The notes below the pieces were generated by a model. The model worked only from the letters and a program-made list of their open reading frames with translations. It ran no database searches and was not told the origin of the DNA. A program made the translations under genes and the position numbers. From the NCBI RefSeq assembly GCF_016100455.1, contig NZ_JACFSK010000001.1, positions 186,001-250,000 on the forward strand: a stretch of 64,000 bases of DNA, given 5' to 3'. Numbering within the stretch: position 1 is the stretch's first letter; each line of letters starts with the position of its first letter. The DNA comes from Bartonella sp. M0283 (GTDB taxonomy: Bacteria; Pseudomonadota; Alphaproteobacteria; Rhizobiales; Rhizobiaceae). Below are positions 1 through 64,000 of this stretch, one piece after another.

Positions 1-1
1 G

Positions 2-103
2 CTTGAAGAACGGAAAATGCTTATCCACCAAATCGAAGTTGCCACTTCTGCTATGTCTGTCGGCTATGGTCGGGGGTGGAAACCAAAATTGCCGATTGAC
101 TAG
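2..103 (+). CDS. C-terminal end of an unidentified protein (partial)
   Basis: An open frame enters from the left edge and codes for 33 residues ending in KPKLPID before a TAG stop. No family can be recognised from so short a tail. It may be the last gene to the left of the prophage or another phage gene. Confidence that it is real is limited, because an open stretch this short can occur by chance. Confidence 0.3.
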   Translation, partial: LEERKMLIHQIEVATSAMSVGYGRGWKPKLPID

Positions 104-681
104 GTTGGCCGTTCTTCATCTTTATGGCGCTTAAAACTCGCGTTAGGATTTCGCCTTTCATTTTGTTTCAGGTTTGTTTCAAGAGCCGGTCAAACGAACT
201 TAAAAGCCAACGAGACCTTTGCTGCAAGCTTGGCAATTTAAGGTTGAAGCCGGATTTTAATGTTGGACATCCGCGGCTTGAAGTTCAAAGCGATGGTTAT
301 GCTTGTGAGTTACTGAAACAAAGAGACGGGGAGAAGATGCGATATATTCTAAGACCGGCTTCACTATCGATGAATGATATTTCCGGAAGGGCGGATTTCG
401 TCACGTTATAAAAGGCAAAATAGGAGATAGTAGAGTTACCGGTTATTCGATAATTCAAAATTTCATGAGGGGGTAAAGCGGCGGTAATTTAGATGGAATT
501 GATTGCTGTTTGCCTTTTTCTGCCGCCAATCAATAAGCGATATTCAATAGGGTAGCAAACCGGTTGTGACAAAGTTTGAAAGTCCTTTTTGTCCGTGCGT
601 CAACATGTTCCTTCCTTTATTGATCTGATGTGCAAAAAAGCCGGTTTAGCGGGTGCCTGAGGAACGGTTACGAAGACCGTC
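104..681. other. Stretch without a supported gene at left prophage edge
   Basis: This 578-base stretch has a forward open frame (124-411), but its composition is unconvincing and it has no clear ribosome binding site. The left prophage boundary or attachment site should lie here or further left, but no repeat in the window marks it. Confidence 0.4.
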
Positions 682-1026
682 TTATGAACCGAATTTTCTT
701 CTCAAAAGGCCTATGACGCTATCAATAATCGACACACCCAAAGCGCCGCATAAAAAACCGGCAAGGCCGAGAAATTTTTCTGGCACAACATAGGAACCGT
801 CGATCAGGTCGAATTTATCAAGCAGATGAGAAAGGGTATTGGCGGCAAGCTCTGCCCCGTAAATAGCGCATAAAGCACCGCCAACCCATTCCATTACGCG
901 TTGCGGCCATTTTTTGGGCGCGCTGTTGAGCTGGCTTAAAAAACTGCCACATGCACCGGCTAGAGCAAGAAGTCCGAACCTGACAAGATAAGCAAGCCAG
1001 TCGGGTGGGGGATTATTTTCTGACAT
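682..1026 (-). CDS. Putative phage holin
   Basis: Small membrane protein of 114 residues with three predicted membrane spans (about residues 10-33, 44-65 and 85-108) and a basic end (RRKFGS), the layout of a class I holin. Holins form lesions in the inner membrane at the end of the lytic cycle so that endolysin reaches the wall. It is the last gene of the leftward late operon, 430 bases downstream of the spanin and endolysin genes, and that position is the main argument for the call. No holin family signature is recognised with certainty, so it could be another phage membrane protein. Confidence 0.6.
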   Translation of the reverse strand: MSENNPPPDWLAYLVRFGLLALAGACGSFLSQLNSAPKKWPQRVMEWVGGALCAIYGAELAANTLSHLLDKFDLIDGSYVVPEKFLGLAGFLCGALGVSIIDSVIGLLRRKFGS

Positions 1027-1458
1027 TTGATTATTCCATGAAAGGCGCGAGCGGCAATTTGAATAAATTGAAGCAAAAATTAAACCCGTTATTTATATGC
1101 ATCTGAACTATGTTGTTAGCCGGCTAATGTTATAACACGAGGGAGAATAACTGTGCCGGTAGGGGAGTAGGAACCAGAACTTTGGTCGGGCAAAGATATT
1201 TGTTCTTGTGTCGGGGAGGGAAACCTGACGGGATTTCATCAAAATGACGGCTATTGTTTATGGTAAATTGCGAAGCACTGCATTTCCTATTTTATTATAA
1301 AATAGGTGATCGGGCTTTGGACGGGAAACGGACTGCCGTTTTCTGTCACAGTGTTTCTTTCCGATTGTTCGACAAATTGTATAAAACATCGTTATCAACC
1401 CGCCGCCAATTTATCGACTTTTAATGAATGCTTATGGGCATACGGATATTGAACTTTT
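1027..1458. other. Intergenic stretch with an AT-rich hairpin
   Basis: No gene is supported between the holin-like gene and Rz1. The one visible structure is a perfect 9-bp inverted repeat with a 3-base loop at 1286-1306 (arms CCTATTTTA and TAAAATAGG). It is too AT-rich, and has no following T-run, to be called a terminator with confidence. Confidence 0.45.
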
Positions 1459-1683
1459 TCATTTCCAGCATTTCTGTTTCTGTCCAAACCGGTCGGTCGA
1501 GATGATCCATTTGGTGATTGCCGGTTCATTTTCGACAAGGCGCGCGGCGTCATTTGCCTTTGGCGGTTTTGTCCAACCCGCGCAGGAGAACCCTGCAGTC
1601 GTATGGCACCCCGCCAACAGCAAGGCAGCGCTGATAAGAGTTAAGAGCTTCAACTTCATTTTCAACCTCGTGAGAATTTTCAA
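1459..1683 (-). CDS. Rz1-like outer-membrane spanin lipoprotein
   Basis: Reads 74 residues, but a likelier start is the internal Met-9, giving a signal sequence (MKLKLLTLISAALLLAGC) that ends in a lipobox LAGC. The mature product is a short lipoprotein anchored in the outer membrane. With the Rz-like protein it would form the spanin complex that fuses inner and outer membranes in the last step of lysis. It starts inside the Rz gene in another frame, overlaps it by 134 bases and extends past it, the classic overlapped Rz/Rz1 arrangement. Sequence conservation among Rz1 proteins is low; lipobox, size and overlap carry the call. Confidence 0.8.
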   Translation of the reverse strand: MKILTRLKMKLKLLTLISAALLLAGCHTTAGFSCAGWTKPPKANDAARLVENEPAITKWIISTDRFGQKQKCWK

Positions 1684-1804
1684 AGGCTGTGATCGCAGCC
1701 TTTAGAGACTTTTGTTTTTCCGTCTCTTGCCCGATACAAAAAGCAACAACAATTAGGGCAATGATGACGGCAATGGTGATCGACAGGCGTTCGAGTGTGG
1801 TCAT
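1550..1804 (-). CDS. Rz-like inner-membrane spanin
   Basis: An 84-residue protein with an N-terminal membrane anchor (about residues 8-26, IAVIIALIVVAFCIG) followed by a charged helical periplasmic region (EKQKSLKAAITAFEN and onward). This is the shape of an i-spanin, which spans the periplasm to meet Rz1. Its ATG overlaps the endolysin stop in an ATGA tetranucleotide, indicating translational coupling, and Rz1 begins inside it in another frame. Two Cys residues late in the sequence could form disulphides, as in lambda Rz. Function follows from topology and position rather than from a recognised family. Confidence 0.8.
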   Translation of the reverse strand: MTTLERLSITIAVIIALIVVAFCIGQETEKQKSLKAAITAFENSHEVENEVEALNSYQRCLAVGGVPYDCRVLLRGLDKTAKGK

Positions 1805-2466
1805 AATTCAGCCTCTTTAAACCGTTTGAGAAAATAGAAACTGCCGATTGCAACGCCGATCACCATGACGGACGCAAGCGCCCATTGGAACGGCCCCGAA
1901 CCGGTAGCAAAACCGGTCAAACCGGAAGCGGCACTGATAACCGGCCCGATGACTTCCGGTTTCAACACCGGATGAACAGTTTTTTGTTCCGGAACGACAT
2001 CTTTGGACGTCACAAACGCGCCTTCCATCCACAAATACCCTTCTGCCCGACGCCGGTTAACAAGGCCTTGGATTTTTTTGCCGCCCGCTTTTGTCCATTT
2101 CATCAATTCGGTCGGGACCGCGTCATAATTGCCGGCGTTCAATTTTTTAAGAAGCTTTGATTTCTTGAACGAAGCAAGGGGGATATTGTAAACAAATGAG
2201 ACCAGAGCGGCAAACTGGTTGTCGTTGAGCTTGACTTTTACGTTGTTCTCGATCGCCGCTTCATACTGTACAAGATCTTTCAAAAGAATGCGTTCTGCTT
2301 CGGCTGCGGTGATGACCATTCCTGCACGTGGTTTTGGCTCGCCGGCCATGGCCGTATGCCCATAGCCGATTGTCCACACACCGCCAGAATCCTTATAAGC
2401 TTTGGTTTTGAGACCTTCCCATTGTTTCAGTTTTTCAAGGCCGTGGGGGCTTATTTGTCGTGTCAT
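1801..2466 (-). CDS. Phage endolysin, GH24 lysozyme with C-terminal membrane span
   Basis: Muramidase of the T4/P21 lysozyme family (221 residues) that cleaves the MurNAc-GlcNAc bond of peptidoglycan. The catalytic signature is complete: Glu-17, eight residues, Asp-26, five residues, Thr-32, within WEGLKTKAYKDSGGVWTIGY. The enzyme domain covers about residues 5-150. The tail has a linker (about 150-185) and one hydrophobic span (about 187-213), so the enzyme may be tethered to the membrane by its C-terminus; most GH24 endolysins lack this. It heads the lysis cassette and is coupled to Rz by an ATGA overlap. A strong terminator lies just upstream, so it should have its own promoter in the gap. 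Confidence 0.93.
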   Translation of the reverse strand: MTRQISPHGLEKLKQWEGLKTKAYKDSGGVWTIGYGHTAMAGEPKPRAGMVITAAEAERILLKDLVQYEAAIENNVKVKLNDNQFAALVSFVYNIPLASFKKSKLLKKLNAGNYDAVPTELMKWTKAGGKKIQGLVNRRRAEGYLWMEGAFVTSKDVVPEQKTVHPVLKPEVIGPVISAASGLTGFATGSGPFQWALASVMVIGVAIGSFYFLKRFKEAEL

Positions 2467-2496
2467 GACGTTTCCTTATCAATAATAAATGAAGGC

Positions 2497-2522
2497 AATA
2501 AAAAACCCCGCGCAAAGCGGGG
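2497..2522 (-). terminator. Rho-independent terminator
   Basis: A 6-bp GC stem (CCCCGC/GCGGGG, loop of five bases) is followed on the minus strand by TTTTTTATT. It lies between the glycosyltransferase gene at 2731 and the endolysin gene, and separates the glycosyltransferase transcript from the lysis cassette. Confidence 0.85.
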
Positions 2523-2730
2523 TGGTGGTTCAATATTCAATGAAGTAAATTTTTGCTTTTGTTAAAAAACCGGATGTTGTTTCATCGGACAAGAGAAAAC
2601 GGTGCTCCTAAACTCCGGTTTATCAAACCGGATTTGTAGCAGTTGGAATTTTCCTCATCCCTGAAAAAGCGGAAAGGGCGACCGTGAGATAAAACGATTG
2701 GCGCAACAAACGGATCTATAATTATGATTG

Positions 2731-3645
2731 CTATTTTACCGCAAGGTAAGCAAGTTTCTTCATATCGCCCCGTGTTTTCTTGACGAGATCCAGAATAAGC
2801 GCAACCATAAAGCTCATAGCGCCTAACAGTCCAAGAAAACCGGCAAGAACTGCTGTTGGCAGCCGTGGAACCAGTCCGCTTCTTGCATATTCGGTAATGA
2901 CCGGAATTCCAAACGCTAGAGAGATAATCCAGAACAACAGTGCAACGATGGAATGAAACAAAAAGGGGCGTTCCAACTGGATAAGGCGGATGATGGTAAG
3001 ACCAACCAGAAAACCGTCTTTAATCGTTGAAAGCTTGCTTTCGGAACCTTCAGGACGTTCTCCATAGGGGGCTTCGATTTCATCCAGTGCAACATTCATT
3101 TCCAAGGAATGAACAGTAACTTCTGTTTCGATTTCAAAACCGTTGGAAGAAATCGGAAATGATTTGACGAATTTATGTGAAAAAATCTTATATCCGGATA
3201 ACATATCGGTAATTTGCCGTCCGAAGATAAATTGTATTGCGCCGGTTAATGCTTTGTTTCCGAAACGATGTCCAAAAGGATAGGATTCTTTGGCCTCGGA
3301 AACCCGACGAATATTCATGTAATCAAGTTTTTCATCAACAAATTTGTCAATCGCAGATTGGGCGATGGATAAATCATAAGTTGAATCACCGTCGACAATC
3401 AATATCACATCTTCATCAAGGTCTCTGAATGCACGTTTGATAACATTGCCTTTGCCTTGTCGTTTTTCACTACGCACAATTGCGCCGGCTTCTTTTGCTA
3501 TTTTGACGGTGTTATCAGAAGAATTATTGTCATAGACATAAATTGTCGCGCCTTTAATGTAACGCTTCGCATCCGTGATTACAGATTTGACGGTGATTTC
3601 CTCATTACAACAAGTGATAACAACTGCGATCGAACACTTTTCCAT
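2731..3645 (-). CDS. GtrB/DPM1-like polyprenyl-phosphate glycosyltransferase
   Basis: Family 2 glycosyltransferase of 304 residues. The catalytic domain (about 1-215) opens with VVITCCNEE and has DNNSSDN and the acidic motif DGDSTYD, which binds nucleotide-sugar and metal. Two membrane spans close the protein (about 230-255 and 266-290). This is the layout of GtrB and dolichol-phosphate mannose synthase, which load a sugar onto a polyprenyl phosphate at the inner face of the membrane. The gene for a large polytopic protein lies 50 bases upstream, so the pair resembles the gtrB plus type-specific gtr genes that temperate phages use to change host O-antigen. No GtrA-like flippase is present here. 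Sugar identity cannot be read from sequence. Confidence 0.85.
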   Translation of the reverse strand: MEKCSIAVVITCCNEEITVKSVITDAKRYIKGATIYVYDNNSSDNTVKIAKEAGAIVRSEKRQGKGNVIKRAFRDLDEDVILIVDGDSTYDLSIAQSAIDKFVDEKLDYMNIRRVSEAKESYPFGHRFGNKALTGAIQFIFGRQITDMLSGYKIFSHKFVKSFPISSNGFEIETEVTVHSLEMNVALDEIEAPYGERPEGSESKLSTIKDGFLVGLTIIRLIQLERPFLFHSIVALLFWIISLAFGIPVITEYARSGLVPRLPTAVLAGFLGLLGAMSFMVALILDLVKKTRGDMKKLAYLAVK

Positions 3646-3695
3646 ACTTTTTCTTCGTGTTCATATCAGATGTCAAACGTTCCAAAGTCAATGAT

Positions 3696-5210
3696 TTATA
3701 AGATTATACCGATTAACAATAATGGAACTGTGATCGAGGCTCCCACGATCCGCATTTTTCTATTTCCGAACACTTGCCGCTTTTGGCTATAATAAGCGAA
3801 TGCTGCAAGAATACACATAATGCTTAACAACAAGCTCGGATAGGAATAACGGAAGTCAGAAGAAACACCGACGAATAAATATCCGACCAGATAGATCATG
3901 CCGGAAAATGCAACGACATTCAATGTCCGGTTAAAACGGTCGCAAGTGCCGAGTGTTGCCAGGTAAAAAAACAGGAGAATAAGCAAACTGACATAAGGGT
4001 GGAACCATAATTGGTATCCTAAAGACTGGAATTTCATTTCAAGAAAATTAGACCAGAATTTAGGAGCAGGGACTATTTCGTTCATGGGATCTTTGGCGTC
4101 TTGTAAATTGATATAGCCAAGATCGGTTTTTGAAACCGGAAAATAAGCAGGCCGATGTCCCTGATAATCCATAAACCGGTTAAAATGTGAAATTCGATGT
4201 TTCAAATAGGCTACCGGATGATGAACAATTCCTGAAACCCAGGCGTGACGAAGTTCACTTCTGATCTGTTTGAAGACTTTTTTCCCGTAATATCGTCTAT
4301 CGAAATAATGGACAGCAATTTGGCTGCAGAAAGCTTTTCTATCCCAATATGCAATTGTATTCCACTGGAGCGGCGTATAGCATTTATTGACAATTGCCAT
4401 TTGGTCGGGAACTTCCGGAATGTCGGGAAGGGTCGGTTGCCCAGTATTTTTTGCAATACCGACCAGGTCAAAAAGCATAAGACCAAAATCAGGCGCTTCA
4501 TCACGGGCCTTCAATATTTTAAGATCAACAAACGATGCTGTTGCTATAATACCTAGGACAAGGACAAAACATGTAACATAACGATAAATGATGGGAGATT
4601 TCCATCCGATCAAGATCGCAACGAATAACGGAACGGCAATAAAGCAACCGTTAGCGCGGACGTAAAAGCAAAATACCAGAATTATTCCGGTAGTTATATA
4701 GAATCCAAGCGTTTTCTTTTTTTCCGAGATCGCCGCGTCAAGCATCATCGCTGAAACAAGGAAAATAAAACTGGCAAGTAAAGTATCTTTCCAGACCATT
4801 GACAAAAAAGCAAATACAGGTGTTATAAACAATATAAACACACAAATAGCACCGGTAAAAATTCCTTTTGATATATTTTTTGCGATTATATAAAGGCCAA
4901 TAAATATTGGTATGAGCTGAATTATCCAAACTATACCGCGAATATCGGTAAAAAATAAAATAAGTTGCCAGATTCTTGATAATAATGGAGAATGCCAGTT
5001 AGAAATTCTATGATAAATTATGTCTGAATATATATAAAATGTGTCACTGACAAACGCTCCCGGATAAAAGTTGTAAACCAACCACAGGAACATTATTAAT
5101 AGACAGAAGAACAAATAGTTGTTTTTCAAAAAAATCGGAATCCCTTTTATTAAACAACTTACATTGTCACTGAACTTATTTTCCAGGCGTTTATAAAATC
5201 CGGGTCCCAC
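3696..5210 (-). CDS. Polytopic membrane protein, glycosyltransferase-like (DUF6020/Gtr type)
   Basis: A 504-residue integral membrane protein with about ten or eleven spans and a long periplasmic loop (about residues 245-390). The first loop has YPGAFVSDTF and a later WHSPLLSRIW, resembling the aspartate- and histidine-bearing first loop of DUF6020 and GT-C type glycosyltransferases, which take sugar from a lipid carrier outside the membrane. The start is GTG at 5210, preceded by AGGAG at good spacing. With the downstream GtrB-like gene it forms a two-gene operon that could glycosylate host surface polysaccharide. The family match is from memory of motifs; a polymerase- or flippase-like role is the alternative. 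Confidence 0.65.
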   Translation of the reverse strand: MGPGFYKRLENKFSDNVSCLIKGIPIFLKNNYLFFCLLIMFLWLVYNFYPGAFVSDTFYIYSDIIYHRISNWHSPLLSRIWQLILFFTDIRGIVWIIQLIPIFIGLYIIAKNISKGIFTGAICVFILFITPVFAFLSMVWKDTLLASFIFLVSAMMLDAAISEKKKTLGFYITTGIILVFCFYVRANGCFIAVPLFVAILIGWKSPIIYRYVTCFVLVLGIIATASFVDLKILKARDEAPDFGLMLFDLVGIAKNTGQPTLPDIPEVPDQMAIVNKCYTPLQWNTIAYWDRKAFCSQIAVHYFDRRYYGKKVFKQIRSELRHAWVSGIVHHPVAYLKHRISHFNRFMDYQGHRPAYFPVSKTDLGYINLQDAKDPMNEIVPAPKFWSNFLEMKFQSLGYQLWFHPYVSLLILLFFYLATLGTCDRFNRTLNVVAFSGMIYLVGYLFVGVSSDFRYSYPSLLLSIMCILAAFAYYSQKRQVFGNRKMRIVGASITVPLLLIGIIL

Positions 5211-5842
5211 TGTTTACTCCTGTGGACATTATCAAAATGTCAGCTATCAAGTACCGCACTAAAAATAGTGCTGTTGATTTATATGCAGCAGCTTGAGACG
5301 GAAGCTCTATATTGCTCGGTTCATCAAGTCAATAGACCGATTAAGCGAGAGAAAAGTTTATTAGAAGATGATTTTATTATAGAAAAATCCACGATAACTT
5401 ATAATTAAAAAGTATATTTTATTTTTAATTTTTAAAATTATAAATATAATTTTATATTAATTTAAATTTAAATATATTAAATCATAAAAATTATGCGTGA
5501 TAAAACTTAATATTTATTTACAAAAAATAATAATATATAAATATTAATTAAATTTATTAGAATTTATATAAACTTCTGAAAAATAAAAATACATATGGTT
5601 AAAATAGAAATAAATTTTACTCTTATAAAACATAGACGATATTATGCCGGAGGTTGATAGGCAATGAAACAAGTAAGGCCTTTGACTGTTTTAAGAGAGG
5701 CTAAAGAATAAGCCTTTTTTCCGACAAAGCTTCGTTGAAGTCGATTTTTACCGGTTGTCTTCAAGAAGGGACCGAATTTTTCGAGCCATTATCCGAGACG
5801 TAAAGAGGAAATGATTGGCGCATTGAGAAGGGCGGTTCCATA
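5211..5842. other. AT-rich intergenic region
   Basis: Bases 5390-5640 are extremely AT-rich, unlike the surrounding prophage, and carry no gene. Such a stretch often marks a promoter, a silencer-bound region or a recent insertion junction. It separates the divergent glycosyltransferase pair and the forward gene at 5843. A possible 15-codon leader (5664-5711) with GGAGG upstream, followed at once by a weak hairpin and T-run, is described under findings. Confidence 0.5.
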
Positions 5843-6313
5843 ATGCCGGTTATGGCATTATTTGGTCATTCGAATTCCCTTGGAGCGTCGATTTTTCTAG
5901 CCCGCTCGAAAGAGAACGTGAAAGAGCAAATAAAAGAGATATCCAATTTCTTTTTGAAAAAACATGGCGGATTATGCTATTTCAAAGAGCAGTACAATTC
6001 GGCTTGGGAGCAGTATAAAATGGCAAGTCTGGAAGATGAATTTCATAAAGAAATGTTAGCTATTTATGATAAAGCTCGTGATGAACTCGGAATAAGACTT
6101 CCCAGATTCAAACAAATGGTTGAACGGAACGGCGGCGTTGGAGCTGCTAAAAAATTGCTACACTCCAATTCGGTTTCGACCGGTTTTTCCAAACTATTCG
6201 AGAAGGGGCGGCTCGATTTGACTGTTGAATCGCTTGTCGCAAACAATGAAAAATGGCATCCGCTTTTTAACCAGGAAGAAATACGAAAAGCTAAAGCAAG
6301 TTTTCGCCAGTAA
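5843..6313 (+). CDS. Hypothetical protein, prophage cargo gene
   Basis: A 156-residue soluble protein on the strand opposite the phage late genes. The C-terminal half (about 75-150) has the pattern GGVGAAKKLL, GFSKLFEKGRLDLTVE, LF and EI. I associate this with a small domain found in many bacterial accessory proteins near nuclease or methyltransferase genes, but I cannot name a function. A GAAGGG sequence lies ahead of the ATG. The gene is a single transcription unit between the glycosyltransferase pair and the tail genes, closed by the hairpin at 6342, which is typical of a lysogenically expressed cargo gene. Confidence 0.65.
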   Translation: MPVMALFGHSNSLGASIFLARSKENVKEQIKEISNFFLKKHGGLCYFKEQYNSAWEQYKMASLEDEFHKEMLAIYDKARDELGIRLPRFKQMVERNGGVGAAKKLLHSNSVSTGFSKLFEKGRLDLTVESLVANNEKWHPLFNQEEIRKAKASFRQ

Positions 6314-6341
6314 AACATCCCCACTTATTTTTAAGGGCCAT

Positions 6342-6368
6342 AAAACCCCACAAAAGATGTGGGGTTTT
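6342..6368. terminator. Bidirectional terminator between convergent genes
   Basis: A perfect 11-bp stem (AAAACCCCACA/TGTGGGGTTTT) with a five-base loop sits between the forward gene ending at 6313 and the leftward gene ending at 6390. A-run and T-run flank the GC core on both sides, so it can stop transcription from either direction. Confidence 0.9.
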
Positions 6369-6389
6369 CAATTGGTTTTACAGCAACAT

Positions 6390-7007
6390 TTATTGGATAT
6401 TGGCCGCCCAATTCCACAAAGTATCAAGCTGCGCATCCGGTATTTTGTTGACCTCGGCCATTTTTTTCAAAAGCGGAAAATCACGCGTAAAGCTTGTCGC
6501 CTTGGTGATATCAATGAGTACGCTTTCGCGTTCCTCTTCATCTGCAATGTAAAAAGGGCTATCCTTATTGGCTATATCGGTGATGAGATTTTCTTCTCTA
6601 ACACCAATGACAAGGGCCGCCTGCCAGAATTGCCGAGCTGTTAAAGGCGAAAACACTTCTGGAGCTGCAACAATCTTTTCGCCATCCCATAGCTTGCCAT
6701 AAACACTTCCGCTCTGACCGAATGTTTCGCCATAATTCTCGTCAATACCGATGATATCAAATCCCGCAATTTGCGACTGTTCGGCGTCATCCGTCATGGA
6801 AATGATATGTTTGTTATCGTCGATCGTGATGTAGAATTTATGCGGATATTTTTTGAAAAGGTCGTGCCACTCAACGCCATCTTTATCTTTCAATATATTG
6901 ATGGTGACGGTTCGGGCTTTTTGAACAATATTGCCTTTGTCGTCCTTAATGTCTTCGCCTAATGTGATTTCTTCTGTTGAAGCTCTAAGTTTACCAAAAT
7001 TTTTCAT
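6390..7007 (-). CDS. Phage tail-fibre-associated protein (possible assembly factor)
   Basis: A 205-residue protein directly after the tail fibre gene, with a gap of four bases. The N-terminal half is beta-rich and acidic. The C-terminal part (about 120-200) has SPLTARQFWQAALVIGV and later a helix ending in LDTLWNWAANIQ. This pattern recurs in small proteins encoded after tail fibres in many prophages, some of which act as fibre assembly chaperones. No catalytic motif is visible. The assignment rests on position and this C-terminal pattern; the exact role is unknown. Confidence 0.6.
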   Translation of the reverse strand: MKNFGKLRASTEEITLGEDIKDDKGNIVQKARTVTINILKDKDGVEWHDLFKKYPHKFYITIDDNKHIISMTDDAEQSQIAGFDIIGIDENYGETFGQSGSVYGKLWDGEKIVAAPEVFSPLTARQFWQAALVIGVREENLITDIANKDSPFYIADEEERESVLIDITKATSFTRDFPLLKKMAEVNKIPDAQLDTLWNWAANIQ

Positions 7008-7011
7008 GCTA

Positions 7012-8049
7012 TTACCACCACCCTAAAGAATACCAGCCACGATTTGCGATGTAGAGTTGCGGTTGACGACCGCATATATGCAAACCGCCAAATTTCGTCT
7101 CGTAGTAAGTGGCTGCAACAAAATATCCGGCTGGCATATAGCCAACCCCCGGACTTGGTGGGGTCAAAACGTCTACCCACCCCGCAACCCGGCTATCTGT
7201 TACACAGGCGTTTTGAAATGCGGTGCAGCGACTTTCAATATGACTGGCAAGGTCTCCATTTATCCAGTTTGAACCCAGAATATTGCCATCAGTCCTCACA
7301 TTTGTTTTGTCACCTACAATTAAACCGCTCAGAACACGGACGTAACCATTTTGATAGCATTGAAGCGCATAATCCGAAGGTGAGCTCGCCATCCGGAAGC
7401 GTAGTTCTCCTTCTGCTCCCAAGGTTATTTCCGCAGTATGGTCGGCTTTTTTTTCGGGAACAGTCAGTCTTATGCCGTAATTATTGGCACCGTCTGTTCC
7501 ATCATTTTCTATCAAAACCCACCCGTTGGTTTTAAGTGATCTCCCGCCCTTCAAATCTTGACTAACATCGAGATTGCCGGTAATCGTGCCGCCGGTTTTG
7601 GGAAGATGGGTCTTGTCAAGATTTGCTATTTTTTCGCGTTCGTCGGCTGTCATAATTTTGGCATTCGCCGCCTCTTTCATATTGCCCATATCGAACGCGT
7701 CGGTTCGCTTACCCGATGGGTCATAGAGTGCGACTGTCATGTCGCCGCTACCAGTAAGGGTCTGCCAACCATTGCCGGATAGAAAAGTCGTGTTTGAAGG
7801 CGCGCCATTTGTTTCAATCTCGGTCAAAACGACTTTGTTTTTTCTGGCCAAAGTGCCGAGCGTTTCAGGTTGAACGGCATTATCAGCTTTTTTCCCCTGT
7901 TCGGCGGTTGCAAATTCGCTTCTATCGGCTGTTGCAGCCGTACCCAGAACCGAAGGTGTTACAGCTTTGTCATTGGAAGCACGTGCTGCCATATCCTGTG
8001 GCGTTGCAGTCGGAATTTCGAAGGTGTGTGTATGATAGGGTACAGCCAT
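7012..8049 (-). CDS. Tail fibre protein
   Basis: A 345-residue fibre. The N-terminus (AVPYHTHTFEIPTATPQDMAAR) is a repeated-helix attachment region like those of other phage fibres, with alanine-rich text to about residue 60. The middle has KTGGTITGNLDVSQDLKGG, the usual beta-helix motif that starts trimeric shaft domains. The tail ends in an aromatic strand (YIANRGWYSLGWW), as in receptor-binding tips of several fibres. It should recognise the host surface. A 55-residue gene lies immediately upstream and the assembly-factor-like gene immediately downstream, suggesting a three-gene fibre unit. Confidence 0.88.
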   Translation of the reverse strand: MAVPYHTHTFEIPTATPQDMAARASNDKAVTPSVLGTAATADRSEFATAEQGKKADNAVQPETLGTLARKNKVVLTEIETNGAPSNTTFLSGNGWQTLTGSGDMTVALYDPSGKRTDAFDMGNMKEAANAKIMTADEREKIANLDKTHLPKTGGTITGNLDVSQDLKGGRSLKTNGWVLIENDGTDGANNYGIRLTVPEKKADHTAEITLGAEGELRFRMASSPSDYALQCYQNGYVRVLSGLIVGDKTNVRTDGNILGSNWINGDLASHIESRCTAFQNACVTDSRVAGWVDVLTPPSPGVGYMPAGYFVAATYYETKFGGLHICGRQPQLYIANRGWYSLGWW

Positions 8050-8217
8050 TTAAACCCCCAGTTTCTTCAAACGGTTGTCAAGTTCGGTAATCTTGTTTTG
8101 TAACGGCATAAGAAGTGCGGAAAGGGCAACATGCGCCATTTGATTATTCGCGTAAATCAATATGCGGATTTTCTCCGGCTCTTTTATGCCGGATATTGCA
8201 AAAGGGTGTTCATCCAT
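8050..8217 (-). CDS. Small hypothetical phage protein (55 residues)
   Basis: The frame runs from ATG at 8217 to a TAA at 8050, directly abutting the tail fibre start at 8049. The product begins MDEHPFAISGIKEPEKIRIL and ends with a short coiled-coil-like helix (ALLMPLQNKITELDNRLKKL). Position, uninterrupted frame and tight spacing (three bases after the upstream gene's TGA side, zero before the fibre) argue that it is real although short. It may be a fibre connector or chaperone; nothing in the sequence shows which. Confidence 0.7.
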   Translation of the reverse strand: MDEHPFAISGIKEPEKIRILIYANNQMAHVALSALLMPLQNKITELDNRLKKLGV

Positions 8218-8220
8218 TGT

Positions 8221-9162
8221 TCAAGCCTTGATAATATATTGAATGGCAATATTGACCGGGCGCGCTTCATTGCCGCCGTCAGCATTGATGTTGAGACTAT
8301 GGCTGTGTCTTCCGGATATCGCCGTATTTTCGGTTATTTGTGAATACCAGTCCCAGCCATTTTGGCCGTCTGCGCCGCCTTTGTTGCGCTGCCATGTGGT
8401 ATAGCTGTGGTTGTGTTCGCCAGCTTCACCGACCGAGCCCGAATGGCTGTGCGATTTGTTCTGGCTATCCTGAAAAGAGGCAAAGGCACGGTTGGGGTCG
8501 ATATTCTTACCGGCATCTGTTCCGCGTAGAAATACACCGCGCAAATCCGGCACGGCAAAGGTGGTTTGCCCGTCGCCTTTTCCCCACCATTCGCCAATCG
8601 CTGAAAACAGTGCGCCATATTGTGTTCTTGATAATAAGCGCCCGTCGCAGGGTATCCATCCGGCGGGTGCGGTCGGCGCACCGAACATTGAAATAACACC
8701 GGCCGGTGTTGATTGTTGAGGAGTGGGTGAAGACAAAAACCAGCCGCCGCTCCCATTGTTCAATAAACTGCAAAAGACAATTTCATAGAGAGCGCCGGCC
8801 TGAATATCCCCGCTTTCCAAAGGTTTTACCCCCTGATAGGTTGCCTTGAAAACCGGCTTATAATCAATATTGTTGAGGCTTATCATCGGTTGCTCGACAT
8901 TCACACCGAGAGCGCGAAACCGCAATGTTATGCCGTTGATATAAGCAGTTACCGGTGTTTTCGACTGTATGGCAATGCGTGAAGAGGACCCTTCAACAAT
9001 AACATCGCCGCCAATATCGCACATATATTCGCGCACACGCTGCATCATCGAACGGGCGGAATTGTTGACCGTGCTTGGCGGCTGCCCCTCTGTCCAGTTG
9101 ATAATATTGTCGGCATTGGCATTGCTTGCCGCCGAAAGTGACCAATCATAAATAGAACTCAT
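8221..9162 (-). CDS. Tail fibre with phage tail collar domain
   Basis: A 313-residue virion protein. The N-terminal region (about 1-100) resembles fibre-attachment segments, with IINWTEGQPPSTVNNSAR. Residues about 150-215 form the tail collar domain seen in many fibres and microcin-like phage proteins: PAGVISMFGAPTAPAGW, CDGRLLSR, and VPDLRGVFLRGTD. The C-terminal part is rich in His (SHSHSGSVGEAGEHNHSY), typical of metal-coordinating fibre tips. Its ATG overlaps the stop of the upstream gene (ATGA at 9159-9162), so the two are translationally coupled. A second fibre follows downstream, so the virion may carry two kinds of fibre or a branched one. Confidence 0.9.
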   Translation of the reverse strand: MSSIYDWSLSAASNANADNIINWTEGQPPSTVNNSARSMMQRVREYMCDIGGDVIVEGSSSRIAIQSKTPVTAYINGITLRFRALGVNVEQPMISLNNIDYKPVFKATYQGVKPLESGDIQAGALYEIVFCSLLNNGSGGWFLSSPTPQQSTPAGVISMFGAPTAPAGWIPCDGRLLSRTQYGALFSAIGEWWGKGDGQTTFAVPDLRGVFLRGTDAGKNIDPNRAFASFQDSQNKSHSHSGSVGEAGEHNHSYTTWQRNKGGADGQNGWDWYSQITENTAISGRHSHSLNINADGGNEARPVNIAIQYIIKA

Positions 9163-9554
9163 AACATTCCTCCATTATTGGTTTTCGACTGCATGTTTTC
9201 TAAAAGCCGTAAAAGTGCCTGCGATTGTTCGGCCGAGGGGCCGCGCACCGGTTTTAGTTGCATCGAGCTTGTCTGCGGTGCGTCAACATTGGCGAGGGCA
9301 ATCAATGCATTGGCAAGTGAACCGGCGCCTTTTTCAAGGCCTTTTTGCGTTTGCCCGTCTTCCAGTAATCCGTAAGCCGTGGTGGGAGCGGAAGGATTAT
9401 CTCTATTGTTATCGCCCGCTTCACGGGAAGGGGCAGATGGACCGGTTTTAAAGTTTTGGCCGGCAAATCCCAAGGGGCCGATCGAGCCGAGCACAGGCGC
9501 ATTGTTATTGGACGGGCGGTTAGCCCAAAAATTAAAAAAAGAACTTGAATTCAT
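9159..9554 (-). CDS. Phage virion-region hypothetical protein
   Basis: I place the start at ATG 9554, where GGAGG lies at good spacing, although the frame is open 117 bases further upstream. The 131-residue product begins MNSSSFFNFWANRPSNNN, is rich in Gly, Pro, Asn and Ser in its first half, and has a helical second half (SLANALIALANVDAPQ, EQSQALLRLLENMQSK). It lies between the S74-like virion protein and the collar fibre, and its stop overlaps the fibre start. A minor structural or tail-needle-like role is possible but unsupported by any recognised domain. Confidence 0.7.
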   Translation of the reverse strand: MNSSSFFNFWANRPSNNNAPVLGSIGPLGFAGQNFKTGPSAPSREAGDNNRDNPSAPTTAYGLLEDGQTQKGLEKGAGSLANALIALANVDAPQTSSMQLKPVRGPSAEQSQALLRLLENMQSKTNNGGML

Positions 9555-9710
9555 GAAGTAGCCTCCATTCGGGTGCAATTTTTCCTTCGTGCCTCCGGTC
9601 GGTTCCGGAATGGTCACGCAATGTCTTTTGACTGATTTGTCGTTAAATTTATGAGGCTCATGCTCAAGCATCGGGTGGGGACAAGCCTCTTGTCTCCCAT
9701 GTCACTGAAA

Positions 9711-9725
9711 GGCGTTTGAAACGCC
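9711..9725 (-). terminator. Possible terminator hairpin after virion gene
   Basis: A tight inverted repeat (GGCGTTTGAAACGCC) follows the stop of the gene at 9740 on the minus strand, with a short T-run (TTT) after it. The loop is very small and the T-run weak, so partial termination is the most it may give. Confidence 0.45.
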
Positions 9726-9739
9726 CGAATAGCTTTTCT

Positions 9740-10789
9740 TCAAAGAAGCCTTTCCATAGGAAATCCGAGCTTGTTGTAATTGACCATTAACAATCCGCTT
9801 TCGGGGTGGATCACAACTTTATCGGGGTCGGTTTTAAGGATTTCTTGTGCGATAACACCGCGATAGCGTTCAGCCCTTCCGATATAGTTGAAATCATAGA
9901 CATTGTAGCCGTTGCGTTTGCCCGCATAGCGGATATTTTCTTTTGTGCGTTTGTCCGACAAGCCAAAAAGCGATGACAGCGCACCCAAACCGTTTCCTAT
10001 TGTGGTGAGCGCACCATTCTGTTGTTTTGTTGTTTGCGTTCCGCTTGACGTTCCGTAATTTCCGGCCGCACCTTGAGCCGCACTTAAAAGCATGGCAAGT
10101 CGGTTCCAGCCACGATTATCTTCTTCATTCCATTGGTCACGCGCTGCATCAAGCTTTTGCTGGTTGTTCTGGTCAAGGATTGTGCCGCCTTTCAAAGCAT
10201 TGAGAAAATTATTGCCTTGCCCCTGAAAATAATTGCTTGCGGCCGAAAGTTGGTTATTGTTTGCCCTGTCGATAAGCTCGTTGGCATTGAGCATATTTCC
10301 AACATCCTGATTATACTGGTTGGAAAGTGCATTTGTTGCAGCCTGTCCCAATCCACGCGACAGAACACCGCTATGAGCGCCCGAACCGTAACGACCAGCG
10401 CCACTCATTTGACTGTTGATGGTATTGGCGGTGTTATCAAGTGTGTTTTGTAAAGCCTGATTATAGGCAGTGTTTGCCCCCACCATTTTTCCCGAAGCCA
10501 TATCGGCAAGGTTCTGGCCACTTGCATTTTTGCCGCCTGCAAGGCCTTGCAAATAGCTGTTGCCATAATTGGCGGTGGCGTTTCCAAGCCCGCTAATGGC
10601 ATTTTTTGTTGTGTCACTTAAATCGGCCACCCTCAAGCCTTGATAAACATTGCCACCCTGACCGGAATTATAAAGGTCCATGGCATCTTTGGCCGAGCGC
10701 TTGAAGAGTGGTGCCGCCCATTCCGGCGGGGCTGATGTCTCGGTTTTGGTTTGCTTTGTTTTTCCGCCTTTTCCGCTACTTCCGCCCAT
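9740..10789 (-). CDS. Phage virion protein with S74-like C-terminal chaperone motif
   Basis: A 349-residue protein with a Lys/Thr-rich start and a long Asn-, Gly-, Ala-rich helical middle (about 40-270). The C-terminus has SDKRTKENIRYAG, then YNVYDFNYIGRAERYRGVIA, then GLLMVNYNKLG. This order matches the intramolecular chaperone (peptidase S74) of phage fibres, where the Ser of SDxRxK starts a self-cleavage. The Ala/Asn-rich body and position after the gp10-like gene fit an injected or internal virion protein. Whether cleavage occurs is not certain, because the domain is shorter than in endosialidases. Confidence 0.65.
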   Translation of the reverse strand: MGGSSGKGGKTKQTKTETSAPPEWAAPLFKRSAKDAMDLYNSGQGGNVYQGLRVADLSDTTKNAISGLGNATANYGNSYLQGLAGGKNASGQNLADMASGKMVGANTAYNQALQNTLDNTANTINSQMSGAGRYGSGAHSGVLSRGLGQAATNALSNQYNQDVGNMLNANELIDRANNNQLSAASNYFQGQGNNFLNALKGGTILDQNNQQKLDAARDQWNEEDNRGWNRLAMLLSAAQGAAGNYGTSSGTQTTKQQNGALTTIGNGLGALSSLFGLSDKRTKENIRYAGKRNGYNVYDFNYIGRAERYRGVIAQEILKTDPDKVVIHPESGLLMVNYNKLGFPMERLL

Positions 10790-11219
10790 TGTTCAATTCC
10801 TTTCGATATTTGACCACGCTTGGCCGATAGCCATGTGCGCGCATGATTTTTGACCAGCCGATGCGACCGATCGGGCAAATTTCGGATGCGCCGATGGTTT
10901 TTGCCCATTCTTCTATCGGTTCGATCATATCGGCTATTTTCTCGCCGCCGTGACCGGCAAGTTCGAGGAGTTCGACACGTTTTTTCCCGCTCGCCAGAAT
11001 TTCGATATGCGAGGTGACGAAGGCGACAAAGTTCTCTTTCTCGTCAACGATAATCCATAATTGCCGCTCGCCACTTGCAATTTCTTCGGCCATTGTTTGA
11101 AACGATATGTCGTCGGGAAAACGACGGGCGATTTTTGTCATCGCCTCTGTAAGATCGCCGCTATAGCGTTTTATCCGTTCATAAGGCCAGTTTTCGGTGA
11201 GATAGATTTGATAGCTCAT
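10776..11219 (-). CDS. GNAT-like N-acetyltransferase-fold phage protein
   Basis: With the ATG at 11219, which overlaps the gp10-like gene's stop as ATGA, the product has 147 residues. It follows the GNAT order: an N-terminal helix pair (LTEAMTKIARRFPDDISFQT), strands with LWIIVDEKENFVAFVTSHIE, LLELAGHGGEKIADMIEPIEEWA in place of the acetyl-CoA loop, and a late GWSKIMRAHGYRP segment. Proteins of this type are encoded beside head-tail genes of several podoviruses. The usual Q/RxxGxG/A acetyl-CoA motif is not clear, so it may have lost enzymatic activity. It overlaps the next gene by 14 bases. Confidence 0.65.
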   Translation of the reverse strand: MSYQIYLTENWPYERIKRYSGDLTEAMTKIARRFPDDISFQTMAEEIASGERQLWIIVDEKENFVAFVTSHIEILASGKKRVELLELAGHGGEKIADMIEPIEEWAKTIGASEICPIGRIGWSKIMRAHGYRPSVVKYRKELNNGRK

Positions 11220-12682
11220 CTTTTTCCGGCTCTTGTAAAATCGACATTGAAGCCCGAGATATGCGACCATTTCGCGCCTGCCGGAACACGCAGGCGAAAT
11301 TTGTGAAAACGCGCCCGCGAGCGGCCATGGTAACGGCCTGTATTATAAGAGGGGCTTTTTTCACCTGACCATTTTACCGGTTCTTGCGGGTTTCTTCGCA
11401 TTCTTGCACCGATGGCAAGCAAGGCTTCATTCGTGTCTATTTGTGCAATAACATTTTCCAGCCGGTTTATATCGCCATTGGGGGCTGCAATTTCCTGCGA
11501 GGAAACAATTGCTTCCATAGCTTCTCCCGAAAAGGACCCCAAACGGTAATCAACGGAAAAAGCGCCAAGAATGGGCGCGCCACCCTGCCAGATTTTGCTA
11601 TCCAGCGAAAACGGCAAATTTTCCAGAATAGTGGAAATATTATCAAGCCCGTCCAGCGTGTAACCGCTTGTATAAATCGGCATAATACTGCTTGCCGCAA
11701 TGCTGATAACTGTCCATTTTTGCAGGCCCCAGTCATAAACCATCAATTCGTTCATCACGCCCGAACCGTTATAATCCATCGCCCAATAAACGCGGTTATA
11801 GAAAGGGTCGATTGCGCAGAACATTTCGGCAAGATTATTGGCATTCATACGGGTGAAAACCGAGCGGTCGATTTTTTCAAAGCCGATAGGTGTCACCGCG
11901 CCATCGCTGGTAATCTGGAAAAATCCGCCTTCATCGGCATAAAAGGAAAATTCACCGCGACTGCTGATCGAATTGGATGATTTGGCACCGCGTTTGTCAT
12001 GAATTTTCTGGAATGAAAATATAATGTCGGAGCCGGGAATGAATGTGCCGCGATAAATTGCCGATTGTAAAAAAATGATCGGGTTGGTGGCTTCGCTCGA
12101 GCCTTGAACACTGCCCCCATCCGGAAAATCCTGATAGTCGCAAGACTTTTCGCCCACCGTCCAGAATTCCGCATCATTAAGTCCCGACCAGTAAACGCGG
12201 TTGGGATTATCCGGCAATTGCATGAGACAAACAAAATCGCCCCACACTTTAACAGCTCCCGCCCGTGGCGGATTGCCACCAAGATTGCGGAATTTTGCCG
12301 AACGGTTCAGCTCGAAAACCTGTGGCGGGTCGTTTTTGTTGACCGCAATAATGAAATTGCCGAAAGAAGCAAAAGACCAGCGCGCTTCATCGGAAGCGGA
12401 ATAGATTTTTCCCGTTTGGGTGATGTCGCGCCAGGAAAGATCGGTATTGTCGAGAACAAAAAGTTTGGTTGCAGTTCCCGCAAAAACCGAGGTTGTCCCG
12501 TCAAGCGCCCGTGCGGCATAGGCTCCATAAGGCTTTTCCGGAAACGGTTTGGAAAAGGCTTTGAAGCCGGGCATGGGAATATAACTGCCGTCTGCCGGCA
12601 AAACATTCAATATATCATCGCTATAGTCGCTATTGATATCGGCAATGTCGGGGCGATATTCGGCTATCGATAAAAATGTCAT
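11216..12682 (-). CDS. gp10-like packaged DNA stabilisation / tail hub protein
   Basis: A 488-residue beta-rich protein with repeated short strand motifs such as TKLFVLDNTDLSWRDIT, ARWSFASFGNFIIAVN and NRVYWAMDYNGSG, consistent with a beta-propeller. P22 gp10, which plugs the portal after packaging and carries the tail needle, has comparable length and genomic place. The gene follows the gp4-like adaptor by one base and precedes the GNAT-like gene with an ATGA overlap, so the three are coupled. No cysteine or catalytic pattern is expected for a structural part. The call depends on fold-type sequence and order rather than a close match. Confidence 0.75.
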   Translation of the reverse strand: MTFLSIAEYRPDIADINSDYSDDILNVLPADGSYIPMPGFKAFSKPFPEKPYGAYAARALDGTTSVFAGTATKLFVLDNTDLSWRDITQTGKIYSASDEARWSFASFGNFIIAVNKNDPPQVFELNRSAKFRNLGGNPPRAGAVKVWGDFVCLMQLPDNPNRVYWSGLNDAEFWTVGEKSCDYQDFPDGGSVQGSSEATNPIIFLQSAIYRGTFIPGSDIIFSFQKIHDKRGAKSSNSISSRGEFSFYADEGGFFQITSDGAVTPIGFEKIDRSVFTRMNANNLAEMFCAIDPFYNRVYWAMDYNGSGVMNELMVYDWGLQKWTVISIAASSIMPIYTSGYTLDGLDNISTILENLPFSLDSKIWQGGAPILGAFSVDYRLGSFSGEAMEAIVSSQEIAAPNGDINRLENVIAQIDTNEALLAIGARMRRNPQEPVKWSGEKSPSYNTGRYHGRSRARFHKFRLRVPAGAKWSHISGFNVDFTRAGKR

Positions 12683-13378
12683 TTAAAACACCGTTGCTTT
12701 GATTTTGCCGCTACCATTGCGCCGCGAGGTTTCCGCTTTTAACGCTGAAAGCTGCTCGTTAAAATCGTTAAAGGCTGTTCGAGCCATTTCGGCATCTTTC
12801 AAAATATCTTTATAAAGCTCGTATTTTGCCCGCGCTTTGACAAGGTCGAACGCATCGACAAACCAAGGGGATTCCTCATCGGCTTTCAAAACTTCTTCAA
12901 GCCGGTAGGGCTCAATCATCAGGCGTATTTTGTAAACTTTGTCAGGGCAGGGAAAGAGCCGCAGTTTTTTCCCGAAATAACAATAGGCATAAGGTTCGCC
13001 ATGGGCTGAACCCGCGCTTTCAAGTTCCTGCGGGGAATTGAGGTTAAGCCTTTTTGCGTTGCCATTAGATTTTTCAAGAAAGACAAAGCGGATACCGGCC
13101 GCACTTGCAATCGCCTTTTCGGTTGTTGCGCCATACCAGTCCTGATTTTTAGTCGTCAAAAAGGTAATATCGCGCGTTTCATTGAAATAAAGCGGTTCAC
13201 GTGCCGAAAAGCGGATGGCCGAATAGATTGCTTCCTGAATCTGGCTGAAATATTCATTTGTCGTGTCGTCAATTTCATCCTGAATAACGGCAATCATATC
13301 CGAAAAGTTTTTGTTTTTCGGCTGGAGAGGCGTGGGAAGACTTGTCATCGGCCCTGTCGTGGTAATGATAATGGCCAT
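12683..13378 (-). CDS. gp4-like head-tail adaptor protein
   Basis: A 231-residue mainly helical protein. Helix-rich text (NKNFSDMIAVIQDEIDD, YFSQIQEAIYSAIRFSA) is followed by a beta part holding FLTTKNQDWYG, RLFPCPDKVYKIRLMI and EESPWFVDAFDLVKARA. This pattern is common to the adaptor family represented by P22 gp4, which forms the ring under the portal. It sits directly upstream of the gp10-like gene, with no gap, as in P22-like phages. P22 gp4 also has muramidase activity; no such active site is evident here. Confidence 0.75.
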   Translation of the reverse strand: MAIIITTTGPMTSLPTPLQPKNKNFSDMIAVIQDEIDDTTNEYFSQIQEAIYSAIRFSAREPLYFNETRDITFLTTKNQDWYGATTEKAIASAAGIRFVFLEKSNGNAKRLNLNSPQELESAGSAHGEPYAYCYFGKKLRLFPCPDKVYKIRLMIEPYRLEEVLKADEESPWFVDAFDLVKARAKYELYKDILKDAEMARTAFNDFNEQLSALKAETSRRNGSGKIKATVF

Positions 13379-13382
13379 AATA

Positions 13383-13754
13383 TTAAACCTTTGTTTTCCG
13401 GTTTTTCTTCGGGTTCAGGTTGCGTGTTCTCCGCCGCTTCTTTCCGCTTGCGGTCTTCAAATCGGCGGCTGTTGATTGCGTTGTTGTTGCTTGCGCCGGT
13501 ATGGAAGGCTCGGCCTTCAAATTTTCGGCTTTTTCGGCAGTGTTTCGAGATGTGCTTCCGGTCTTGACTTGCGGTTTTTTCACTTTCGCTTTTTTTGCCG
13601 GTTTTCGGGGAAGGGGTGTGGTCTTTTTATCTCGCACATTCCCGCTTTTTGCCGCAGGCTCCTCAAAATCCATTAATATCCAGTCGGTATCATCGCTTGA
13701 AGGCATGTCTATAGAATAAGCATGGGTCATTTTTTTCGTCTCTGGCAAAATCAC
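13383..13754 (-). CDS. Basic low-complexity phage protein
   Basis: The frame opens at a GTG (13754), with an ATG at 13730 (MTHAYSIDMPSSDD) as the likelier start; neither has a strong ribosome binding site. The product is about 115-123 residues. After an acidic beginning it becomes Lys-, Arg-, Ala- and Thr-rich (KPAKKAKVKKPQVKTG; KKRRRTRNLNPKKNRK). It may bind DNA or capsid interior, as do small basic proteins next to capsid genes, but no domain is recognised. It lies four bases upstream of the gp4-like gene. Confidence 0.55.
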   Translation of the reverse strand: MILPETKKMTHAYSIDMPSSDDTDWILMDFEEPAAKSGNVRDKKTTPLPRKPAKKAKVKKPQVKTGSTSRNTAEKAENLKAEPSIPAQATTTQSTAADLKTASGKKRRRTRNLNPKKNRKTKV

Positions 13755-13811
13755 CGGTTTTTAAAAAATCGGGAAGGGGGAAAATTGCGCCTTAGACAGC
13801 TCGTCGCATAA

Positions 13812-13838
13812 GAAGAAAAAGGAGCATTTGCCCCTTTT
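13812..13838 (-). terminator. Terminator after the major capsid gene
   Basis: A nine-bp stem (AAAAGGGGC/GCTCCTTTT on the minus strand, one G-U pair, loop of four) runs into TTTTTCTTCT. It follows the capsid gene, whose product is needed in the greatest amount, so it may trim its message from the downstream head-tail genes. Confidence 0.7.
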
Positions 13839-13859
13839 CCTGTTGTTTGAAATGCCGTT

Positions 13860-14978
13860 TTAAAGTGGCTCGGCATAGGTCGAAATAACGATGGTTGCAA
13901 AATCCTGTTCGCCGACAGTGCTGTCTTTCAGTTTGAAGTTGGTTTTCTTCATACCGATCAGGGTTTTTGCCGCAACACCGAGTTCGCGTTCATAGTCGAA
14001 GAATTCTTCAACCAGTTTGTAGCGCGTTGGTCCGCGGTCCTTGCCGAAAGCGACGATGGAAGCCTGTGCACCCAAAAGCACCGCACGGCGGGTGTTTGAA
14101 ACAGGCGTGGTCGGGTCGGCAGAATTGACACCTTCGGTAATATGTTCGGCTTCACGCAGAACCACCCCGTTATACATGCCGAGCGAGCCGTCAAAAATCG
14201 GGTTTTTGGCGCGCGAACCCTGATAGGCTGCTTTTTGAATATCAAGCCATTGGCCGGTTGCCGTGTTAGTGCGCAGTGCCGTCACCTGTGTCGGGTGAAG
14301 GTAAAGCACATAAACGCTGTCCCCCTCGACACGCACAGGGCGCAAACGCGGATTGGCAAGTTTTGCCCGCTCCACCGCTTTATCAACCAGAGAAAGATTG
14401 AACACATCTTTTTCGTCAAGGCTTTCGTCAGTGGTTTTGCCATTCGGGCGAATAATGCGCTTGTCGGTCGGGGCTGTCGGCTCATTGAAACCGTAATGCA
14501 CCGGCGACAGTGAAATGGTGCGCCCTTCAAAGTTCATTTGTTTAGCGGTATAGCCGCAAACATGGGTAAAAAACATGAGCGACAAACGGTCGGCATACCA
14601 GTCGGTCAAACCGTCTTTGGCTTCGCTGCGCAAATCGAAAAGCACACGCTGCTGGTCGATTGTGCCCTCGTTTTTTACCCTCACAGCATGGGCAAGTTCA
14701 TTGATGATAACAGCATCATTCAAGGTTGAAAGGGCTTCTTCATTGCCCTCCAGTTTAACCCCTTCTGATACGCCTTCGCCCATCAGCTGGGTGCGCAAGC
14801 CGAAACGGACAGTATCACCCGCGCCTTTCTGGGTTTCGTCTTTAAGCTGGATAATGCTGTTGGTGTCGGTTCCGATCAAAGGCGCAATCTCGGTAGCTTT
14901 CGATACTTCGACGGCAAGTTTCTTCGACCAGGCACGAACAGCCAGAGGGTCGTTCACCCCGATGGATGTAATAGCCAT
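13860..14978 (-). CDS. Major capsid protein, N4-gp56 family
   Basis: A 372-residue coat protein. It begins MAITSIGVNDPLAVRAWSKK and carries the family pattern of the N4-gp56 coat proteins: an early helix, IIQLKDETQKGAGDTVRFGL, the long loop VLFDLRSEAKDGLTDWYADR, VYVLYLHPTQVTALR and a late KDRGPTRYKLVEEFFDYERE with strand-rich end. It would form the icosahedral shell of the head. It follows the scaffold gene after about 310 bases and has its own terminator, consistent with high expression. Length is near the family norm. Confidence 0.9.
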   Translation of the reverse strand: MAITSIGVNDPLAVRAWSKKLAVEVSKATEIAPLIGTDTNSIIQLKDETQKGAGDTVRFGLRTQLMGEGVSEGVKLEGNEEALSTLNDAVIINELAHAVRVKNEGTIDQQRVLFDLRSEAKDGLTDWYADRLSLMFFTHVCGYTAKQMNFEGRTISLSPVHYGFNEPTAPTDKRIIRPNGKTTDESLDEKDVFNLSLVDKAVERAKLANPRLRPVRVEGDSVYVLYLHPTQVTALRTNTATGQWLDIQKAAYQGSRAKNPIFDGSLGMYNGVVLREAEHITEGVNSADPTTPVSNTRRAVLLGAQASIVAFGKDRGPTRYKLVEEFFDYERELGVAAKTLIGMKKTNFKLKDSTVGEQDFATIVISTYAEPL

Positions 14979-15288
14979 GATGGCCTCCTAAAATTCAATT
15001 GATTTTCAAGCTTTTTGTCGCTTTAACGCGAGCGAACCAACGAAACCGGAAAACCTCCGGTGGGTGAAAATGATAACGTCCATTTCAAACGAAAATCCGC
15101 AAAAGAAAAAGGTGAAAGTTTTAAAACGAACCTACACGAACCTACTTCAAGGTTTTGAAAGCCCAAGGTTTTGAAAGCCTGAAGTTTTGCAAGCGGTGGT
15201 TTTTAAAGCTCAAGCTTCTGAAACAGAAGTCTCTCAAATCAGCTTTAAAAAACAGGCTTGTGCTAAAAGCCTTATTTTGCAAAAAGCT
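14979..15288. other. Gap between scaffold and capsid genes with short direct repeats
   Basis: No gene is supported. The stretch has several near-copies of GGTTTTGAAAGCC (15150-15185) and a weak hairpin with AGGCTT and AAGCCT arms near 15253-15274. A capsid promoter or processing site may lie here, but none can be named. Confidence 0.4.
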
Positions 15289-16275
15289 TTATTCCCCCTT
15301 CATCAGAATGTTGAAGGCTCTTTCATTTCTCGGATTGGAAATCCACTCGGCAAATTGCCGGTCGCTCATGGCATCTATGGCTTCAAGGCTAATAGGGTCG
15401 GCAATAGCGCGCCCGTTCGATGCGGTGAGTGTGCGCGCGGCGTTTTTTTTGGCGCGCATTGCGGCAATGTCACCCCCCGCTATAGATTTCGCCTTGAAGC
15501 CGATATTTTTTGCATAATTATAAATTGTTTGCGCAGGATTGGTGCCGCTTTCCAAAGCACCTTTGACAATGGCTGCAAGCTCGTTGCCAATCTGCGCATT
15601 GATCGCATCGGCATTTTTAAAAGCAGGGTAAGCATCGGAGAGCGCTTTCAACTGGTTCACCCGTGCTTCATAAAGAAAATCGGCCGCCTCGTCGAAATCC
15701 GGCAGTTCCGCTTTAAGTGCGGTTACAGACGTGGCAAAATAATCTTTGACCGCTTCCTGTTCTCTTGCGGCTTTGATAGATTGCCGCTCTTCGGCTTCTC
15801 TCTTTTGTCTTTCGGCTTCCTCGTTTTGCAATCTGGCGCCAATCCATTTGACATAGCCGACAAAATCTTTTTCCGGGTCGGGCGCTTCTGGTCGTGGCTG
15901 TTTTAACGGTGAGAAGCTCTCGCTTCCGGCATTATTTTCCGTGAATTCGCGCGCAATTTTGAAACGTTCTTCAATGCGGGCAAGTTTGGCTTTTGCTTCC
16001 GCTGCCTCGGCTTGCGCTTTTTTGCGTTCTTCCCTTTCAGCGTGAAGTGCACCATGCGGAACCATATGGTTTCGCGCTTTTGCGGTTCTTTCCTCTTCCT
16101 CTTCCGCTACCGGTTTTTCATGTTCCCCTTCTTGGCTAAAAGAAGGCCCGGTCATCGCATCCATGTCGGAAAAATTTTCCGATAAAGCGGTCTCATCATC
16201 AAATCCGTTATTGTCGGTATTTTGGTGGCCGAGAACATCCTGTTCTTCCGGTGAAAATTCGGGTGCAATATCCAT
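15289..16275 (-). CDS. Phage scaffolding protein
   Basis: A 328-residue, highly charged helical protein. It has an acidic N-terminal part (EEEEERTAKARNH), a long Ala/Glu/Lys coiled-coil segment (about 80-190; AEREERKKAQAEAAEAKAKL, EEAERQKREAEERQS) and a C-terminal helical end. That composition and its place between portal and capsid genes are typical of scaffolds, which guide prohead assembly and then leave. The C-terminal region (about 280-328) would be the coat-binding part by analogy with P22 gp8. No protease domain is seen fused to it. Confidence 0.8.
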   Translation of the reverse strand: MDIAPEFSPEEQDVLGHQNTDNNGFDDETALSENFSDMDAMTGPSFSQEGEHEKPVAEEEEERTAKARNHMVPHGALHAEREERKKAQAEAAEAKAKLARIEERFKIAREFTENNAGSESFSPLKQPRPEAPDPEKDFVGYVKWIGARLQNEEAERQKREAEERQSIKAAREQEAVKDYFATSVTALKAELPDFDEAADFLYEARVNQLKALSDAYPAFKNADAINAQIGNELAAIVKGALESGTNPAQTIYNYAKNIGFKAKSIAGGDIAAMRAKKNAARTLTASNGRAIADPISLEAIDAMSDRQFAEWISNPRNERAFNILMKGE

Positions 16276-16469
16276 AAATTTATCCTTTAAACATGCCCTT
16301 TAAAAAAGCGGGCAGCAGAGCATCAAAACGCCGATGCTTGAGGCGAAGCCGGTTCTTCCGGCAGGAAAAACAAAAGTTGCAATTGCGGGCGGTAAAAAGC
16401 AGCGACAATCTGAATTACCGCTTTGCCAAATTTAAAACCCATTCTGTCCAAGCTTTTGGGTCGCCTGTT

Positions 16470-18572
16470 TCAGGAATTGGCGCGCCCCGTTTGCGATTGT
16501 TCAATTTTCAATTGTTCAATGAGCGCGCGGTTTTTGGCCGTTTCGGTCTCAAGCCTTGCTTTCTGATTTTTTAAAAAGAGATCGGCCGCTTTGGCATTGA
16601 GGTCGAGTTCACGGGCTTTGGCTTTCATATCAAGCTCGTTTGCCAGAGCTTGCAACTTCAATCGGTCGGCCTGTTGCCCGATAGACTGTTCCGGCACTGC
16701 ATTTCTTTCCATTGCCGCTTCTTGGCCGGCGATCTGGTCTCTGGCCATCTGTTCTCTGGCCATTTCCTGTTCTGCTTTTTGTTGAGTCGCTTCTTGTGCC
16801 TTGGCTGTCCATTTTTCAACAAGCGAGGCAGGAAGTGGCGAATAGCGCAGAATTTCCAGTCCGATTTCCGGTGTGAGATAATCTTTCAACATCGGCAACA
16901 TCTGTTGAATAATCGCAAATGTCCGTTCTTTTTCATTGGGGCTTGTCGGTGCATCATCAACAATAATGTCATATTGGCGATTGGCGACCGCTTCATGTGT
17001 CAAAGGCACATATTTCTTGTTGTCATCCCCCACAATGCGGATAAGCCTTCCATCGGAAAGATAGTTCTGTATGAGGTAAAGCATAATTTGCCCCTGTCTT
17101 TTCCGATAACGGCGCAGTGCATCAAAAAGCGAGGCAAGCAAATTCAAAGAAGATTGCCGGCGCTGGCTTTCCAGAACACCGGGCTGGTTTACTTCTCTCG
17201 TGCCGATAAATTCTGAAGACAAGCCCGTCACATCCGAAATTGCTTCTTTGGCTTCATTGAAAAGCTGAAAAAAACCAACAGGAAATTGTGCCACGGGTTT
17301 GGGTTGAATGCGGGCATTTTGTCCGCCAAGCGCATTCTGTTTTGTCCAGGTAATGGCATCGGCGCGCGCCCAGCTTTCTTCTGCCTGCCTGTCATCGTCA
17401 AAAGCACCGCGTTCGGCAAGAATGCCGCCCTTCGATTGGCTGTTTAAAAGATACATCACCTGGCTGAAAAATTTGTTCGCCCAACGCTGCGGGTCTTTTG
17501 TGGGGCGCACAATGCCATAATAATGCTTTTTCATCTTGTCGAAATAGCCGGTAATGCATTCCCAACCAAGTTGCCCGTTCGGCACCATCGGCTGATCGGG
17601 TTCGGCAAGCAAAACCTCGCCCAGAAAAGCCCGTTTCACAATCTTTCTTGTAAGCCTTACCGATTGTATTTCAGGCGAAATTTTCTTTTTCTCTTCATAG
17701 TCGCGAAGCGAATAATCCTGTGTTTCACCTGTCAGCGGGTCAAAAACCTTGTAAAAAGCCTCACGCTCGAACCAGCGGCATTCGACAAGTGTCACCAAAG
17801 AGCTCGCGGCGGAAGAAAGCCCCAAGTCGTTTTCATCCGCATCCGAAGCACCCGTTTGGTCGTCACCATAGAATGTGTCAGAATTCACATGGGAAAGAGG
17901 TGCGCTACTGTCAAAAACATCATTTTTTGCCCAGCGTGCATCAAGCAGTGACGGGTCAATATCGGGAAACATGCGGCGTGCTTCGGCAAGCGGCTTTTCG
18001 TCGATATACCAGAGGCGCTCCGCATCTACCAGATTGGCTTTCACCGCCGAGGCATCCCACACCATTTTTAACGGGTCAAGGCGGCACACAACCGGTTTAC
18101 CCGCTTCATCATCATCAAAGTCAAGGCGTGTATCTGTCCACCCCATGCCGCAAATGACAGTATCGGTAAAAGCTTCCGAATCCTCATATTCCGCTTCCGC
18201 CTGATCGCGAAACCATTCCGCCGCACCGGTCAATATTTCATTGGCTCTCGCATCCCCGATTTCACGCGGAATAAATTGCACTTCGCGTTTGTTGTTGCGC
18301 TCCGAGCCGATAACAGCATTGACGAGCGGCGCAATGCGATTGAACGTCATGACAGGGCGTTTTTGCTCGAAAAGCGCCGCCTTGTCTTGGGCTTCCCACT
18401 GTTCACCATTATAAAAGGCATAATCTTCGCGGGCATTTTTGCGCCATTCGGCAACATGCGCCATATCCTGCCGGAAAAGCTTTAACAATGACTGGAACAA
18501 AATATCTCTTTTTGCACTGTCAAACTGCGTGGAAGAACCATGGTCTAAAGTCTCGTTTTCTAGCATCATCAT
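16470..18572 (-). CDS. Portal protein (P22-like)
   Basis: A 700-residue portal subunit, the twelvefold ring through which DNA enters and leaves the head. Typical parts appear in order: an N-terminal helical region with WRKNAREDYAFYNGEQW, a clip and wing with VRLTRKIVKRAFLGEVLLAE, the FIGTREVNQPGVLESQRRQS helix region near 440-460, and a long Gln/Glu/Ala-rich C-terminal helix (about 590-695) like the P22 barrel. Length is close to P22 gp1 (725). It lies downstream of the large terminase, although an 860-base repeat-filled gap intervenes. Confidence 0.88.
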   Translation of the reverse strand: MMMLENETLDHGSSTQFDSAKRDILFQSLLKLFRQDMAHVAEWRKNAREDYAFYNGEQWEAQDKAALFEQKRPVMTFNRIAPLVNAVIGSERNNKREVQFIPREIGDARANEILTGAAEWFRDQAEAEYEDSEAFTDTVICGMGWTDTRLDFDDDEAGKPVVCRLDPLKMVWDASAVKANLVDAERLWYIDEKPLAEARRMFPDIDPSLLDARWAKNDVFDSSAPLSHVNSDTFYGDDQTGASDADENDLGLSSAASSLVTLVECRWFEREAFYKVFDPLTGETQDYSLRDYEEKKKISPEIQSVRLTRKIVKRAFLGEVLLAEPDQPMVPNGQLGWECITGYFDKMKKHYYGIVRPTKDPQRWANKFFSQVMYLLNSQSKGGILAERGAFDDDRQAEESWARADAITWTKQNALGGQNARIQPKPVAQFPVGFFQLFNEAKEAISDVTGLSSEFIGTREVNQPGVLESQRRQSSLNLLASLFDALRRYRKRQGQIMLYLIQNYLSDGRLIRIVGDDNKKYVPLTHEAVANRQYDIIVDDAPTSPNEKERTFAIIQQMLPMLKDYLTPEIGLEILRYSPLPASLVEKWTAKAQEATQQKAEQEMAREQMARDQIAGQEAAMERNAVPEQSIGQQADRLKLQALANELDMKAKARELDLNAKAADLFLKNQKARLETETAKNRALIEQLKIEQSQTGRANS

Positions 18573-19431
18573 CAGCCCGTAAAATTATTGGTTAAAATTG
18601 GTCGTGTCGCAGCCCGCACAACTAGAAAGTTCAATTCTGAAAAAGCCAAAAGCCCCGAAAAAAACATAAGCAAAACGCGCAAAGCGGGCAGGAGGGAAAG
18701 CACAAGGCAATCATCATAAAGAAACAAAAAGGTCAGGTCACATGAAACAAAAGCCATTGCCGGAAAACCAAAAGCCGATTGATTGCGCATCCGGTTCTAT
18801 TGTTCCGAATAGTGCACCTCGTGGAAAGCCTGCAATCACAGCGAATATCACTCATGCCGCGAACGCTGCCAATATTACGCATCCCGCAAACATCGCGAAA
18901 TTCCGAACATTTCCCGTGCCTTAAACAATGCAAACATCGCAAACATTCCGAACGCCGCCAAATTCACGCCTGCTGCGCATAAAGCTTGTTTGAGCTTCGC
19001 ACCGGGTTTTCTTGCTCTTTTGCCCACTTTGGAAGCTCTTATCGCAAACATTGCGAACGCCGCCAAATTCACGCCTGTCGCGCATAAAGCTTGTTTGAGC
19101 TTCGCCCCTCGTTTTTCTCGCTCTTTTGCCCGCTTTGGAAGCTCTTATCGCAAACATTGCGAACGCCGCCAAATTCACGCCTGCCGCGCATAAAGCTTGT
19201 TTGAGCTTCGCCCCTCGTTTTCTTGCTCTTTTGCCCATTTTGGAAGCTCTTGTCCAAGAAAGTCTGCGGTTTCGCATATAGTGCCGCACCCTTGGCAGCT
19301 TGTTTTGTTTTTGGAATGTCGCTTTCAAGCTTTGAAAGAATAGCAAAATGCAATTGCTATCCGCTATAATTTGGACACGCACGGTTCTTTCACTTGAATA
19401 TTGGTTCAATAGTCGACAATTTTGCTTTTTG
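18573..19431. other. Repeat-bearing gap between terminase and portal genes
   Basis: An 859-base stretch with no convincing gene inside a compact late operon. Its core is a 105/106-bp tandem repeat listed separately. Around 18830-18900 are shorter degenerate copies of an AAACATCGCGAA-like motif. Open frames on both strands are by-products of the repeat and change frame from unit to unit. Confidence 0.6.
18941..19254. repeat. Three tandem copies of a 105/106-bp unit
   Basis: Units begin at 18941, 19046 and 19152 and all start AAACATT(C/G)CGAACGCCGC, then GCGCATAAAGCTTGTTTGAG, then a TTGCCC-TTTGGAAGCTCTT block. Copies differ at about one position in ten. Periods of 105 and 106 mean that the reading frame is not kept, so the array is not selected as protein. 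Confidence 0.9.
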
Positions 19432-20757
19432 TTATCCTGCCATCCATGACGTATTAAAATCATGTCGCGGGAAATTGCGCTGCCGGTTATTAAGGATTTT
19501 TGGTGCTTCATAGGCAATACACATCAGGCCGAAAGCATCAGCCCCGTGGCTTGCCCAGTCATGTTCCGGCCCCAATCCTATATCGCGTTTGTCGTCACGT
19601 TTTTCGTGATACCAGCCCAAAGCATCGCGTCCTGCTTCGGTGGTTTTTTCATTAAACCAGATAGAGGAAAAAAGCCGTCTTGCCGCTTCAATTCGGGCGC
19701 GTGCTGCACCTTTTCCCTGATTGGGAATAATGTCCACCTCGAAACCGGCTTCTTGAAGTGCACTTTCAAAACTCACATCCCGCACGCGATCTTTGGTTGC
19801 ACCATCATGCGGCAATGTAATTTTTGCCCGCCCGTAACCTTTTTCACGCAGCCAGTTGATATGGGCGCTCAAAGGCTGCCCTTGCGCTTCATAATAATCA
19901 AGAACGCGGATTTCTTTTCCAATAAATTGCGCAATCCAGATAGCGGTTGCATCGGCTTTGGCGCCGGTGCCGCCAATGTCGAAAAAAGCTTGAAACGTCA
20001 TTAGCGGGTCGGCCGGAACATTGGAAATGCGCCCTTCTTCTTTGGCAATTGCAAGACCGGTTGCAAAATAGGCTCCCTCCATCTGGGAAAGAAATCCCCC
20101 CTCCCATATATGGTCATAACTTTCCGGCCGGTTCTTCAAATCATCAAGGCGGGCGCGGTTTAATAGATCGGGAAATCTCGGATTATCACGCCAATTCAGT
20201 TGAACAGATTTGATACGCGCATTTTTACTGTTGCGAAAACGCTTTTCAACGGCTGCCTCTTTTCTGAGCGGGTTCCATGTTACCCAGAGTTCGGTGTTCC
20301 AATCCTCACCTTCCTCGCGCAAAGTCGGTATCAATGTGTTCCATGCGTGGGAGGTCACAGGTTCGGCTTCATCCACCCAACAAAGAAGCAACCGCCCCTT
20401 CGATTTGATACTGGCAATATTCCGGTCAAGTCCGGAAAAGGCATAAGTAATGCGCCCGTCTTTCGAGCGTATATAGGTTTCACCAATGGTATAGTAATTT
20501 TGCAAAAACGGATAATCGGCAATGGCTCTTTTGATTTCCTCCAGTGAGCTGTCAGCCAAAGAATTCTGGAATTGGCGGGCACAAAGAATAATGCCGCGAA
20601 TTCCTCTTTTTCCCAAACAATAGCCGACCACTGCGCTCATTGTGGCAAAGGAACGGGTTTTTCCCGAACCGCGCCCGCCATAAGCCGCCCTGATATCGGC
20701 AGGCCCATCGAAAAGGCTAATCAGCTTTTCCGGCAATTCTATTTTTTCTGTTGTCAT
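19432..20757 (-). CDS. Terminase large subunit
   Basis: Packaging ATPase and nuclease. I start it at ATG 20757 (MTTEKIELPEKLISLF), giving 441 residues; the frame is open 39 codons further but that extension is hydrophobic and unlike the family. Walker A is AAYGGRGSGKTRS near residue 30, Walker B with catalytic Glu is LLLCWVDEAEP near 125, and the C-terminal nuclease has FFDIGGTGAKADATAIW near 255 and the late acidic HGADAFGLM. It cuts concatemeric DNA and pumps it through the portal. It lies downstream of the small-terminase-position gene, with a 440-base gap between. Confidence 0.93.
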   Translation of the reverse strand: MTTEKIELPEKLISLFDGPADIRAAYGGRGSGKTRSFATMSAVVGYCLGKRGIRGIILCARQFQNSLADSSLEEIKRAIADYPFLQNYYTIGETYIRSKDGRITYAFSGLDRNIASIKSKGRLLLCWVDEAEPVTSHAWNTLIPTLREEGEDWNTELWVTWNPLRKEAAVEKRFRNSKNARIKSVQLNWRDNPRFPDLLNRARLDDLKNRPESYDHIWEGGFLSQMEGAYFATGLAIAKEEGRISNVPADPLMTFQAFFDIGGTGAKADATAIWIAQFIGKEIRVLDYYEAQGQPLSAHINWLREKGYGRAKITLPHDGATKDRVRDVSFESALQEAGFEVDIIPNQGKGAARARIEAARRLFSSIWFNEKTTEAGRDALGWYHEKRDDKRDIGLGPEHDWASHGADAFGLMCIAYEAPKILNNRQRNFPRHDFNTSWMAG

Positions 20758-21198
20758 GAGACCCCACAAAACCACCGAAACAAAACGACCGGACAAGACG
20801 TTTGCCACGTTCCAAACCAAATCCGTTAGCCGAAAAAAGGCTTGAAAAACTATTCTAAAAACCGTCTTCACCACCTTGACGGATATGCAAAGAAAACGCT
20901 CGTTTTAAACAAGCATTGCCACTTTTAAAAACCACGCCTTCAGGAAATAATAGATCTCATCGTAATCAGGCCAATATAAGAAAAACAGCACGTCAAGCTT
21001 TTTAAAAAGCCCGTCATTTCAAAAAGCCCACCATTTCAAAAAGCCACCATTTTAAAACGTGCAAGACGTTTTTTTGAAATAATTTTCGAGACACGAAAAA
21101 CAGTGAAACTCTCTCCTCATTTCGCATCGAAAACAAATTCGTTGAACAATTGCAAAACCGGTTCGCTTTTTTGAAAACCTTTTTTATCGCAAAGCTCG
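20758..21198. other. Gap between small- and large-terminase genes
   Basis: No gene is supported in these 441 bases. Three near-copies of AAAAAGCCC(G/A)(T/C)CATTTC lie in tandem at about 21003-21055. A 62-codon frame beginning at a TTG that overlaps the upstream stop (21202 leftward) exists but its composition is not protein-like. Confidence 0.45.
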
Positions 21199-22984
21199 TC
21201 AATTGTCTTTTTTAAGGATTTCCGAGATTTCCTGATTTATCTCAAGTTCCTGGTGTCGAGCAGGGCGCTTTTTAGAAGTCGTGCGCTTTTTTCCGGCTGG
21301 TTCATTTGCAACTGTCAAATCTTTCGGTGAGGGTGATAATGCAACCAGTTCGATTTTTGTCACGGTTTTGAATTCTTGTCCGTCTGAATTAAGTTCGGCA
21401 GGCAGCACCTTGCCAAGCAGTGTCAAAAAGGAAGAAGCATTTTTTAAAGCCTGCGCTTCAAGATAGGAAACAAGCCCGTCTTCTCCCAACCGGTTACCGG
21501 CTTTTATTGCAGCTTTTAAAATAGCCTCTTTCAAAATGCCGGAAGCTTTCTTTTCTCGTATAGCTTCCCGCTTTTTTTGCGCGGCCTTCTTTGTCGCTTT
21601 TGCTACAGTCGGCATTGTTTTCAAAACATCATGGCTTTCAATCGGCAATTTCCCATTTCCATCATTCTCATCCTGCACGGTTTTTGTTTCAACTGCTCCG
21701 CTTGAACGTGCAGCCTTCTTATCATTGCCGAGCACTTGCTGCTCAACTTCCTTTACACGCCTCACTCTCGCACGTGCTGCCTTTTCCTTGTTTCCAGACA
21801 CATTTTCCAGCGTTTCTTTTTTGAACTCTATGCTTGAACGTGCGGCCATTTTCTCATTGCCGAGCACTTGCCGCTCAATTTCCTTTTCACGCCTCACTCC
21901 CGAACGTGCAGTCTTTTCCTTTGATTCAAGCACATTTTCCAGCGTTTCTTTTTTGAACTCTATGCTTGAACGTGCGACCATCCTCTCATTGCCAAGCACT
22001 TGCTGCTCAACTTCCTTTTCATGCTTCACACTTGAACGCGCAGCCTTTTCCTTGGATTCAAGCACATTTTCCAGCGTTTCTTTTTTGAACTCTATGCTTG
22101 AACGTGCGACCATCCTCTCATTGCCCAGCACTTGCCGCTCAATTTCCTTTTCACGCCTCACTTTTGAAAGTGCTGCCTTTTCCTTGAGATCAGTCACTTT
22201 TTGTAACGCCTGCTTTCCAAACCCTGCGGATAGAGTTACTGCCTTTTCCTTGTTTCCAGACACATTTTCCAGCGTTTCCTTTTTGAACTCTATGCTTGAA
22301 CGTGCGGCCATTTTCTCATTGCCAAGCACTTGCTGCTCAACTTCCTTTACACGCCTCACTCTCGAACGTGCTGCCTTTTCCTTGTTTCCAGAAACATTTT
22401 CCAGCCTTTCCCTTTCAACTGCTGCGCTTGAGTGCGCGCCATCCCCTCATTGCCCAGCACTTGTCGTCAATTTCCTTTTCAAGTCTCACTCTCGAACGTG
22501 CTGCCTTTTCCTTGGATTCAAGCACATTTTCCAGCGTTTCTTTTTTGAACTCTATGCTTGAACATGCAGCCATTTTCTCATTGCCGAGCACTTGCTGCTC
22601 AACTTCCTTTACACGCCTCACTCTCGAACGTGCTGCCTTTTCCTTGAGATCAGTCACTTTTTGTAACGCCTGCTTTCCAAACCCTGCGGATAGAGTTACT
22701 GCCTTTTCCTTGCCTTTAGGCACATTTTCCAGCGTTTCTTTTTTGAACTCTATGCTTGAACGTGCGGCCATTTTCTCATTGCCAAGCACTTGCCGCTCAA
22801 TGTCCTTTTCATGCTTCACACTTGAACGTGCTGCCTTTTCCTTGGATTCAAGCACATTTTCCAGCGTTTCTTTTTTGAACTCTATGCTTGAACGTGCGGC
22901 CATCCCCTCATTGCCGAGCACTTGCCGCCCAATTTCCTTTTCAAGTCTCACTCTCGAACGTGCAGCCTTTTTCAAAAAATCCAT
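21199..22984 (-). pseudogene. Small-terminase-position protein, repeat-expanded and frameshifted
   Basis: The natural start is ATG at 22984 (MDFLKKAARSRV). About nine copies of a 45-residue, coiled-coil-like unit (VLGNEKMAARSSIEFKKETL) follow. The last 130 residues are unrelated to the repeat: KKREAIREKKASGILKEAIL, GEDGLVSYLEAQ and ASSFLTLLGKVLPAEL, a pattern I associate with proteins encoded just before large terminases in rhizobial prophages. The frame breaks twice, near 22464 (one base missing against other copies; CTTGTCGTCAA for CTTGCCGCTCAA) and between 22405 and 22440, leaving frames 23011-22415 and 22359-21199. It may be dead, misassembled, or active as the downstream fragment. Small-terminase function is inferred from position. 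Confidence 0.7.
21712..22972 (-). repeat. Coding 135-bp tandem repeat array
   Basis: About nine units of 135 bp code for 45 residues each. A conserved core (EKE(I/V)E(R/Q)QVLGNE, ARSSIEFKKETLENV) alternates with variable linkers (LESKEKAARSSVKHE, SGNKEKAARSRVRRV). Two units carry an extra block (AVTLSAGFGKQALQKV). The alternation ERQ/EQQ suggests a higher-order 270-bp period made by unequal crossing-over. Confidence 0.92.
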
Positions 22985-23011
22985 CAGCAACCCGCACAAT
23001 TTCTTTTTCAA

Positions 23012-23818
23012 TTTTTTCCGTTAAAGGCGCGGCTTTTTTTCTGTTGGTGTGCTTTTTTAACGGTGTTTTTTCGGGGATTTTTCTGTTTTAAGGGATGTTC
23101 GCTTTTTGGTTCCGTCCACGTCCCTTTTCCTTTTCAAGGATAAAAATTTTAACTGCCAAATGCGCTTTGTTTGAAAGCATCCGCCACACATTTTTGCGGC
23201 CCAAACTGTTCCATGCGGATTTTTTAAAAACATTCAACAAACGCCTCAACAACCAATAGCAATATTCATGAATAAAAATCGGTAATTTCAAATAATAGTG
23301 TTTTAAATGAAATTTAAATTCAACAAATAATCAAATATTTAAATATAATAAAAATCATAAAACGTTTTTATATTTATAAACGTCAACCAAACGATAGATA
23401 CAATTCTTGTTGTGCCGTATTTGTCAGTTAATATTTAGTGACACATTTTTGCAAGAAAAAAATAATCGGAAATTTTAAAAATTATTTTTCTAAAAATCAG
23501 GTCGTCGGAAGACGTGTGAATTTTTATTGGTCGCTCCTGTTCAAAACCAATCGACACATGTTTTTCAATTGCCGAACGCGAACATTTCCATTTTAAAAAT
23601 GAAGATGCCTTTAAACTTAAAAAGAGAATTTTTAATAAAGAGGGAGAAGTTCTCTTTTAGCGTAAAATAGTTTTACTCGTCAAAAATAAAAATCGAAAAT
23701 AAACATGATTATATATAATTTTTATCTTGAAATAATAAAATAAAATTCCCATTTCTCTTAAAAATTTTTTCGTAATGTTTCTGAATTATGAATAATCCAC
23801 TAAAAAAAGGAAAAAATT
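23012..23818. other. AT-rich stretch upstream of the repeat gene
   Basis: About 800 bases with no supported gene; 23270-23800 is strongly AT-rich. The region marks the left end of the 13-kb cargo block, where phage-like composition gives way to foreign genes. A 67-codon leftward frame (23291-23088) has no recognisable features. Confidence 0.5.
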
Positions 23819-23989
23819 ATGAAATACGAAATTTTCAAAGGTAGCAACGGCGAATGGTATTGGCATTTGAAAGCCGCGAACCACGAAAAGATCGCAACAA
23901 GCGGCGAAGGCTATAAAAACAAGGCTGATGCTCTTCATGCAATTGATCTGGTAAAATCTTCTTATAACGCACCGGTTGAGGAAATCTGA
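23819..23989 (+). CDS. YegP-like DUF1508 single-domain protein
   Basis: A 56-residue protein on the forward strand, preceded by AAAGGA at good spacing. It follows the YegP/DUF1508 pattern closely: MKYEIFKGSNGEWYWHLKAA, then IATSGEGYKNKADALHAIDL. Most YegP proteins contain two such units and this has one. The function of the family is not established; small DUF1508 proteins are common in mobile elements and in bacteria under stress. It is followed by a good terminator at 24059, so it is probably a monocistronic cargo gene. Confidence 0.88.
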   Translation: MKYEIFKGSNGEWYWHLKAANHEKIATSGEGYKNKADALHAIDLVKSSYNAPVEEI

Positions 23990-24058
23990 AGCCTGAATAT
24001 TCGCCTGCCATTTCTCAGGTCTATTTATCAAACGCCCTAATCGGGTGTTTTAAAGTTT

Positions 24059-24094
24059 AAAAGCTGGCGGCATTGCGCTACGCCAGCTTTTTAA
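24059..24094 (+). terminator. Rho-independent terminator after the DUF1508 gene
   Basis: Inverted repeat AAAAGCTGGCG/CGCCAGCTTTTT with an 11-base loop, followed by TTAATT. It closes the short forward transcription unit. Confidence 0.85.
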
Positions 24095-24116
24095 TTAGCT
24101 ATCGTTCTGGTGTTTC

Positions 24117-24321
24117 TTGGAATTTCTTCCGTCAACTGAAAAGCAAAACACCTTTCCCGCATTTTCTATCGCTCCTGAAAATGAAAAACATTGCTGGAGC
24201 TTTTTGGGTGGGGCTAGGGCGACAAGAAGCTGCCATCTTACGTCTGGGTACTTCTATGTTGTGGCAAAGTGTTTTGAAGTTATGAGCGCCCGAAGGTTTA
24301 TCTCAACCAATTTCAAAAAAA
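24117..24321 (+). other. Possible small ORF relic
   Basis: Forward text from about 24190 reads LTSGYFYVVAKCFEVMSARR and FISTNFKKI in one frame, which looks protein-like, inside a 91-codon open frame (24117-24392) that runs into the convergent Abi gene. It may be the rest of a small prophage protein of the type often found beside repressor genes. The evidence is weak. Confidence 0.25.
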
Positions 24322-25197
24322 TTATTTATCGTCTTTCGACCTTGTTCGGGAAAGCAAATAAGAAACAAAGGATGCGCAAGCCCCCAACATGAAAAGCGCA
24401 TCGGCCTCGTCAACGGCTGCACTCGACTTGTCCAAAAGTGAATGTCGAATTCCGTTTTCATCAGAGGTAAAGCCATAAAGTTCGCTCAACGCTTTCTTAA
24501 ATGCCGGATGCAGAGGATAGTTCTTTTCAATCTCATTCAACGCCGAGCCGAGAGTGGCATTTTCTCCGACAATTTGGCGGCAAATCGCTTCCACCGCGCT
24601 GATACTTTCCCGAACGCTATCTGCCCACTTCTGGTGATTTATCTGTTCTCCGGCTTTGAGTAAATGGCTATGGGCACCAAGCTGGCCAGTGTCCTTTGTC
24701 TCATCGAGTGCAGCAACATAAGTCTTACCCTCAAATTCATTACTGATAGGCTTGATCTTTCCGTCGTAAATTATGTAGGCTAAGTGATGCTTTTTAACGA
24801 TTGTTTTTAACTTAAATTCAAAATTTTCATTACGTTTTTTATAACCAATATTATCTGTATTTAATTGTTTAAGATCTTTTATTAGTTGTTCTAATAAATC
24901 AAAAAGTCTAAAAAAATTACATTTATCGACAAACTCATCTAGGAAATCTTTCACGAAAGACTTCGTTCTTGAAAACTTTCTATAATTTCCTTCATAAAAG
25001 TTTATATAAATGTCCTGAATTATATCCGCATATTCGTTTTCAATAGCATTAAAACGACCGACTATAATAGTTTCGTCGAGAAGTGCTTTTATCTCTTCTC
25101 TGAATGCGGTTGTTATTTCTCCCAAAGCAAGCTGTTGAACAACCGGCGCATAGCCGTAGCGCTGGGAAAACGGAAGATCGTCAGTAGAATTGCTCAT
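24322..25197 (-). CDS. AbiJ-like abortive infection protein
   Basis: I place the start at ATG 25197, giving 291 residues; the frame is open 54 codons further. The N-terminus has LPFSQRYGYAPVVQQLALGE, matching AbiJ N-terminal domain 4. A charged helical middle follows. The C-terminal part (about 210-290; SVRESISAVEAICRQIVG, LGSALNEIEKNYPLHPAFKK, ENGIRHSLLD, ADALFMLGACASFVSYLL) is the domain shared by AbiJ-type proteins, related to HEPN-type helical domains. Such proteins stop phage growth by disabling the infected cell, often by RNA damage. The gene is divergent from the six-span membrane protein at 25578, with 380 bases between. GC is low relative to phage genes, in keeping with transfer. Confidence 0.8.
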   Translation of the reverse strand: MSNSTDDLPFSQRYGYAPVVQQLALGEITTAFREEIKALLDETIIVGRFNAIENEYADIIQDIYINFYEGNYRKFSRTKSFVKDFLDEFVDKCNFFRLFDLLEQLIKDLKQLNTDNIGYKKRNENFEFKLKTIVKKHHLAYIIYDGKIKPISNEFEGKTYVAALDETKDTGQLGAHSHLLKAGEQINHQKWADSVRESISAVEAICRQIVGENATLGSALNEIEKNYPLHPAFKKALSELYGFTSDENGIRHSLLDKSSAAVDEADALFMLGACASFVSYLLSRTRSKDDK

Positions 25198-25577
25198 AAT
25201 TGAATGGTCATACACTCTTTTGAATAGTGGAAATATAATGTCTTTGGAATGTTCAAGTAATAACAGATTCTGTGGTTCAAAAATAGCTTCGCCTTTTATC
25301 ACTTCACGAAATTGACCGCTTTTTTTGCACTTAAGCGACGTTTTGAATGGAACCAACAATTCCAGCTTTGACCGTGAAAAACTCGTGCCACGAAATAATG
25401 CCGTCGATAGCCGTCAGTTATTCCCTTCGTCATTCTTGATGAACCTTGAAACGATCGATAAGAAAAAACCATCACACAAATAGCGGTTGCAAAAAGGGGA
25501 AAACCACATCCTATCATTGCCTTTGTCTAAGTTTTTGGCATAAATCGCTAGGGTGAGAGAAGGGGAAAAATCTGGAA

Positions 25578-27218
25578 ATGCCTTCAAATACCAATACCGA
25601 TAAAGAGAACGATAAGCTTGAACAAGCAACTGAAGCAGATAAAAAATTCATTGCTTTTAAAAAGCGCATGTTCTGGCTTGGTATCGGCTTTTTAATTGCA
25701 GCAATAGTTCTCTCTCTCCCGAATTATTTTTTTCTTGAAACAGCTAACAATATTCTTGGGGTGGGCATTTTTTTATTCGTTGTTTTGGCAGACATATTCA
25801 TCTTGCTTCCGGCAATCATTACGAAAGAAACAAACTGGTTTGCACTTCTAGGCTCGACTATTTTATGTATTGTTTTCCTCTGTCTATCGTTGTTTTACCC
25901 TTTTCAGCACTTTCAATATAGATTGAAAGTTATTTCCTTGGTTGCGATTGTTGCAACGCTTTTATTTGTGCTTTTGAATAGCTGGATTAATGCAGCTTTT
26001 TTCCCGTCGAAAAATGCCGATATTCGCCAAAGTGTCGATTTTGCCAGCAACCGTTTTGCCGTTGATGTTTTAAACGTCACTTTAATTCTTGGCACTTTGT
26101 TCGGGACAATTGCTTTTCTGTATTTTTATCCGGATAAAGACAATTCAACCTTTTTCGGTGGTATTGATATTAAAAATGTAGCCCTCGCCACGGCCGGTCT
26201 TGTCACCTTTTTCTGGGCTGCCAAAGCGACAAAAAACAAATCAATCGAGCTTGAAGAAAAGAAGCAGGATGGCAAACGCCACGATAATGAAATCGCAATG
26301 GCAAAACAGCGTGATACTGCCCAGCTTATCGCCGAAGCATCGAAACTTCTAAGCAGTGAAAGCGATGCGCAAAAATATGCAGGTCTTTCCTTTTTGAATG
26401 CAGTTGCAAGTGACCCTGAAGGTCCTCTTAGAAAAGAAGCATTTGATTTGATAGCAGATTTTATAACCGGTGCTAGTGACGTCACCACAGCGAATAAAGC
26501 CCGACTACGCGCAATGATTTACGCTGATCAACTTGTCGAAAATAATCCGCGTCATTTTCATATCGACGAATACATAATAGTATCATGTACAGACTGTGAT
26601 GGACCGGATGACGATGTAAATGATTTGAATGAGTTTGAGATTAAAAATTTATACGTTTCATATATTGGATTAACTTTTGATTACGAATTTATCCAGAGAG
26701 TTGTAAAACCAAAATCTATGGATCAATTCGGATTTTTAAACTGCTTTTTTTATGGTGCAAATCCCGAATTTACATTGCCGATAATTGATCAGATTGCTAC
26801 CTTCAATTGCCATTTCCAGAATTGTAAAATCCGATACATCAATTGGTCTCCATACGCGATGACGGAAAATCCTATGACTGGAAAAATCGATGAGGCGCGA
26901 ATTATACCCAAGAGTTACCTTTCGGATGACAATGATAACTACGATACTTTCTCTGAATGCGACTTTAGTGATTGCTTGAACTGGCTATATGTGCGTCGTT
27001 CAGTAGAAAAAAGTGACAGACAAGTTGTATTTGATAAGTGCTTTTATTATCCGGGATGCGAGCCAGGAGGTTTCGAGGAAGACGATGATGGGAAATTGTT
27101 AACGAAAGTTACTTCAGAAAAACAATTTAATGAACTGTTGGATGATCCTTTTTACTTGCAGTATTCCCCACCGAAAAAAAATAAACGCAAAGGGTCGCGT
27201 GCGCATAAAAATAAATGA
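25578..27218 (+). CDS. Six-span membrane protein with pentapeptide-like C-terminal domain
   Basis: A 546-residue protein with six predicted spans (about 28-50, 57-80, 85-106, 115-140, 163-182, 196-213). A charged helix follows (AKQRDTAQLIAEASKLLSSE) with KYAGLSFLNAVASDPEG, which recalls the LGGIYALERIA linker of membrane-bound pentapeptide-repeat proteins. The cytosolic end (about 340-510) has degenerate CDFSDC, CFFYGA and CHFQNCKIRY units like an eroded pentapeptide helix. It ends in a Lys-rich tail. Related architectures occur among defence and toxin genes, but activity is unknown. It is divergent from the AbiJ-like gene; whether the two act together is untested. Confidence 0.7.
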   Translation: MPSNTNTDKENDKLEQATEADKKFIAFKKRMFWLGIGFLIAAIVLSLPNYFFLETANNILGVGIFLFVVLADIFILLPAIITKETNWFALLGSTILCIVFLCLSLFYPFQHFQYRLKVISLVAIVATLLFVLLNSWINAAFFPSKNADIRQSVDFASNRFAVDVLNVTLILGTLFGTIAFLYFYPDKDNSTFFGGIDIKNVALATAGLVTFFWAAKATKNKSIELEEKKQDGKRHDNEIAMAKQRDTAQLIAEASKLLSSESDAQKYAGLSFLNAVASDPEGPLRKEAFDLIADFITGASDVTTANKARLRAMIYADQLVENNPRHFHIDEYIIVSCTDCDGPDDDVNDLNEFEIKNLYVSYIGLTFDYEFIQRVVKPKSMDQFGFLNCFFYGANPEFTLPIIDQIATFNCHFQNCKIRYINWSPYAMTENPMTGKIDEARIIPKSYLSDDNDNYDTFSECDFSDCLNWLYVRRSVEKSDRQVVFDKCFYYPGCEPGGFEEDDDGKLLTKVTSEKQFNELLDDPFYLQYSPPKKNKRKGSRAHKNK

Positions 27219-27805
27219 TTTTTCATCAAAGTTTAAATCACTGCCACCTCCATCAACCCAAGTCGGACTGTTACCTTGTCTATTCGTTTGGGGTGGAAAG
27301 GTGAGCTATTAATTTGCTTTCTTGTTCGGCGTAAAGAAGGCGAGCGAGGGGCGGTTGATCGCTCTGCGAAGTCGGTAGTCTCAAAGCCGGAATTTGCAGA
27401 GCCGGTATCGGCGAAGATGCTTGTTGCGAAGTTGATGTTCTCAAAGCCGGTATTGGTGAATACGCTCGTCCCTAAGCGGATATTTCCCGAAGCTGAGGTT
27501 TTTGAAGCTTGTGTCAGCGAAACCGCTCATCCCGTCACAGCTCGTTCAAAAAGCGATCGTCTCGAAACCCGTGGCTCGGTAAACGCGAGTTCCAAAACCA
27601 AGTATTCTGAAGCCGGTTTTCGTGAAACCGATAGTCCTGAAAGCAGTAACATCGAAAGACAACCGCACCGTTGGCTTCAACCGCAGCATTCACGCCTAAA
27701 ACCGTTTGTCGATCAGTTTATCGGTGAAGCAAATGACGCGAAAATCAAACCGGTTTCAGTATTGCATCACCGGATTGTTCCGCGAATTTTTTCTCTCTTT
27801 AAAAC
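27219..27805. other. Low-complexity gap with degenerate short repeats
   Basis: About 590 bases with degenerate copies of a CAAAGCCGG/TATTGGTGAA-like motif spaced roughly 27 bases apart (27370-27640). A long forward frame (27276-27962) is open across it but its composition (SVVSKPEFAEPVSAKMLVAK) is repeat-derived and it runs into the convergent glycosyltransferase gene. No gene is supported. Confidence 0.5.
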
Positions 27806-28615
27806 TCAAGGGTTGTATTGGCCGAGGCAAGCTTTGAACAGAATCTTCAAAACTGCAAGATTTCCTTTGAAGTTACTAATTTTTGTCGGCACTTCTCCAA
27901 CAGGGTATTCTCTTCTGGTTGCTATTTCTTTGCATTTATATCCAAGCTTGGGAGCGCGATAGGATAAATAGGCTAGAAGCTCATATGTCATGAATATATC
28001 GCGAAAGGGGGCAACCTTCGGGTCAAGCAGCATTTTGCTGCTGTAAGCTCGGAAGCCCTGTGTGGTATCTGTCCATTTGAAGCCGGAAGCAAGGCTCAAA
28101 CATGGGGCATGGATGTATTTGATAGCAAAGTCTCTCGACTTTGGTGTGTTGATAGCAGTTCCTCCGGTGATAAAGCGGGAAGCCTGCACGAAATCGGTAC
28201 CGTCTTCAAGCTCCTTGATAAATCGCGGTATTGCTTCAGGGTCGTCCTTGTTATTGCCATCAATTGTAATAATGCCTTCGTACCCCTGTTCAAGTGCGAA
28301 AGCATAAGCGCATCTAAGCTGCGCACTCAATTTGCCGGGGCCGGTTTTAACAAGAAGGCCGCTCACATTCATTTCTTTAAGAAAGTCCGGTTCGAGCGAG
28401 CCATCCGTGCTGCCACCATCTATAATAATAATATCGGCCATATCGGAAATATTGTGCGATTTCATGCGGGCAAGAAGGTTCTTTATACGCGCTCCCTCGT
28501 TGATGACGGGGATGACCACGCAATAGGGATGATGTCTTGAAGACCATAAGGCGACCTTCATTGAAGGCACTTGCCAATCTTTATTGTTCACTGTGACTGA
28601 TTGCGGATTATTCAT
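27806..28615 (-). CDS. Soluble family 2 glycosyltransferase
   Basis: With ATG 28615 the product has 269 residues; an upstream extension of 25 codons would overlap the preceding gene. It has the GT-A fold motifs YCVVIPVINEGARIKNLL, IIIDGGSTDGS and IITIDGNNKDDPEAI, the last carrying the metal-binding acidic residues, then TQGFRAYSSKML and RDIFMTYELLAYLSYRAPKL. No membrane span is visible, unlike the other transferase at the head of this operon. DPM1-like proteins have this layout, so a polyprenyl phosphate is a plausible acceptor. It is the last of six leftward genes. The substrate is unknown. Confidence 0.82.
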   Translation of the reverse strand: MNNPQSVTVNNKDWQVPSMKVALWSSRHHPYCVVIPVINEGARIKNLLARMKSHNISDMADIIIIDGGSTDGSLEPDFLKEMNVSGLLVKTGPGKLSAQLRCAYAFALEQGYEGIITIDGNNKDDPEAIPRFIKELEDGTDFVQASRFITGGTAINTPKSRDFAIKYIHAPCLSLASGFKWTDTTQGFRAYSSKMLLDPKVAPFRDIFMTYELLAYLSYRAPKLGYKCKEIATRREYPVGEVPTKISNFKGNLAVLKILFKACLGQYNP

Positions 28616-28620
28616 TTGTT

Positions 28621-28977
28621 TTATGAAACCTTGATCGTGATAAGAGCGACACCTGCTATGACGAGTAATATTCCGAGAATTGTCGTCCAATAAAACGTTT
28701 CACGGAATATCAGAAAAGAACATAGAGCAACCGCAGCAATAGCACCGGATGTCAAAATCGGATGCGCAACATTGAGCGGAAATTTTGCAAGTGCCGCTGC
28801 ATAAAGCAAAAATGCACCGCCATAAAGAGCCAATCCGAGCCAGAACGGCCAATTTGTCAATGCACCTGACGGGTCGCTCAGGGAAGGAAATTTTCTGGGG
28901 GGCATCATAGCAATTTTGACCAGAACACTTGCCGAAGCATTGCACATAATCCCCAAAATCAGGATAGCCCACCTCAT
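28621..28977 (-). CDS. SMR/EmrE-like four-span transporter (ArnE/F type)
   Basis: A 118-residue protein with four spans (about 2-22, 45-66, 72-92, 96-116) in the small multidrug resistance pattern. In this family ArnE and ArnF together flip undecaprenyl-phosphate-aminoarabinose, and others export cations. Among glycosyltransferases and sugar enzymes a flippase for a lipid-linked sugar fits better than a drug pump. The conserved membrane Glu of EmrE (Glu-14) is absent from the first span here, where ILILGIMCNASASVLVKIAM is read, which also argues against proton-coupled drug efflux. It overlaps the upstream isomerase gene by four bases. Confidence 0.75.
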   Translation of the reverse strand: MRWAILILGIMCNASASVLVKIAMMPPRKFPSLSDPSGALTNWPFWLGLALYGGAFLLYAAALAKFPLNVAHPILTSGAIAAVALCSFLIFRETFYWTTILGILLVIAGVALITIKVS

Positions 28978-29807
28978 TGTCCAACTCCCGAATGTGGCCG
29001 ATAGGAACGGATTGCATTGGATAATGCGTGCTCGATCGACGCCAAATGGGGCGCATTTTTGGTTGCGACCATTTCAATCGTCACAACATGATCGGGCAAA
29101 TAGCGAATAAGCGCATCATGAACGCGACGATGATCGACACCACCATCCCCCAAAGGAACGAGATCCGGCTCACTTGCGTGAATATGTTTTATAATGTCGG
29201 AATATTGCTTCAAAACGGCTTCGGGATCTTCCCCGTTGATTTGAAGTGCACCGGTGTCGAATTGCATTCCGATGGCATTGTGGTTGACCAATCTCACAAT
29301 GGCCGCCGTGTCGGCACTATTTGTCATAAAATTGGCACCATAGCGCGGCGGGTTGGGTTCAAGACAAATGACAACACTATTCTTTTCGGCTATTTCACCA
29401 AGCCGGTAAAAAAATTCTGTTGCCTGCTTTTTGACCTCGTCATCATCAAGCCCGTTCCGGTCGCGGTTTTTGGGCGAACCGAACACTAATCGCGTTGCCT
29501 GAAGCCCATTTGCAATATTGCAGATCGCTTGCAGGTGGTCGAGCATTTCGTCTTTGATTGCATTGTCACCAAAAACATTGAGTCCCTGTGTGCCGAATAA
29601 CAAGGATTGCATTCCGGTGATCTCGATTCCCTGATCCGCCCACCAGTTTTTCACACGCAAAATATCTGTGTCTTTGGTCTCTCGCGGATTTTTAAAATAT
29701 TTTGCCGGTGCAATGTCGATGGCATCAACAGCGTATTTTTGTAAAAGTCGGGCGACTGCTGCATCTTCCTCGCTATCCCATGCAATATTCGATATGGAAA
29801 GCCTCAT
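28974..29807 (-). CDS. Sugar phosphate isomerase/epimerase-like TIM-barrel protein
   Basis: A 277-residue protein of the xylose-isomerase-like (AP endonuclease 2) barrel family. Typical pieces are the N-terminal MRLSISNIAWDSEED, AIDIAPAKYF, TRLVFGSPKNRDR, VVICLEPNPPRYGANFMTN (metal-binding Glu), GMQFDTGALQ (Asp), IKHIHASEPDLVPLG (His), and VVTIEMVA (Glu). These residues would hold the divalent metal. The family interconverts or dehydrates sugars and inositols, and specificity varies. The gene sits between the NAD-dependent epimerase-like and SMR genes with single- to four-base overlaps, so all belong to one operon. Confidence 0.82.
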   Translation of the reverse strand: MRLSISNIAWDSEEDAAVARLLQKYAVDAIDIAPAKYFKNPRETKDTDILRVKNWWADQGIEITGMQSLLFGTQGLNVFGDNAIKDEMLDHLQAICNIANGLQATRLVFGSPKNRDRNGLDDDEVKKQATEFFYRLGEIAEKNSVVICLEPNPPRYGANFMTNSADTAAIVRLVNHNAIGMQFDTGALQINGEDPEAVLKQYSDIIKHIHASEPDLVPLGDGGVDHRRVHDALIRYLPDHVVTIEMVATKNAPHLASIEHALSNAIRSYRPHSGVGQ

Positions 29808-30598
29808 TATTTGCCACCGTTTTCTTTTTCCAATTTTAAAGGTTCGCTCTGGGCGTAACTGCGAATTGCCTCTACAGTTTCCCTTACGCTATATTGATAA
29901 TTGCCGGAAGAGCCGAATAATGGCGCATATTTTGTGCGCATATCATATAAAACAGGCTCTTTTGCAAGCGTGTTGGTGAAGGCTTTTCCGAACCCCAGTA
30001 ACGATACATCACTCACGGAAATTGGTGCGCTTGTGAGGTGAACAAGGGAGAGTTTTTCTTCAAGTGCCACCTCTATATCATACCAGAGATTGACCATCGG
30101 ATAGAATTGGAAAACCGAGCGGCTTTCAATAGCGTCGAGGTTATTATTGTTGAGAAAATCGAAAATGATATTTTTTCGTAAACCCGGCCCGACAAGCCCC
30201 GGCAAACGGACAATGAGCTTGTTTTCAAATGTTTTGTCGACAAATTTTTCAAGCAGTCTGCGATGAAGCCCGTAAGCGTGTAAACCGGTCTCGTCAATGG
30301 CGGTTTCTTCATCCACATTGACGGGCTGTTTGAAAACGTCAACCGTGCTCACCAGTATAAACTGTTTACATTTGACCGTTTCAAGATGGCCGATAAGCCC
30401 GTTTATCTTTTTCAAATCCTCTTCAGGATTTTTGTTTGCGATCCACTTTTGCGCCGGTGCTCCGGCACAGACAATAGTGTCGAATTCCTTATTGTCGATT
30501 TCCTGAATATTGGTAGAACGATAGAAATCCGAAAAACGGGTTTGCTTGACAAGTGTGCTACCGACGAAACCGGAAAATCCGATCAATGCTTTTTTCAT
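29807..30598 (-). CDS. NAD(P)-dependent epimerase/reductase-like protein
   Basis: A 263-residue extended short-chain dehydrogenase-like protein. The N-terminus has the Rossmann motif GFSGFVGSTL, followed by DTIVCAGAPAQKW, then FILVSTVDVFKQP with the Ser/Thr position, and HAYGLHRRLLEKFV. In the last, the usual Tyr-x-x-x-Lys pair reads Tyr-x-x-x-Arg, so catalysis may be altered. The RLPGLVGPGLRKNIIFDFL segment fits the substrate domain. It probably modifies a nucleotide-linked sugar. It begins nine bases after the FAD protein gene and touches the start of the isomerase gene. Confidence 0.8.
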   Translation of the reverse strand: MKKALIGFSGFVGSTLVKQTRFSDFYRSTNIQEIDNKEFDTIVCAGAPAQKWIANKNPEEDLKKINGLIGHLETVKCKQFILVSTVDVFKQPVNVDEETAIDETGLHAYGLHRRLLEKFVDKTFENKLIVRLPGLVGPGLRKNIIFDFLNNNNLDAIESRSVFQFYPMVNLWYDIEVALEEKLSLVHLTSAPISVSDVSLLGFGKAFTNTLAKEPVLYDMRTKYAPLFGSSGNYQYSVRETVEAIRSYAQSEPLKLEKENGGK

Positions 30599-30606
30599 AA
30601 CTCAAC

Positions 30607-31743
30607 CTATAAATTGCTAAAGTCTTCTGTTTCCAGTTTTTCAAGGACATCATATATATTATCTATTTTGCCGCCAAGAATTGAATAAAATCCTTTGAGT
30701 TTATTATTTTTCTCGAAAAGAATGGGGCGGCCGTCATCGGTGTCGTTTTTGATAAGGATGGTTTTGACCTCGAAGAGTGAATCCACATATTTTGCATCCC
30801 TTACCGCCGGAATATAACGTGCGGCATCTCTTATCATCCGGTCAACCTGTGTGGCCTTATCATACCGGGCAAGAATTTTATAAGGGTTTGTGCCTTGTTT
30901 ATCGAGCCAGTCGAAATGCGGTGTATATCTGACATGTGACAATGTATGAAGCCCGCGCGCAGGGAAAGGCATAATCGAAAAAAATGGCCCGTCCATCACT
31001 GTAATTCCGAGATTTTCCAGTTCATCGGGCAATTCGATGAGAGCCATTTCGGTCACTTCATGTTTCAATCCGGTTTCTGTTCCGGTGAAGTCGCCGGTAA
31101 GCTGGTTCAACCCGCTATAGGTACAATTGAAAATATAGCGGCTGGTGATGACGCTTGCCGGTTGGTCAGCCTGTTTTACGGTAAGAACCAGTCTGTTATC
31201 GTGATCGTCGCGCGCAACACTCAGCGCTTCTGTCGAATAATAGACTTCAACACCCTGCCACTTAAGCTCTTCCACTGCCCATTCGGCAAGTTTCGTGGCA
31301 TCGAAAGCATATTCATGAACGAGGAAGGAATCTTCAACAAGTTGCGGGTTGAATAATTTTTTTACATCGGCCGGAGCGGGTGCAATATAAGCACCAATCT
31401 TGTCACAAAACCGTTCAAATTGTCTGGCTGTCACTTTAGAATTGTTTTTCGCAATCGCATAGATTTTTGTGAAATCCTGTTTCACCGCTTGCGGCCAATC
31501 TTTAATAAAGCGGGGAAGGTTACAACGACTGCGAAACGCGGTGGTGAAACTTCTTGGATAGTGATAACCGTTATGAACGCGCGCTTGATTGTTGTAGGAA
31601 GCGCGGGTTAACAGCTTTTTTTCTTTTTCAACCAGAACAACTTTTTTCAAACCGCGATTTTTGGCAAGATAAATCGCAATGGATGCGCCGTAAAAGCCAC
31701 CGCCAATGACAACTGCATCGGCCTTCATTTTATCTGCGATCAT
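30607..31743 (-). CDS. FAD-dependent oxidoreductase (DAO family)
   Basis: A 378-residue flavoprotein. The dinucleotide-binding motif VVIGGGFYGASIAIYLAKN is at about 11-29, and an acidic residue closes the fold at VVLVEKEKKLL. RASYNNQARVHNGYHYPRS follows, resembling the FAD and substrate region of D-amino acid oxidase-like enzymes, and the C-terminal GGKIDNIYDV restores the FAD-binding end. Such enzymes oxidise amines or hydroxyl groups. In this operon a sugar or amino-sugar intermediate is plausible. The ATG overlaps the upstream transferase stop by four bases, indicating coupling. Confidence 0.85.
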   Translation of the reverse strand: MIADKMKADAVVIGGGFYGASIAIYLAKNRGLKKVVLVEKEKKLLTRASYNNQARVHNGYHYPRSFTTAFRSRCNLPRFIKDWPQAVKQDFTKIYAIAKNNSKVTARQFERFCDKIGAYIAPAPADVKKLFNPQLVEDSFLVHEYAFDATKLAEWAVEELKWQGVEVYYSTEALSVARDDHDNRLVLTVKQADQPASVITSRYIFNCTYSGLNQLTGDFTGTETGLKHEVTEMALIELPDELENLGITVMDGPFFSIMPFPARGLHTLSHVRYTPHFDWLDKQGTNPYKILARYDKATQVDRMIRDAARYIPAVRDAKYVDSLFEVKTILIKNDTDDGRPILFEKNNKLKGFYSILGGKIDNIYDVLEKLETEDFSNL

Positions 31744-32870
31744 TGGGATGCCTTGCTTTTCTTGTTACCCGCTTTGGCAATCACGGTTTTCTTGTCGCTG
31801 CCCTTATTGCTGCTGACCTTGTCGGAAGCGGCTTTCTTTTCACTCGCTTTGGTAGATACCGTATTTTTGTTGCTATCGGCATCGGTAGATAATGTCACAT
31901 CTTCAATATTGAGCTTTTCGTTGCGTGTCATGCGCATGCTCGTAAATTCCTGACCGACATGATAGAGCGGGCCGGTATTGCTCAAACTCGATATATAAAG
32001 AATATATTCGCCCAAGACACAAAGAACGAGCGACAAAAGCAGAAACATACCGGATTGTTGAAGCGACATACTGACCCAGCCCGGAGCCACATTGTTTTTA
32101 AACAAAGCAATAACAATGATGTAGATCGAATAGACAAGGTTCGCCAAAGCGCCGAACAAAGACAAAAAGGTAACAAGCCTCATCGGTGCCTGAGTTGTTG
32201 ATACGAGCAGACGTATTCCCTTTACGACATCATCGCCCAATTGTTTTTTGGGGTTGGTCAAAGGCGTGAAACTGTATTTCAGATTGGCACGGGAAAATCC
32301 GCCACTGATCGGCAAATATCGATAGGTAACGACAGGCTGCGGATATTGGAGAATAAAATTGACAACGCGTTTGCTCAATAAACGGTATTGGGGTGTTTCT
32401 TTTGCCAGTTGGATACCGTTAAAGAATTTATATAATGCATCGAATGTTGCATAGGCGATGTGATAGGGAACGCTCTGCTTCGGCTTTTCCTGATTATCGG
32501 CAAAAACAACATCTGCTCCCGTTACCGCTTTTTCCAGCATTTGCGGCAGGAAATTGATATCATCAAGTTGCGGATCAATAACAAGCATGAAATCGCCAAG
32601 GGCATTTTCAAGCCCCACCCAGGCGGCAGTATCTCTGTCCACCTTTTTCGTAAGCGCATAAACTTGCACATTCGGGTAGCCGGCTTTGCCGGTCAGCCGC
32701 TTCAGCTCTGTTATGCTTTCATCCGTCGATGCATTATCGACGATGATGATTTCATAGTCGGAAACAAGTGGCGCTAACACTGTCGAGGCTGATTTTACAA
32801 TCGATTCCAGTTGTTCCACCTGATTGCGGACAACATATATAGCAGATAAAAATACCGGATAAGATGCCAT
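31740..32870 (-). CDS. Family 2 glycosyltransferase with two membrane spans and charged tail
   Basis: The family start is ATG 32870 (MASYPVFLSAIYVVRNQ), giving 376 residues; 80 more codons are open upstream but unlike the family. Motifs are IIIVDNASTDES and FMLVIDPQLDD, then the acceptor-side LPISGGFSRANLKYSF. Two spans lie at about 235-262 and 275-300. A Lys-, Ser- and Asp-rich tail of about 60 residues ends the protein (KAASDKVSSNKGSDKKT) and is not part of the family, adding to the repeat-like tails seen elsewhere in this genome. By analogy with ArnC and GtrB it loads a sugar on polyprenyl phosphate. It heads the six-gene operon. Confidence 0.83.
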   Translation of the reverse strand: MASYPVFLSAIYVVRNQVEQLESIVKSASTVLAPLVSDYEIIIVDNASTDESITELKRLTGKAGYPNVQVYALTKKVDRDTAAWVGLENALGDFMLVIDPQLDDINFLPQMLEKAVTGADVVFADNQEKPKQSVPYHIAYATFDALYKFFNGIQLAKETPQYRLLSKRVVNFILQYPQPVVTYRYLPISGGFSRANLKYSFTPLTNPKKQLGDDVVKGIRLLVSTTQAPMRLVTFLSLFGALANLVYSIYIIVIALFKNNVAPGWVSMSLQQSGMFLLLSLVLCVLGEYILYISSLSNTGPLYHVGQEFTSMRMTRNEKLNIEDVTLSTDADSNKNTVSTKASEKKAASDKVSSNKGSDKKTVIAKAGNKKSKASQ

Positions 32871-33370
32871 TTTACTTGATCGAATTAAAACAATTCCCTG
32901 ACTATTAAGAGATAAGATATATTTACTTCGATTTCCGGAGTAAATACGCAATGCTGGGTTGTAGTCTATTCCCCTCAATAGATACATAACCGCGGGAGCG
33001 GGTGCAAGCATCAATTTAGGCCTTTTCCCGCATAATCCTTGATGCGTTTTGAAGGGGGGTGTCATTTGCAACCCTTCATTTAAACGCAGACGTTCAATGC
33101 CGCCATTCAAGCTTGCTGTTCAGGCTAGCCATTCATCCCCCGTCATGCACACCGGTCATTTAAAACCACAATGAAAACAACGCACTTTGTGAGGGGCAGA
33201 AACCACACGAAACTGTTTTGAAAAATTTTTCTCATACGTAACGTTCTCTATCGTTCATCGCGTCTCTATCCATTTTCCATCTTTAACGTCAATGAATGTG
33301 AAAAATGGTGCAAGCGATATTTGTTTGTCCTTTCACTCCCGCATGAGAAATGGGGTGGAAGTCCTAAACG

Positions 33371-33396
33371 AAAAGGCAGGGGAGTGCCTGCCTTTT
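33371..33396. terminator. Bidirectional terminator-like hairpin
   Basis: A perfect 10-bp stem AAAAGGCAGG/CCTGCCTTTT with a six-base loop. T-tracts are part of the stem on both sides. It separates the reverse transcriptase module from the glycan operon. Confidence 0.8.
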
Positions 33397-33552
33397 AGAA
33401 ATAGAGTTGGAAGTCGGGATAAAAAGGCGGGTTGGACTTCCGCTTTACGGGGGTGACCTCTTTTATAAATTTACGGGGGTAACCCCTCTCATAAGTTACA
33501 AGCCAAGTTTGCTCTTTCAAGCGATAGTCCTTGCTACAAATAATCTTCTCTA

Positions 33553-33800
33553 AAAAATAGTCTTTCCTGCCGCATAACAAATTGCAACAAATCAATAAAA
33601 TTTCGGTCGCAATATAAATTTCCCGCCACTCAGAGAAAATCCGTTTTTGAAAATAGAATTCCCGTTGCGCCATTAGGGTCATTAAAAATTTAATGACCTT
33701 TATTAGCAAGGAAAAAATGCCGGTTTAGCGCATTAAGCACGAGCCTTGTTGCGCCGACAAGGTGCGGCAATTCGAGATATTCCTGCACAATATATTGCAA
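33553..33800. repeat. Direct repeat copy A (about 246 bp)
   Basis: Near-copy of 36415-36660 in the same orientation; by eye nearly nine in ten bases agree. On the minus strand it keeps the last 36 codons of the gene at 36550 in frame through its TAA (ELPHLVGATRLVLNALNRHF, then FLANKGH), with mostly synonymous changes, then the same hairpin (33677-33698, GGTCATTAAA/TTTAATGACC) and downstream sequence. Confidence 0.92.
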
Positions 33801-34166
33801 AGCATATATCATATAGGCAAACTTTTTTAATTGTGTTCAACCAGTTGTTAATTCAGCGTGGTCCTGATATTTGCACAATCAACGGAAAGGCAACTCTGTG
33901 TACTATTACTTTTGTGTGTGGGGGAGGAACTTTTGCAAAGTTTTTTGAACGCCTGTTGAGTAAAACAATTAGAAGTGTAGATAAAGCCCAACAATGAAAT
34001 ATCGCAAATTTTTTCGAGGTTTCATTCTTTGGAAAAACCGTTAAGTGGCTAATGTCAGTGTAGTAACCAGAATATTGTGAATTATTATTTCTCAATTTAT
34101 CGGAAAAAATATAACTAACTAATATTATTTATCAAACGTAAAACCAACCTTAAAACATAAGAGATA

Positions 34167-35678
34167 TCAACATATCTTCGATAATTCGTATTCAAACCGC
34201 TTTTTTATTTTTCGTCTTAGGCCACTTATTTGTTTCTGTATTGGTTTTCCGAAATCATCAAATATTTTAGATGCTCGCTTTGCATAAGTGTTAAAAGTCC
34301 AATTATTATAATCACGGTTTTTTTCAAAAAACCGTTCTACGTTACCAAATGATTGATATAAGTTCTCAAAATTGTATATTTTTAATATATCGGGCATCGA
34401 CTTATCACTATAACGTTTTTTTAGTGATAATGCAGTAGCTCGACACCTATAAGTAATTTTCCGATGCAAGTTACTCATCGTTTTATCTCTTATAAAAACG
34501 TTCTTACCGTCAAAACGAAAACCAAGATATTCAAATGGCTTTGTCTTGGAATTTAGTTTATATTTCGTTGACGCTTTATGTACAATTACGCTTTGTACGC
34601 TGCCATGAGATATAAATTCGTGGATAGCTGATTTTTCTTCTTTTATTTCTAACTGAAATTGGTTTTTGATTGTGGAACATATTTCTTTTTCAATTTGCAA
34701 GACGGCGTTATAATCAAAACGCCCGATTATAAGTATGTCGTCAGAATATCGGAAGTATTTTGCTTCGTATTTATTACATAGCTCATGAGCATATTTATCA
34801 AATTCAAATAAGTATAAATTTGCAAGTAAATCAGACATTGGTGCGCCCTGTGGAATACCTACTTCTGTTGTATTTTTTTGTATGAGAGAGGGGGTGCCGT
34901 CATCACCGGCAATTTTTTGTCGAAAATCTTTAACGCTGCATAACTGCCTGGGGATATTGCTGTGCTTCAATAAGTATCCCTCATAAATGATACCTCTACT
35001 ATTTTTTTTATTCCCGTAAAAGCCCAAGCGCTTATAGGCACTTAACAAATCGACGAACGCATATTTTGTAACAGCTTTGAACACATGATAATGATCATTT
35101 GGGAGTTTGTGACGAATTAACGCATCATAATAATCATCAGGTAGCGTATTGACTTGCTTGCCGTCTGAACATTCTTTATTCAGTTCTTGATTTTCTAGTA
35201 ATTCCAGCCAGGCGTTGTAGAGTAATTTATGATTTATATTTTCAAAAAAATTGCTAATGTCTAGGGAAATCGTGAAGCATTTTTTTGAGTCTCTAATGAA
35301 TTTTATTGCGTCATATGCGTAGTCAATATTGCAACATCCTCGATGCGTTTTTTCATTTATTATTCGTCTGTAAGCTAAGACCGATTGTTCTAGATTTACT
35401 TTTTTTAATTTTTCTTCATAAAGAACTGAAAGCATATGCCGATAATATGAAAAAATGCAGCTATCTAAATGTGCAGCATACCGGATAGGGCGCTCCTTTA
35501 TTTTTCCTTTCTCGCCCTTTTTTGAAAAAAGATTTGTGCGTTGATCATATTTTAGAAAAGGAAAGAATGCGTGTTTTGCTACCGCCTCATGATCTCTCAC
35601 GATTTTGTCAATTGTAGCGAGCGAAGGTATCGCATCGAAATGTGGATACTTTTTTATTGACGGCTTCCAGTTTGTCAT
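34167..35678 (-). CDS. Stand-alone reverse transcriptase, probable defence RT
   Basis: RNA-directed DNA polymerase. I start it at ATG 35678 (MTNWKPSIKKYPHFDAIPSL; 503 residues), though a frame with an upstream GGGGGGAAG and ATG 35720 is possible. Polymerase motifs are in order: ERPIRYAAHLDSCIFSYYRH, motif A FTISLDISNFFENINH, motif B GIPQGAPMSDLLANLYLFEF, motif C YFRYSDDILII with the two catalytic Asp, and FEYLGFRFDG after it. It has no maturase, endonuclease or integrase domain, and no group II intron is seen. That places it with the unknown-group or DRT-type antiviral RTs; the subtype cannot be set by eye. It lies in AT-rich DNA between two 246-bp direct repeats. Confidence 0.85.
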   Translation of the reverse strand: MTNWKPSIKKYPHFDAIPSLATIDKIVRDHEAVAKHAFFPFLKYDQRTNLFSKKGEKGKIKERPIRYAAHLDSCIFSYYRHMLSVLYEEKLKKVNLEQSVLAYRRIINEKTHRGCCNIDYAYDAIKFIRDSKKCFTISLDISNFFENINHKLLYNAWLELLENQELNKECSDGKQVNTLPDDYYDALIRHKLPNDHYHVFKAVTKYAFVDLLSAYKRLGFYGNKKNSRGIIYEGYLLKHSNIPRQLCSVKDFRQKIAGDDGTPSLIQKNTTEVGIPQGAPMSDLLANLYLFEFDKYAHELCNKYEAKYFRYSDDILIIGRFDYNAVLQIEKEICSTIKNQFQLEIKEEKSAIHEFISHGSVQSVIVHKASTKYKLNSKTKPFEYLGFRFDGKNVFIRDKTMSNLHRKITYRCRATALSLKKRYSDKSMPDILKIYNFENLYQSFGNVERFFEKNRDYNNWTFNTYAKRASKIFDDFGKPIQKQISGLRRKIKKRFEYELSKIC

Positions 35679-36414
35679 TTGATTTTCGAGGTACGAAAGG
35701 GGGGAAGCTAATGGTTGCATCCAATGTGTACTTCCCCCCAACTGTAAATGCGAGCTCTTGCGAACTCTAAACGACAATCAAATTAAGTCGAATGACTATA
35801 GTTGTGAACGATTTCTTTCAATCATCGCGCAACTTAGCTATTGCATAGCATACCTGCATATCAACCTAGAGGTCCAAATGAACATATTGTTAATATTGCC
35901 GCTATATTCTGCTTATAGCTTAGTTGACAACTATAATAGAAACTCTGAATCCAAAACGATCCAGATCGCTAAGTATATAGATAATATGTGTCAAAAAATC
36001 AAGGATGTTTTTGTCAAAAAGAATATTTTAAATCATTATCGACAATATTATTAATTTTTTTAACGCATAGATATGAACCGTATTAAAAATGAAACAAATT
36101 ATTTAAATATATAGAATTGTATAATAAATTATATTAAAATAAATAACAAAAGTTAGTATGGTAACATTGTTAATTGTATATTTAAAACTCAAATAAAAAA
36201 ATAAATATACGTAAATAATGTTGACAGAATATTGTTCTATTTAATTCTTTTCTACGGTGTTTTTTATATGGTCAGATGTCCTTTTAGACATGCACTTCCT
36301 ATAAATTCAATTTTAATTAGGCGCTGTTTATTGGAGCACATCTTTTTCGTTCTTTCAAAGCAAAAGGCCTCCTGTTAAGCTTCATCTGTCAAGCTAAAAA
36401 TAGACCTCGCTAAC
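35679..36414. other. AT-rich region upstream of the reverse transcriptase
   Basis: About 735 bases, very AT-rich from 36050 to 36230, without a convincing protein gene. A 98-codon forward frame (35758-36054) has no recognised features. Several defence RTs use a structured RNA encoded directly upstream, so this stretch is the place for one. TTGACA at about 36220 could belong to a forward promoter. Confidence 0.5.
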
Positions 36415-36660
36415 AAAATAGTCTTTCCTGCCAAACAACAGAATTGCAACAAAATCATAAAATTCCATTCGCAATATGATTTTCCCGCCACTTAAGAAAA
36501 TCCGGTTAGAAAATAGAATACTTGTTGCGCCATTAGGGTCATTAAAAATTTAATGACCTTTATTGGCAAGGAAAAAATGCCGGTTCAGCGCATTGAGCAC
36601 AAGCCTTGTTGCGCCGACAAGGTGCGGCAATTCGAGATCTTCCAGCACGATATATTGCAA
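36415..36660. repeat. Direct repeat copy B (about 246 bp)
   Basis: Overlaps the 3' end of the phage gene at 36550 and the 135 bases after it. Copy A lies 2.86 kb to the left, in the same orientation, on the other side of the reverse transcriptase. The right boundary is sharp: homology ends after TATATTGCAA at 36660. Confidence 0.92.
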
Positions 36661-37155
36661 GGCGGCATAAAGGTTATCAATTCTGTTATCGAATTGCGCT
36701 TCCTGAATGGCTTCCCTCGCGGCAAGATATTGCTTTTTTGCGCGCTTGCAAAATGCTTCATAAAGTTCGGGATTGGGCGTGCTGTTAAAATCGTCGTAAT
36801 AGGCGGCAGGTGAAAGCAATGCCTTTTTATAATTGTTATCAACCTCGATAAATTTCAGCGCGGCATTGTACTGGTCTTCGCTAATGCCACCGCATTCGGG
36901 ACCGGCCAAAAAAAGCCTGCCGATATAGGTGGAAGCGCGCGGGTCTTTTGCCTGTTTTTCGGAAAGGCCGGTGTGCTTTGCACGCATCAAAATGGCAAGA
37001 CGGTCAATCGCCTCGCGCGGTTTTTTTGCGCGGCTGCGCCTGCCATTCGGTTCGCGCGCAATACCTTCGATACGTGGCCTTCCGCGCCCGCGCTTGAGCC
37101 GGAGTTTTCCCGCTTTTGAACGGGCTTTCAATCTGATAATTTCAACTTCCTGCAT
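36550..37155 (-). CDS. Conserved-type phage protein normally next to small terminase
   Basis: A 201-residue protein. The basic N-terminus (KLRLKRGRGRPRIEGIARE) and RSRAKKPREAIDRLAILMRA look DNA-binding. The middle, DPRASTYIGRLFLAGPECGG followed by EDQYNAALKFIEVDNNYKKA, is a pattern I recall from rhizobial prophages, where such a gene lies just before the small terminase. Here the small-terminase-position gene is 13.5 kb away, showing where cargo was inserted. Its 3' end is copied at 33553. The actual role is unknown; regulation of late genes or packaging are possibilities. Confidence 0.7.
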   Translation of the reverse strand: MQEVEIIRLKARSKAGKLRLKRGRGRPRIEGIAREPNGRRSRAKKPREAIDRLAILMRAKHTGLSEKQAKDPRASTYIGRLFLAGPECGGISEDQYNAALKFIEVDNNYKKALLSPAAYYDDFNSTPNPELYEAFCKRAKKQYLAAREAIQEAQFDNRIDNLYAALQYIVLEDLELPHLVGATRLVLNALNRHFFLANKGH

Positions 37156-37340
37156 GGTTAAAGCCTTTCATAATCGCTTTTTATCGCGTTGTTGTTTGAA
37201 GTGTTGTTGTTTGAAATCTTGTGGTTCGCGTTTTTGCCGCCCCAAAAAACCATTGGCCTTTTCATAAATGTCCCATACCGTCACACTGTCCCATCTCGTC
37301 CCATCTCGTCCCACATTGTCCCATTCTGTTTCATCCGGCT

Positions 37341-37994
37341 TCATTGAGCGCGCATTTCTTTTGCGGGGCGGGAAACGTGCTGCCCTGTTTCATGTTCTGT
37401 TGTTTTGTTTTCGCTTGTCATCGTGGTTTGGTGGTGACAGGTCAGTTTTTCTTCCCGCGCTTCCGGGATTAAAACGTCGTTTGGTTCTTCTTCACCGGCT
37501 CTTAAAAGCCGTTCCACATGGTCGATTTTCAACCATTCTGTTTTTTCGATATGTTCGCAAAAAGCGGCGAGTTCCGGCGCTGTCGGCATGAAGGTTTTGT
37601 TGAAGCCTTCCGCCTTGCCGCGAATAATCAGAAGCACCGATTGCATAATGGCAAAGCTGCAAAAGCCGGAAAGCGCAATCATATAGGATTTGGCCGCACT
37701 TTCCCCGTCTAAATCACGGGGCAGCCGCATACCGCCCGAAAGCAGCAAAAACTGGTCCATGATTTCGTCGCTTCGCGCCTTTTTTAAAAGTGTGTTTTTT
37801 GCTTCCTCAAGCGTGTGCCTGATTGTTGCAATTTGAGCGTTTGTCGGTTTCTTTCCCGCCTTGAAGCGGGGTGGAAAGCCTTCACCTGTCGTGAGGGAAA
37901 CGAGTTTGGCAAGCGTCAAATCGAGGTGCGAGGCGGGCCATCGCATCGGTAACTTTTCTGGCAGTTGATCTTTTATCATATTTAAATTTTGCAT
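37341..37994 (-). CDS. Phage hypothetical protein, replication region
   Basis: A 217-residue mainly helical protein (PASHLDLTLAKLVSLTTGEG, ATIRHTLEEAKNTLLKKARS, FCEHIEKTEWLKIDHVERLL) with a polar C-terminal tail. The start is uncertain: Met-1 (37994), Met-6 (37979) or Met-17 (37946) would overlap the upstream gene by 113, 98 or 65 bases. A segment FPPRFKAGKKPTNAQIATI is followed by a hydrophobic patch (FCSFAIMQSVLLII). No known domain is recognised. Its place after the replication-like gene suggests DNA replication or early control. Confidence 0.65.
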   Translation of the reverse strand: MQNLNMIKDQLPEKLPMRWPASHLDLTLAKLVSLTTGEGFPPRFKAGKKPTNAQIATIRHTLEEAKNTLLKKARSDEIMDQFLLLSGGMRLPRDLDGESAAKSYMIALSGFCSFAIMQSVLLIIRGKAEGFNKTFMPTAPELAAFCEHIEKTEWLKIDHVERLLRAGEEEPNDVLIPEAREEKLTCHHQTTMTSENKTTEHETGQHVSRPAKEMRAQ

Positions 37995-38889
37995 TTTTTC
38001 GCTCCATTACGGGGGCCGGTTGGTCATTCCAGCGTTCCTGATTGAGAAACGTTGTCGGGTTAAGCCAGGGGCGGTCGGGCGGCTTGTCGGCAATATAGCG
38101 TTGAAGCCCCGCCATAATGGCGGCAAGACTGTCTTTTTTGCGCGCTTTCAAAAACGCCGTTAATGCTTTCGGCTTGCCGCATTTGTTCGGGAAAGCAGGC
38201 CAGAAAATTTCATGAAATTCGGCTTCAAAACTACGTTTTTCAGGGCGCCTCTTTGCAAGCTCTGAAACTTCGTTTTTTTCAAAATTTTGGCTTCCAAAAT
38301 TTCCCGAAGGTGAAGGCAAAAGCGGCACACCCGCGCTTTCTCCGGAAGCTGACATTGCGCCCGAAACTTCCTCCTTTTCAGCCGCAGACAACGTTCCGGT
38401 GATTTCTAAAAGTGGTGCACTTTCCGCTTGCGGAAAAGCGGAACCTTCTGACAAGGAACAAGCCTTGTCCTTGGGCAAACTCACGGCAAAAGAACAAGCT
38501 TTCTCCGGCTCGCATTCCGTAGGGATTTCCGTTAAATTTTTAATCCCGCAAGGGGAGAAACCGTGCCCGCCTTTTTTGTCTGTTGGCTCTTCGACAAGCG
38601 CATCAGACGACGTTTCAGAGAAAGCGGGAAAGGGGTTATTTTCTTTAAGGGGGTGTGGGGGAACCTTTCTTTTAGGGGAAAGGGGTAATGTTTCCTCGCT
38701 GTTACAATTTTCCTCTTGTAACGTTACATTGTTTTTCCGTGTCAGCCTGAAACGGCGCACACGCTCGCGTGTACGGGCACGGCGTAAGTCTTCCCGCTCG
38801 TCTATATCGGCAAGAAGTTCAAGAATGGCCGACATTTGTTCGGTAGAAAGGTTCAAACCGGCAAGGCGGCGCAGTGTTGACGAATCCAT
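37882..38889 (-). CDS. Putative phage replication protein
   Basis: With ATG 38889 (GAGAGAG nine bases ahead) the product has 335 residues. The N-terminus reads MDSSTLRRLAGLNLSTEQMS, then EREDLRRARTRERVRRFRLT, which resembles phage and plasmid replication-initiation or helicase-loader proteins of rhizobia. A long low-complexity middle (about 60-230) is rich in Ser, Glu and Pro. The C-terminal block (EFHEIFWPAFPNKCGKPKAL, GLQRYIADKPPDRPWLNPTT) is typical of phage replication proteins that begin with a helix-turn-helix and end in this Trp-rich domain. It is the first of the leftward early genes. Confidence 0.68.
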   Translation of the reverse strand: MDSSTLRRLAGLNLSTEQMSAILELLADIDEREDLRRARTRERVRRFRLTRKNNVTLQEENCNSEETLPLSPKRKVPPHPLKENNPFPAFSETSSDALVEEPTDKKGGHGFSPCGIKNLTEIPTECEPEKACSFAVSLPKDKACSLSEGSAFPQAESAPLLEITGTLSAAEKEEVSGAMSASGESAGVPLLPSPSGNFGSQNFEKNEVSELAKRRPEKRSFEAEFHEIFWPAFPNKCGKPKALTAFLKARKKDSLAAIMAGLQRYIADKPPDRPWLNPTTFLNQERWNDQPAPVMERKNAKFKYDKRSTARKVTDAMARLAPRFDACQTRFPHDR

Positions 38890-39277
38890 TTTATAAAACT
38901 CTCTCTGCCTTGAAAAAGGTTGGTCGGCCGCACAATTGACGCACAAAAAAAACCGATAATTCCGGAGGAAAAACGGCTTTGAAAAGGCGTCCACTAAGAA
39001 GTGCTAAAGCCTTGCTTTTTCGTGTCACATCTCTGATTTTTTCGCTTGCGCTTTTTGCGGACAAGCAGACTTTTGTTGCGCTTAAAACAATGCTTTTAAA
39101 AATTCGGTTTGATTTTTGTTGTCCTGCACGGGCAAAATTTGGCGCGTTGAAACAAAGCCTTTTGACAAAAACGGAAAGGCTCACCGGTTTAAAAATGGCG
39201 ATTGCTATTGCCTTGATAAAAACAACAAGTTGTTTAACTATTTCATCAAGTGATTGATGAAAAACAAAGGAAAAAGA

Positions 39278-39568
39278 ATGCCCGTTATTAACCCGATACG
39301 ATCTGCCACAGTCAATGCAGCAGCCACACCGGAAGAAGTCGCATTCCGTTTGTTCAGTATTATTGCCGGTGCTTCCGAAAATACGATTGATAGCAAAGAT
39401 ATTCTGCCGCTTTTTGCCAAATGTATGATTGCTGTCGGCAAACCGGAAAATATCCTTGCCGAACCGCAGAAATATGATGTGACACTCGAAAACACCAATG
39501 CCAGAAAAACTTCTGCCGAAGATGAAGGCTCGCCAGACAGTGCTTTCGAGAGTGGCAAGAACGAATAA
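39278..39568 (+). CDS. Small forward-strand phage protein
   Basis: I start at ATG 39278 (MPVINPIRSATVNAAATPEE), with AAAGGA at good spacing; an in-frame ATG pair at 39254 is upstream. The 96-residue product has a helical first half (EVAFRLFSIIAGAS, SKDILPLFAKCMIAVGKPEN) and an acidic tail (EDEGSPDSAFESGKNE). It is the only forward gene between the leftward replication genes and the repressor, and would be expressed separately. No family is recognised. A longer leftward frame (39988-38891) covers the same DNA but looks like its shadow. Confidence 0.6.
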   Translation: MPVINPIRSATVNAAATPEEVAFRLFSIIAGASENTIDSKDILPLFAKCMIAVGKPENILAEPQKYDVTLENTNARKTSAEDEGSPDSAFESGKNE

Positions 39569-40131
39569 GCATAATTTGCTTTTGTTAAGAAAAAATCGGG
39601 ATAAAGAAGAAGTGCGGGAAAAAAACGTTCGGGATAATAAACGGGGCGCAAGCACCGTCAGCCCGCAACAGGCGCTTCCTCCGGCGGTTTCAAATACACT
39701 TTGAAGTTTAAATACGCTTTGAAGCTTGCCAGAAGAAGGCGCAACGCAAAAGCCGCACGTCAAGGCCTCTTCGCTTTTAAAAACATTTTCCCCTGCGGCT
39801 TCATCATCTGCGGCTGCTTTTTCGGTTGAAGCTTCTAAAGGCCAAGTCAACAGTGCGGGCTTGCGGCTAAAGCAGTTCACCAGCTGTTTTTCATGCAAAA
39901 CATAAGTGTCTAATGATCGTGACACGCCAATATCTGACAACACGCCAATATCTGATTTGTCCATTTGTTCCACCCCGAAACATGGCAAATACGCCGTCTA
40001 AAAAACTTGCAGGAAAGCGCACACTGCACCTTCGATCTCTTACCCGCCACTTTTAAACACTAATAATGTTATAATACACTCAAAAGTAGCGTATAGTTGT
40101 ATAACAACATCATTTATAGCAGATTGTCAAC
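39569..40131. other. Intergenic region ahead of the repressor
   Basis: No supported gene. ACACGCCAATATCTGA occurs twice in tandem at about 39925-39955. The far end (40060-40131) is the promoter and operator region of the repressor gene. Confidence 0.45.
40096..40108. promoter_or_regulatory. Operator-like palindrome before the repressor
   Basis: GTTGTATAACAAC is a perfect palindrome with three central bases, placed 60 bases ahead of the repressor coding region. A related AATGTTATAATACAC lies at about 40065, where TATAAT could serve as a -10 element. Autoregulation of the repressor would explain it. Confidence 0.55.
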
Positions 40132-40167
40132 ATGATTTATGTTTATTATTCTGACATAATGTATGTT

Positions 40168-40911
40168 ATGGACACGATGGGACAAAGATTGCGCGAAGCA
40201 CGGCTGAAAGCGGGCTTTTCATCTGCGACGAAAGCTGCGGATGCAATTGGCGTGAGCCATTCGACCTATCGGGCACACGAAAACGGGCAGAATGATTTTA
40301 GCCCTGAAGACGCGGCAATTTATGGGCGCAAATTCGGCGTAAGCGCATCTTATCTTTTGACAGGTGAGAATGCCGCAAAACACAAGATTGTATCGAGTTT
40401 TGACCCTGATATTCCTGACCGGATTGATAGCGATGTCAAAACACGGTTGCAGTTGAAAGATGGTGAAATTCCCGAAATTGATGTCAAGGCAGGCATGGGC
40501 GCCGGCGGGGAAATTATGATCGTCAACGGTGCCAAGAATGCTGTTCAGATTTCGACAGAAGTCATACGGGATTTTTGGCGTTTGCCGGAAAGCCTCTTGG
40601 CAAAACTCAATGTCGTCGCGTCCAATGTTGCCGTTCTTCCCGCTTATGGGGATAGCATGTCGCCCACCATTCATGATGGCGATGCGGTGTTTATCGACAT
40701 ATCGCACCGCGTTCCGTCACCTCCGGGAATTTATGCGCTGGCTGACGAGCTCGGCGGAGTTATCATCAAACGGCTTGAAATAGTCTCCCGTCCCGGTGCG
40801 GATGAAATCGAGGTCGAGGTCATATCGGATAATCCCCACCATAAACCGCGCATTCTGAATTTGAGCGAAATCACCATTCTTGGCCGCTATATCGGCCGTT
40901 TTACCCGCTAA
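40168..40911 (+). CDS. Phage repressor, HTH plus S24 (LexA-like) domain with intact Ser
   Basis: CI-type repressor of about 247 residues from ATG 40168 (MDTMGQRLREARLKAGF); ATG 40177 and 40132 are alternatives. The Xre helix-turn-helix covers about 5-60 (KAADAIGVSHSTYRAHENGQ). The S24 domain (about 120-247) has the catalytic Ser in PAYGDSMSPTIHDGDAVFID and the Lys in GGVIIKRLEI. This is the only S24 protein in the region with both members of the dyad, so the only one expected to cleave itself with RecA and to release the prophage after DNA damage. Its last ~70 codons are repeated twice downstream. Confidence 0.9.
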   Translation: MDTMGQRLREARLKAGFSSATKAADAIGVSHSTYRAHENGQNDFSPEDAAIYGRKFGVSASYLLTGENAAKHKIVSSFDPDIPDRIDSDVKTRLQLKDGEIPEIDVKAGMGAGGEIMIVNGAKNAVQISTEVIRDFWRLPESLLAKLNVVASNVAVLPAYGDSMSPTIHDGDAVFIDISHRVPSPPGIYALADELGGVIIKRLEIVSRPGADEIEVEVISDNPHHKPRILNLSEITILGRYIGRFTR

Positions 40912-41425
40912 AGCCGGAACATTTTACAAAACATCGGCATATCGGATGTGCCGACATATCACACCGCGTTCCGTCGCCTCCTGGAATTTATGCACTGGCA
41001 GACGAGCTTGATGGGGTTATCATCAAACGGCTGGAAGTTGTTTCCCGTCCCGGTGCGGATGAAATCGAGGTCAAGGTGATATCGGATAATCCCCACCACA
41101 AACCGCGCATTCTGAATTTGAGCGAAATTACTATTCTTGGCCGCTATATCGGTCGTTTTACCCGCTAAAGCCGGAACATTTTACAAAACATTGGCCTATC
41201 GGATGTGCCGACATATAACACCGTGTTCCGTCGCCTCCCGGAATTTATGCACTGGCTGACGAGCTTGGCGGCGTTATCATTAAACGGCTGGAAATTGTCT
41301 CGCGTCCTGGTGCGGATGAAATCGAGGTCGAGGTGATATCGGATAATCCTCACCACAAACCGCGCATTCTGAATTTGAGCGAAATCACCATTCTTGGCCG
41401 CTATATCGGCCGTTTTACCCGCTAA
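40679..41425 (+). repeat. Tandem 257-bp copies of the repressor 3' end
   Basis: Stops at 40909-40911, 41166-41168 and 41423-41425 are exactly 257 bases apart. Each unit has the last ~70 codons of the repressor and a short spacer (AGCCGGAACATTTTACAAAA). Both downstream copies lack a start, yet keep the reading frame, with almost only synonymous changes; the third codes for the same residues as the parent gene. Confidence 0.95.
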
Positions 41426-42603
41426 AAAAATTGACATAAAATAGGTGCCAAAAGCATCGGCATGTCAAATGTTTATGTCTGGTCAAACAGGCCTTATAGC
41501 CGGATAGTCGAGGGAATGTCATCACAACAGGATATCCAAAACCAAAAGTTTTCCTGAACCCGATCGCTTAAAGTCAGCTATTGAAGCAGCCGATTTAATG
41601 GGGCGATAATTGTCGGGACTTCATCTGATGAGGCAGAATTTTTAGCAAGTTGATTTTCTTACACTGCATGTCTTGATGTGAGTTTTAAAGCTACACGATT
41701 ATTTCAAACACACATTGCCGATGGCAGATTTTCTCTGGTCTATTTTTCAATGCCTGATTTTCAATGCCAGATTTTTCAATGCCCGATTTTCCTTCTGTTT
41801 GATTTTTCAGTGTCGGTTTTTCCAACATCGTGTTTCTTGATGCGCTATTTATTGCTGTCGGATTAAGTCAAACAAAAGTCCGCCGGATTTCCTCACGCCG
41901 GATGGAGCTGGTCGGGCGCATAATTTTCCAATGTCCGATTGGTAATTCAATCGTTCGAAGCGAAATAATTTTAAATCCGTATTGCCGGTATCAAACTTGC
42001 TTTTGCTCGATCACGTTATTGAAAACGGGGTGATAAATTATCCTTTGTTATTGGCACCACGCTTTATTTTTATCCCCTGATTTTTTAAACATCGGTTGCT
42101 TTCACGCTCAACTTGTTGGTGTCCGAGCTTCCGTTGCCGGATAAACGGAAGACTTATGTTTAAAGTGCTTTATTCAGTTGACCGCTATATTTCCTTCCCT
42201 CCACGATCTATTCATTTTTAATCAATCGTCCAAGCAACAGAGCCTCTAATAGTTTTTTGTTGTTTTGATTGGCTTGTTGTTCCGCTTGGAAGTCGCATTC
42301 ATTTATAAAATTCCTTATTTCGAGGAGAACTTCGTCGATATTCTTCTTCGCTTCCGGTTAATTAGCCGGTTCAACTTTGATTTTTTACCACAACCATCCG
42401 GTTTTTTAAAACAATATAAAAGTCGAAAGCAAAACCATCAAAACAACCAAGTCTTCATGGTTAAACGATTCGTTTGTTGATGAAGTCCAGTAAACTTTCA
42501 ACACAAAATATGTTGACATTAATCATGTCATTTTTTTACGATTCCCCCGTTAAGCGTGTTGAAGCTTATGGTTTTGTGTCCAAACAGGCGAGGGGTGGGT
42601 GGA
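41169..42603. other. Mostly non-coding part of the immunity region
   Basis: After the repressor 3'-end copies, 1.1 kb holds no supported gene. Degenerate repeats of TTTTTCAATGCC(T/A/C)GATT lie at about 41740-41825. Inverted TTGACAT/ATGTCAA half-sites occur at 41431-41468. Composition is AT-rich throughout. Confidence 0.5.
42514..42530. promoter_or_regulatory. Operator-like inverted repeat TGACAT-N5-ATGTCA
   Basis: Lies about 75 bases before the start of the gene at 42604 and overlaps a TTGACA -35-like hexamer. The half-site recurs at 41431-41468 (wider spacing) and, as TGTCATGACA, at 43490. Confidence 0.5.
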
Positions 42604-43164
42604 ATGAAAAAGCCTAAAAATCATGGAAAAACTTTAAAGCCGCAAGCCGGATTTCTTTGCCACGCTGATGACCAAAAAGGCTCGCCCGACAATGGTTCAA
42701 GCACTGACGAAGAAATGCACCCGCCGTTCGGTAAAACTGACGTTTCTTGCAAAGAAACAAGTCGTGCAGAAAGAGATCACGGGCAGAGCAAACGTGCCGA
42801 TGTAACATGTAAAACTCTAGATGGTCGAAAACCCGAAGGGAAAAATCATAAAAAGCCCGTTAATCAAGCCCAAAATGCAGGAAGAAAGCAGAATGAAAAA
42901 GACCATTTCTCGTGGGGCGATATAAAGTATTTTTTGAAAAGTTTGGAGCACCATTCGCGGGCAGAAAAAGTCATGGCACTTGCTTGGAAACTTTATCGTT
43001 CAAGCCCGATGACGGATGAGACATTCGATCTTTCAAGGTTTACCCTTTTCATGCGCACGGCGCAGGCAGAAGTAGACCACGAAAACGACCCGCCAATTAC
43101 CATGAGCCGTGAAGAAATCCTCTTTATCGGCTCTGATTGCGCCACCAGACCGGACGAACATTAA
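42604..43164 (+). CDS. Hypothetical immunity-region protein
   Basis: I use ATG 42604, which follows GGGTGGGTGG; the frame is open 16 codons upstream. The 186-residue product has a polar, probably disordered first half (Lys-, Asp-, Ser-rich) and a folded C-terminal part (about 112-186): HFSWGDIKYFLKSLEHHSRA, then EKVMALAWKLYRSSP, then DLSRFTLFMRTAQAEVDHEN. A decayed copy of this C-terminal part lies at 48286, so the gene belongs to a small family in this genome. No function is known; the place among repressors suggests regulation or superinfection control. Confidence 0.6.
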   Translation: MKKPKNHGKTLKPQAGFLCHADDQKGSPDNGSSTDEEMHPPFGKTDVSCKETSRAERDHGQSKRADVTCKTLDGRKPEGKNHKKPVNQAQNAGRKQNEKDHFSWGDIKYFLKSLEHHSRAEKVMALAWKLYRSSPMTDETFDLSRFTLFMRTAQAEVDHENDPPITMSREEILFIGSDCATRPDEH

Positions 43165-43556
43165 AGGATAGCGCCTCTCGTTTTTCCATGCGGATGAGAC
43201 AAAATTCACATTGAATGGTCTTTTCTAAAGAGATTGCATTGTTTCATCGCATAGTAGGTTCACTGATAAAGCCAAACAGACCGGCTTAAAAATGAACAAA
43301 GATTGCGCTAGTGTTCCCAATTTTTATCATAGGTTTATTATGCGTTCCGCCGGTATCTTAATCGCCTGTTTTTCCATTACTCCGAAGAGAGCGCCAATTT
43401 CATCGGCTAATGACCAACAATGTCATTTTTGCTTAATTGCTTTTATAAAACCCAACAACACCAATCGCTTTCAATGGATATTTTAGTAGTGTCATGACAT
43501 TCTACACGATATAAATAAAACTGATGGTGCAAAATGTACTTTTTCTAAACAAAACT
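43165..43556. promoter_or_regulatory. Regulatory gap with palindrome TGTCATGACA
   Basis: No gene is supported in these 392 bases. TGTCATGACA at 43490-43499 is a perfect palindrome, 58 bases before the next repressor's probable start, and shares its half-site with the element at 42514. It is a good operator candidate for one of the neighbouring repressors. Confidence 0.5.
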
Positions 43557-44255
43557 ATGGATTTGAAAGAACGTATAAAAAATTCGCGCATTGCAGCGAA
43601 GATGACACAAGAAGAGCTAGCAAGAGCGGTTGGCAAGACACGTAACGCTGTAGCCCAATGGGAGTCTGGGTTGACTCACCCGCGCCTGAACACTCTTGAA
43701 GATATTGCCGGAGCACTTGAAGTCTCGCTAGAATGGCTTCTTACCGGTAACACCCCGAATGTTGCTGAAACTGAAAAGACCCGAACAAATAGCAAAATGA
43801 GCGATGTGAAGTTCACTAATGGTACTTTATCGCCGCGCCAATACATGCCGCGGGAGGTTCCTGTGATGGGAACTGCTGCTTGTAACAGCGACAACGGTTT
43901 ATTTAAACTCGATTCATCAATCATTGATTACGTTCATAGGCCACCCGCTATGTTGATGACCAAGGATCTATATGCCTTATACGTCGAAGGGGACATTATG
44001 GAACCACGTTTTAATGCTGGTGATCTGGTTTTTGTCCACCCTCATAAACCGGTGCGTATTGGCGATTCAGTTGTGGTGCAGATTGCCAAAACTATAGATG
44101 AACCAATCAAGGCCATGATTGCCGTTTTGGCGAAACGAACATCGCACGAAGTGGTTCTAAAGAAATACAACCCCGAAAAAATCATCAATTTTGATAATGC
44201 GAATATTGTGTCTATTCATAAAATTTTGGAAATGAGGGAGTTATTTGGTCGCTGA
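43557..44255 (+). CDS. HTH plus S24-like repressor lacking the catalytic Ser
   Basis: From ATG 43557 the product has 232 residues (ATG 43524 is an alternative). An Xre helix-turn-helix covers about 1-60 (MTQEELARAVGKTRNAVAQW). The C-terminal S24-type domain has VEGDIMEPRFNAGDLVFVHP, where the nucleophile position of the G-D-S-M motif is Ile, so self-cleavage as in LexA is not expected. The fold is then kept for dimerisation. No Shine-Dalgarno sequence is evident, so it may be leaderless or poorly translated. It stands alone in its transcription unit, between the gene at 42604 and the membrane protein gene at 44471. Confidence 0.85.
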   Translation: MDLKERIKNSRIAAKMTQEELARAVGKTRNAVAQWESGLTHPRLNTLEDIAGALEVSLEWLLTGNTPNVAETEKTRTNSKMSDVKFTNGTLSPRQYMPREVPVMGTAACNSDNGLFKLDSSIIDYVHRPPAMLMTKDLYALYVEGDIMEPRFNAGDLVFVHPHKPVRIGDSVVVQIAKTIDEPIKAMIAVLAKRTSHEVVLKKYNPEKIINFDNANIVSIHKILEMRELFGR

Positions 44256-44470
44256 TGCGCATAACGAGTGCAGACTAACCGAAATATCTTCAATCAAGAT
44301 CGCCCCTTTATTTATTTATTTTAAAAAAATAAATAAAAATAAGAACATTATAAGAACATCTTGCCAAAAGATTAGATCCGACGTTGCATACGTGTACTGG
44401 TTTCCGATATTACAATTTTAACGAGAACGATTCCGGCGCATCGTATCAATATATGGGAGGGGGGAGAGAT

Positions 44471-45409
44471 ATGCCAATCCTGGAAAATCCAATTATAATC
44501 AAGTATGAAGGGCTTGATGCCGATAAGCATGAAATCGAGTTATCTTCCTTTGCTGAATCTCTTAAGGGCTTGGAAAAAATTATATCGGTTGCTGCTAATT
44601 TTGCCGTAAGTCAGCGCTACGTTAAACGCCGAGATGCCATGGTAGGTCGCGTCATGGCGACCACACCATCCGAAGGAAGTTTTGATTTCCCAGTAATCTT
44701 TTCATGGATAAGCCAAAACGGCTTAGCATCAACTACTGTTGGAGGTCTTATCGTAGTATTGGTAAGCTATATTTTCAGTAGATTATGTGGAACTAAGAAA
44801 GAAAACGAAGAGCTGCGTAAAGCTTTGGAGGCAGCCCTTAAGGAACGTGGCAACACGAACGAAGCCGTTATTCACCGGTTGCTTGATACTATTGACAATA
44901 TGGCGGTTTCACTGCGACCAGCCACGAAACAAGCTTTAACACCAATTGGTAAGTCAGCATCTAGCTTATCGGTCTCATCTAAAGACCAGAAAATAGAACC
45001 TTTTGTTGTTGGTAAAGCCGAAAAGAAAGCGGTTCTTTCTGACACACGTGTGCTTTCTGGCACACATGTTCTTTCTAAAAAGGTGGTTGTTCCCAAAAAA
45101 GAGCTTTTTTATGAACAACCGGTTCTTCTTCAAGAAGTGGTTCGATCTGAAGACACTACAGAAACGTTAGATGAAATGGTGTACGACGTCAGGTTTCACG
45201 AAATGAATAAAGACACAAAGACTTGTCGAATTTCATTTTTGAATGATGATGGAAGCAGAATAACTGCTGTTATTAATGACCCTTGTTTCAAACTTGAAGA
45301 AAATAATTATATAAAAGCCTTTGCCAATAATACTTACATACCGGTCAAGGCTAGAGCAATTGTTAAAAAGGGAAAGATAATTCAGCTTGTTATCAGCAAT
45401 TCGATGTAA
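44471..45409 (+). CDS. Immunity-region membrane protein of unknown family
   Basis: ATG 44471 is chosen because GGGAGGGGGGAGA precedes it; 29 further codons are open upstream. The 312-residue product begins with a conserved-looking part (NPIIIKYEGLDADKHEIELS, FAESLKGLEKIISVAANFAV), then one membrane span (about 92-111, TTVGGLIVVLVSYIFSRLCG) followed by a coiled-coil-like helix (KENEELRKALEAALKERG). The C-terminus (about 230-312) is beta-rich (MVYDVRFHEMNKDTKTCRIS). I recall similar proteins beside phage repressor genes but no function. Membrane topology and position allow superinfection exclusion as a hypothesis. Confidence 0.65.
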   Translation: MPILENPIIIKYEGLDADKHEIELSSFAESLKGLEKIISVAANFAVSQRYVKRRDAMVGRVMATTPSEGSFDFPVIFSWISQNGLASTTVGGLIVVLVSYIFSRLCGTKKENEELRKALEAALKERGNTNEAVIHRLLDTIDNMAVSLRPATKQALTPIGKSASSLSVSSKDQKIEPFVVGKAEKKAVLSDTRVLSGTHVLSKKVVVPKKELFYEQPVLLQEVVRSEDTTETLDEMVYDVRFHEMNKDTKTCRISFLNDDGSRITAVINDPCFKLEENNYIKAFANNTYIPVKARAIVKKGKIIQLVISNSM

Positions 45410-45429
45410 GACTTATTTTACTTATATTA

Positions 45430-45450
45430 CACCGCTTCGGTGGGGTTTAT
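45430..45450 (+). terminator. Weak terminator after the membrane protein gene
   Basis: CACCG-CTT-CGGTG forms a five-bp stem, followed by GGGTTTATATT. It lies 20 bases after the stop at 45409 and fits a short, weak rho-independent terminator. Confidence 0.5.
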
Positions 45451-45635
45451 ATTACTTTGCGTCGGCCGCATATCACCACGCAATAGGCTTGTTATTTTCA
45501 ATCGTATAAAATATACATAAAATAATTTTTGTTATTGATTGATAAAACCGGTTTTCTTTATTCAATAAAAATCTTGATGTTTTTCTTTTTATGATATTCT
45601 GAACTCGAATATTCCAGGCTAAAAAAGGAACTATT

Positions 45636-46277
45636 ATGAGCCTCGATACCCGCATTTTTGAAGCGAGGAAAAAAGCTCACCTTACGCAAAATAAGCTTGC
45701 CTCTCTTGTTCATGTAACAAAGGCTGCAGTTTCGAGTTGGGAGCATGGCACTGTACCGCGTCAAGATAAAATTGCGGACATAGCGAAAGCTACAAATGTC
45801 TCGCTGGAATGGCTTCTACTTGGAGATAAAAATGCGGGTGAATACGATAGCCAGCAGATATCTGACAGACCAGCAATAAAGCTCATTCCCGTTTATGGGC
45901 AAGCAGTAGCGGGAATAAATGGCGAGTTTGCTTTTGACGGTAAAAAGTTGTTTGAGGTGCCTTGCCCGACTCAATTATTGAATGTGGAAAACGCCTATGG
46001 CGTGGAGGTTGCAGGTGACACAATGTCCCCGCGCTATGAAGATGGCGAAATTGTTTATGTCGACACAGTGCGAAGAATAAAAAAGGGCGATTATGTCGTT
46101 GCGCAAATAATGATGAAGGAAGAGGATAGTTTTCCAACGGCATTCATCAAGCGCTTTATTCGCCATAATGAAAAAGAGCTGGTGCTTACACAATTAAATC
46201 CGGCGAAAGAACTGGTTTTTCCGCATCAACGCGTTGTTTCAGTTCATTATATAGCCTTGGCAGGCGAAGGGCTTTAG
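45636..46277 (+). CDS. HTH plus S24-like repressor with Thr in place of Ser
   Basis: A 213-residue repressor. AAAGGAACT precedes the ATG. The helix-turn-helix is about 1-62 (TQNKLASLVHVTKAAVSSWE). The C-terminal domain has VEVAGDTMSPRYEDGEIVYV, in which Ser of G-D-S-M is Thr, and TAFIKRFIRH with the Lys partner. Thr can sometimes act as a nucleophile, so activity cannot be excluded. The gene is 38 bases before the double-HTH repressor gene, so the two are probably cotranscribed. Confidence 0.87.
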   Translation: MSLDTRIFEARKKAHLTQNKLASLVHVTKAAVSSWEHGTVPRQDKIADIAKATNVSLEWLLLGDKNAGEYDSQQISDRPAIKLIPVYGQAVAGINGEFAFDGKKLFEVPCPTQLLNVENAYGVEVAGDTMSPRYEDGEIVYVDTVRRIKKGDYVVAQIMMKEEDSFPTAFIKRFIRHNEKELVLTQLNPAKELVFPHQRVVSVHYIALAGEGL

Positions 46278-46315
46278 AGGCGGTCTATCCATAGTTTTTG
46301 GTGCAGGAGTGGGGC

Positions 46316-47179
46316 ATGGAAGAAGAGAAGAACAAAGAAATCGGCAATAGACTAAAAGCAGCGAGAAAAGCTGCCGGTTTTTCCTCGGCTACCGAAGCAG
46401 CTACGGCTTTAGGCATGAATTATCGTACTTATGCTGGCCATGAAAATGGTAATCGAGGGATTAGCCGCAATACGTTAGAGCTATATGCAAAGCGGTTTGG
46501 TGTTACAACAGATTGGTTATTAAGCGGAAGAAAAGATGCGGTCGGCAATAGCTATAAAAGAAAAATCGACGAAAAATTAAGTTTTATTATGGAAGCAACC
46601 GGCTGGAGGCAAGCTGATCTTGCAGAAAAGCTTTCAGTGACGCAAGCATGTATTAGTAGGTGGTTTTCAGGAGCAGACCCACGTGGAGAGCACCGCGATA
46701 AAATAACTGAAATTTATAACGCGATCACTGGAAAAAGCGAGATTACCGGAAATACTCAAACTCCTTCAAAAAGCTATGTTCCGTTGATGGGATATGTTGG
46801 AGCAGGGGCAAAAATTGAACCGGATTTCGGAGAGATGCCACCCGACGGATTAGGTGTCGTCGAGATTCCCTTTTCAATGCCTGCTGATATGGTGGCTTTT
46901 CGGGTTCGTGGGGATTTGATGTTACCGGTTTATCGGGAAGGCCATATCATCATCGTATATCGAAACCAGACGAAGCCGCTTGAAGCTTTTTATGGTGAAG
47001 AAGCTGTTGTTCAAACAAGTGATGGTCGCCGTTTCATTAAAACGATTATGCGCGGTGCAGAAGGCGTCAATCTTATTTCGTGGAATGCCAGACCGATGGA
47101 AGGCGTTAAGCTGAAATGGATAGGGGAGATATTCGCAATTTTACCACGTCAAGTGTTGCGTTTATTGGTAGAAAGTTAG
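46316..47179 (+). CDS. Two-HTH S24-like repressor with Leu in place of Ser
   Basis: ATG 46316 follows AGGAGTGGGGC; the product has 287 residues. Two helix-turn-helix domains lie in series: about 1-60 (SATEAATALGMNYRTYAGHE) and about 85-135 (WRQADLAEKLSVTQACISRW). An S24-type domain follows (about 150-287) with FRVRGDLMLPVYREGHIIIV, where Ser of G-D-S-M is Leu, and RRFIKTIMRG. Two DNA-binding domains in one chain are unusual for phage repressors and could allow contact with two half-sites per monomer. It lies in a short operon with the preceding repressor gene. Confidence 0.87.
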   Translation: MEEEKNKEIGNRLKAARKAAGFSSATEAATALGMNYRTYAGHENGNRGISRNTLELYAKRFGVTTDWLLSGRKDAVGNSYKRKIDEKLSFIMEATGWRQADLAEKLSVTQACISRWFSGADPRGEHRDKITEIYNAITGKSEITGNTQTPSKSYVPLMGYVGAGAKIEPDFGEMPPDGLGVVEIPFSMPADMVAFRVRGDLMLPVYREGHIIIVYRNQTKPLEAFYGEEAVVQTSDGRRFIKTIMRGAEGVNLISWNARPMEGVKLKWIGEIFAILPRQVLRLLVES

Positions 47180-47256
47180 GCTAGAGGGCGGTTTAAAGAA
47201 TGGGTGTAGAGCACACCCCTTGCTGACACTCTGTTATGAATGTGTAGGAGGAAATT

Positions 47257-47577
47257 TTGTCACAACCACAAACTTTGGACGACTGGCGTGTGCGTTTGGC
47301 ACAAAAAATCGAAGAGAGCGGCAAATCGATGCGAGCGATTTCTCTCGCTTGCGGCAGAGGTCCCGGCTATGTTTTTACAATTATGAAAGACAGGAAAAAC
47401 CCTACGGCCGAGACACTCGCGGAAATATGTACAGAAGTCGGTACAAGTGTGTCTTATGTTTTGCATGGTATTGATATTTTTGCCGAAGAGGAATTGGTCG
47501 AGCTTTTTTCGCAGGCTTCACCAGACGTGCGCAATGCAATCTTAACGCTTTTGCGGGCGAGAACCGGCTTAAAATAA
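47257..47577 (+). CDS. Small Xre-type HTH regulator
   Basis: A 106-residue protein starting at TTG 47257, six bases after AGGAGG. It has one helix-turn-helix (about 15-70; RAISLACGRGPGYVFTIMKD) and a short C-terminal helix (about 78-104; FSQASPDVRNAILTLLRART). There is no S24 domain, so it may be a Cro-like or autonomous regulator. A short inverted repeat with T-run (47591-47612) follows as a possible terminator. It is transcribed toward the leftward gene at 47649. Confidence 0.8.
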   Translation: MSQPQTLDDWRVRLAQKIEESGKSMRAISLACGRGPGYVFTIMKDRKNPTAETLAEICTEVGTSVSYVLHGIDIFAEEELVELFSQASPDVRNAILTLLRARTGLK

Positions 47578-47648
47578 ATAAAATATCTGGCCGCCTTTTG
47601 GTGGTTTTCTGTAAAAAACGATTGCAGAATGATCGATGCGGCGTGTGG

Positions 47649-48014
47649 TCATTTCTCAGGGCTTTTGTGGCTCTGGACTAACGCCTCAACCATCGCAATG
47701 ATCGCTTGCTGCCATTCGGGCGAAACAGAGTCAAACATAGCTAATAGGTGTTGCTTCCTGCTATCAGGGAAAATCGATGGCATCAAATTGTCTGGCCATT
47801 GACCAAAAAATTCAACTATTTTTAAAAACTCATCTGCCTGCATTGAGCGGGGTTCTTTGCCAGCCTCCAGGTTCAACAAGCGCGTTAATTGGGTGGGAGT
47901 TATCTTTAAAAAATCTGCCAGTTTTTTCATAGTTCCTCGCGGCATAGGATCTATCTGGTCTTTCACCCACAATTTTATTTTCTTTTGAATATCCATTTTA
48001 TTTTGCATATCCAT
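47649..48014 (-). CDS. HTH-type regulator on the minus strand
   Basis: A 121-residue protein (start 48014; ATG 47996 is an alternative, because MDMQNKMDIQKKIK repeats its own beginning). The helix-turn-helix is about 28-52 (KKLADFLKITPTQLTRLLNL), followed by EFLKIVEFFGQWPDNLMPSI, common to Xre-family proteins. The C-terminal helix (SPEWQQAIIAMVEALVQS) is like that of the regulator at 47257. Convergent orientation to that gene suggests opposing control. It is the last phage-like gene on the right. Confidence 0.72.
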   Translation of the reverse strand: MDMQNKMDIQKKIKLWVKDQIDPMPRGTMKKLADFLKITPTQLTRLLNLEAGKEPRSMQADEFLKIVEFFGQWPDNLMPSIFPDSRKQHLLAMFDSVSPEWQQAIIAMVEALVQSHKSPEK

Positions 48015-48708
48015 TTTATTTCCCTGTCATCAAAATACAACTGTCGCCGCATTGTAAGAGCTATCCTACAAGAAAAAATATCCGAAAAATAATTTTGGCT
48101 TTTGGTTGATGAACAGTTTGAATGTGCACATAGCCTACTTGAAATTGCATTGAATGCATGAAGAAGCAAGAGCCGATCCGTCATTACTTGGGCGCCAAGA
48201 ATGTATGCGATGAAGTGCAACAATAAGCTATTTGTTATTGTCACAAGCGAATTGGCAAAATCTGCCAATGTTTCCGGAAATCGTTTTGCTTGGGAAAATA
48301 TCAAGCCTTATCAAAAAGTCTGAAGAACCATTCTTGGGCAGAAAAGGTCATGGGGATTGCACGGAAACTCTATTGTTCGAACCCGTACCGGTTTTCCATG
48401 ATGCTGATGGTTTGCTGCGTTTAACGTTTCGTTTTTCAGTTTTAAAAGTTTATTTCCACCGGTTTCCGGTTTTTACAGGTTCCGGCCGTTCCGCATTGTC
48501 TTGAATGAAGAGCTGCCGCCATTCTCAAAACCCGTTTTAAAAGCTCATTTCCACCAGTTTCCGGTTTTACCGGTTTCGGCCATTGCGCTTCATGTTAAAC
48601 GCAGAGCTGCTGCCATTCCTCACTCCGATTTTTCATCCGAAAACACAAGCGTTCGGAAAATGCAGTTTTTAGAAAAATAAGCATTCGTGCGGTCTATGCC
48701 AGAAGCAA
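48015..48708. other. Gap with gene remnant and 95-bp direct repeat
   Basis: No intact gene. It holds the remnant at 48286 and two adjacent copies of a 95-bp sequence (48440-48534 and 48535 to about 48625), each with TTTTAAAAG, TTTCCACC(G/A)GTTTCCGG and AGCTGC(C/T)GCCATTC. The right prophage boundary may lie here. Confidence 0.55.
48286..48390 (+). pseudogene. Decayed copy of the gene at 42604
   Basis: Forward text reads FAWENIK in one frame, then KSLKNHSWAEKVMGIARKLY after a one-base shift near 48314. Both match FSWGDIK and KSLEHHSRAEKVMALAWKLY of the protein at 42604. Only this part remains; there is no start. It shows that the gene family was once duplicated at this end of the prophage. 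Confidence 0.75.
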
Positions 48709-49428
48709 TTATCTCCGCGCTGGCGGGAAGCTTTTCGGCATATAAGTGCCGGTCGGCTGATCGGTCAAAATCTCGTTTGGCCGCGAAGCATTGGATTGAG
48801 CAGTGGCAAGTTGTTCGGCCGCTTTTCCGGTTGCGGAATTCTCTCCGTTCCGGTTCAGAATTTCTTTGATATCGTTGAGTTCACTGTCAACCTCAGAAGA
48901 GGCTTCACCATCTTTCCCGAAATAGACATCAAGTATTTGGTCAACTTCTTTCGCCTTTTGTGAAGATGGGTCAGCCATTGCCTTGACAATGTCTTCCGCC
49001 TTCAAGCCTAATTTATCAAGGCCGAGCCGTTTAGTGATTCTATCCATAAATTCTTCATAACCTACCGGGTCTTGAGATTTCATGTAAGCCAATTTTTTGC
49101 CGATAAAATCGGCCAGACGTTTGAGATCTGCTCCACCTTTATCAAGATCAACGCCAACGCTCCTTGCTATTTCTTTCAGTATTTTTGCTTTGAATTCGCT
49201 TTTGCTCATACGGCTATTATCAAATACCGTAGCGCCTGCTATCTTGCTGCGGATTTTGTCATAGGTCGATTTTTCTTCCGCTTTCAAAGGAGAGCCTGTT
49301 TCTTTGGCTTTAAAAATCTGTTCCGTCGTCGTGGGAGCGCGTTTGGCCTGTTGTTCGACCTGATCAATCCTCTCTTGCAAGATTTTGACAGAAGCGAATT
49401 TCAAATTCTGAACCGGTGTCATTGCCAT
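48709..49428 (-). CDS. Hypothetical soluble protein
   Basis: ATG 49428 is chosen because GGGAGAG lies ahead at good spacing. The 239-residue product is hydrophilic and largely helical (ERIDQVEQQAKRAPTTTEQI, KSEFKAKILKEIARSVGVDL, KRLADFIGKKLAYMKSQDPV), with a Gly/Asn/Pro-rich tail (TDQPTGTYMPKSFPP). No signal peptide, membrane span or known domain is recognised. It could be a phage structural or secreted effector-like protein, or a host gene at the prophage border; the sequence does not decide. Confidence 0.7.
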   Translation of the reverse strand: MAMTPVQNLKFASVKILQERIDQVEQQAKRAPTTTEQIFKAKETGSPLKAEEKSTYDKIRSKIAGATVFDNSRMSKSEFKAKILKEIARSVGVDLDKGGADLKRLADFIGKKLAYMKSQDPVGYEEFMDRITKRLGLDKLGLKAEDIVKAMADPSSQKAKEVDQILDVYFGKDGEASSEVDSELNDIKEILNRNGENSATGKAAEQLATAQSNASRPNEILTDQPTGTYMPKSFPPARR

Positions 49429-50087
49429 GATAGTCTCTCCCACAATTTACTCGTGTACAGTACTCGGTCTACATTAATCTGTTAATAGATCATGTATTAT
49501 TAGATTATTATTTTACACGTTAATTTTTTGAAAGTAAAGTTTCAATATAAAACATGAAATTCCTGCGCCGGCATTGAAGTTAAAAACAACATATCGAGAG
49601 AAATGTTTAACTCTGCTGGAAGATCGCGAAAATCTATTTCGCCAAAATTCCAAATGACACTATTTTTTTGAATAAAAACAGAAGGCCAAAAAGCCGCTTT
49701 CCAAAAGCAATAGGATAATTTCGAGAATATCAATCAAAACATAATGTTAAGGAATGTCTGAATGGAAATGAAAAATTGCTTTTTGTGAAAGAGGGAGCAG
49801 TGTTGAAAGGCGAGGTCAATTGCCAGAACACAGTTTTATGGGCGAAACCGTGTCAGCTCACGGGCAGATTTCATCCGGTTACACAATTTTGATAGAGCAC
49901 AATTATTTTTCATTGAATAGAAGAAAAACTGCCCACAATTTACCATTTTTACCGCACATGACATGATGAGAAGTCGATCGTCATAAATTTGGCAGGAATT
50001 TTTCAGAAGTTCGTTTTTTGTTTATCTTATTGAAACTGTTCATTGCTTAAATGGCGTGGCATAGTTTTCTCTGAAGGGTTATCAAGA
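49429..50087. other. Intergenic region ahead of the antiporter gene
   Basis: AT-rich 660-base gap with no supported gene. The frame at 49733-49542 (leftward) lacks any features. It probably holds the promoters of the divergent genes on either side. Confidence 0.45.
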
Positions 50088-51728
50088 GTGGAATCGGTTG
50101 TCGTGATATTGATATTGCTGGTCGCTGTCATCATCAGCGGCGCAATATCGCGCGCGCTTCCATTGCCCATTCCGTTACCGCTTATCCAGATTGCTGTTGG
50201 CGCAGTGGTTTCTCTTGCTGGCGACATGGGCGTAAAATTGCGGCCGGAAATGTTTTTCCTGTTGTTTTTACCGCCGCTTTTATTTCTTGACGGCTGGCGC
50301 ATCCCGAAAGACGGTTTGAAGCGCGACCGCTGGACCGTGCTTGAAATGGCACTGGGGCTTGTTGTCTTTACGGTTTTGGGGGTCGGCTTTTTCACCTATT
50401 GGATGATTCCGGCTATGCCGCTTTCGGTCGCTTTTGCGCTTGCTGCCATTGTTTCGCCAACCGATCCTGTGGCCGTTACAGCAATTGCCAAACGCTCTCC
50501 TATCCCGAAGCGCCTGATGCATATTCTGGAAGGTGAATCCCTGTTGAATGATGCGTCTGGTCTTGTCAGTATGCGCTTTGCTGTGGCAGCCGCCATGACC
50601 GGCTCCTTTTCGCTCATTGCGGCTTTCGGAACCTTTTTATGGACAGCCGTTGCCGGTCTTATTATCGGGGCGGCAACCACCTTCTGTGTCACTTGGGTGA
50701 GCAATTTCTGGAACAATAAATTCGGCGAGGAAACAGGTTCACATATTCTCATAAGCCTGCTTATTCCTTTTGCCGCCTATCTTGCCGCCGAACAGGTGGA
50801 TGCATCGGGAATCCTTGCCGCCGTTGCGGCCGGTATTTCCATGAGCTTTACCGAAGACAGTCTGCGCAATCTTGCTTTAACGCGCATTCGCAGGCTAGCT
50901 GTCTGGGACACGGTGCAATTTGTTGCCAATGGTGTCATTTTCGTCATTTTGGGTGAGCAACTTCCCCATATTGTAAGCGGCGCGGCAATCGTGGTTCAGG
51001 AAACCGGCCATCATGAACCGATCTGGCTTGTGGCCTATGTCATTTTAATCAATCTTGCACTCGCCGTACTCAGATTTATCTGGGTTTGGGTCTCACTGCG
51101 TTTTACGCTTGCACGTGCTTATCGGCGCGGTTTCAAACCTTTCGTGCCAAGCTGGCGGCTGGTTGCTGTGACATCGCTTGCCGGTGTTCGCGGTACGGTG
51201 ACCCTTGCCGGTGTTTTGACCTTGCCGCTGTTTTTGCCTGACGGTTCGCCATTTCCCGCCCGCGACCTTGCAATATTTCTGGCCACCGGCGTCATTCTGA
51301 TTTCGCTTGTCATGGCAAGTGTGTCTTTGCCATTCCTCCTCAAAGGTCTGGAATTGCCGCCCGAACCTTCCCACCAGAAGGAAGAGGAGCGCGCCCATAT
51401 TGCGGCTGCCGAAGCGGCCATCAAAGCGGTTGAACAGGCGGTGCACAATTGGGGTGAAGGCCGCAGCGATGCCGACCTTTATACAAGTGCGGGTGCGCGT
51501 GTCATGGCGAACTATCGTGATAGATTGGCCGACCAGAATATTTCGGATGCCGATGCGATCAACACGCAGAAGGTTGCCGAAATCGAGCGGCGTTTGCGCC
51601 TTGAAGCTTTGAAAGCCGAACGCCAGACCTATTTTGCTTTTGGCCGTCGTCACCAGCTTTCGGAAGAAACAACTGCAAAATTGATCCGCGAAGTCGATCT
51701 TCTGGAAACCCGTTTTTCAAACGGTTGA
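50088..51728 (+). CDS. Na+/H+ antiporter, CPA1 (NhaP) type
   Basis: I start at GTG 50088, after AAGGG, giving 546 residues (a TTG at 50043 is possible). About 12 membrane spans cover residues 1-420. Family motifs are LPPLLFLDGWRIP, the ion-binding SPTDPVAVTAIAK near 135, and LEGESLLNDASGLVS near 160. A cytosolic tail (about 430-546; EEERAHIAAAEAAIKAVEQA) follows, as in other CPA1 antiporters. It exchanges sodium or potassium for protons to hold internal pH and salt balance. It is a single-gene unit on the forward strand and a typical host gene. Confidence 0.92.
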   Translation: MESVVVILILLVAVIISGAISRALPLPIPLPLIQIAVGAVVSLAGDMGVKLRPEMFFLLFLPPLLFLDGWRIPKDGLKRDRWTVLEMALGLVVFTVLGVGFFTYWMIPAMPLSVAFALAAIVSPTDPVAVTAIAKRSPIPKRLMHILEGESLLNDASGLVSMRFAVAAAMTGSFSLIAAFGTFLWTAVAGLIIGAATTFCVTWVSNFWNNKFGEETGSHILISLLIPFAAYLAAEQVDASGILAAVAAGISMSFTEDSLRNLALTRIRRLAVWDTVQFVANGVIFVILGEQLPHIVSGAAIVVQETGHHEPIWLVAYVILINLALAVLRFIWVWVSLRFTLARAYRRGFKPFVPSWRLVAVTSLAGVRGTVTLAGVLTLPLFLPDGSPFPARDLAIFLATGVILISLVMASVSLPFLLKGLELPPEPSHQKEEERAHIAAAEAAIKAVEQAVHNWGEGRSDADLYTSAGARVMANYRDRLADQNISDADAINTQKVAEIERRLRLEALKAERQTYFAFGRRHQLSEETTAKLIREVDLLETRFSNG

Positions 51729-51862
51729 GGTGCAGAGTTTTGAAACGGCTTATGGGACAAGCGGTTCAAACCGCGAGGCCTGCGGGCTGTGGCTTGAATG
51801 GCAGAAAAGAACCGCCTAAAAAGAACGGCCTAAAAAGAACAGCCAAAAACAGAAAGCAGAGT

Positions 51863-53227
51863 TCAAGATTTTTTGGCTTTTCCGCTTGTTAGCCGCAAGC
51901 CACCAGTCAACACAGCGAGTAAAAAACAGATTGTGCCGCACCACAAAGCATAGCGCGAACCGTAATGGGAAGAGACAATCAGGAAGAATGCAACAAGTGT
52001 ACTTCCCACCGATTGGCCGATAAGCCTGGCTATGCCCATAATACCACCGGCAGCGCCGCTTCTGTCGGCAGGTGCTGAAAGCATGATAACGCGCTGGTTG
52101 GGCGCGTTGAAAAAGCCCATGCCGCAACCACACACCATCATGCAGATCACAATCACAAGGACCGGCGTTCCCTCGCCAAGTAGGCTTAACGAAAACATGC
52201 CGCTTGCGCATAAGAGCATGCCGATAGCCACAAGCAAAACCGGTGAAAAATGGTCGGAAAGCCGGCCGGTAAAGGTTGATGTGAGTGCTGCACAAGCAGG
52301 CCATGGCGCAATCAGAAAGCCGGTGGCAAACTGGCTTTTATGCATCAACATCTGGAACGAAAAGGGAAGCGCTACAAAAGCAATCCCTTGCGCGATAAAG
52401 GCAAAAAGGACGGCAAGAATGGAAAGGGTAAAAATCCGCGAGGAAAAAAGATCAAAGGCCAGAAACGGGGCAGGGTGGTTTTTCTGGCGAATGATAAGGG
52501 CAAAAATGGCAACAAATGAAACGACAAAGGTCGGAATAATCATGGAAAGCGGCTGGCGGTGCGCACATTCACCAATGCCGAAAATAAGCGCGGCAAAACC
52601 GATACCGCAAAAACAGGCGGCAAGATTGTCAAAACGATAGTGGCTCAAGGGTGTTTTAGGCAGTGAATGGAAGGAAATAGCAAGCGCCACAAGGCCAAGT
52701 GGAACATTCATCAAAAACAACCAGTGCCAGGTGGTAAACCACAAAATAAGCGAGGCGAGTGTCGGTCCCAAAGAAAAGCCGACCCCCATGCAAATGGCAT
52801 TGATACCAAGTCCGACACCCAGTTTTTGCGGCGGAAAAGTAAAGCGGATAAGGGGAAGGTTGGTACTCAATATTCCGGCCGCACCAATACCTTGCAAAAT
52901 GCGTGCGCCAACCAGTGTTGGAAGCGACCATGAAAGCCCGCAAAGAAGCGAAGCGAGGGTGAAAACCATGAGCCCGACAATGAAGATAATGCGAAAACCG
53001 ATCACCTCGCCAAGGCTTGCGAAGGGAAGAGTCATTGCAACCATGGCGAGAAGATAGGCTGTCACCGCCCAAACGGTTGAAGCTTCGCTGGTTTTGAATT
53101 CCTGCGCAATTGTGGGAAGGGCGGTATTGGTAATGCCGGTGTCGATCATTGCCATAATAACGCCGAGGCAAATCGCAAAAATAGCGGCCAATTTATAGGA
53201 TTTCGTTATGTCTGCATTTCTATTCAC
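51863..53227 (-). CDS. MFS exporter, DHA2 (EmrB/QacA) family
   Basis: A 454-residue polytopic protein with about 13-14 spans. The first span region has MAMIDTGITNTALPTIAQEF, the D1 motif of the DHA2 family, followed by LGEVIGFRIIFIVGLMVFTL (motif A region) and GARILQGIGAAGI (motif B). The antiporter motif C is found as GVGFSLGPTLASLI. These exporters use the proton gradient to expel drugs, dyes or metabolites; the substrate is not predictable. It is oriented opposite to the antiporter, with convergent ends. Confidence 0.9.
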   Translation of the reverse strand: MNRNADITKSYKLAAIFAICLGVIMAMIDTGITNTALPTIAQEFKTSEASTVWAVTAYLLAMVAMTLPFASLGEVIGFRIIFIVGLMVFTLASLLCGLSWSLPTLVGARILQGIGAAGILSTNLPLIRFTFPPQKLGVGLGINAICMGVGFSLGPTLASLILWFTTWHWLFLMNVPLGLVALAISFHSLPKTPLSHYRFDNLAACFCGIGFAALIFGIGECAHRQPLSMIIPTFVVSFVAIFALIIRQKNHPAPFLAFDLFSSRIFTLSILAVLFAFIAQGIAFVALPFSFQMLMHKSQFATGFLIAPWPACAALTSTFTGRLSDHFSPVLLVAIGMLLCASGMFSLSLLGEGTPVLVIVICMMVCGCGMGFFNAPNQRVIMLSAPADRSGAAGGIMGIARLIGQSVGSTLVAFFLIVSSHYGSRYALWCGTICFLLAVLTGGLRLTSGKAKKS

Positions 53228-53570
53228 GTGCGATGTCTCTTTAACAATGCGAACTTCAACCTTGTGTCAGCCGTCTTTCCGGCCAAGCTTTTTGCCCCAC
53301 GACTATAAACATGAATAGGCTCTAAAAGCATAAGAATATTTTTGTGAAGAAAATCATTCCAACACATTTTTCAGGCAATTGTTTTTTGCCCTTATTTTCT
53401 TACGTTTTATTGTTCTTCGACCGTTTTATTGATTTTTCCCTATTTATTCTTTTTTACCCGTCTTTTCGCCTTGATGGTTTTGATTTCTTTGACCGGTCGC
53501 TTTTTAAAGACTTTTGATCTTTTTCACCCTTAAAAGTTTTCGGGTGGCAGAGTTTTTTAAAAAAGCCGAT
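53228..53570. other. Gap between the MFS gene and the siderophore operon
   Basis: No supported gene in 343 bases. T-rich stretches (53330-53470) follow the end of the siderophore operon on the minus strand, but no clean terminator hairpin could be drawn by eye. Confidence 0.4.
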
Positions 53571-54329
53571 CTAACGGTAATAAACGGCGATTTTCTGCCC
53601 GTCTATATCTTTGACCTTGATGTCGATATCATAAATTGCCGAAAGGATTTCATCTTTCATGACATTTTCGGGTGCACCGGAATAAACGAGTTTTCCTTCT
53701 TTCAAAGCAATGATGAGATCGGAATAGCAGGAAGCGAAATTGAGGTCATGCATCACCATAATAATGGTTTTTCCCAATTCGTCGGCCGCATTACGAAGTC
53801 GCTTCATCATTGAAACGGCATGGCGCATATCAAGATTGTTCAATGGCTCGTCAAGCAGGATGTAATCGGTGTTTTGAGAAATCACCATGGCAACAAAAGC
53901 GCGTTGTCTCTGCCCGCCCGACAATTCATCAAGAAAACGTTTGCGATAAGGGTCTAGCCCCAGATAGCTTATGGCATTATCGACAAATGTCTTGTCTTCT
54001 TTGGTCAAGACACCATGCGAATAGGGGTAGCGGCCAAAGCTTACAAGATCTTCCACAGTGATGCGCGCTGTGAGGGTGTTTTCCTGTCGCAAAATAGAAA
54101 GCCGTTTGGCAAAATCGGCTCCTTTTGCCTTTGTCACATCAATCCCGTCAACGGTAATTTTTCCCTTTGTGATCGGCAGCAGCCGACTTATCATGGTTAG
54201 AAGTGTGGATTTACCCGCACCATTGGGGCCGATAATCGAAACCATTCCGCCTTTGGGGATTTGAAGTGACAAATCCTCGATAATGCTATTGTCGTCATAG
54301 CTTTTGGATACATGGCTAATTTCAATCAT
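53571..54329 (-). CDS. Siderophore ABC transporter ATPase (FepC/CeuD-like)
   Basis: A 252-residue nucleotide-binding subunit. Walker A is IGPNGAGKSTLLTMI, the Q-loop ILRQENTLTARITVED, the signature LSGGQRQRAFVAMVIS, Walker B YILLDEPLNNLDMR and the switch His in MVMHDLNFASC. These parts are complete, so it should hydrolyse ATP to drive import. LSILRQENTLTARITVEDLV and GRYPYSHG place it with the CeuD/YclP/FatE type used for catecholate and petrobactin-like siderophores. It is the last gene of the operon and overlaps the preceding permease gene by four bases. Confidence 0.93.
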   Translation of the reverse strand: MIEISHVSKSYDDNSIIEDLSLQIPKGGMVSIIGPNGAGKSTLLTMISRLLPITKGKITVDGIDVTKAKGADFAKRLSILRQENTLTARITVEDLVSFGRYPYSHGVLTKEDKTFVDNAISYLGLDPYRKRFLDELSGGQRQRAFVAMVISQNTDYILLDEPLNNLDMRHAVSMMKRLRNAADELGKTIIMVMHDLNFASCYSDLIIALKEGKLVYSGAPENVMKDEILSAIYDIDIKVKDIDGQKIAVYYR

Positions 54330-55864
54330 CTCAATTTCCCCTTGATGAGCAGGGTCAAAAACACAATGCCGCCGACAAATTCGATAATAAAGCTCAACCG
54401 GCTTGCCATATTGAAAAGCTGTTCAAGAATGAACTGGCCGCCGACAAGGAAAATAATCGAAAGCAGAATGGCAACCGGTAACACGCTCATATGTTTGGCA
54501 GTCGGTGTAAACTGGTAGGCAAGGCTTGCAACCAGAAGGCCGAAAAAGGTGACCGGCCCCACAAGTGCAGTTGAAACAGCAACCATAATCGAAACCAGCA
54601 CGAGAATGCGCGTGACAGCCTGTTTATAATCGACACCGAGATTGATTGCCATATCGCGGCCTAATGCCAGCACATCGAAAAGATAGCGCATACGCCAGCC
54701 GATCAGGGAAACAATCACAACAATAATCACTGCAATGCCAATGAGATTGGTGTTAAAGCGGTTGAAATTGGCAAACATTACATCGGTGAGATTGACCGCC
54801 TCATCGGGGTTCAATTGCAATTGCAACAACATGCGCAAGCTGAAGAACAGGCCGCCAAACACAACGCCGATCAAAAGCGTCATGTGCAGCCCTTTGATGG
54901 TTCCAGAAAAGAGCCATGTGAAAAGGCTTGTCGAAAACAGTGTGAGAATAAGTGCCACAGCGATGAAACGCACTTCGTCGCTCACCCCGTAAATAACGGT
55001 CGAGCCGACAAAATAGACCACCACCGTCTGGATGAGAATATAAAGCTGGTCAAACCCCATAATCGATGGGGTAAGAATCCGGTTGTTGGAAACCGTCTGG
55101 AAAAGCACCGTCGAGACAGCAATCGTATAGGCAATCAGAACAAGCGAAACGAGTTTACCCAAACGGAACGGCCAGATCACAACCGACATATTCCATGAAA
55201 GGTAAAGCGCAATAAAAATGGCAGCAACAACACCAAGGCCGATAAGAAGAGGCAGTGTCGAGCGGATTTTTTTTGATTGTTCGGGCTTGCTGAAGCTCAA
55301 ATCTGCGGAGCCACTGCCGGTAATAGCTGTTTTGAAAGAATCCGCTTCTTTGGTGCTGATAAAGCCGGATTGAACGGCTGCATTTTCCCTATTTGCTTTG
55401 TTTCTTGCTTGCCCGTCTGTTTCCTTGCCCGCGTTTTTTTCTAAATTCTTGCCTAAATCCCTGTCGGTTTCCTTGTCTAAATCCTCGGTCGGGATTTTGA
55501 CTTCGGCTTTTTTGTTCAGGATGTTGACTTCGGCTTTCTTGTTCAGGATGTTGACTTCGTCAAGGCCTGCCTCGCCAATTCCGGCTTCGCCAATATCTTT
55601 TTCGTCAATTTCTGCCTCGACAATATCCGCTTTAACAGAAGCATTTTTTTGTCTATCCGGCGCGCTGGTGTCGGTTTCGATAATTTCTGTTTTCGTGAAA
55701 TTATCCTCGCCAATTGCAGTTTCGATATTATCGGTTTCAAGAAGGCCGGCTGTAGCAATACCGGGCTCAACCGCATTTGTTTCGGTGACGCCCTTTCCGG
55801 CCGCATTTTGTGGCTTCTCACCTTTTAAAGCGGGCTTTTTATTTTTCGGTGTTTTTCTAACCAA
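54326..55864 (-). CDS. Siderophore ABC permease with long N-terminal extension
   Basis: A 512-residue protein starting at TTG 55864, with GGAGA nine bases ahead. The C-terminal 315 residues form a FecCD/CeuC-type permease of about nine to ten spans (SLVLIAYTIAVSTVLFQTVS, GLLVASLAYQFTPTAKHMSV). The first ~195 residues are Lys-, Glu- and Asp-rich, with a duplicated VNILNKKAE unit, and are foreign to the family, whose members are usually about 320 long. No internal Met offers a better start before the first span. The extension would lie in the cytoplasm. Confidence 0.88.
   Translation of the reverse strand: MVRKTPKNKKPALKGEKPQNAAGKGVTETNAVEPGIATAGLLETDNIETAIGEDNFTKTEIIETDTSAPDRQKNASVKADIVEAEIDEKDIGEAGIGEAGLDEVNILNKKAEVNILNKKAEVKIPTEDLDKETDRDLGKNLEKNAGKETDGQARNKANRENAAVQSGFISTKEADSFKTAITGSGSADLSFSKPEQSKKIRSTLPLLIGLGVVAAIFIALYLSWNMSVVIWPFRLGKLVSLVLIAYTIAVSTVLFQTVSNNRILTPSIMGFDQLYILIQTVVVYFVGSTVIYGVSDEVRFIAVALILTLFSTSLFTWLFSGTIKGLHMTLLIGVVFGGLFFSLRMLLQLQLNPDEAVNLTDVMFANFNRFNTNLIGIAVIIVVIVSLIGWRMRYLFDVLALGRDMAINLGVDYKQAVTRILVLVSIMVAVSTALVGPVTFFGLLVASLAYQFTPTAKHMSVLPVAILLSIIFLVGGQFILEQLFNMASRLSFIIEFVGGIVFLTLLIKGKLR
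55499..55552. repeat. In-frame 27-bp tandem duplication in the permease extension
   Basis: TTGACTTCGGCTTT(T/C)TTGTTCAG repeats at a period of 27 bp. It codes for two copies of VNILNKKAE in the N-terminal extension of the permease at 54326. A period divisible by three keeps the frame. Confidence 0.85.
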
Positions 55865-56858
55865 GGCGCTTTCTCCATTTCAAGAGAAGTGCGATAAAAA
55901 GCACACTGCCAAGAACCCCCATAATGGTTCCAACCGGTATTTCTGCCGATTTGCTCATCAACCGGCCGAGAATGTCGCAGGTAAGCACCAGTCCCGCACC
56001 GGTTATCATAACAAAAGGTGCTGTGCGGCGCATATTGTCGCCCATGACGATGGAAACGATATTGGGCACGACAAGGCCGATAAAGGGTATCCGCCCGACG
56101 GTGCAGATAACGGTTGCCGTTATCATGGAAATAATGACAAGGCCGAAAAGCATCACTTTTTTATAATCAAGGCCGAGATTACTTGAAAAATCCTCTCCAA
56201 AACCGGCAACGGTAAAACGGTCGGCCGCAAGATAGGCAACAAGGCAAAGTGGCAGCGACAGCCATAATAATTCATATTTGCCTTCAACCACCATGGAAAA
56301 GCTGCCAAAAAGATAGGATTGCAGCGATGGCAACAGCATTTCCTGATCGGCAATGCCATTTGTAAGCGCGCCAATCACATAGCCGAGCATGATACCCGTC
56401 AAGGGCACAATCAATACAGATTTAAGCGGTATTTGCCGCAATAAAAACATGAAAATGAGCGAGCCGAAAAGAGCAAACAAGGCGGCCACCAGCATTTTCA
56501 AAATCACATCAAGACCGGGGGCAAATATCATCACCACAAGGATGCCGAGCGAGGCCGATTCAACAGTTCCCGCTGTTGAAGGTTCAACAAAACGGTTCCT
56601 TGTCAGCATTTGCATAATCATGCCGGCAAGGGCAAGTGAAGCGCCGGAAAGAATAAGCGCAATGGTGCGCGGAACACGGGTTTGGAAAAATACAAGGAAG
56701 CTGTGCTCGTCACCGGCAAGAAGGCCGGAGAGGGTAACACTGGAAAACCCCAGAAACATACTGATAATCGACAGGACGATAATAACCGTTATGCCAATAA
56801 TAAGAGCGCGCACTTCAATCTTTACCCGATTAAAAAACATCAGAAGCCGGCAGACCAA
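55857..56858 (-). CDS. Siderophore ABC permease (FecCD family)
   Basis: A 333-residue permease with nine to ten spans (IGITVIIVLSIISMFLGFSS; LSGASLALAGMIMQMLTRNR; VGRIPFIGLVVPNIVSIVMG). The last loop is the family's ATPase contact (EAA-like) region. It is of normal length, without the extension seen on its partner. It is paired with the 512-residue permease, whose gene overlaps it by eight bases; the two form the channel for the ferric siderophore. The substrate-binding protein gene lies 84 bases upstream. Confidence 0.93.
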   Translation of the reverse strand: MVCRLLMFFNRVKIEVRALIIGITVIIVLSIISMFLGFSSVTLSGLLAGDEHSFLVFFQTRVPRTIALILSGASLALAGMIMQMLTRNRFVEPSTAGTVESASLGILVVMIFAPGLDVILKMLVAALFALFGSLIFMFLLRQIPLKSVLIVPLTGIMLGYVIGALTNGIADQEMLLPSLQSYLFGSFSMVVEGKYELLWLSLPLCLVAYLAADRFTVAGFGEDFSSNLGLDYKKVMLFGLVIISMITATVICTVGRIPFIGLVVPNIVSIVMGDNMRRTAPFVMITGAGLVLTCDILGRLMSKSAEIPVGTIMGVLGSVLFIALLLKWRKRLG

Positions 56859-56942
56859 TCTGCTGCTTCCGATGTTTAAGCGTTAAAGCTGAAAACAATC
56901 AACCCGTTTCATGACTTTTTAAGTCAACAACAGGCTAAATGC

Positions 56943-57872
56943 TTATTTTGCTTTTGAAAATACGTCATCAAGTTGATCGGCTGTCTCATGAAGACCCGAA
57001 AGCCCGCCACCGATGAGATACCAGTTTTGCGGGTCGAGATAAACGATATGCTTGTTCTCGGCCGCTTTGGTTTTGTTGATAAGGGCATTATCAAGCAATT
57101 TTGCAGCCGCTTCCCCTTCGCGGCCAATGGCTGCATCACGGTCGATCACAAAGAGCCAGTCGGGATTGGTTTCCAAAATGAATTCGGGTGAAATCATCTG
57201 TCCGTGATTGCTCACTTCCAGTTTGTCGTTCGCCGGTTTGACACCGAAACCGGAATGCAGCAGGCCGAAACGCGATCCCGGCCCGAAGGCGGAAATTTTG
57301 CCACCGGTGGTCAGAACAAGAAGACCTGTTCCTTTGTCAGCCGCAAGTTTTTTCACCTCTTCAAGCTTATTGTTAAGGCTGTCGATTTCGTCTTTTGCTT
57401 CTTTCTGCTTATTAAAAATCTGGCCCAAAATTGTCACATTGCGGTCAACATCGGCAAGATATTGTTTATTGTTGACGGACAAATCGATTGTCGGAGCAAT
57501 TTTTGCAAGATCGTTGAATTTCGGTGCCGAACGGTCGGCAATAATGATAAGATCAGGCTTCAGGCTTGCCACTGTCTCATAATTGGGTTCAAACAAGGTT
57601 CCGACCTTGGTGTATTTTGCATCATTATATTGCTGAAGATATTTCGGCTTTATCCCTTCCGGCACACCCACAATATTATCAATTTTTAACCGGTTCATAT
57701 TGTCGAGCGTGGCAAGGTCGAACACCACAACCCGTTTCGGACTATCGGGAATAGAGGTTTCACCGGCGGCATGTTTGATGACAACATCGGCACTTGCCGG
57801 TGATTGAAATGACAAAACGGAAGCCAGTGCACCAAAGAGCAGTGCGGCGAGAGTATTGCGTCTATTAATCAT
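56943..57872 (-). CDS. Siderophore-binding periplasmic protein (CeuE/YclQ-like)
   Basis: A 309-residue binding protein. A signal sequence ending near AFQSPASA (MINRRNTLAALLFGALASVL) shows export; it has no lipobox, as expected for a free periplasmic protein. The helical-backbone class III fold is seen in VIKHAAGETSIPDSPKRVVV, DLATLDNMNRLKIDNIVGVP, LFEPNYETVASLKPDLIIIA and FGVKPANDKLEVSNHGQM. This layout fits binding proteins of catecholate or enterobactin hydrolysis products. It follows the esterase gene after two bases. Confidence 0.92.
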   Translation of the reverse strand: MINRRNTLAALLFGALASVLSFQSPASADVVIKHAAGETSIPDSPKRVVVFDLATLDNMNRLKIDNIVGVPEGIKPKYLQQYNDAKYTKVGTLFEPNYETVASLKPDLIIIADRSAPKFNDLAKIAPTIDLSVNNKQYLADVDRNVTILGQIFNKQKEAKDEIDSLNNKLEEVKKLAADKGTGLLVLTTGGKISAFGPGSRFGLLHSGFGVKPANDKLEVSNHGQMISPEFILETNPDWLFVIDRDAAIGREGEAAAKLLDNALINKTKAAENKHIVYLDPQNWYLIGGGLSGLHETADQLDDVFSKAK

Positions 57873-57874
57873 TT

Positions 57875-59074
57875 TTACCTCATTTCTTTTCGACTGGTTG
57901 AAGGGAGTTTGTGGGGAAATTTTTGTTGTTTGAAATTTTTCGCATTCAACGCGAAGTGCAGACAGTCTTTGATCGCAGGCGCAAGCATTGTGCCGTGGTT
58001 TTTATCGGAAAAGCTGTAAAACGTGTTGTCAACTGCCTTTGCCTTTCTCAAAATCTCTGAAACATCTTTGCCATTCGGACCGGAATGTAAATCCTTAGCC
58101 GGCTTTTTATTCGATTCAGTCACATTCTTATGATGGGTTTTAATGCCCGATGTTTCAATCAATAGTCGTGATTTTAACCCTTCCGGCTTATGATAGGCGG
58201 CAAGTTTTTCCATAAATTCATGCCCGTTCCACCAGATAGACGGGTCGGCAGCGCAATAGGTAGAAAAACCGTGACTTTCGGCTGATAAAAAACTCTTCAT
58301 CACAAAAAGCCCGCCAAGCGAATGGCCAAAGAACGTGATATTGTTGCGGTCGACCGGCAATTCCATCAGTATTTCTGGTAAAATCTTTTTTTCGATAAGG
58401 CTGCGAAATTCTTCTTCGCCGCCGGTTTTTGGCGCTTCCATGCCTTCTCGAAGCGGAATTTTATCGGCCGGTGCATAAGAGGTGAGGTCATAAAAGCGGC
58501 GTTTTACAATCTCTTTTTTCTCGTCGGTGGAATAGCCGATTGCCACAATTACGGCATCGGGTGCTTGCCTGATTGCGGGCTTGAATGTCGTGTTGCCATC
58601 AAGGAGCAAAACAAGCGGGAACCCCTCTCTTGGTGCCGGCTTTTCCGGCACAGCGATAAACAGGCGATAGCGCCTTATCTCGCTGTTTTCGCTATCCTTT
58701 CCAGCCTTGATTGTTTCTTCGCTTGTTGCCTGTGCGGTGTTTATCCCTTGATCACTTTTTTCATCAGCATTTTCAAGCACGGCGCTCTCAGAACCGTTAT
58801 TTTCGGCGCCATGAAACCCGACGCTTGGATTCATTTTCCCCGAATTTTCCCCGCCGGTTTTTGTCGGGCTTTCTGCTTTGTTTTTCTTTTCATCTTCTTG
58901 GTTGCCAGCCGGAATTTTTGCCTCTTCAGGTGCTAACAAAGCAATATGTCCATCCATCAAGGCAATTTCTATATCTTTGGTGTGGATGCGCATTTTTTCT
59001 GTATTGTCGTTTCCAGCATTCGCAAAACTACAGGAAAGGCCGAAAAAAAGGCCGGCAATAACAAGAGCAGACAT
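57875..59074 (-). CDS. IroE/BesA-like siderophore esterase
   Basis: I start at ATG 59074, which opens a signal peptide (MSALVIAGLFFGLSCSFANA); 399 residues. The open frame continues 193 codons upstream through a 24-bp repeat array but lacks a good start. The alpha/beta-hydrolase domain (about 130-399) has the nucleophile motif ITFFGHSLGGLFVMKSF and a late catalytic His in SDKNHGTMLAPAIKDCL. Esterases of this family cut ferric enterobactin-type trilactones to release iron, IroE and BesA in particular. A low-complexity stretch (about 40-120) precedes the domain. The gene is two bases from the binding protein gene. Confidence 0.85.
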   Translation of the reverse strand: MSALVIAGLFFGLSCSFANAGNDNTEKMRIHTKDIEIALMDGHIALLAPEEAKIPAGNQEDEKKNKAESPTKTGGENSGKMNPSVGFHGAENNGSESAVLENADEKSDQGINTAQATSEETIKAGKDSENSEIRRYRLFIAVPEKPAPREGFPLVLLLDGNTTFKPAIRQAPDAVIVAIGYSTDEKKEIVKRRFYDLTSYAPADKIPLREGMEAPKTGGEEEFRSLIEKKILPEILMELPVDRNNITFFGHSLGGLFVMKSFLSAESHGFSTYCAADPSIWWNGHEFMEKLAAYHKPEGLKSRLLIETSGIKTHHKNVTESNKKPAKDLHSGPNGKDVSEILRKAKAVDNTFYSFSDKNHGTMLAPAIKDCLHFALNAKNFKQQKFPHKLPSTSRKEMR

Positions 59075-59154
59075 CTTCAAGAGGGAAAATGAAAAGCAAA
59101 AAAATGGCAAGGCTTGCAAGCGGCAAACGCCCGCCCGTTGTGCGCGAATATCTC

Positions 59155-59350
59155 CTGCCTTTTCAGCCGGAACAATTCCCGTCCTTTCAGCCGGAACAAT
59201 TCCCGTCCTTTCAACCGTAACAATTCCCGCCCGTTTAGCCGGAACATTTTCTGCCTGTTCTGCCCGAATATCTCCCGCCCGTTCAGCCGGAACAATTCCC
59301 GCTCTTTCTCCCCTAACAATTCCCATTCTTTCTACCCGAACATTTACCCC
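59155..59350. repeat. 24-bp minisatellite upstream of the esterase signal peptide
   Basis: About eight tandem units of TTCAGCCGGAACAATTCCCG with variation lie in the 5' extension of the esterase frame and code for (R/K)AGIVPAE-like units on the minus strand. A period divisible by three keeps all frames open, so openness alone does not prove translation. Confidence 0.9.
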
Positions 59351-59680
59351 CTGTTTTTCCCTCACAAAGCGGGGGCTTGAAATAAACCGGCGTGTTCCGG
59401 AGAAGCAGCTTTCCAAACTTCGGGCTTCCGCCAAATTTTCAAGTTTTGCCAAAGCCAAAGATTTTTCACGAACAAAAACAATTGCCTGAAAAAGAGCGTT
59501 TTCCAGAGTTAAAGAATTTGCCGGAGCAAAAACATTCTTTGTAAAAAGGCCATTTGCCGGAAACAGGGAAGGCCGGTTTTTAAAAAACCGGCACATGATG
59601 TTTTTGATGTTTTTCATCAAACGCGAACTTTCAAAATTAATTCTGTCCTTCAAGACTTCATCACTCTGTTCATCCGGGCT

Positions 59681-62224
59681 TTAAAATTGCGAGTTCATGC
59701 TCAACCAGAGGCGGCGGCCTTCCACCACATCATTGAACTGGTCAACACCGACACTTTTGTCAAACAGGTTGTAGATTGCGGCATTCAGTTTGACATTTTC
59801 GGAAAAAGCGTAAGAACCGCCAATATCGAAGGTGACATAATCGTCATATTCACGGCCGACAATTTTGCCGTTTTTGTAAACCGCCTTACCGGCACTACCG
59901 GTTCTAAAACCCGCATTGGTTTCCTTGCCGTGATAGGTTGCAGCCGCAAAACTTTCGAGCTTTTCAATCGGTGTTTGCCATTCGGCTCGCAGATTGGCCA
60001 TGTGTTTTGGCGTTCTTGCCAAAGGCAGCCCCTCATAATCGCCGCTCTTTTGTTCGGAATGGGTGTAGGTATAGTTGGAACGGATAGTCAAAACATCAAT
60101 CGGTTTCCACGAACCGGTAAGCTCCACCCCTTGCATCACAGCATCGTCGATATTGAGGTTTTCATAAAGCACATAATTCGGGTCAACCGACCATTCAACC
60201 GGCTTGCCATTGCTATCCAGAACCTGCCGGTTGGTGATTTTGTCTTTGAAATCGGTGTAGAAATAGGTTGCCCCCAATTCGAGATTATCAAGATTGTCCC
60301 AAATGGCAGAAAATTCATAAGAGGTACTTTTTTCAGCTTCCAGATTGTCGGCACCGATAATCACACCGCAGCGGTTGCGCCCTTTCGGGGGATTGCGCCC
60401 GTAAAAGCAGTTACCACCTCCGGTGGTATAAGCATATCCGGGTGCAATTTCACGAATTTCCGGTGCTTTGAAGCCGGTTGAAACACCGCCTTTGAAAACC
60501 AGATTGTCGGTGGCATGCCAAACAGCATAACCGCGCGGGCTCCAATGTTCGCCATAAATCTGGTGGTGGTCCATACGCACCCCGCCGGTTAGCGAGAATG
60601 TATCGGTGAGCCACCATTCATCTTCGGCAAAACCGGCCCATTGTTCAATGGTAAATTCTTCATCAAGTCCGGTGCGCATACCGGGGTTCTGGTCGGTCAA
60701 TGCCCCTCGGTTGAATTGCCCGCCGGTTACCAATGTGTGGCGGCCAAAAATGTCGAACGGGGTGGTAAATTTGCCATCGACAACGGTGTTTCGTATTTCC
60801 GGCGAACGCAAATTGGCAACATAATCATGGGTCGGGCTGTCCCATGTGTAATTGGTGCGGCTTGCGGTTTTCTGCAACACGGAAAAATCGGCAGTGGTAA
60901 AGCCGTAACGGCCGGTATAGCCGACAACCCAATGGTCACGATCATTCTTGTTATAAGTGTCAACAGGTGCGCGGCTGATATTTTCGGTTCGCTCGATATT
61001 GTGGCCCACCGAACTATAGCGGCGCACTCTTGTGTGACCGGCTTCAAAGGTGAGGTCATTGTTTTCGTCCGGTGTTACGGTAACCTTGCCGGTAATGTCG
61101 ATTTCCTTTTTCTTCGGCGTACCGGAAATAATATCATCTTCCTCGCGTCCCAAACCTCTTCCCCAAAGCTGCAACCCCACAACATCGGGCGCCACAGGGC
61201 CGCCAACATAATAGCTTCCTTGAGCGGTATTGCCGAATTTGCTGTACTGGTTTGCCGTGCCATCAATGGTAAAGGAACCGGTCCATTTGTGCGGCACTTT
61301 GCGGGTGATAATATTGATAACACCACCCATTGCATCCGAGCCGTAAAGTGACGACATCGGCCCGCGCACAACTTCAATCCGCTCGATTGCGGCAGCCGGC
61401 GGAATGAAACTCTGCTCGAAACCGGAATTGCCATTGGTGCGTGCTTCACGCGTACTCTGACGCTTGCCGTCAACCAGAATAAGCGTATAGGCACCGGGAA
61501 GCCCGCGAATGAAAATATCCTGTTCGGCCGCTGTCCCCGTCACAGCAACACCTTGAACATTCCTCAAGGCATCGGTCAAATCACGGAACGAACCTTTTTC
61601 GATTTCCTCGCGCGGGATCACCGAAATACTGGCCGGTGCATCTTTCACATTCTGCTCGAAGCCGGTCGCACTCACCACCACTTGGCGTAACATTGTGCCT
61701 TCATCGGCAAGTGGCGCCTGATTATCAGCCGAAGCCGCAGCAGCAGAATTCGAAGTGGCTTCACTATTTTCACTTTCCGCCTTTTCCCCCGTCGCATTTT
61801 GCTTTTTTTTCGCAAGAGAGGGTTTGCTTTGTTTGCCATTTTTGGCAATTTTTACTTCGTTATTGACGGTCTCGGCAAAGGCTGCGCCATCAAAAAATAG
61901 GCTCGTTGAAAAAAAACTGCTGCAAGCAAGTGCAACCAACATTTTCCGGCTTGCGCTGAAACTCTTTGCCCCCGAGAGGCTTTCACCCGCACTGAATTCT
62001 TTCCCCCGACCGCTTTCGTTTTCCGCTCTGAAACCTTTTGCCCCCGAGAGGCTTTCACCCGCACTGAATTCTTTCCCCCGACTGCTTTCGTTTTCCGCTC
62101 TGAAGCTTTGGGTAGCCATGTTTCGGTGGCTTTTCAAAATTTTCTTTTCCGTCATCACATTCTGACAAGCCGAAAATTCCTGATCGTCTGAAAAATGTTC
62201 ACCCTCAACGCGTCCGGTCGACAT
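59681..62224 (-). CDS. TonB-dependent catecholate siderophore receptor (FepA/CirA-like)
   Basis: I start at ATG 62224, preceded by GAGGGA, giving 847 residues. A leader of about 94 residues with a duplicated GKEFSAGESLSGAK unit precedes the signal peptide (MLVALACSSFFSTSLFFDGA). The plug (about 180-310) has VVVSATGFEQNVKDAPASIS, VQGVAVTGTAAEQDIFIRGL, AYTLILVDGKRQSTREARTN and RGPMSSLYGSDAMGGVINII. A 22-strand barrel follows, ending in a C-terminal Phe. The loops and DGKRQ text are like FepA/CirA, so ferric enterobactin or a related catecholate is the likely ligand. It heads the uptake operon. Confidence 0.92.
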   Translation of the reverse strand: MSTGRVEGEHFSDDQEFSACQNVMTEKKILKSHRNMATQSFRAENESSRGKEFSAGESLSGAKGFRAENESGRGKEFSAGESLSGAKSFSASRKMLVALACSSFFSTSLFFDGAAFAETVNNEVKIAKNGKQSKPSLAKKKQNATGEKAESENSEATSNSAAAASADNQAPLADEGTMLRQVVVSATGFEQNVKDAPASISVIPREEIEKGSFRDLTDALRNVQGVAVTGTAAEQDIFIRGLPGAYTLILVDGKRQSTREARTNGNSGFEQSFIPPAAAIERIEVVRGPMSSLYGSDAMGGVINIITRKVPHKWTGSFTIDGTANQYSKFGNTAQGSYYVGGPVAPDVVGLQLWGRGLGREEDDIISGTPKKKEIDITGKVTVTPDENNDLTFEAGHTRVRRYSSVGHNIERTENISRAPVDTYNKNDRDHWVVGYTGRYGFTTADFSVLQKTASRTNYTWDSPTHDYVANLRSPEIRNTVVDGKFTTPFDIFGRHTLVTGGQFNRGALTDQNPGMRTGLDEEFTIEQWAGFAEDEWWLTDTFSLTGGVRMDHHQIYGEHWSPRGYAVWHATDNLVFKGGVSTGFKAPEIREIAPGYAYTTGGGNCFYGRNPPKGRNRCGVIIGADNLEAEKSTSYEFSAIWDNLDNLELGATYFYTDFKDKITNRQVLDSNGKPVEWSVDPNYVLYENLNIDDAVMQGVELTGSWKPIDVLTIRSNYTYTHSEQKSGDYEGLPLARTPKHMANLRAEWQTPIEKLESFAAATYHGKETNAGFRTGSAGKAVYKNGKIVGREYDDYVTFDIGGSYAFSENVKLNAAIYNLFDKSVGVDQFNDVVEGRRLWLSMNSQF
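61966..62100 (-). repeat. 66-bp tandem duplication in the receptor leader
   Basis: Two copies code for FRAENES(S/G)RGKEFSAGESL followed by SGAK(G/S). The unit lies between the start and the signal peptide. It is in frame, with very few changes. Confidence 0.88.
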
Positions 62225-62230
62225 ACGCAA

Positions 62231-63116
62231 TCCCTCGAATTTTTAAAGTTGATAAAAAAGGTATAGATTGAGAAACAGTTAAAAAAATATTTAAACCTAA
62301 TGTCAACACTCAAGTTTTAGAATAGTTCAAAATTTCAGTAAAACGTGTTGAATAATAATCACTTAGAAACGAAAAAAAATAAAATTCTAAAATATAGAAT
62401 GCAACTATCGGCATGTGGATAGTTTTTCATTTATCGTTCTACTATTTATTTATAGGGGTGAAATAAAATATATTTTCGAATCGAAACGGGAATCATCGTT
62501 ATATTCCAGATAAGACACGAAATTCAGTCGACAGAATAACTGTTATCTTGTTGAAATATTATGAACGACAATCAGAAAAAATAGCAAAAAAGGGCGAGAA
62601 AATCGGAGATAAATTTAAAGAAAGTCCATGAAAAGAGCCGAAGAATTTAAACCTCTATAATCCGGCATTATCCGTTCTTTTTCGTTCTTGTCGGTCAAAA
62701 ATCAGGGCTTTGTGCGCTGCAAGTTTGCAACACGACAATTGATTGAACCGGTTACGATTTGGCTTTTAAAAAACAGGCGGGCAGAACAGAAAAATGGAGA
62801 GCGGCTTTTCAAAGTTTGAATTTTCAAAAACCCCGAATTTTTAAAAAACCGGTTTTAAAAAACTGCTTTGGTTTTATGCACGCCACGTTGAAGGCAATAG
62901 GCTCTCGATGGGTGATTTTCATTTCCGGCAAGAAACTTCGTAACAGTTTCCAAGGAAAACAAGAAACTTTGTCACACTTTTCAAGGAAACCTGCGTCATT
63001 TACCCCAAAGGAGTCTATTCAAGCGTCGTGCCGGTCTTTTTAGCATTTTATAATTTCAGCATTTTATGAAATGCAGAAGTGTGATGAAGTACAAAGTTTT
63101 GAAATTTCAGCTTTTT
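62231..63116. other. Promoter region of the siderophore operon and a long gap
   Basis: 886 bases without a supported gene. The first 250 are very AT-rich and carry the iron-box-like palindromes at 62316 and 62385. The rest has degenerate Phe/Lys-rich text on the forward strand (62759-63043) of no recognised kind. Confidence 0.5.
62316..62332. promoter_or_regulatory. Iron-box-like palindrome upstream of the receptor
   Basis: TTTAGAA-TAG-TTCAAAA is a 17-bp near-palindrome, 92 bases ahead of the receptor start. It resembles the ICE/Irr-box of the Hyphomicrobiales, the site of the iron regulator Irr. A second element, TTCTA-N5-TAGAA, lies at 62385-62399. Control by iron would be expected for this operon. 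Confidence 0.45.
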
Positions 63117-63515
63117 TTATTTTCCTTTATATTGCTTGTCGGTCACTTCTTCCATCCAGTTGGCACTTTTGCCATCAACTGTTTCCTGTATGGCATAATG
63201 TGACATTGCCGTGTCGGGGGCTGCACCATGCCAATGTTTTTCACCCGCTTCAAACCAGACAATATCTCCGGCAAAAACTTCTTTCACTTCGCCATTTTCA
63301 CGGCCGATAAACCCGCGCCCGAATGTGATAATCAAAGCCTGCCCCTTCGGGTGCGTGTGCCAATGCGTGCGTGCTCCGGGCTCGAAGGTGACATGACCGG
63401 CAAGAAGGTTTGACCCTTGATGCGGGTCGATTGCCGGATCAAGTCTCACCCGACCGGTAAAAAACTCGTCCGGAACTTTGCCGGAAGGGCGGCTGCCACT
63501 TCTTTTAATTTCCAT
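63117..63515 (-). CDS. Cupin-domain protein
   Basis: ATG 63515 follows AGGGAAG; the product has 132 residues. The double-stranded beta-helix motifs are complete: THWHTHPKGQALIITFGRGF (His-His-Glu/Gln metal set) and GDIVWFEAGEKHWHGAAPDT (second His). Similar small cupins often accompany carboxymuconolactone decarboxylase-like proteins or alcohol dehydrogenases; the neighbour to the right is a zinc alcohol dehydrogenase. The reaction is unknown. It is divergent in nature from the siderophore operon and separated by 890 bases. Confidence 0.88.
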   Translation of the reverse strand: MEIKRSGSRPSGKVPDEFFTGRVRLDPAIDPHQGSNLLAGHVTFEPGARTHWHTHPKGQALIITFGRGFIGRENGEVKEVFAGDIVWFEAGEKHWHGAAPDTAMSHYAIQETVDGKSANWMEEVTDKQYKGK

Positions 63516-63885
63516 TGTTTTTCTTCCCTGAAATGTAGTTTGGTTATGAGTTCCGGCTTTGCTTTGGATTACAATATTTAAGCGCTGCCAACAAAAACAT
63601 TCTCCCAAACATTTTTCCCGAACGTTCTTTGAAAGCGCATGAACAGTACCCGCAAAAACACTTTTCCAAACAGTCTTTGAAAGCGCATGAATATTATTGG
63701 CTGAAAGCGCATGGGGCTTTGCCGGTTTGGGCTTTTGCTCGCTCGGTCAAGCCAAGCGCCAACAAGTTTTGTTGTGAGCGGGGCTTGTCGTGAGCGGGGC
63801 TTGTCGTGAGCGGGGCTTGTTGTGCGCCCCGCTTTCGAGTTTAAAACCTTTTTTCCGGAATGAAGTCTCCCGAACAATACGGCTT
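63516..63885. other. Gap with 16-bp tandem repeat
   Basis: No supported gene in 370 bases. CGTGAGCGGGGCTTGT repeats three times with one-base changes (about 63772-63820). A(A/G)CATGAA(T/C)-like repeated text around 63630-63700 gives false open frames on the minus strand. Confidence 0.5.
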
Positions 63886-64000
63886 TCAGAATGAGGCCAT
63901 GTCGATGACAAAGCGGTATTTCACATCGCTTTTGAGCATGCGTTCATAAGCCTTGTCGATTTCCTGAGCTTTGATGAGCTCGATATCGGCGGTAATGTTG
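63886..64000 (-). CDS. C-terminal end of a zinc alcohol dehydrogenase (partial)
   Basis: The frame enters from the right edge and ends at TGA 63886. The 38 visible residues read [20 protein letters not shown] and [14 protein letters not shown], the conserved end of the cinnamyl-alcohol-dehydrogenase-like/YahK group of NAD(P)-dependent zinc alcohol dehydrogenases, which reduce aldehydes. The catalytic and cofactor domains lie outside the window. Confidence 0.88.

Follow-up and report, generated by a model that had tools for sequence, protein, structure and literature searches.

Gene and repeat organization of the locus

We analysed a 64,000-nt stretch of Bartonella sp. M0283 DNA (hereafter the window), in which a reverse transcriptase (RT) gene lies on the minus strand within an AT-rich segment (GC 0.32-0.36, against 0.41-0.50 in the stretches adjoining it on both sides). 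Two direct repeats with an offset of ~2860 bp bracket this gene. The right copy (36393..36663, minus strand) consists of the true 3' end of a phage gene (phrog_15385; 36550..37155, minus strand), its terminator and the flank beyond it, and the left copy (33549..33803, minus strand) carries the same gene end, terminator palindrome and flank. The copies are 92% identical across the inner 158 bp and 86.2% identical over the whole repeat (261 aligned columns), and their coding part, 36 codons plus stop, differs by 5 synonymous and 2 non-synonymous changes. An earlier reading of this DNA from its letters alone (the sequence-only reading) had placed an RT with a YSDD motif and no partner domain in AT-rich DNA between direct repeats of ~246 bp, with the last 36 codons of the left copy still in frame and mainly synonymously changed; this description stands. 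A second genome of the genus, G062 (loci L023 and L031), contains the same RT and the same duplication, which is therefore no assembly accident of the window's own genome. There the copies are 94.0% alike, with 2 synonymous and no non-synonymous differences. Among 71 genus genomes, only these two carry the RT, and the 391 bp directly 3' of it are likewise confined to them.

A variable cargo interval in related prophages

The phage gene is present at 82% identity or more in 9 of the 71 genus genomes, the window's own included. In six of the other eight, a single copy runs directly into the left outer flank of the window's cassette, without an RT. The interval between this gene and the terminase large subunit gene on its far side (19435..20757, minus strand) holds other cargo as well: IetA and IetS in G044, an AbiJ_NTD4/PDC-S32 gene in G003, and in G004 a protein 75% identical to the AbiJ-like cargo. 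In the window itself, a candidate defence gene of the AbiJ_NTD4/PDC-S32 type (24322..25359, minus strand) and a 6-kb insertion of sugar genes (27289..33365), separate from the RT cassette, occupy the same interval. We considered whether the prophage ends at 33.1 kb, with the sugar genes as host DNA, and ruled this out by the terminase at 19.4-20.8 kb and by collinearity with relatives; the sugar genes are therefore a second insertion inside the prophage. From one related prophage to another, then, this site is empty or filled with differing defence genes, and the hotspot that the sequence-only reading had proposed is supported by the six empty single-copy sites and by the IetAS and AbiJ-like genes of the relatives. 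Recombination between the repeat copies is a plausible route by which the cassette might come and go.

The sequence-only reading had further attributed the repeats to exchange between two related phages at a shared gene end, to the exclusion of duplication and decay. The first part agrees with the divergence of the window's copies: single-copy alleles of different genomes are 86-94% alike, and the two copies in the window, at 86.2%, are no closer to each other than that. The second part is less secure. Of the near-identical alleles, none has diverged further than the left copy in the window, in which 2 amino acids are changed, so mild decay is possible, and the G062 copies, at 94.0%, are as similar as the closest alleles, possibly owing to conversion or to a younger age. 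Self-comparison of seven loci without the RT found no second copy of the phrog_15385 gene end, and we have dropped the idea that the duplication is a general feature of the hotspot; in one of these loci, L030, a 66-bp stretch elsewhere weakly resembles the terminator part (77%). These observations, together with the presence of the RT in just 2 of 71 genomes, would also fit a local duplication that arose when the RT was inserted and is now decaying, at a site that is no recurrent exchange point. We regard this as rather unlikely, given that the window copies differ as alleles of separate genomes do and that the interval has received several different defence cargos. In L025 and L031, a cargo gene of ~500 aa lies between repeats of another kind, 371 bp long.

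The reverse transcriptase is of the DRT2 type

The RT reading frame spans 34167-35777 (minus strand), and the likely start at ATG 35678 gives a protein of 503 aa (34167..35678) with motif C YSDD, in which RVT_1 is the sole Pfam domain. The PADLOC profile for Drt2 (PDLC03757) matches it with an E-value of 6e-121, compared with 2.2e-24 for the best non-Drt2 model. The NCBIfam Drt2 model scores 335.8 bits, which falls under NCBI's curated cut-off of 390 bits, an annotation threshold rather than a biological feature. The best PDB matches of the sequence are DRT2 proteins, and the structure model (pLDDT 84.1) has the DRT2 RT 9c0i as its top fold match (E 4.5e-32, TM 0.69/0.81), with the runner-up at E 2.9e-11. 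By profile and predicted fold, then, the enzyme is of the DRT2/UG2 family. Both Bartonella proteins, those of the window and of G062, contain a 26-aa insertion. Outside the genus, a search of phage DNA with the locus gave no DNA match, with five phage records showing distant RT matches; the best 20 of 32 plasmid records with an RT match reached at most 39% identity, and viral contigs yielded a single distant RT match of 24%.

The description of this RT as stand-alone fits the protein, which has no partner domain, but it overlooked what appears to be a partner RNA of the DRT2 type, lying at about 35694-36002 in the AT-rich DNA upstream of the RT and apparently hiding a neo gene.

A putative structured RNA upstream of the RT

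On the RT strand, a putative ncRNA promoter (TTGATT-17-TATATA, 35974..36002, minus strand) is recognizable from the sequence, and a similar one (TTGATT-17-TATTTA) was seen by eye in L023. It is followed by a 5' handle hairpin (35945..35964, minus strand), a covarying helix for which the window's own pairing is taken from the predicted fold, and on the 3' side by a buttress-like second hairpin (35752..35767, minus strand), drawn from the predicted fold with similar hairpins visible by eye in the alignment, and a tower-like hairpin (35699..35739, minus strand) defined by covariation. We tested covariation on 11 sequences, the better aligned ones among 17 (the window and 16 alphaproteobacterial relatives). 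Changes on both sides occur in 8 of the 10 tower pairs and in all 7 handle pairs. The covariation scores, 0.658 for the tower and 0.597 for the handle, exceed those of the best slid versions (0.242 and 0.187) and were reached in none of 500 shuffles in either case; of five covariation measures, the number of pair types in the tower was no better than shuffles (226/500). The window RNA folds with a z-score of -4.5, and an Rfam search of the window returned no match at the gathering score. The hairpins and the predicted fold point to a structured DRT2-type ncRNA, with a 5' handle and a 3' tower, directly upstream of the RT.

Predicted template and putative neo gene

Between handle and buttress we place a predicted reverse-transcription template of 150 nt (35785..35934, minus strand; edges uncertain by several nt), the plus strand of which would be one permuted neo repeat. 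Antisense to the ncRNA, it contains a -35 box TTGACA (35924..35929, plus strand) and a -10 box TATAGT (35797..35802, plus strand), which come to lie 17 bp apart, as TTGACA-17-TATAGT, only across the junction of a concatemer. The boxes stand in this swapped order within the putative templates of all 17 sequences, and the spacing from TTGACA to the -10 box is divisible by 3 in every one of them, across 10 different lengths (96-129). The -10 box is the best-scoring one of an unconstrained scan in 14 of the 17; in L023, L068 and L033, where that scan preferred spacings of 147, 146 and 141, the aligned box was taken instead, and in L023 it is poor (TTAAGT). A longer L023 template with the box at spacing 147 was rejected, since other members have stops earlier and the junction of the 150-nt repeat shows microhomology.

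In concatemers built so that the promoter spacer measures 17 bp, all 17 sequences have exactly one stop-free frame, always in the same register; the other two carry stops in 17/17. Among shuffled templates, between 3% (window) and 31% retain this frame without stops; the sequences are related by descent, so these probabilities cannot simply be multiplied. Junction microhomology is highest at the 17-nt spacer among spacers of 8-26, with two neighbouring junction columns matching in 15 and 17 of the 17. In 13 of the 17, the top-ranked start codon in this frame is an ATG whose Shine-Dalgarno sequence matches at 4/6 positions or better; as the likely start of translation, it lies 54-81 nt past the -10 box (AGAGG plus ATG at 35868..35880, plus strand, in the window). 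The other four have no clear combination of the two. The predicted repeats are 117-150 nt long, with 132 nt predicted for the clade member on an Azospirillum brasilense plasmid (L082), and the hydrophobicity of the putative Neo protein exceeds the shuffle mean in all 18 loci tested (z 0.9-3.3).

As background, no TGTCAA site out of 68 in seven related loci shows all the features, compared with 1 of 44 in the window, the neo site itself. The promoter-plus-frame composite alone is less specific, being present at 5 of the 68 background sites and, with a 17-bp spacer, once more in the window. A Photobacterium Drt2 used as a positive control gave a repeat of 111, a published length (PMC12039810). 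The 17 sequences leave aside L065 (a near copy of L064), L036 (N-terminus unmatched), L037 (no exact TGTCAA) and L038-L041, L071 and L080 (distant, or with an unclear start). A permissive scan of 11 loci outside the 17 (L037-L041, L071 and L080 with the control loci L088-L091, omitting L036) found no candidate in L038, L039, L071, L090 and L091, of which L090 is an annotated Drt2.

Because of the swapped boxes, the spacing divisible by three, the shared open frame and the covarying hairpins, we consider it very likely that rolling-circle reverse transcription at this locus yields a neo gene with a 150-nt repeat. A rival reading concerns the product. Between the window and L023, 24 of 150 nt differ, with 17 non-synonymous and 2 synonymous codon changes, and this comparison gives no sign of purifying selection on the amino-acid sequence of Neo. 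Such free variation, and the suggestion by Tang et al. of alternative mechanisms for divergent DRT2 clades (PMC11100668), would suit an RT whose repeat cDNA acts as DNA, as in DRT9 and DRT10, with the frame a by-product of constraints on the RNA. Against this stand promoter boxes at both template edges, the same open frame and spacing divisible by 3 in all 17, a Shine-Dalgarno sequence with ATG in 13 and a hydrophobicity exceeding the shuffle mean at all 18 loci tested, and we hold a DNA product to be quite improbable. It is scarcely credible that the plus-strand frame at 35758-36054 (98 aa) represents a conventional small gene on the strand opposite the RT leader: it is open far past the template in the window and L023, but other members have stops shortly beyond the template edges (e.g., at -11, -14, +127, +130 and +142 from TGTCAA), the promoter boxes are wrongly ordered in the chromosome, and 19 of 50 codons differ between the window and L023.

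A DRT2-type cassette that would make Neo

We therefore favour, with a probability of roughly 0.85, a prophage-borne DRT2-type anti-phage cassette that makes Neo; probably, a prophage defence enzyme copies a small RNA repeatedly into a toxic gene found nowhere in the genome. An ncRNA of ~290 nt would be transcribed immediately upstream of the RT and bound by it via its 5' handle and the tower region on its 3' side. Upon phage infection, the RT would copy the ~150-nt template repeatedly, returning from the 5' edge of the template to the 3' edge after each round. In the resulting cDNA, every junction would set TTGACA 17 bp from TATAGT, creating a promoter for neo transcription, and would link successive repeats in one frame without stops. 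The product, a hydrophobic repeat protein, would arrest the cell before the infecting phage could mature. The cassette lies in the variable cargo interval of the prophage, from the phrog_15385 gene to the terminase, and the two copies of gene end and terminator that bracket it may have arrived when it was joined there.

Relation to known systems

In a tree of the window, 23 further loci and 7 database proteins (without L035, L036, L039, L065, L068 and L071), the window's clade forms a separate, deep sister clade to the annotated DRT2s (support 100/99). Its RTs are 24-32% identical to L088-L091 and L080, the loci on the annotated-Drt2 side, and where names are visible its members are generic reverse transcriptases in public annotation. 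The template edges in the clade share a GTYGA or TTA/CTTAA match. ACA at both edges occurs in 0/17 (5' side 1/17, 3' side 5/17), yet its absence is weakened as a clade marker by the same count on the annotated side (0/5).

In common with DRT2 of Klebsiella pneumoniae (PMC12039810; PMC11100668), the window's cassette has one RT gene immediately preceded by an ncRNA, a 5' handle with tower-like hairpins on the 3' side, -35 and -10 boxes placed antisense at the two ends of the template and brought to a 17-bp spacing only in the concatemer, a repeat length divisible by 3, a stop-free hydrophobic frame and a template-closing helix. It differs by its deep clade, by the 26-aa insertion in the two Bartonella proteins, by the start codon, which lies 13 nt past the -10 box in Klebsiella and likely 54-81 nt past it here, and by repeats of 117-150 nt instead of the published 111-129 nt (PMC12039810). 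DRT9 and DRT10 are likewise Class 2 UG RTs that copy ncRNA templates into repetitive cDNA (PMC12632851), but they match the window's RT more weakly by sequence (Drt9 E 1.4e-20, UG17 E 2.2e-24), DRT9 also by fold, and the parts of that paper available to us do not mention a hidden reading frame. As far as the portions of PMC9122126 that we consulted describe them, the hotspots of P2/P4 phages and satellites similarly offer a fixed prophage place to differing defence genes; the present site belongs to another phage group and position, and its DRT2 cassette is flanked by copies of the neighbouring gene end and terminator.

For divergent DRT2 clades, Tang et al. noted greater difficulty in annotating Neo and did not decide whether the mechanism there is different (PMC11100668, section 10). 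The evidence here leans, with considerable room for doubt, toward an alphaproteobacterial DRT2 sister clade that builds neo genes with an edge match of its own (GTYGA/TTAA, not ACA), longer repeats and a Shine-Dalgarno start in mid-repeat, and toward duplicated gene ends around the cassette that enabled its joining to a defence-cargo site. Simple rules (spacing divisible by three, a shared frame and junction microhomology) recover a putative neo in 17/17 members of the clade examined, so the general idea that reverse transcription can write hidden genes becomes testable beyond the Klebsiella-like group, the concrete predictions being a start site, a junction motif and repeats of 117-150 nt. 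The locus is in addition a phage-carried case, from a hotspot that also harbours IetAS and AbiJ-like genes.

RT family and its predicted RNA partner

The reverse transcriptase (RT) of the prophage, encoded on the minus strand from a likely ATG at 35678 to 34167 (503 aa, motif YSDD), is DRT2-type. PADLOC assigned it to Drt2 with an E-value of 6e-121, the next different family following at 2.2e-24, and the NCBIfam Drt2 model scored 335.8 bits, under its cut-off of 390. DRT2 entries ranked first in a sequence search of solved structures; according to the two reports concerned, these are from Klebsiella (PMC12039810; PMC11100668). The predicted structure of the RT, modelled from 15 aligned sequences (pLDDT 84.1), is closest to 9c0i, a DRT2 RT-ncRNA complex (E 4.5e-32), with DRT9 behind (E 2.9e-11). 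The name Drt2 was absent from the visible names of the best 120 of 880 RT homologs. Of the 31 RTs placed in a tree, 23, that of the window among them, are separated by a branch of length 1.21 (support 100/99) from the side that holds the three annotated Drt2 proteins. The RT of the sister Bartonella locus L023, from genome G062, is 96% identical to that of the window.

RT residues ~163-188 (of 503) form a 26-aa insertion that is absent in 14 other aligned RTs and present in the other Bartonella RT (L023). By eye it resembles an internal repeat (LPDDYYDAL / LPNDHYHVF); it is modelled with low confidence.

In published DRT2 systems the RT acts together with an ncRNA located directly upstream of it. 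The middle part of this RNA is reverse-transcribed into tandem cDNA, and the cDNA junctions create a promoter as well as a reading frame without end, neo, which is antisense to the ncRNA (PMC12039810; PMC11100668). This prompted a comparison of the sequence upstream of the RT between the window and its relatives. The sequence-only reading, which saw no partner domain, missed the partner: it is an RNA, the predicted ncRNA just upstream of the RT. We found no paper on DRT2 in alphaproteobacteria, Rhizobium or Agrobacterium in a literature search that was thin on subscription papers.

Predicted neo template

The window and 16 relatives from the alphaproteobacteria share a TGTCAA (the antisense -35 box TTGACA) near the 5' side and, after it, an antisense -10 box, at spacings of 129, 129, 102, 105, 105, 102, 96, 108, 111, 120, 120, 123, 108, 99, 114, 114 and 114. 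All 17 spacings are multiples of three, across 10 distinct lengths. In 14 of the 17, the -10 box chosen also had the highest score when no frame rule was applied. In the other three, L023 (where the -10 box is poor), L068 and L033, alignment fixed its position; the top-scoring boxes of these loci lie at 147, 146 and 141, and the value 146 is no multiple of three. With a spacer of 17 bp spanning the junction, the repeat measures 117-150 nt (150 in the window). The concatemer then has a single stop-free frame, the same one in 17/17; each of the two other frames is interrupted by stops in 17/17, and stops lie just outside the predicted template in several members. Between 3% (window) and 31% of dinucleotide shuffles kept the stop-free frame open, probabilities that were not multiplied because the 17 sequences are related and not independent.

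In 13 of the 17, an ATG whose Shine-Dalgarno matches at 4/6 positions or more is the best in-frame start, located 54-81 nt after the -10 box, whereas the Klebsiella DRT2 start lies 13 nt after it (PMC12039810); a clear Shine-Dalgarno and ATG are absent in the other 4/17. Hydrophobicity of the repeat exceeded the shuffle mean in 18/18 loci tested (z 0.9-3.3). Between the window and L023, 17 codons of the repeat differ non-synonymously and 2 synonymously, and thus the sequence of the predicted Neo protein itself is not conserved. In the window and its relatives neo is a prediction from sequence.

When the template edges were slid over spacers of 8-26, they were most similar at a spacer of 17, with a mean identity of 0.353 and a longest run of 2.82 on average (next best values 0.331 and 2.29). 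At this spacer, two adjacent edge columns agree in 15/17 and 17/17, and the edges share a GTYGA-like motif (TTA/CTTAA in Bartonella). ACA at both template edges, as published, was found in 0/17 and likewise in 0/5 loci on the annotated-Drt2 side, so in this count its absence does not distinguish the window's clade. The Photobacterium Drt2 control gave a repeat length of 111 with one open frame. Among 68 background TGTCAA sites in seven related loci none had the full feature set, and five had promoter and open frame; in the window the full set occurred at 1/44 sites, the predicted template itself, with promoter and open frame (17-bp spacer) at one further site. Five of 11 loci outside the 17 (L038, L039, L071, L090 and L091) gave no candidate in a permissive scan that allowed one mismatch and spacers of 16-18.

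Structure of the predicted ncRNA

The predicted window RNA folds with a z of -4.5. The tower-like hairpin comprises 10 pairs, 8 of which are changed on both sides among 11 aligned sequences; its covariation score is 0.658, against 0.242 for the best slid version. Of five covariation measures one, the number of pair types, was not above shuffles. All 7 pairs of the 5' handle, in 11 aligned sequences, are changed on both sides (0.597, against 0.187 for the best slid version), and 85.7% of its cells are paired. The template-closing helix formed from the -35 and -10 regions has a mean length of 5.7, compared with at most 5.41 in 500 shuffles and 5.06 when strands of different species were combined.

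Duplicated gene ends around the RT

The claim that the RT is bracketed by direct repeats of a phage gene's 3' end was confirmed by alignment of the copies, which span 33549-33803 and 36393-36663. The two agree at 92% in the inner 158 bp and at 86.2% across 261 columns. The repeat takes in the stop codon of the phrog_15385 gene (36550-37155) with the 36 codons before it, a palindromic site resembling a terminator, and ~140 bp beyond. Changes in the coding part are mainly synonymous, as first read: 5 synonymous against 2 non-synonymous codons in the window, and 2 against 0 in the sister genome G062. The 86.2% of the window copies compares with 86-94% among alleles of different genomes, and the duplication would fit homologous or illegitimate integration of DNA bearing its own allele of the gene end. 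The G062 copies are 94.0% alike, which leaves room for conversion between them. The duplication may have the useful side effect of placing a terminator on either flank of the cassette.

The S24 repressor gene (40132-40911) of the same prophage has a duplicated end as well: a 257-bp tandem repeat (40695-41426, 2.8 copies, 92% matches) covers its 3' end.

Cargo interval of the prophage

The phage gene is present at 82% or more in 9 of the 71 genus genomes, own genome included, and the RT in two, both with the duplication. A single copy of the gene end occurs in G003, G014, G004, G045, G061 and G044, one side being collinear with the window's gene and the other with the window's left outer flank; judged by this collinearity, these loci are empty sites. 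G056 also has the gene end in single copy, without the RT. The variable interval extends from the phage gene to the terminase (19435-20757, 96% to a relative). In the window it holds an AbiJ_NTD4/PDC-S32 candidate defence gene (24322-25359), a 546-aa protein that looks membrane-like by eye, a sugar cluster and the DRT2 cassette. The G003 interval likewise has an AbiJ_NTD4/PDC-S32 gene, G004 encodes a protein 75% identical to that of G003, and the same phage locus in G044 carries the defence pair IetA (AAA ATPase) and IetS (subtilase) (L029, 3966-7320). The empty sites and the varied defence cargo of these related prophages thus bear out the sequence-only reading of a hotspot for defence cargo.

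The ~6-kb sugar cluster (27289-33365), inserted in the prophage, comprises two GT2 glycosyltransferases, an EamA-like protein, a xylose-isomerase-like protein, an FAD oxidoreductase and a weak epimerase match. It is absent from relatives L025-L028 and L031, where its two sides are close together, and may change the host surface after lysogeny.

A family of ~500-550-aa proteins, membrane-like by eye, is recurrent cargo of the interval in the genus (window 25578-27218); three members scanned had no Pfam or PADLOC match. In L025 (5153-7772) and L031 (931-3569; G062), direct repeats of ~371 bp (71% and 77%) flank the region of a second cargo gene, of ~500 aa, which suggests that cargo there also grows through flank duplication. 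The gene before the terminase (21199-23011) contains 132-bp and 460-bp tandem repeats and varies between prophages.
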